IMG/VR virus record: IMGVR_UViG_3300043411_000959
Span: 1 to 23,666 of that record
DNA from: a virus
Strand: one strand, 5' to 3'
DNA: 23,666 nucleotides
This document shows positions 1 to 23,666 of the stretch, one piece after another. Each line of letters begins with the position of its first letter. Positions within the stretch are counted from its first letter, which is position 1. The notes under the pieces were generated by a model. It did no database searches, was not told the origin of the DNA, and worked only from the letters and a program-made list of their open reading frames with translations. The translations under genes and the position numbers were made by a program.

Positions 1-4133: not shown

Positions 4134-4439
4134 ATGAAACTCGAGGATTTTGCCGATATCTCCGAAGTTCTCCGCGGCGGGATTTTTGTCCTGCTCTACC
4201 GCGGCGAAGTCGTGTATGTTGGCAAGGCCTCGCGGGCGATGCTGGGGACCATCTCCAATCTTCGCTCGAAGAACCTGCCGTCGTGGATGCCGCGGATCAC
4301 CTTCGATCAAGTCTTGATTCGCGCGGTCCACCCCGATCAGATCGAAACCGTCTATACCGGTTTGCTCGCCGAGCACCGCCCACGCCACAACCGAGACTTC
4401 GTTCCGGCCTTGACCCGGACTATGGAGCGACGGATATGA
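4134..4439 (+). CDS. GIY-YIG-fold protein, putative nuclease
   Basis: The 101-residue product shows a single GIY-YIG domain: GIFVLLYRGEVVYVG at residues 16-30 supplies the two signature strands (GIF for GIY, YVG for YIG). A charged central helix follows, and the C-terminal element ETVYTGLLAEHRPRHN (71-86) resembles the Glu-helix-Pro-x-x-Asn end of the family. Known members are endonucleases using the first Tyr, an Arg and a Glu; here the first Tyr position is Phe, so activity is uncertain. It ends in ATGA overlap with the small terminase gene, suggesting a packaging or homing-like role. No usual Shine-Dalgarno sequence precedes the ATG, consistent with the promoter placement. Confidence 0.75.
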   Translation: MKLEDFADISEVLRGGIFVLLYRGEVVYVGKASRAMLGTISNLRSKNLPSWMPRITFDQVLIRAVHPDQIETVYTGLLAEHRPRHNRDFVPALTRTMERRI

Positions 4440-4969
4440 ACATTGGTCGACCCAAGAACCCCGCTGTGATCCGCGACGTTCGCCCGATGACCCGGGCCGA
4501 CCTCGAGTCCTTGCGCCAGCCCTCAGCCCGAGTCCGGATCGCCAAGCTCCGCGACCAGCACCACATTATGGCGCGGCTCTTCGTCTCTGGGCTGTCCAAC
4601 AACGAAGTCGCAGCTGAGACCGGCTATTCCATCGCCCGTGTCGCGGTCCTCCGCAACTCCCCGGCGATGATGGAGCTTGTCGAAAAATATCGCGCCGATG
4701 ACCACGATGAATGGCGCAAGTCCCGCGACGCCACCTACGAATACATGCACCGCATCCGCGTGAAGGGCCTGCGCATCATCGAAGATGCTCTTGAAGACGA
4801 AGAGGTCAAACCCGAGTTCGCTCTCAAGGTCTTCGACTCAATGGCCGATCGCACCGAATACCACCGAAAGTCCACCAAAGAAAATATCAACATCGACTTC
4901 GCAGCCCGCCTCGAAGTTGCCATCGCCAGATCGGTCCGTGTGATCGACGCCAATCGACTCGACGACTAA
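4436..4969 (+). CDS. terS: Terminase small subunit
   Basis: ATG 4436 overlaps the upstream stop (ATGA) and has GGAG eight bases upstream. The 177-residue protein has an N-terminal helix-turn-helix over about residues 45-75, including LFVSGLSNNEVAAETGYSIA, typical of small terminase DNA-binding domains that recognise the packaging site. A long, highly charged helical region follows (about 80-150, EYMHRIRVKGLRIIEDALED), which in this family mediates oligomerisation. The C-terminal tail would contact the large subunit. The call rests on fold pattern and its place before the large terminase. Unusually, its partner gene starts only at 8730, after a tailspike cassette. Confidence 0.75.
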   Translation: MNIGRPKNPAVIRDVRPMTRADLESLRQPSARVRIAKLRDQHHIMARLFVSGLSNNEVAAETGYSIARVAVLRNSPAMMELVEKYRADDHDEWRKSRDATYEYMHRIRVKGLRIIEDALEDEEVKPEFALKVFDSMADRTEYHRKSTKENINIDFAARLEVAIARSVRVIDANRLDD

Positions 4970-5004
4970 ACCCAGATCGGCGGCGGCTCTCCCTCGACGC
5001 CGAT

Positions 5005-5067
5005 GACCCCAGAGTGCTTGTAACGTGTTTTGGCTTCGCGTTGCTTGAGCCTCTGGGGTCTTTTCTT
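5005..5067 (+). terminator. Long-loop intrinsic terminator
   Basis: GACCCCAGAG (5005-5014) pairs perfectly with CTCTGGGGTC (5051-5060), followed by TTTTCTT. The 36-base loop is long but may fold internally. It lies 36 bp after the small terminase gene and just upstream of the tailspike cassette, so it could limit readthrough from the packaging genes into the cassette. Confidence 0.7.
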
Positions 5068-5082
5068 AGAAGGAACCATCCG

Positions 5083-5469
5083 ATGAAATCTTCAACCTAC
5101 CTCCGCTGGATCACTGCTTGGTGGATCACTGCCGCCGCCATTCTCGCCTTTGGTGTCTTCGCCAAGGCCCAGACCTTTGGCTCTCCCCAGCCCGTCATCA
5201 CCGCCTATCGCTACCTCAACATCACCGGCCAAGCCACGACCACAGTTAAATCCGGCGGCGGTATCCTTCATACCATCTGCATCAACACCCCTGCCGCGAC
5301 TGAAACCATCACTATCTATGACAACACCGCGGCCTCAGGCACTAAGATCGGCACTATCACTGTCTTTGCCTCAACCAATCCCTGTCTAACCTACGACGTC
5401 AACTTCACCACCGGCCTGACCCTCGTCACCGCGACAGCCTCGTCCGATCTGACCGTGAGCTACTACTAA
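5083..5469 (+). CDS. Beta-rich phage protein with Sec signal peptide
   Basis: ATG 5083 is preceded by AAGGAA at seven bases. The 128-residue product starts MKSSTYLRWITAWWITAAAI and continues with a hydrophobic core ending in AKA-QT near residue 27, a clear Sec leader. The mature part contains GGGILHTICINTPAATETIT and IYDNTAASGTKIGTITVF. This 'lHTi-iN ... iTiYDnt-asGtkI' arrangement recurs in small beta-sandwich proteins near phage tail fibres, as I know them. The last codons overlap the tailspike start (TAATG). It is likely an accessory fibre or envelope-acting protein. Export is predicted from the leader only. The family is recognised by pattern, not by search. Confidence 0.8.
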   Translation: MKSSTYLRWITAWWITAAAILAFGVFAKAQTFGSPQPVITAYRYLNITGQATTTVKSGGGILHTICINTPAATETITIYDNTAASGTKIGTITVFASTNPCLTYDVNFTTGLTLVTATASSDLTVSYY

Positions 5470-8453
5470 TGCGTAAGCTCCTAGCCCTCCTCACAGCCTT
5501 CGCCAGCCCTGCACTGGCCCAGACTCCTGCGGGCGTAATCAACGCCCCGATCTACGCAACTGGCTATATCTCTCAGGTCGGTGGAACCAACGTCACCACT
5601 AATATCCCTCCCCAGCCAAATCATCCAACTAATCTAAACATCTATACCACCGGTGCCATCTCAGGCACGTGGACCATCAAACTCCCAAACCCTGCATTTG
5701 AAGGGCAAATGCTTTCCTTCAACTGCGGAGCCGCGGCTAATGCTATCTCCGTGACTTCTTCTGATGGCTCTTCAATCGATTCCACTATACCTTCAACATG
5801 TTCCATAAATTCAGGCTTCACCATCCAATTCGATCAACGTTCAAATATCTGGCGTAATATAGGTTCAAATAATACTTCGACATTTAAGCCATTCACTGGC
5901 GTTGCTTCGCAATGGCCGTGGCAGTTAAATTCTGACGGCACATGGAACATGAAACAGCCCGATGCTTCCGACTCCACATTCACGCAGACCGGAACGGGCG
6001 CTGTCCAGACGACGCTTGACGCGCGCACCAAGTTACAGGCGATCTACCTCGAAGACTTCGGCGCTGCGGGTTCTAGCGGGTCCGCAGACGCTACCGCGTT
6101 CACCAATGCCATTGCAGCCTGTTCTGCGGCAGGCGGCTGTGTTCTGACGGCGAAGGCGGCGCGGACGTATATCCCGAATGCCTGCGGATATAGCGTCAAT
6201 TTCGATAACTTCGTTATGGACTTACCCGTTGGGACGGTTATCAAGCCTAGCACTTCGTCGGCCTGTACGTTCCTGACGGTCAATGGCGCTTATTACGCCT
6301 CGACAACCCTTTCCGCAAATCTTGCTGCAAGCGCCACATCGGCAACGGTGGCCTCTACAACTGGCATGACCGCGGGCAATCTTATTCAGTTCGACGTGAC
6401 CCGCACACAGAAAGGTACGTCCACAACCTCCGTTACCATCGGGACGGGTTCAAAGACATGGACGGTTACGGAAAATAGCGCCAACCAGGCCGCGTTCCAT
6501 ATCGGGCAATATGTCACTTTCTCCGATGGGTCGGGCAACACAGCCAGCGGGTTAATCACGGCCTATTCTGTTGGGTCTATGACGGTCAATGTCACGACAA
6601 CGACCGGCAGCGGGACCAAGACCTCATGGACCGTAACGGACCCAAAGGTTGACGGAACTCCATTCGCCTTTGTGAGCGTGATAACAGGCCGCGTTGGGTC
6701 GGTTGTGTCGTTTTCCGATCCTGTCCCGCCGACGCTTTCCATAAACACAAACGAATCCGCGACGGTTATTGCCGGGGTTCCCCGTAAGAATGTGCGCCTG
6801 TCTGGGTTCACGCTTGATGGAAGCAATGCAACGTCCAGCGCAACGGCGGTTGGTGTCTCGATGGCCGTTGTTCAGGATTCGGGTGTCGACATCAAGACCG
6901 TGAATTGGGCCACGTCTGCGCCTACGACCGGAGCGGGCAGCGCGTTTCTTCTTGTCGGCTCCTACGGAGGCCGGTTTAATGTGGTGGACGATGGCAGCGG
7001 GTCCAAGAACAATGCTGCTGTCTGGTTCTCAAAGATCACTAATGCCTATTGCTCGGCTACAGCGCGCAATGGGTATGGCTTTGGCGTCCAGCTTTCATAT
7101 GCAGCTTATAACACTTGTGTCGATCTTGTCGGCGTTGGCCAGCAGTATCGAGGCGTCAAACTGCAAGGCGCGATAGCCAACAACCTGTTCGGCGTGGTCG
7201 GGAATAACAACGGTCTGGCGGCGGGTTATACCGGCGTCACGTTGTCTCGCGGGTCCAGCTACAACGTCCTGACCGGCGTTGTCGCCAATAACAATTACGG
7301 GTCCGTTTCCGGCAACCGTATGGGCCTTTGGTTCTCGGATCAATACAATCTCAATAACACCATCAACGGCCTTACCGCTTACAATAACGGCGATTATGAG
7401 TTGTACGTTGGCGCATCGGACACGGCCAACACAATCAACAATGCGGCATTCGGCAATTATACCCACGTCCTCAATATCGGCTGCGCCCGCATTAACGGGA
7501 TGAATAACAGCGCAGACGTTTGGGATTATCAAACGACCGGAACGACAACTTGCACCGGCGGTCTTACGTGGACGCTTTCGCGCCATGATGGGGCGGCTGC
7601 TGCATTCGGCAACATCGCGTCCATGTCTGTTCGCGGGTCCAACAATGTTGGCGGCGATCTGGAATTCGGGCGCTTTGATTGGCTGTCCGCATCCGTCACA
7701 CCCGGCTCTGAAACAGGTCAGCTTAACATTGCGCTTGCCAACAGCGGGACGGTTGCAGCGAGGTATAACTTTGCGCCCACAGCGTTCGCCCCGGCGGCGA
7801 CGGCAACAAGCGACCTTGGCGCGGCGTCTTATGCCTTCCGCGATGCATACCTTAGTGGCTCTGTCAAGTTCTCGACCGGCAGCACGTTCACGCTTACGGG
7901 CAATTACTCGTTTACAGGCGCGTTGACGGGCGCAACCTCGATCACCTTCCCGACCTCGGGAACGCTGGCGACCTTGGGCGCGAACACGTTCACGGCCGGT
8001 CAGGTTGTCAACGCTGGTCCGTCCGTGCCGCTGAATATCTCGGCTGACAGTTATTATTACACACAGCTTTCGGCAAACGGGAACAGCGGCCAGACGGGAT
8101 TAAACCTCATCACAAAGGACGGCAGCGGCACGAACTATAACGGGTTTTGGTTTCAGACCGCTTCCGGCATGATTTTTCAAGGCCCCTATCAGGGAACGAT
8201 CCAGTTCGGAACATCGTCCACGACGGCAGGCGGTTCCACCGTTTCGATGCTGACGCTCAACTATGCGTCGAACGCCGTTTTCAATTTTGGCATCACGGTT
8301 GCGTCAACAACTCTCCTAACAACTTCTGTTTCGCTGGCAAACGGTGCTGCGGCGGCTGTTGGAACGCTGACAAACGCGCCAGCGGCGGGCAACCCTACCA
8401 AATGGATACCGATCAATGACAACGGCACCACTCGTTACATTCCTGCGTGGTAA
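5469..8453 (+). CDS. Tailspike/tail fibre, beta-helix, with Sec signal peptide
   Basis: This 994-residue protein starts MRKLLALLTAFASPALAQTP, a Sec leader with A-L-A cleavage near residue 17. Residues 20-165 are a beta-rich N-terminal part. AVQTTLDARTKLQAIYLEDF at about 179-198 is the usual linker into a pectate-lyase-like right-handed beta-helix (DFGAAGS... TAFTNAIAACSAAGG). The segment around residues 318-380 (SVTIGTGSKTWTV ... MTVNVTT) is a fibre insertion module known in phages. Parallel beta-helix turns rich in Asn/Gly follow to about residue 700. The C-terminal part (YAFRDAYLSGSVKFSTGSTF, ending YIPAW) is typical of fibre tips. It probably binds or degrades host surface polysaccharide. 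The position between the terminase genes and the leader are unusual. Part of 5600-5890 is AT-richer than the rest. Confidence 0.85.
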   Translation: MRKLLALLTAFASPALAQTPAGVINAPIYATGYISQVGGTNVTTNIPPQPNHPTNLNIYTTGAISGTWTIKLPNPAFEGQMLSFNCGAAANAISVTSSDGSSIDSTIPSTCSINSGFTIQFDQRSNIWRNIGSNNTSTFKPFTGVASQWPWQLNSDGTWNMKQPDASDSTFTQTGTGAVQTTLDARTKLQAIYLEDFGAAGSSGSADATAFTNAIAACSAAGGCVLTAKAARTYIPNACGYSVNFDNFVMDLPVGTVIKPSTSSACTFLTVNGAYYASTTLSANLAASATSATVASTTGMTAGNLIQFDVTRTQKGTSTTSVTIGTGSKTWTVTENSANQAAFHIGQYVTFSDGSGNTASGLITAYSVGSMTVNVTTTTGSGTKTSWTVTDPKVDGTPFAFVSVITGRVGSVVSFSDPVPPTLSINTNESATVIAGVPRKNVRLSGFTLDGSNATSSATAVGVSMAVVQDSGVDIKTVNWATSAPTTGAGSAFLLVGSYGGRFNVVDDGSGSKNNAAVWFSKITNAYCSATARNGYGFGVQLSYAAYNTCVDLVGVGQQYRGVKLQGAIANNLFGVVGNNNGLAAGYTGVTLSRGSSYNVLTGVVANNNYGSVSGNRMGLWFSDQYNLNNTINGLTAYNNGDYELYVGASDTANTINNAAFGNYTHVLNIGCARINGMNNSADVWDYQTTGTTTCTGGLTWTLSRHDGAAAAFGNIASMSVRGSNNVGGDLEFGRFDWLSASVTPGSETGQLNIALANSGTVAARYNFAPTAFAPAATATSDLGAASYAFRDAYLSGSVKFSTGSTFTLTGNYSFTGALTGATSITFPTSGTLATLGANTFTAGQVVNAGPSVPLNISADSYYYTQLSANGNSGQTGLNLITKDGSGTNYNGFWFQTASGMIFQGPYQGTIQFGTSSTTAGGSTVSMLTLNYASNAVFNFGITVASTTLLTTSVSLANGAAAAVGTLTNAPAAGNPTKWIPINDNGTTRYIPAW

Positions 8454-8457
8454 GGCC

Positions 8458-8682
8458 ATGCGCTCGCTCATAGCCCTCTCCTGTGTCAACGGCGTCCCTG
8501 TTGTCGCCAAGGCGCAACAGCCGCCTACGCCGACGGTCGATGAAATGCAAGCGCAATGCCTTGTCGAAACCGGTCAGCTTCGTGTAGCGCTCGGACAGGC
8601 TCAAGCGCAGATCATCCAGCTTCGCAAGGAGAATGCGGACCTCAAGGCCAAGGGGGAACAGAAGCCGGAGGTCAAGAAGTGA
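8458..8682 (+). CDS. Small secreted coiled-coil protein
   Basis: ATG 8458 comes four bases after the tailspike stop; no strong Shine-Dalgarno sequence fits, so translation may be coupled. The 74-residue product begins MRSLIALSCVNGVPVVAKAQ, a weakly hydrophobic leader with AKA-Q cleavage near residue 19. A Pro-rich stretch, then a coiled coil (ETGQLRVALGQAQAQIIQLR, about 37-56) and a Lys/Glu-rich tail follow. Size and layout recall envelope-spanning lysis accessory proteins, but no lipobox or transmembrane anchor is present, so I do not call a spanin. Its place after a fibre gene mirrors the gene at 18403. Confidence 0.65.
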   Translation: MRSLIALSCVNGVPVVAKAQQPPTPTVDEMQAQCLVETGQLRVALGQAQAQIIQLRKENADLKAKGEQKPEVKK

Positions 8683-8711
8683 AGCGCCTTATCCTCGCAG
8701 CGGCCTTATAA
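8679..8711 (+). pseudogene. Ten-codon signal-peptide stub
   Basis: GTG 8679 overlaps the upstream stop (GTGA) and is preceded by GGAG with eight-base spacing, a proper start signal. It encodes VKRLILAAAL and then TAA. This looks like the first ten residues of another secretion leader, as in the neighbouring genes, ended by a stop. It may be the remains of a gene deleted at the cassette border, a coupling peptide, or chance. Confidence 0.4.
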
Positions 8712-8729
8712 ATTAAACTAGGACCACCA

Positions 8730-10238
8730 ATGAACGACGACAAACTCTTCCAATGGCTGGCATCCGTCAAAGGCGATCCCCTCGCCTTTGTGATGGGTGC
8801 TTTCCCTTGGAACGAGCCCGGCACGGTCCTTGAAAACTCGGCAGGCCCCGAGCAATGGGCCTGCGATCTTATGAATCGAATCCGCGATGGCCTCGTCGAC
8901 ATAAACACCGCCATCCAAGAAGCCATCGCCTCAGGCCACGGTATCGCCAAGTCCGCGACTGTCGCCCAGCTAACTCTTTGGGCCTTCTGCACATTCCCCG
9001 ACACCCGCGGAGTTATCACCGCCAACACCGAGACCCAGCTTAAAACCAAAACATGGGCCGAACTTGGTAAATGGTTCAACCTCTGCTTCTTCGCGCGTGA
9101 ACACTATACCCTGACCGCAACCGGCCTCTTCTCTAAAGACCCCAATCGCGAGCGCACTTGGCGCATCGACATGATTCCGTGGTCCGAGAAGAACCCGGCG
9201 GCGTTCGCGGGCCTCCACAACAAAGGCAAACGCCTGCTTCTGATTTTCGACGAAGCCTCCGAAATCCCCGACATCATCTGGGAAACCGCAGAAGGTGCCC
9301 TCACCGATGCCGACACAGAAATCATCTGGCTCGCCTTTGGCAACCCCACGCGAAACATCGGCCGATTCCGCGATTGCTTTCCAGGAGGCAAATTTGCCAA
9401 CCAATGGCACCATCTCCAGATTGATTCGCGAACTGTCCGCATTACCAACAAGAAGCGACTGCAAGGTTGGATCGATGCGTATGGTCTCGATTCCGATTTC
9501 GTTCGCGTCCGTGTTCTAGGCGAGTTCCCTCGCAAAGGTCTTATGGAGTTCTTCTCCGCCGCTGCCATTGACGAAGCAATGTCTCGTGAGGTCTATATCG
9601 ACCGCTACGAGCCTCTTGCCCTTGGCGTTGACGTTGCCCGCTTTGGTATGAATGCGTCGGTGATCTTCCCTCGTAAAGGCCGCGATGCCAGAACCATTGA
9701 GCGCTTTCGCTACAATGGATATTCCACAACCCAACTTGCCAATGAAGTCACCAACATCAACTCTCAATTCCACGCGGATGGCATCATGATCGATGGTGGC
9801 GGTGTTGGCGGCGGCGTTGTCGATCAAGTCCGAGCCAAGCGCTTGTTCTGCTACGAAGTCCAATTCGGCGGCAAAGACATTATCCACAATACCATTTGGG
9901 GCAACACCGGCGAGAAGTATGCCAACAACCGTGCTGCTATGTACGGTGCCTGCCGCGCTTGGCTTGCCACTGGCGCAATCCCCAACGACCCAGAACTCCG
10001 CCGACAGATGCTAGCGATCCGCTACACCTACAACGCCAAAGACGAAATCATCCTCGAACGCAAAGAAGACCTTGTCGATGAAGACGGCAACGGTATCGCC
10101 CTCGATGATATCGACGCTTTGGTCTTGACTTTCTCCCATCCTCTGTCACGATCAGCATATGCTGGAGGCGACCTCCCCCAGCCCAACCTTGTCACTAGTG
10201 AGTGGGACCCATATTCCCCAGAACGCATGCAAGCATAG
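8730..10238 (+). CDS. terL: Terminase large subunit
   Basis: The 502-residue protein starts at ATG 8730 after AGGA with six-base spacing. The ATPase half has a deviant Walker A, ASGHGIAKSA (67-76), a Walker B LLLIFDEAS (169-177) with catalytic Glu, and a coupling motif GNPTR (204-208). The nuclease half has RNase H-like acidic positions: D301 in LGVDVARFG, D355 in IMIDGGGVGGG, and D-D-I-D-A-L near residue 470. It cuts concatemeric DNA and powers packaging through the portal. All key motifs are present, and length fits the family. The gene normally lies next to the small terminase, but here 3.7 kb of tailspike cassette separates them. Confidence 0.93.
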   Translation: MNDDKLFQWLASVKGDPLAFVMGAFPWNEPGTVLENSAGPEQWACDLMNRIRDGLVDINTAIQEAIASGHGIAKSATVAQLTLWAFCTFPDTRGVITANTETQLKTKTWAELGKWFNLCFFAREHYTLTATGLFSKDPNRERTWRIDMIPWSEKNPAAFAGLHNKGKRLLLIFDEASEIPDIIWETAEGALTDADTEIIWLAFGNPTRNIGRFRDCFPGGKFANQWHHLQIDSRTVRITNKKRLQGWIDAYGLDSDFVRVRVLGEFPRKGLMEFFSAAAIDEAMSREVYIDRYEPLALGVDVARFGMNASVIFPRKGRDARTIERFRYNGYSTTQLANEVTNINSQFHADGIMIDGGGVGGGVVDQVRAKRLFCYEVQFGGKDIIHNTIWGNTGEKYANNRAAMYGACRAWLATGAIPNDPELRRQMLAIRYTYNAKDEIILERKEDLVDEDGNGIALDDIDALVLTFSHPLSRSAYAGGDLPQPNLVTSEWDPYSPERMQA

Positions 10239-10247
10239 GAGGCCTAT

Positions 10248-10466
10248 ATGGCAAGTGCATTCAAAGCGATTGGCAAGTTCATCTTCGGTGGTGGCGGCAG
10301 CGGCACCCAGCCGGCTGCTCCGCCAGCCCAGCCTGCTCCGGCCCAGAATCCATCGGGCACCCCGAACACCAACAAGCCCACTGCCCAGCCGACGTTCCTT
10401 TCCTCGGCTGCTGCTGCACCTACGGCTGGCGCAGTTGCTGGCGGCAAGACCTTGCTCGGGAGCTAA
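10248..10466 (+). CDS. Small Pro/Ala/Gln-rich protein between terminase and portal
   Basis: ATG 10248 follows AGGAGG by five bases. The 72-residue product starts MASAFKAIGKFIFGGGGSGT, a short amphipathic helix and Gly stretch. It then becomes a low-complexity Pro/Ala/Gln/Thr region and ends in PTAGAVAGGKTLLGS. It is predicted largely disordered. Short proteins of this style often lie between terminase and portal genes in podoviruses; their role is not established. It starts ten bases after the large terminase stop and is followed closely by the next small gene. Confidence 0.75.
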   Translation: MASAFKAIGKFIFGGGGSGTQPAAPPAQPAPAQNPSGTPNTNKPTAQPTFLSSAAAAPTAGAVAGGKTLLGS

Positions 10467-10469
10467 TCC

Positions 10470-10655
10470 ATGGCTATCGTTGTACCTTTCGGAAAAGCTC
10501 CTGCTCAGCGCCTGCCAATGCCTGATGAAACCTTCACTATGGCAGCAGCCGCGCTTATGCACGAGAACGGGCGATTGGTACAACGAGACGATCCGAAACT
10601 TGAGGTTCAGGCAGACGCCAACGCTAAGAGCGACAAAAAGGAACCGAAGCCGTGA
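10470..10655 (+). CDS. Small protein of unknown function before the portal
   Basis: ATG 10470 is preceded by GGGAG at seven bases. The 61-residue product begins MAIVVPFGKAPAQRLPMPDE and contains a short helix (FTMAAAALMHENGRLV), followed by a charged disordered tail rich in Lys, Asp and Pro. The stop overlaps the GTG start of the portal gene (GTGA at 10652-10655), indicating coupled translation. It may be a minor virion or assembly protein, but nothing in the sequence proves it. Confidence 0.75.
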   Translation: MAIVVPFGKAPAQRLPMPDETFTMAAAALMHENGRLVQRDDPKLEVQADANAKSDKKEPKP

Positions 10656-12388
10656 CCCAAGTCCTCACCACCAAAGACTACGCCTACCGCCGATACGTCG
10701 AGGGCCGGTTGCTGTCCCTTCGTGTCAACCGCTACTCTTGGTGGGTCCACTGGCGCGAACTCGCAGATTACTTCCTGCCTCGCCGGTATAAGTGGCTGAT
10801 CACTCCCAACCAGCAGTCCCGCGGTTCGCCGCTGAACCAGAACATCCTTGACTCAACTGGTTGCGTCTACGCGCGTAATCTTGCGTCAGGTCTTGTCTCT
10901 GGCAAATCCTCCCCAACCAGTCTTTGGTTCCGGCTGCGCGTTGGCTATTTCGATTCGACCCAGACTTCCCCAGTCTCACTTTGGCTTGCCGAAGTTGAGC
11001 GGATCATGTATCTGATCTTCTCCGAATCTAACTTCTATAATTCTATTGCCACCTTCTACTACGACCTCGTTGTCTTCGGCACAGCCTCGCAGCTGATCTA
11101 CGAAGACTATGACAACGTCATCAATTGCATCAACCCCTGCCTCGGCGAATACTACGTCGACATTGATGGCAAATACCGCCCGACTGTATTCTATCGCGAG
11201 TTCACTATGACCGTGATGGCCGTGGTCCGCGAATACGGCTACGAGAATTGCTCGCAAGCTGTTCGTGAAGCCTACGACCTCAAAGACGGCTCAGGCCTTT
11301 CCCGTGAAATCATCGTGGCCCATTCGATCGAACCCAACACCGATGGCCGCGCCAAAGAGTTCGGCATCCCCGAACGCTTCAAGTTCCGCGAGGCTTACTG
11401 GGAATGGGGCGGATCAGCCTCTCCCCAAGGCGGCGCTGCCAGTCCTCCTGGTTTCCTCCGCAAGCGTGGATACGAAGAACAGATGGCAATTGTCGGGCGC
11501 TGGGACATAGTCTCCAACGATCCCTACGGCCGATCCCCCGCGATGGACGGCCTGCCTGACCAGAAGCAAGTCCAGCTTGAAACCCGCCGCAAAGCCCAAG
11601 CCATCGACAAGATGGTCAACCCTCCGCTGGTCGCAGATGTTCAGCTGAAAAACCAGCCGGCCAACCTGACCCCCGGCGGCATTACCTTTGTCTCTGGCTA
11701 CTCGGCCTCTGGCAAACCCGGCTTTGCCTCGGTCTACGACACCAAGTTTCCGGTCCAAGAAATCACGGCCGACCTTGAAGAGGTCAAAGGCCGTCTCGCG
11801 GAGATTTTCTTCAATGATGTGCTTCGAACCGCTTCCCAATATGAGACTCGATCTAACGTCACAGCCGTTGAGTGGGACCTTCGGAAGTCCGAATCTTTGG
11901 TTATGCTTGGTCCCGCCCTTGAACGAATTGACAACGAAGTTCTACGCCCTGTGCTTGAGCGAGTCTTTGCTATCGCCAACCGCGCTGGCATTATTCCCCC
12001 AGCCCCACCCGAAATCCAAAACCAAATGATGACCATCGACTTCGTCTCGATGCTCGCTCAGGCGCAGCAGGCCACCAAGGCCGGATCGATCGAACGCGTC
12101 TTGTCTCTTGCTGGCAACATGGCAGGCGTCATCCCCGGGTCCACGGATAAAATCAACTTCGACTATGCGCTTGACAAATATTCCAGTCTACTGAACAATG
12201 ATCCTAAGATGATGAAAACAGATGATGAAGTCGCCAAAATCCGTGAGGATCGCGCTCATCAGGAGCAAGCGGCGCAGCAGGCGGATATCGCCGAGAAGCT
12301 TTCGCGTGGTGCCAAGACTCTCGCCCATGCCGATACCGGTGGCGCAAGTCCGCTCCAGCAACTAGCGGGAGGCGTTGGTGCCTCGTAA
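10652..12388 (+). CDS. Portal / head-to-tail connector protein, T7 gp8-like
   Basis: The start is GTG 10652, with AAGGA nine bases upstream and GTGA overlap with the previous stop. The 578-residue product matches the podovirus head-to-tail connecting family. Its N-terminal part reads RYSWWVHWRELADYFLPRRY (26-45), followed by NILDSTGCVYARNLASGLVS, which is strongly characteristic. Middle regions carry the clip and stem elements (for example FYYDLVVFGTASQLIYEDYD). The C-terminal 100 residues are helical and Gln/Ala-rich. Twelve copies would form the packaging channel at the capsid vertex and attach the tail. It places this phage among short-tailed phages. The length suits the family. Confidence 0.92.
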   Translation: MTQVLTTKDYAYRRYVEGRLLSLRVNRYSWWVHWRELADYFLPRRYKWLITPNQQSRGSPLNQNILDSTGCVYARNLASGLVSGKSSPTSLWFRLRVGYFDSTQTSPVSLWLAEVERIMYLIFSESNFYNSIATFYYDLVVFGTASQLIYEDYDNVINCINPCLGEYYVDIDGKYRPTVFYREFTMTVMAVVREYGYENCSQAVREAYDLKDGSGLSREIIVAHSIEPNTDGRAKEFGIPERFKFREAYWEWGGSASPQGGAASPPGFLRKRGYEEQMAIVGRWDIVSNDPYGRSPAMDGLPDQKQVQLETRRKAQAIDKMVNPPLVADVQLKNQPANLTPGGITFVSGYSASGKPGFASVYDTKFPVQEITADLEEVKGRLAEIFFNDVLRTASQYETRSNVTAVEWDLRKSESLVMLGPALERIDNEVLRPVLERVFAIANRAGIIPPAPPEIQNQMMTIDFVSMLAQAQQATKAGSIERVLSLAGNMAGVIPGSTDKINFDYALDKYSSLLNNDPKMMKTDDEVAKIREDRAHQEQAAQQADIAEKLSRGAKTLAHADTGGASPLQQLAGGVGAS

Positions 12389-12749
12389 TGCCTCCCAAAC
12401 CAAGGAAATCCGGCGCTATGAAAAAGCTGCCAAGCTCCGAGAGCAAAACCGGATTAACTTCATCGTCGCAGCTATGTCAACTGAGGCTGGTCGAACATAT
12501 TTCCGGGATATCCTCGCGACTTGTCATATCTTCGCGGACCCATTCTCCGGCGATGCCTTGCGTGAAGCGTACTCCAAAGGTGAGCGTAACATAGGCCTGT
12601 ACATCTACAACGACATAGTCACTCATTGTCCCGACTACTTTGTCTTGATGATGAAAGAAGCCAACATAGAGGAACAAGTAAATGACCGACGGAACGACGA
12701 CGATCGAGACACCGACGACACCGATGACGGAGACTCCGCTGGCGAATGA
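12378..12749 (+). CDS. Bbp19-like phage protein
   Basis: GTG 12378 is preferred over TTG 12375 because GGGAGG lies five bases before it. It overlaps the portal end by 11 bp. The 123-residue product contains AAMSTEAGRTYFRDILATCH at about 31-50, then IFADPFSGDALREAYSKGER and NIGLYIYNDIVTHCPDYFVL. This matches the Bbp19-like pattern ('aGr-fl-dlL---gvf--pf ... G-RniGl-l---l...p-y--mm-E') found next to portal and scaffold genes in BPP-1-like podoviruses. The tail is very Asp-rich and coded in the 68 bp that overlap the scaffold gene in another frame. Its function is unknown; a role in head assembly is inferred from context. Confidence 0.8.
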   Translation: MPRNASQTKEIRRYEKAAKLREQNRINFIVAAMSTEAGRTYFRDILATCHIFADPFSGDALREAYSKGERNIGLYIYNDIVTHCPDYFVLMMKEANIEEQVNDRRNDDDRDTDDTDDGDSAGE

Positions 12750-13344
12750 CCCGGCTGCTCGGACTGAAACGGGAGAAATCATTGACCGATCAGCAACTCC
12801 TGCCCCTGAACCTGCCGCAGAGCCCAAATCCGAAACCTCTGCCCCAGAATCCTACACCGATTTTTCTGTCCCCGAAGGACATACTCTCGACGCAGCCACC
12901 ATTGAATCTGCAACCCCCATCTTCCGAGAACTTGGGCTCAGCCAAGATCAGGCCCAGAAGCTGGTAGACTTCTACTCCGCGAAGATTGGCGAAATCAATT
13001 CGCAGAACGAAGGCTTCATGGAGCAGATGCGGACTGAGTGGCGCAATCAGCTCAAGGAAGACAAAGACATTGGCGGCAAACTCGATGCTGTCAAGGTCAA
13101 CGTCGGCCGAGCCCTTGATCGAATGCCCGAAGGTATCCGCGAACCCTTCAAGGAAGCTATGAACCTGACTGGTGCTGGCGACCACCCCGCAGTCATCAAA
13201 GCCATGAACTACTTCGCAGAGCTTGTGAACGAAGGTACTCCCGTCCGCGGCGACAATCCTTCTCCACATGGTCAGTCTCGTACAGGCGTTGAAACTCGGC
13301 CGTCGGCAGCGTCGGCCATGTACCCGAACCTCCCGAAACGCTAA
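12682..13344 (+). CDS. Scaffold / capsid assembly protein
   Basis: ATG 12682 follows GAGGA by eight bases. The 220-residue acidic protein begins with a Thr/Pro/Glu-rich disordered region (residues 1-58), then SVPEGHTLDAATIESATPIF, then helices including LGLSQDQAQKLVDFYSAKIG (about 81-100). A charged helical segment QMRTEWRNQLKEDKDIGGKL and a basic C-terminus follow. Acidic disordered N-terminus, helical middle and position immediately before the capsid gene are standard for podovirus scaffolds, which guide capsid assembly and leave. The gene overlaps the Bbp19-like gene by 68 bp out of frame. Confidence 0.85.
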   Translation: MTDGTTTIETPTTPMTETPLANDPAARTETGEIIDRSATPAPEPAAEPKSETSAPESYTDFSVPEGHTLDAATIESATPIFRELGLSQDQAQKLVDFYSAKIGEINSQNEGFMEQMRTEWRNQLKEDKDIGGKLDAVKVNVGRALDRMPEGIREPFKEAMNLTGAGDHPAVIKAMNYFAELVNEGTPVRGDNPSPHGQSRTGVETRPSAASAMYPNLPKR

Positions 13345-13411
13345 GCCCCACGTGGGATGAACGCAATGGCCAGATTAGCGGCTCGGAAACCTAACCCAAA
13401 GGAACTCAGAT

Positions 13412-14455
13412 ATGGCAACCATTGGTAATCTGGCCGTCACTTATGCCGACTGGGCCAAGCGTATGGACGATGGCTACAAGGTCGCGTCCATCATCGAAAT
13501 CTTGTCGCAGACCAACGAAATCCTTGACGACATGCTTGTCATGGAAGGCAATCTGCCGACGGGCCACAAGACCACGATCCGCACGGGCCTGCCTCAGGCT
13601 ACGTGGCGTCTGCTGAATGCTGGCGTTCCTAACGCAAAGTCCACGACCGCACAGATCGTTGACACCTGTGGCAACCTCGAAACCTACGCGGTGATCGACA
13701 AAGACATTGCCGATCTCAATGGCAACACCGGCGAGTTCCGCCTCTCTGAGGTCCGAGCCTTCCTTGAAGGTATGTCGCAGCAGGTTGCCTCGACTCTGAT
13801 CTATGGCAATCAGCATACCAACCCTGAGCGATTCACTGGACTTGCCCCGCGCTATTCCACCAAGACTGCGGCGAACTCTGCGACTGCGGCGAACGTCCTT
13901 GATGGCGGTGGCACTTCCTCGACCAATACTTCGATCTGGACTCTGGTCTGGGGCGATGACACTCTCCACGGTACCTTCCCCAAGGGCAAGATGACTGGCC
14001 TCCAGCATCGTGACATGGGTGAGTGGCCGGTGGCAGATTCGTCGGGCAACACTTACCAAGCCTATCGCGATCACTTCAAGTGGGAAATTGGTCTGGTCCT
14101 TCGTGACTGGCGCTACTGCACCCGCATCGCGAACGTGGACGTCAACGCTCTGACCGGCGTGTCGGCTGCGAACCTGATCAACCTTCTGGTCCGCGCGCTC
14201 TATCGCCTGCCAACTGCTCCCTCGGGCGCGACGGCGATTCAGTCCTCCGATACCCCGGCTGTCCGTGGCAACATGGGCCGTACGGTGATTTACTGCAACC
14301 GCGTGGTTCGCACCTACCTCGACCTCCAGGCGATGAACAAGACCAACGTCCTGCTCCGCCTCGAAGAGTGGGATGGCAAGGTTGTCACCACGTTCCGCGG
14401 CATCCCGGTTCGCACCTGCGATGCTATCCTGAACAATGAAGCTCAGGTCGTCTAA
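13412..14455 (+). CDS. Major capsid protein, BPP-1-like
   Basis: ATG 13412 has AAGGAA seven bases upstream. The 347-residue protein starts MATIGNLAVTYADWAKRMDD and includes DDMLVMEGNLPTGHKTTIRT at about 39-58, RFTGLAPRYS near 143, and a C-terminal LLRLEEWDGKVVTTFRGIPV. This is the layout of the major capsid family of BPP-1-like podoviruses (HK97-type fold expected: N-arm, E-loop near 45-80, P and A domains). Hundreds of copies form the icosahedral shell. A 67-bp gap with a CCCACGTGGG palindrome precedes it. It is followed by the cement protein, as in relatives. Confidence 0.9.
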   Translation: MATIGNLAVTYADWAKRMDDGYKVASIIEILSQTNEILDDMLVMEGNLPTGHKTTIRTGLPQATWRLLNAGVPNAKSTTAQIVDTCGNLETYAVIDKDIADLNGNTGEFRLSEVRAFLEGMSQQVASTLIYGNQHTNPERFTGLAPRYSTKTAANSATAANVLDGGGTSSTNTSIWTLVWGDDTLHGTFPKGKMTGLQHRDMGEWPVADSSGNTYQAYRDHFKWEIGLVLRDWRYCTRIANVDVNALTGVSAANLINLLVRALYRLPTAPSGATAIQSSDTPAVRGNMGRTVIYCNRVVRTYLDLQAMNKTNVLLRLEEWDGKVVTTFRGIPVRTCDAILNNEAQVV

Positions 14456-14471
14456 GAAAGGACCCCTAGCC

Positions 14472-15029
14472 ATGATTCTCGACAATCTTCTCACCTTCAC
14501 CGGCACGTCGAATGGCGCAACCGGTGGTATTACGGCCGGTGCCCAGACGGACCTGCCGACGACCGGCACTCAAGCTGCGTCCAATATCATCGACCTCGGC
14601 GTTACGTCCGGTGTTCCTAGCTCTGCCAATGGCGGCGGCGCTCGCGATATTGGTGTGGGCGACGATCCGGCAATGAAGCTGTCGGCGTTGGTTACGACTG
14701 CCATTACCGGCGGCACGAGTCTTCAGCTCCAGCTACAGGGCGCTCCTGATAACGGCTCTGGCGCTCCGGGTTCCTACACCACGATGTGGACTTCGGGTGC
14801 TATTGCCGAGGCCTCACTTGTGGCTGGCGCCCAGATTGCCAACATTGACGTTCCGCGTCCGGCTCCAGGCCAGGCTCTGCCTCGTTATCTCAAGCTCAAC
14901 TTTATCTCGGTCGGCACCCATTCTGCGGGCGCAATCGAGTGCGGTATCGTGCTTGATCGTGACGATCAGATTCTTGGCTCGGGTGGTGTCTACTCTGGCT
15001 ATCCCGCTGGCCTCACTGTCTCCAACTAA
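14472..15029 (+). CDS. Bbp16-like capsid cement protein
   Basis: ATG 14472 is chosen over an upstream in-frame start inside the capsid gene because AAAGGA lies nine bases before it. The 185-residue product begins MILDNLLTFTGTSNGATGGI. It then has NIIDLGVTSGVPSSANGGGA followed by RDIGVGDDPAMKLSALVTTA. The series 'iDLG ... aRDIGvGddp ... LqlqLQgapDngs ... RYLKLNFisvGthsAGaIecgiVLDrDDQ' matches the Bbp16-like family, the cement or decoration protein beside the BPP-1 capsid gene. It would clamp the outer shell. Gly-rich insertions are seen near the start. Confidence comes from pattern and position. Confidence 0.85.
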   Translation: MILDNLLTFTGTSNGATGGITAGAQTDLPTTGTQAASNIIDLGVTSGVPSSANGGGARDIGVGDDPAMKLSALVTTAITGGTSLQLQLQGAPDNGSGAPGSYTTMWTSGAIAEASLVAGAQIANIDVPRPAPGQALPRYLKLNFISVGTHSAGAIECGIVLDRDDQILGSGGVYSGYPAGLTVSN

Positions 15030-15042
15030 AAGGAACCCTGCC

Positions 15043-15669
15043 ATGATTCGCAAGCTTCTCCTTGGAACTGTGGCAGGGCTCACCCTCTCGGGTGTTGCCC
15101 TTGCACAGGTCAATGTTGTTCCGCAGGTCGGCGTTATCTCGGCCATTCTTAAAAAGGCTTCGTACTCGGCGGTGGCCCTCGCGCTTCCTCCGGCGGCGTC
15201 GGCTACGGATATCGCGTGTATTGCTGGGTCTGCCACGAAAACGATCATTATCCGCAAGATTGTGATTTCTGGTTCGGCTGGTACTCTTGTGACTGCTCCG
15301 TTCACGTTGCTGCGTTATACCTCCGTAGATACAGCTGGTACCGCTGCAACTACCACTGCGAACTGGGCCAATACCATTTCGAAGCGTGACACAACTGACC
15401 CGGCTGCTTCGGCGACGTTGATTTCGTATTCGGCTAATCCGACAATTAACGACGCGTCCCCAACGTATATTGCATCGGCTGAACTAACCTTGCCGGTTAC
15501 CTCTGCTGGCACTGTAACGCGGCCGCTTATTTGGGACTTTGACACTCCGTTTTCCTTTGTGAAGGGCGTGGTTCTCCGCGGTGCCAGCCAGCAGGCTTGC
15601 ATCAACCTGAATGCAGTCTCAGTCTCGTCCGGACTGCTTCATGTGGCAATCGACTGGACGGAGGAATAA
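15043..15669 (+). CDS. Phage beta-sandwich virion-type protein with Sec signal peptide
   Basis: ATG 15043 has AAAAGGA eight bases upstream; longer frames into the cement gene lack support. The 208-residue product starts MIRKLLLGTVAGLTLSGVAL followed by AQ, a clean Sec leader cut at A-L-A near residue 21. The rest (YSAVALALPPAASATDIACI, TKTIIIRKIVISGSAGTLVT, and a C-terminal WDFDTPFSFVKGVVLRGASQ) matches small beta-sandwich proteins encoded among phage virion genes, whose relatives as I know them start without a leader. So either the leader was added here or the product acts in the envelope. It sits between the cement gene and a conserved gene of unknown role. Confidence 0.8.
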   Translation: MIRKLLLGTVAGLTLSGVALAQVNVVPQVGVISAILKKASYSAVALALPPAASATDIACIAGSATKTIIIRKIVISGSAGTLVTAPFTLLRYTSVDTAGTAATTTANWANTISKRDTTDPAASATLISYSANPTINDASPTYIASAELTLPVTSAGTVTRPLIWDFDTPFSFVKGVVLRGASQQACINLNAVSVSSGLLHVAIDWTEE

Positions 15670-15673
15670 GCCA

Positions 15674-16174
15674 ATGGCTCGCTGGAAACTGATGGCAGCC
15701 CATTACCTCAATGTCGAAGGCGAGGAATGGGAATACCAAGAAACCAACCGAACAACCGGCCGACCGCAGCGGGTGAAGTTCCCCGTTCCGCGGTTGCTTG
15801 ATATCCGCGATCCGGATTGCTGGACGAACCGTTGGGGCAACAAAGACAACGCCGACGGCGAAATCATTGTTTGCTACGCGGGCAAGGGCGAATCTGACGA
15901 CGTTATCTTCAAAGGCGATCCGACTCCGGATATGCTCCCTGTCGATGATGAGGCCCGAGAGATTTCGGCCAAATTTGAGCACCTTTGGAAAGCAAAGCCG
16001 GAATCTATGGCCGGAGATTTCTCTCAGTCGTTGATTGACAAGTTCCAGTCTGATCTTGCGGTGGCCCAGGCAAAATCCGCCGAGATTCCGGGTATGTCTG
16101 AGTTGATCGCCAACATTGGCAAGCTCGCTGAGAGCAATCAGAAGGTCCTCGAATCCGTCACTCGGAGGGTTTAA
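15674..16174 (+). CDS. Conserved phage structural-region protein of unknown role
   Basis: ATG 15674 is preceded by GGAGGAA at seven bases, ruling out the longer frame. The 166-residue product begins MARWKLMAAHYLNVEGEEWE, then YQETNRTTGRPQRVKFPVPR, then a 'DIRDPDCWTNRW' segment and GEIIVCYAGKGESDDVIFKG. This N-terminal pattern recurs in podovirus genomes after the cement gene and is typically annotated as unknown. The C-terminal half is helical (SLIDKFQSDLAVAQAKSAEI) and could form a coiled coil. The position suggests a minor head or head-tail protein. There is no signal peptide, in contrast to the gene just before it. Confidence 0.8.
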   Translation: MARWKLMAAHYLNVEGEEWEYQETNRTTGRPQRVKFPVPRLLDIRDPDCWTNRWGNKDNADGEIIVCYAGKGESDDVIFKGDPTPDMLPVDDEAREISAKFEHLWKAKPESMAGDFSQSLIDKFQSDLAVAQAKSAEIPGMSELIANIGKLAESNQKVLESVTRRV

Positions 16175-16176
16175 TC

Positions 16177-16548
16177 ATGGGTCTTATCTCCACTGGCCCC
16201 GGATCGCCACTGGCTTTTGCGTCGGCCAGTGGGGGTAAGATTTATGCCTACAATAATATCTCTGAGAACGCAGCGGCTGTAGTTGCGGCTGCGAATCAGT
16301 TTCGTCAGAAGATTTTGTTTCACAATCCCGGGGCGAATGATCTATTCGTTGCCCCGGCGAATGTCCAAAACACTGGTTCGAATGTGGTGTTGTCACCATC
16401 TAACGCAGCCCTCGGCGGATGCTTTCGAGTCTATGGCAACGGCGGAACTCTTGTGATCGAGGGTGAGTGCCAAGGTGCCTTTCAAGCATTTGCTTTGACT
16501 GGCGCTGGTTCGTCCAATCCTCTCACAGTGATGGATTCAAATGTTTAA
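16177..16548 (+). CDS. Small beta-rich phage protein
   Basis: ATG 16177 has GGAGG eight bases upstream and starts two bases after the previous stop. The 123-residue product has a conserved-looking core, RQKILFHNPGANDLFVAPAN (about 43-62), followed by ALGGCFRVYGNGGTLVIEGE and CQGAFQAFAL. The arrangement 'i-fHNPga-dlyV-P ... alGG-f-vy-gg-lvi-GecqgawqAfa' is found in small phage proteins near fibre genes; it suggests a single beta-sandwich. There is no leader. The stop overlaps the SGNH fibre gene by 8 bp, implying coupling. It may be a fibre-associated or decoration protein. Confidence 0.75.
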   Translation: MGLISTGPGSPLAFASASGGKIYAYNNISENAAAVVAAANQFRQKILFHNPGANDLFVAPANVQNTGSNVVLSPSNAALGGCFRVYGNGGTLVIEGECQGAFQAFALTGAGSSNPLTVMDSNV

Positions 16549-18391
16549 CATTCTTATCCTTCTTCTAGGATTGCTTGCAGCGCCGGCGATGGCTCAGACC
16601 TGCCCGACGCGGCCATCTAGCGATAGTTCCAATGCATGTGCCAACACAGCTTTTGTTGGTAACTCATTCGCATCGGTTCAGGCTGGACCTCTTACCATAG
16701 GCAAACCTCCCGGCGGGTATGTAGTCATTTCAGGTTCACCCTCTCCACATACAGGTTACATTTCGTGGTATCGCCCAAATGGAACACGAGTTGCATTTCT
16801 TGGTAACGATCCAATTGATAATTCGCTGACCCTAGATATGCAAGGGGGTGTGTTTTTTCTAACTAATGGATCGATGAACGCCACTACAATCAACATGACC
16901 GGCTGCTACGTCTATGGTGTTGCTTGTTTGACTGCATCGCAACCGGTATCTTTGAATGCAACCTCTACATTGCGCTATGGCTACATTGGCTATGGCGATT
17001 CTATCACTGAGGGTCTTGGCGCGACGACTGTAGCCAACTCTTATATGGGAATCCTCCAAACAGATTATGGAGTCAACACTCCAATATTCACCAACTACGG
17101 CGTCACTGGCTATACCCTTGCCGACATGCAGGCGCGGGTGTTCAACACGTTAACGGCTCCAGTTGGTGGCGCAAATCCGCTAGTATCGATGTTCATCGGT
17201 GCTAATGATGTAACTTCCATCGGCAATGCACTTTATGCAACCAGCTATAAAGCCATGTATACAGCCACTGCCGCTTTCTCTGGAATCTCGGAGAGCCTGT
17301 ACCTTTCAGGAACTTATTCCGGCAATGTTCTTACAGGATCGTGGTCGACAGATACGACCTATTCTTCATTCAGCGGCAAAACGACGACCGCCAATGCAGC
17401 GACCTATTCAGTCAATGCCTATTCATCGAGTGGCGCGCTCTACCTCTACTACGGCTCTTATCTCTCATCCGGCGGCACATTCACAGTCGCGATTAACGGA
17501 ACACCGGTTGCTGATCAAATCACCGGAAACACAGTGATGACCTCGCAACCGCCTGTTGCATTTCTAACGTCGACAGGCTTGACGCGGGCTGTAGCCGCTG
17601 CGAGATATATCGTCCCAGCTAACACATTGCTCACAGTACAGATCACCGTGACCTCGGCGAGTGGCGCGGGCAATCCGGTTTCGATCTATGGCGTCGCCAC
17701 TCCACCCTCAAAACTTCGCGGCATATCCGCGCCAAAGGTGTTTCTGGCCGGTGCCATTCGCCAGCCTGACGATACAAACAGCGCCGCGACTGCTATCCTC
17801 AATGCTACGAACAAATACGTCGCGACAACGCTCGCGGGTGACGGCCTGAACGTCAATTTCGTCGACGTGAGGGCCTATCTTAACCAGTCGATCGACATGG
17901 CGAACGTGCCGACCATGAACTGCGCAGCCGTTACACCTTCATGGGCATATGGCCATCCCAATGACTGTGGCCATCGCCATATTGCTCAGGCTTTTGAGGA
18001 TGCAATCAATGCGGCGCCTGTTAATTACTTCTCCACCTTCGCGCAAGGTGGTGGTGGCTTGGCGGGTGCAGCGAATTATTTCTCATTCGTAAATGCAGAT
18101 TCCATTGCGATGGGCTTGATCTCTGGTGCAACCCGTGCAATTCGCCTCGGTGCAGATAGCACTTCATTTATCATCGGCGGCGTCAACAATACAGGTACAG
18201 CCTTTACACCGCTTGTATTTGAAGGAAGTACATTATCCTTCCATACCAATGGATCGACACCTGCGCTAAACATATCTGCCGGGCAGGTAATCCAGCTTCC
18301 AGCCGTGACAACGGGAACACCAGCCGCGTCGCTATGTCTTGATGCAAGTGGCAATATCATCAAGAAAACGACGGCCGGTGCTTGCATATGA
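16541..18391 (+). CDS. Tail fibre with SGNH-hydrolase domain and Sec signal peptide
   Basis: The 616-residue product starts MFNILILLLGLLAAPAMAQT, a Sec leader cut at A-M-A-Q. Next comes a tail-fibre signature (CPTRPSSDSSNACANTAFVG, 21-40, the 'DSS-x-ATTAFV' type). An SGNH/GDSL hydrolase domain follows: block I GDSITEG (152-158, Ser154), block II NYGVTG (185-190), block III GANDV (220-224, Asn222), and a late D-C-G-H (474-477) giving the Asp-His pair. Between blocks III and V lies a beta-sandwich insertion of about 150 residues. The C-terminus ends ASLCLDASGNIIKKTTAGAC, a usual fibre tip. It likely removes acetyl or acyl groups from surface polysaccharide. The DNA is AT-richer than its neighbours, suggesting transfer. 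Confidence 0.88.
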   Translation: MFNILILLLGLLAAPAMAQTCPTRPSSDSSNACANTAFVGNSFASVQAGPLTIGKPPGGYVVISGSPSPHTGYISWYRPNGTRVAFLGNDPIDNSLTLDMQGGVFFLTNGSMNATTINMTGCYVYGVACLTASQPVSLNATSTLRYGYIGYGDSITEGLGATTVANSYMGILQTDYGVNTPIFTNYGVTGYTLADMQARVFNTLTAPVGGANPLVSMFIGANDVTSIGNALYATSYKAMYTATAAFSGISESLYLSGTYSGNVLTGSWSTDTTYSSFSGKTTTANAATYSVNAYSSSGALYLYYGSYLSSGGTFTVAINGTPVADQITGNTVMTSQPPVAFLTSTGLTRAVAAARYIVPANTLLTVQITVTSASGAGNPVSIYGVATPPSKLRGISAPKVFLAGAIRQPDDTNSAATAILNATNKYVATTLAGDGLNVNFVDVRAYLNQSIDMANVPTMNCAAVTPSWAYGHPNDCGHRHIAQAFEDAINAAPVNYFSTFAQGGGGLAGAANYFSFVNADSIAMGLISGATRAIRLGADSTSFIIGGVNNTGTAFTPLVFEGSTLSFHTNGSTPALNISAGQVIQLPAVTTGTPAASLCLDASGNIIKKTTAGACI

Positions 18392-18402
18392 GGAACCTCA
18401 AT

Positions 18403-18624
18403 ATGAAAAGCCTATACATATTCCTAGCCTTGTTTGCAACTTCAGCTTATGCCGAGGAAGTTTCTGAGCCGCCGACTGTCACACTTACCGCATCGGATAT
18501 CGAAGCGTTTCGTGACTATGCGCGAGCAGAAGGCGCCGCCAACTATGCAGTAGGACTTGCGTTGGAAAAGGCTCGACCTACGATCAATAAAATAAACGAA
18601 GCCTTTAAATCTGTCAAGAGATAA
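18403..18624 (+). CDS. Small secreted helical protein
   Basis: ATG 18403 follows GAGGAA by seven bases; two upstream in-frame ATGs lack a Shine-Dalgarno sequence. The 73-residue product begins MKSLYIFLALFATSAYAEEV, a classic Sec leader with A-Y-A cleavage at about residue 18. The mature part is a short helical domain (TASDIEAFRDYARAEGAANY and onward to a Lys-rich end). It follows the SGNH fibre as the gene at 8458 follows the first tailspike. It could be periplasmic or a fibre partner; no lysis motif is visible. Confidence 0.75.
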   Translation: MKSLYIFLALFATSAYAEEVSEPPTVTLTASDIEAFRDYARAEGAANYAVGLALEKARPTINKINEAFKSVKR

Positions 18625-18639
18625 TCTGTAGGATCGGCT

Positions 18640-19002
18640 ATGCCTAAACTAACCTCAGAAGAAGCCTTGAATCAAATCGCACAAGACATTCATGTAATGC
18701 GCGATCTTATGTCGACAGTGGTCAATGCTTTACATGATGCCGAGAAAGAAGTCCACGAGAAGATGCGTCGATTTGTTATGTACTGGCACGACCTACACGA
18801 CATAATCAATATATTTGAGGAACGTGGCAATCCGCCGGCAGATTACATTCGCAAGGAAATGGAACGTTGTGATGATCGATTTCGGCAGCTTCTAACTGAG
18901 GCCCACACTGATGGCGGAACTTTTGAGAAGGTTCGCCGTGAAATGGTAAAGGATGAAAACAATCGTTGGGATCACACACGAGCAATAGGAGTGAGCAAAT
19001 GA
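18640..19002 (+). CDS. Helical phage protein of unknown function
   Basis: ATG 18640 has AGGA six bases upstream. The 120-residue product starts MPKLTSEEALNQIAQDIHVM and is helical throughout: one amphipathic helix to about residue 45, a second (RRFVMYWHDLHDIINIFEER, about 43-62), then NPPADYIRKEMERCDDRFRQ, and a charged tail. It resembles small coiled-coil virion or assembly proteins but no family is recognised. The region is AT-richer than the capsid genes. It ends in ATGA overlap with the next gene. Confidence 0.75.
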   Translation: MPKLTSEEALNQIAQDIHVMRDLMSTVVNALHDAEKEVHEKMRRFVMYWHDLHDIINIFEERGNPPADYIRKEMERCDDRFRQLLTEAHTDGGTFEKVRREMVKDENNRWDHTRAIGVSK

Positions 19003-19196
19003 AACAGGGATCAGGAAATAGTTCTCGTGGCCAGACTAAGGTTGAACCGCGATCTTATGGAGTAAATGTTGGCTCTGTTTCTGGCATTGGCCTACAGCAG
19101 GTTTGTACTTCGCCAGAGCCGTTGTATGAAGGTCGTGGTATTGAAGCGCCCAAGGCTACAACCACCATCCACAAGTCTGGATCGCAGAGAGGCTAA
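18999..19196 (+). CDS. Small conserved podovirus protein
   Basis: ATG 18999 overlaps the previous stop and has GGAG seven bases upstream. The 65-residue product begins MKQGSGNSSRGQTKVEPRSY and continues with GVNVGSVSGIGLQQV. Its Gly/Ser-rich, polar style with 'K-V-E-P-x-x-x-x-V-x-x-x-x-V-x-x-I-G' resembles short proteins placed before the tail tube genes in many podoviruses, of unknown role. It is probably disordered in part. The next gene starts two bases after its stop. Confidence 0.7.
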   Translation: MKQGSGNSSRGQTKVEPRSYGVNVGSVSGIGLQQVCTSPEPLYEGRGIEAPKATTTIHKSGSQRG

Positions 19197-19197
19197 C

Positions 19198-19329
19198 ATG
19201 GCAAAGCTTGGAACGCATGATGGTGGCAAACCCGAGAAAAAGGATTTGCCATATGATCCGCCGGTAGGTCCGAAGCAGAGTTCTTCGCCAACCAATCATG
19301 GAACTTCCGGAACCCAAGGAAAACGCTAA
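19198..19329 (+). CDS. 43-residue Gly/Pro/Lys-rich phage protein
   Basis: ATG 19198 is preceded by GAGG with five-base spacing. The product begins MAKLGTHDGGKPEKKDLPYD and ends with a Gly/Thr/Asn-rich tail. It is very polar and likely disordered. Tiny proteins of this composition (PPVGPKQSSSPTNHGTSGTQ) commonly lie beside the previous gene's family in podovirus tail regions. The stop overlaps the next start (TAATG). Function unknown. Confidence 0.7.
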   Translation: MAKLGTHDGGKPEKKDLPYDPPVGPKQSSSPTNHGTSGTQGKR

Positions 19330-19532
19330 TGACCGATAAACTTGAAGATTGGCAGCAGCGCGTTGTCGATGAGCAGAGTGAACTCTTTGATCGGCTTGAA
19401 AAGCTTGTCGAGTTCACTGGCAGCGCCAAGTTCAAGGAACTTCCTGCCGATAAGCAGGAACAGCTTGTTCAGCAGGCTCATCATATGAACGCTTATAATG
19501 ATATCCTGACCGCTCGGATCGAGGCGTTCTAA
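19329..19532 (+). CDS. Small helical phage protein
   Basis: ATG 19329 shares its A with the upstream stop, and AAGGAA lies seven bases before it. The 67-residue product starts MTDKLEDWQQRVVDEQSELF and forms two helices: QQRVVDEQSELFDRLEKLVE, then EQLVQQAHHMNAYNDILTAR. The pattern 'qqRVvdE-seL-drleKL--F ... f--Lp--kqeqL--Q---M--Y-diL--RI' is a frequent small phage protein family (crAss001_48-related in some annotations), with no assigned function. It ends with TAATG coupling to the tail tube gene. Confidence 0.75.
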   Translation: MTDKLEDWQQRVVDEQSELFDRLEKLVEFTGSAKFKELPADKQEQLVQQAHHMNAYNDILTARIEAF

Positions 19533-20584
19533 TGACCACTCCCACCGATATCGCCAATCGTGCATTGCAAGTTATCGGCACCCGCACCACGGTGACGGAT
19601 GGCGAGCTTGCGGCCAATTCCACCAACGAAGCGATTCAGATCAACCTTGCCTACGACACAGTTCGGAAGCGGCTGATCCGGATGGCTCCGTGGAACTGTG
19701 TGTTGCGAACGGCGAATCTGGTGTATATCACGTCCCTTCCCGGCACTCCTGAGAATACGTCAACCACGCAAGTCGGACAGCCTTGGGTTCCCGGCTTGCC
19801 CTCTCCGCCATGGACCTATGAATATCAATATCCGGTGGATTGCATCTACGCGGCGTGGATTCCGGCAATGAGCCAAGTTGGCTTTGGCGTTGGCATTCCC
19901 GCAGGCCCGCCGGTTAAGTTCGCGGTTCAGACCGATACTTTCCGACCGGTGACCGCCGCTGCTGTTGTGGCTGGTGGAACTGGTTATGCTGTTGGGGATA
20001 TCATCACCCTCCCCGGAATCCAGCAGGGCCAATCGCCAATCGGCGCCCCGGCTCAGCTTCGAGTTGAAACCCTTTCTGGTTCAGCTGTGGCTACAGCTTC
20101 GGTTGTAAACCAAGTGCTTGGTTCGTCCTCGCCAAAAGGTGGTAGCTACTTCGCTCCGCAGACCAATCCGCAGGTACAAGATTCAACCGATGGCAATGGT
20201 TCTGGTGCGACCTTCAACCTGACTTATGGCGCCGCTTCGCCTCAACGGGTGATCCTCACCGATCAGCCCAACGCCAGCCTTGTCTATTGCCGCGACGTCA
20301 CCGATATCAATGTAATGGACGATGCCTTCCAAGAGGCCTTGTCAAAGGTCCTTGGCGCAACAATCTGCATTCCACTCTCCGGCGATAAAAACCTCACCAA
20401 GCTTGCACTTGAAGAAGCCAATCGTGCGATCGCCGAGGCTCGTGGCGATGATGGCAACGAAGGCCTGACTGTTAACGACGTAACCCCGGATTGGATCAGG
20501 GTTCGTGGATTCGACGCGCTTGATATCTACACCCAGAATGGCTGGTCGTTTAACTGGGGCCCGGTTTGGCCCATTGCTCTGTAA
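19532..20584 (+). CDS. Tail tubular protein A, T7 gp11-like, with inserted beta domain
   Basis: ATG 19532 has GAGG seven bases upstream. The 350-residue product shows the gp11-like gatekeeper pattern: DIANRALQVIGTRTTVTDGE (6-25), YDTVRKRLIRMAPWNCVLRT (41-60), YEYQYPVDCIYAAWI (97-111), and the C-terminal DDAFQEALSKVLGATICIPL followed by a long helix. It forms the ring between portal and nozzle. Residues about 140-236 look like an insertion: a Gly/Ala/Thr-rich beta module starting VVAGGTGYAVGDIITLPG. Typical members are about 200 residues, so the insert explains the extra length. A related module occurs in the next gene. Confidence 0.87.
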   Translation: MTTPTDIANRALQVIGTRTTVTDGELAANSTNEAIQINLAYDTVRKRLIRMAPWNCVLRTANLVYITSLPGTPENTSTTQVGQPWVPGLPSPPWTYEYQYPVDCIYAAWIPAMSQVGFGVGIPAGPPVKFAVQTDTFRPVTAAAVVAGGTGYAVGDIITLPGIQQGQSPIGAPAQLRVETLSGSAVATASVVNQVLGSSSPKGGSYFAPQTNPQVQDSTDGNGSGATFNLTYGAASPQRVILTDQPNASLVYCRDVTDINVMDDAFQEALSKVLGATICIPLSGDKNLTKLALEEANRAIAEARGDDGNEGLTVNDVTPDWIRVRGFDALDIYTQNGWSFNWGPVWPIAL

Positions 20585-20593
20585 GAGGGCCCA

Positions 20594-23416
20594 ATGCCTC
20601 ATCTTGTCGTGCAAGCTAGCTTCAATTCTGGCGAATGGTCACCAAACCTCTACGCGCGTGTGGACCTTACAAAGTATAAAGCTGGCGCGGCACTGCTCGA
20701 GAATTTCTTTGTAGACTACCGCGGCGGGGCCAGCACTAGAACTGGCACCAAATACATTCTTCAAGCCTATAAATCTGCGACGCCGGTCCGGCTTATCTCC
20801 TTTCAAGCCAGCTTCACCGTAGGCTATGTGCTTGAATTTGGCGATGGATATATCCGCTTTTATTATCGTGGATCGCCAATCATTGAAACCGGCATCGCCA
20901 TAACCGCAGCAACCAAAGCCAATCCCTGTGTCTTGACCATCCCCGGACATACTTATTCCGTTGGCGAATGGATATATGTCCAAGACGTCCTTGGGATGAC
21001 TCAACTTAACGAGAAGTATTTCATTGTCTCCGCGGTGGCGGGGAACAACGTCACCATCGCCGGATTGAATGGAACCAACATCAATTCCACCGGGTATGGC
21101 ACTTATGTCTCTGGCGGCACAGCCAGTCGGGTTTATACCATTTCCTCGCCGTACACTAGCAGCGATGATCTGCGGTTGATTAAATTCGCGCAGTCTGTGA
21201 ACCAGATGGTCCTGTGCCATCCGAACCATTCGCCGTATGTTCTGACTCTGATCGCCGCGACCAACTGGACACTGGTCCCGATGGTAATCGGCGCGACCAT
21301 CTCGGCTCCCGGAACGCCAACTGCGACGGGGTCGTTTGTCTACGTCCTTGGAGCAATCCCGACGAACTATTCCTATGGGGTAACTTCGATTGGCACCAAT
21401 GGGCAAGAATCTTCTATGTCCAACCCTGCCGCGCTATATACCTTTGACATGCGAACCGTTACAGGAACTGTCAAGGTAACTTGGGCGGCGGTTCAAGGTG
21501 CTGTCGCATATAACGTCTATAAGACTCAGGTCTCGTACTTTGGTGTCCTGCCTGTTGGCGTTCAATACGGATTCGTTGGGACCTGCAAAGACGTGAACTT
21601 CATCGACTCCAACATCGCGGCAGACTTTACCCAAACTCCGCCGATATCCAAGAACCCATTTGTCGGTTCTGGCATTGACCATGTCACTGTGACAACCCCG
21701 GGAACTTACACTACCGTCCCGACCGTGTCCTTTGGCGGATCGCCAACTATCGCTGCAACTGCCATCGCGGTTTTGCAGGTTCAAGGTGTGCCGACAATCT
21801 CGGCTGGCGGTGCTGGCTTTGCAATCGGCGATACCGTCAACTTTGGTAGCAGCCTTGTTATGTTGGTGACCAACGTAGCTGCTGGTGCTATCACCGCATG
21901 GTCTGTTCAGTCTCCCGGATACATCTCCTCCGGATCAGTCCCCGCTAACCCATTCAACCAAATCTCAACCTCTGGCGCAGGTACTGGCGCACAAATCTCT
22001 GCGACTTGGGGTGTTGGTCAGGTTGTTGTGACTGGCGCTGGCGCTGGCTTTGGGTCGGCCCCAAGTGTTATCTTCTCTGCTGGTGCCGCTGCTGCGACTG
22101 CATATCTTGGCGCAACGTCGAATGGCGTTCCTACCGTCCCGGGATTTGTTCAGCAGCGGCTGTTCCTTGGCGGGCTCCTTGGCGCGCCACAGACTTTCTA
22201 CCTCTCTCGCCCCGGGTCCTACTTCAACTTTGATATCTCTCAACCGACCCGCGCGGATGATTCAATTTCAGCAACGCTTGTCTCTGGCACTTTGAATAAC
22301 ATCAAAGCTGTCATCCCGTCCAACTCAGGTATGCTTGTCCTCACTGACAAAGCCTCTTGGGTTGTAAATGGTGGCACGGCTGGTGCTGCCTTGACCCCGT
22401 CTTCGATTGTCGCTAATCCACAGTCCTTTGTTGGGGCCAGTGACGTTCCGCCGATCGTTGCTAATTATGACATTCTTTATGTCCAGTCCAAGGGCTCAGC
22501 GATTCGCGACCTCGCCTTTAATATTTACTTCAACACCTTCACCGGGACTGATATCTCAACCATCGCCAGCCACCTGTTCTACAGCTATACCATCGACGAA
22601 TGGTGTTGGGCTGAGCAACCTTTTTACAACGTCAATGCGATCCGCAATGACGGAACATTGCTTATCCTGACCTTTCTCAAAGAGCAGGAATTCGTCGGCT
22701 GGTCACATTACGTCACCAACGGTGCGTTTAATTCAACCGCCTCGGTTACTGAACCGACCGATCACGCCGGAACCATCGACGCGGTTTATGTTGCGGTCGA
22801 GCGAACCATCAATGGCAATACCGTTCAGTACATCGAGCGATTTGCTGAACGCGCCTTCCCTCAAGGTGTAGAGGACGCTTGGTGCGTAGATGCTGGCCTT
22901 GGTTATGAAGGCTCGCCGGCGACCAACTTCACCGGGGCTGATCATCTAGCTGGGATGACTGTAACTGGCCTTGCCGATGGCGCTGTGATCACACCATTTG
23001 TGATGCCTGCGAATGGTGAGTTCACCTTGGCCGCGCCTGCATCTAAGGTTACCATTGGTCTCAGCTACACCTGCAAACTCCAGACCTTGGCGATCGATAC
23101 TGGCGATGGAGCAATCCAAGGCAAGCTTAAGAAACTCATCTCCATCGACATGAAGGTGAAGGACGCACTTAACCTTTGGGCCGGGTCCAGCTTCAACCGG
23201 CTGGTTCAAATCAAGGACCTCGTTATCGGCAATGTCTCGTCGATGCTCGCGGGGCAGGATAATCAGCTTGTCACAGGGCTGGTCACTGGCGATGCCAAGA
23301 TCACCCTCGACCCAACTTACACCGTTCCCGGCCAAGTCTGCATTCAACAGTCCGATCCGATTCCTGCAACAGTTCTGGGCCTGTTCACCACCATTGAACT
23401 TGAAGGTGGCCGATGA
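20594..23416 (+). CDS. Tail tubular protein B, T7 gp12-like nozzle
   Basis: ATG 20594 follows GAGG by five bases. The 940-residue product starts MPHLVVQASFNSGEWSPNLY and has DLTKYKAGAALLENFFVDYR followed by GGASTRTGTKYILQAYKSAT, the gp12-like N-terminus. Strands typical of the nozzle propeller follow, with VPGFVQQRLFLGGLLGAPQT (about 515-534) and FNFDISQPTRADDSISATLV. Around residues 360-510 there are Gly/Ala-rich repeats such as ISAGGAGFAIGDTVNF and VVTGAGAGFGSAPSVIFSAG, related to the insert of the preceding protein. The C-terminal part ends in a beta domain. It builds the tail tip and holds fibres. Confidence 0.87.
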   Translation: MPHLVVQASFNSGEWSPNLYARVDLTKYKAGAALLENFFVDYRGGASTRTGTKYILQAYKSATPVRLISFQASFTVGYVLEFGDGYIRFYYRGSPIIETGIAITAATKANPCVLTIPGHTYSVGEWIYVQDVLGMTQLNEKYFIVSAVAGNNVTIAGLNGTNINSTGYGTYVSGGTASRVYTISSPYTSSDDLRLIKFAQSVNQMVLCHPNHSPYVLTLIAATNWTLVPMVIGATISAPGTPTATGSFVYVLGAIPTNYSYGVTSIGTNGQESSMSNPAALYTFDMRTVTGTVKVTWAAVQGAVAYNVYKTQVSYFGVLPVGVQYGFVGTCKDVNFIDSNIAADFTQTPPISKNPFVGSGIDHVTVTTPGTYTTVPTVSFGGSPTIAATAIAVLQVQGVPTISAGGAGFAIGDTVNFGSSLVMLVTNVAAGAITAWSVQSPGYISSGSVPANPFNQISTSGAGTGAQISATWGVGQVVVTGAGAGFGSAPSVIFSAGAAAATAYLGATSNGVPTVPGFVQQRLFLGGLLGAPQTFYLSRPGSYFNFDISQPTRADDSISATLVSGTLNNIKAVIPSNSGMLVLTDKASWVVNGGTAGAALTPSSIVANPQSFVGASDVPPIVANYDILYVQSKGSAIRDLAFNIYFNTFTGTDISTIASHLFYSYTIDEWCWAEQPFYNVNAIRNDGTLLILTFLKEQEFVGWSHYVTNGAFNSTASVTEPTDHAGTIDAVYVAVERTINGNTVQYIERFAERAFPQGVEDAWCVDAGLGYEGSPATNFTGADHLAGMTVTGLADGAVITPFVMPANGEFTLAAPASKVTIGLSYTCKLQTLAIDTGDGAIQGKLKKLISIDMKVKDALNLWAGSSFNRLVQIKDLVIGNVSSMLAGQDNQLVTGLVTGDAKITLDPTYTVPGQVCIQQSDPIPATVLGLFTTIELEGGR

Positions 23417-23666
23417 ATGGCGAGGTCTATCAAATCTCCCTTGACCAGCTTAAGGGATTGACTTTACAACCAGAAGTGGTGTATGCTGGTAGAATATCCA
23501 GTCATATATTGGCCGGATTCTACCAATCTGAGTTGCTCTGTATTATAGGCTTTATCCCCAGAACATTCCTCTCGGATGAGGCCTATATTTGGATGCAAAC
23601 AATGCCTGCCGCGAAGAATCACAAACTCATGGTTGCTCGCCACGCCAAGCGCGTAGTCGCAAGGGC
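23413..23666 (+). CDS. T7 gp13/GNAT-like internal virion protein, 3' end outside window
   Basis: ATG 23413 overlaps the nozzle gene stop, and AAGG is six bases upstream. The frame stays open for 84 codons to the right edge. The product begins MNGEVYQISLDQLKGLTLQP, then AGRISSHILAGFYQSELLCI and IGFIPRTFLSDEAYIWMQTM, ending KNHKLMVARHAKRVVA. The 'gLip-tfLsd-AYiWm-tm... hk-lvaRh--r-v' pattern is that of GNAT-like proteins encoded next to gp12 in T7-like and BPP-1-like phages. Full family features cannot be judged because the gene is cut. Confidence 0.75.
   Translation, partial: MNGEVYQISLDQLKGLTLQPEVVYAGRISSHILAGFYQSELLCIIGFIPRTFLSDEAYIWMQTMPAAKNHKLMVARHAKRVVAR

Follow-up and report, generated by a model that had tools for sequence, protein, structure and literature searches.

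Sec-type leaders on fibre-like proteins in a lineage of epsilon15-like soil phages and a possible extracytoplasmic step in tail assembly

Predicted Sec leaders are found throughout a lineage of epsilon15-like soil phages on fibres or spikes and on small beta-sandwich proteins, and we propose, with somewhat more confidence than doubt, that these proteins are made as Sec preproteins, fold in the periplasm and dock on the virion at lysis. Export of the leader-bearing proteins, as predicted here, is well supported, since the leaders are family-wide, the cysteine counts of the mature proteins are mostly even and a conserved block begins at the predicted cleavage site; docking of the exported fibres on virions is what we infer beyond this.

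The window, i.e. the whole stretch of 23,666 nt that was analysed (IMGVR_UViG_3300043411_000959), carries the head-tail operon of an epsilon15/BPP-1-like podovirus. The GP7-type capsid, portal and tail tube genes were found in the expected order, and the cement-protein-like gene stands at the position of BPP-1 Bbp16 and epsilon15 gp8, the gene order being that of epsilon15 and BPP-1. The main cassette of leader genes is bordered by the cement-like gene on the left and by the gene of tail tube protein A on the right, and a second slot lies between the genes of the small and the large terminase (Table 1; genes are named below by their first position). Fibres placed after the ejection proteins, another trait of epsilon15/BPP-1-like phages, are missing from most near-complete contigs of the relatives, and the window stops before that region.

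Table 1. Positions and main characteristics of the window genes considered in this study
Feature	Position	Strand	Characteristics
Probable small terminase (TerS)	4436..4969	+	assigned by position relative to TerL, cluster c11; no Pfam match; left border of second slot
Small beta-rich putative exported protein, 128 aa	5083..5469	+	TerS-TerL slot; predicted leader 1-29, AKA-Q; 2 mature Cys
Large fibre-like protein, 994 aa	5469..8453	+	predicted leader 1-17, ALA-Q; 10 Cys
Orphan, 74 aa	8458..8682	+	borderline leader, AKA-Q; 1 mature Cys; membership uncertain
Large terminase (TerL)	8730..10238	+	phrog_2 E 1.5e-33; tblastn to epsilon15-like TerL; no leader; right border of second slot
Portal	starts 10652		
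Protease	starts 12682		
Major capsid protein, epsilon15 gp7 type	13412..14455	+	PF20911 GP7 E 2.5e-133; no leader
Cement-protein-like gene	14472..15029	+	phrog_427 E 1e-13 (PHROG function unnamed); no leader
Jelly-roll putative exported protein, 208 aa	15043..15669	+	adjoins cement gene; predicted leader 1-21, ALA-Q
Leaderless putative adaptor, 123 aa	16177..16548	+	cluster c12; stop overlaps fibre-gene start by 8 nt
Tail fibre or spike, 616 aa	16541..18391	+	predicted leader 1-18, AMA-Q; 8 mature Cys
Orphan, 73 aa	18403..18624	+	strong predicted leader, AYA-E; no Cys
Tail tube protein A	19532..20584	+	phrog_394 tail protein E 9.8e-33; no leader
Tail tube B	starts 20594		

The first-pass annotation of this DNA had ascribed Sec signal peptides to six genes (5083, 5469, 8458, 15043, 16541 and 18403), and all six reading frames do start where it had placed them. 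The leaders were evaluated by a hand-made scorer (not SignalP), which combines the charge of the n-region, the hydrophobic core and a matrix for the residues at -3, -1 and +1, and itself favours alanine; the reference was a set of 17 E. coli signal peptides, with scores of 12.6-22.6. Five of the six proteins scored like the E. coli examples (19.1 for 5083, 21.0 for 5469, 19.5 for 15043, 17.9 for 16541 and 17.0 for 18403) and possess the positive n-region, hydrophobic core and small residues at -3 and -1 typical of substrates of Sec and signal peptidase I, while 8458 was weak and borderline at 11.7-12.9. The remaining genes of the window did not exceed 9.5, in agreement with the earlier remark that the capsid, portal and tail tube genes are free of leaders; the protease gene lacks one as well. 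The Ala-X-Ala site followed mostly by Gln or Glu was likewise recovered, the residue after the predicted cut being Q in the first five genes and E in the last.

Chance had been argued against in the first-pass annotation, and shuffling of the first residues bore this out: the observed score was reached in at most 0.2% of the shuffles for the five strong leaders and in 1% for 8458. The scorer gave 2 false positives among 1543 internal Met positions of core proteins, and by these two controls both chance and wrongly chosen starts are disfavoured as the cause of the leaders. AGGAAC-type ribosome-binding sites resembling that of the capsid gene are present at the starts of 5083, 15043 and 18403, and for 5469 and 16541 the start overlaps with the preceding gene's stop. 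The start of 8458 is uncertain (8416 or 8458). Thus the real leader set of the window is composed of four well-supported genes and two uncertain ones, 8458 and 18403, which are so classified because neither has homologues among the fetched loci and, for 8458, also because of its odd number of mature cysteines.

Related loci were fetched with the 15043 protein (22 loci) and with the capsid protein 13412 (80 viral loci and 24 from bacterial genomes), and the gene-finder starts in them were picked blind to leader information. Across about 100 related soil-phage loci leaders with a score of at least 12 were detected in 219 of 798 non-redundant proteins vs 1 of 361 core virion proteins; when only the capsid-fetched loci were taken, the corresponding values were 222/912 and 1/477. 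The location of these genes is strict: 302 of 329 lie between the cement and tail tube A genes and 22 between TerS and TerL, 28 of the 29 complete intervals hold 1-9 of them, and 94% follow the gene before at a distance of no more than 30 nt. Directly after the cement gene, 83 of the 89 soil-lineage loci have a leader-bearing gene, vs 0 of 21 Acetobacteraceae and other relatives. Some clusters are leader-bearing almost without exception (45/45 in cluster 8, 38/38 in cluster 10 and 27/29 in cluster 13). Among the 219 leaders Ala stands at -1 in 204 and at -3 in 172, and Gln at +1 in 176, values to be read with the scorer's own preference for alanine in mind.

The homologues of 15043 keep the leader rather than starting after it: all 55 members of the family carry one, each with a strong score. 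In 29 aligned homologues the mean identity was 38% in the leader and 45% in the mature part, and random replacement of 40-50% of the leader residues would retain a strong score in 26-44%. The invariant columns begin as a conserved block at Q22, the +1 residue of the predicted cut, and Cys59 and Cys186 are nearly invariant. The AlphaFold model of 15043 is a jelly roll (pLDDT 84) whose best matches among solved structures (Z 7.7-9.4) are headed by plant virus capsids; a domain from the tail fibres of Agrobacterium phage 7-7-1 and the turret of a haloarchaeal virus come next, and C1q ranks lower. The jelly roll is a common fold and therefore does not point to a function. The isolated phages LIMEzero and CVT22, which are among those with similar predicted folds, have leaderless proteins of equal length, matched by length only.

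The leader proteins of the relatives include fibres with Collar domains (E 1.4e-14), pectate-lyase/beta-helix spikes, GDSL proteins and proteins with tail-fibre PHROG matches; thus tail fibre or tailspike domains are present in several relatives and, as a GDSL esterase domain (residues 151-244, PF13472, E 2.5e-10), in 16541. In this protein the motif CPTRPxxDSSNACANTAFV is situated directly downstream of the predicted cleavage site. A conserved N-terminal end joined to a variable distal part, a common trait of fibres, was seen in both large proteins of the window: about 60 N-terminal residues of 16541 are common to relatives and the rest is unmatched, and about 130-260 N-terminal residues of 5469, which has no Pfam or PHROG match, are common to genes of the TerS-TerL slot (loci L025, L002, L024 and L008) and the rest is unique. 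Scans of IMG/VR with 5469 and 16541 gave no relative, and the bodies of the two proteins are on this account regarded as unique; tblastn among isolated phages revealed no close homologues of 5469, 16541 or 15043. The small protein 5083 has homologues in L024 and L035 (72-78%), leaders occur in 3 of 4 members of its cluster 57, and its AlphaFold model consists of a leader helix and 8 strands, at a pLDDT of 69 that is too low for a confident fold.

The link of these fibres to the virion would be provided by the putative adaptors. Of 47 junctions between a c12 or c16 adaptor gene and the gene after it, 45 lead into a leader-bearing gene, most of them being overlaps of 4 or 8 nt. L079 and L090 have an in-frame fusion of the c16 adaptor with leaderless fibres of 0-1 Cys; in L090 the tail-fibre PHROG matches come directly after the adaptor part. 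The fusions concern c16, and none was seen for c12, the family of the window's own adaptor. L064 displays weak adaptor similarity only, but has an S74 chaperone domain. Ordinary leaderless fibres were found inside the same interval in L006, L064, L068, L079, L090 and L102, from which it follows that fibres can be attached without being exported. Most near-complete contigs have no leaderless fibre gene downstream of the ejection proteins and carry only small genes there.

Cysteines tend to be paired in proteins that undergo oxidation outside the cytoplasm, and the number of cysteines was even in 190 of 204 Cys-containing mature leader proteins vs 93 of 226 core proteins. Counted by protein family, 66 leader families were even and 9 odd vs 27 and 31 among the leaderless ones (Fisher p 3e-7). 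The Cys pair of the fibre motif, C-x2-RP-x2-D-x2-NAC-A-x-T-x-FV, was present in full in 17 sequences, fully absent in 6 and reduced to a single Cys in none, and leader proteins of at least 300 aa contain 1.58 Cys per 100 aa vs 0.37 in fibre-like proteins without a leader from the same intervals. Parity alone does not prove export, because virions of phage Milano form disulfides throughout the tail and export is not reported for it (PMC10811340).

Several relatives encode in their cassettes a membrane protein that weakly matches O-antigen ligase (Wzy_C), a hint that some of the cassette's products may have the envelope as their target. Together with this protein, the GDSL, pectate-lyase and lectin-like domains, which are also found in secreted enzymes, the serotype conversion genes of the relative epsilon15, and the leader-bearing esterase gp40 of PBR31, which its authors read as a possible lysis aid (PMC10975493), could be taken to mean that the leader proteins, although truly exported, are not virion parts but effectors (esterases, lyases or lectin-like proteins), either secreted or bound to the envelope, that alter the host surface, block superinfection or loosen the matrix before release. 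We hold this to be rather unlikely, since the leader genes are tightly spaced within the head-tail operon, Collar domains and tail-fibre motifs come after the cleavage site, the adaptor-fibre fusion exists in leaderless form, and most near-complete genomes would be left without any recognisable fibre. No lysozyme or spanin domain, as expected of SAR endolysins and lysis proteins, was detected in the leader proteins scanned, and none of the leader proteins matched superinfection-exclusion or serotype-conversion families, the weak Wzy_C match belonging to a neighbouring gene of relatives.

The leaders might also resemble signal peptides by convergence, being in fact hydrophobic trimerisation segments or uncleaved anchors of the tail or of an ejected pore: folding in the cytoplasm is the rule for virion proteins of tailed phages, and cleavage is here a prediction from the sequence. 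Such segments would hardly be expected to end in a conserved AxA-Q site, to vary in the 15043 family beside an invariant next residue, or to coincide with a cysteine parity that separates leader from leaderless proteins, and anchoring is improbable for these reasons. There is, finally, a slim chance that the fates are mixed, the large fibres going to virions and the small beta-sandwich proteins (15043, 5083 and clusters 8, 10 and 13) to the envelope or to head decoration. The small leader genes do remain in three loci with a leaderless large fibre (L064, L079 and L090), and the jelly roll of 15043 shows weak similarity to C1q/TNF-type proteins as well as to phage fibre and turret domains; nevertheless the two groups share leader type, operon and Cys parity, and nothing direct divides them. 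The first-pass annotation had left three choices, namely action on the envelope, uncleaved anchors or an unusual way of virion assembly. The last of these fits best, because of the fibre and tailspike domains and of the one adaptor family fused to ordinary fibres, while the conserved cleavage site and the disulfide signature speak against the anchors.

Cleavable-type leaders, a strict cassette position, even Cys counts, fibre domains and the overlap with a leaderless adaptor gene are what the sequence itself shows. In the unusual assembly that we propose, the leader proteins would cross the inner membrane via Sec, signal peptidase I would cut at the AxA-Q site and Dsb enzymes would make the disulfides in the periplasm. 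The adaptor of the 16177 family would already sit on the tail assembled in the cytoplasm, and the folded fibres would dock on it once the inner membrane opens at lysis; receptor-binding parts stabilised by disulfides might be the benefit. That the host-recognition apparatus is built outside the cytoplasm in this complete form, with fibres exported, oxidised in the periplasm and joined at lysis via a cytoplasmic adaptor, has in our estimation about an even chance of being correct.

Compared with known systems, the epsilon15/BPP-1-like podoviruses (Uetakevirus, Rauchvirus; BcepC6B, Jess A) have the same order of terminase, portal, protease, GP7-type capsid, cement and tail tube genes, but their fibres come after the ejection proteins and are leaderless except for BcepC6B gp19, whereas the soil lineage has leader fibres between cement and tail tube A; the fibre genes of epsilon15, BPP-1, Jess A and a Rhodobacteraceae phage showed no leader. 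Conventional fibres and tailspikes have the same collar, pectate-lyase and GDSL domains and the TAFV-type motif, but lack the Sec-type leader and the numerous, even-numbered cysteines of the soil-lineage fibres. Filamentous phages make their coat proteins as Sec-type preproteins, and their virions take shape in the membrane as they are extruded; the fibre-like proteins of the soil lineage share the Sec-type nature, here as a prediction, but its phages are tailed.

Cultured examples do exist. Gp19 of Burkholderia phage BcepC6B and orf35 of Xanthomonas phage PBR31, both annotated as fibre or structural proteins, bear leaders (17.1 and 16.3) and an even number of mature cysteines, but in each phage only this one gene, next to a tailspike that lacks a leader, is concerned, and it occupies another operon slot. 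The 865-aa fibre of Bradyrhizobium phage ppBdUSDA122-1 has a leader (18.3), a collar domain (E 2.9e-10) and 18 mature Cys, and the neighbouring 482-aa gene has a leader as well; this phage differs from the soil lineage by its tape-measure gene and its other head module. The papers searched on these examples do not discuss exported fibres, and the PBR31 paper names a signal peptide only for gp40 (PMC10975493). A wider search of the literature, with most subscription papers outside its range, yielded no report of exported tail fibres in tailed phages, the matches being lysis proteins or unrelated. As to the host, the short leaders suggest a Gram-negative bacterium. Searches with the 15043 family in Acidobacteriota and in the order of the Telmatospirillum MAG returned only the already known MAG contig. 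Alphaproteobacteria contain capsid relatives with 42-58% identity, and no leader cassette was apparent at their loci in gene calls that are poor there and thus weak evidence.

The assembly of tailed phages is taught as a cytoplasmic process. If the proposed route is true, a late extracytoplasmic step would be added to it, infectivity would depend on the Sec and Dsb systems of the host, and the fibres of uncultured soil phages would be recognisable by a leader and an even number of cysteines beside the cement gene. BcepC6B, PBR31 and ppBdUSDA122-1 make fibre export testable in culture.

At 350 aa for A and 940 aa for B, the window's tail tube proteins far exceed in length their counterparts in other relatives (about 200 and 690 aa, respectively, in L110 and L116), and residues 123-235 of tail tube A match a head-decoration PHROG. 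A very long (about 1790-2040 aa) ejection-type protein without any cysteine is encoded downstream of the internal virion proteins in the near-complete contigs G001-G004, G007, G008, G012 and G015 of the relatives.

Coordinates of the genes discussed
Gene	Locus	Position
Tail tube A	window	19532-20584
Tail tube B	window	20594-23416
Membrane-type protein	L036	12559-13650
Membrane-type protein	L092	12563-13654
Membrane-type protein	L073	2731-3801
Membrane-type protein	L102	12252-13130
Major capsid protein (annotated), ppBeUSDA76-1	L179 (OP596613)	21065-22555
Acyltransferase, ppBdUSDA122-1	L170 (OP596612)	15383-16507

Several relatives carry a gene for a hydrophobic membrane-type protein (about 290-360 aa) within the leader cassette, the interval between cement and tail tube A; one of these proteins gave a weak, below cut-off match to O-antigen ligase (Wzy_C). 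In Bradyrhizobium phage ppBeUSDA76-1, a strong signal-peptide-like segment (score 20 with our hand-made scorer) stands at the N-terminus of the protein annotated as the major capsid protein; the start may be wrongly assigned, or this may be a genuine oddity. In the cultured Bradyrhizobium phage ppBdUSDA122-1, the gene directly after the leader-bearing tail fibre lies on the opposite strand; it encodes an acyltransferase and may serve surface modification.
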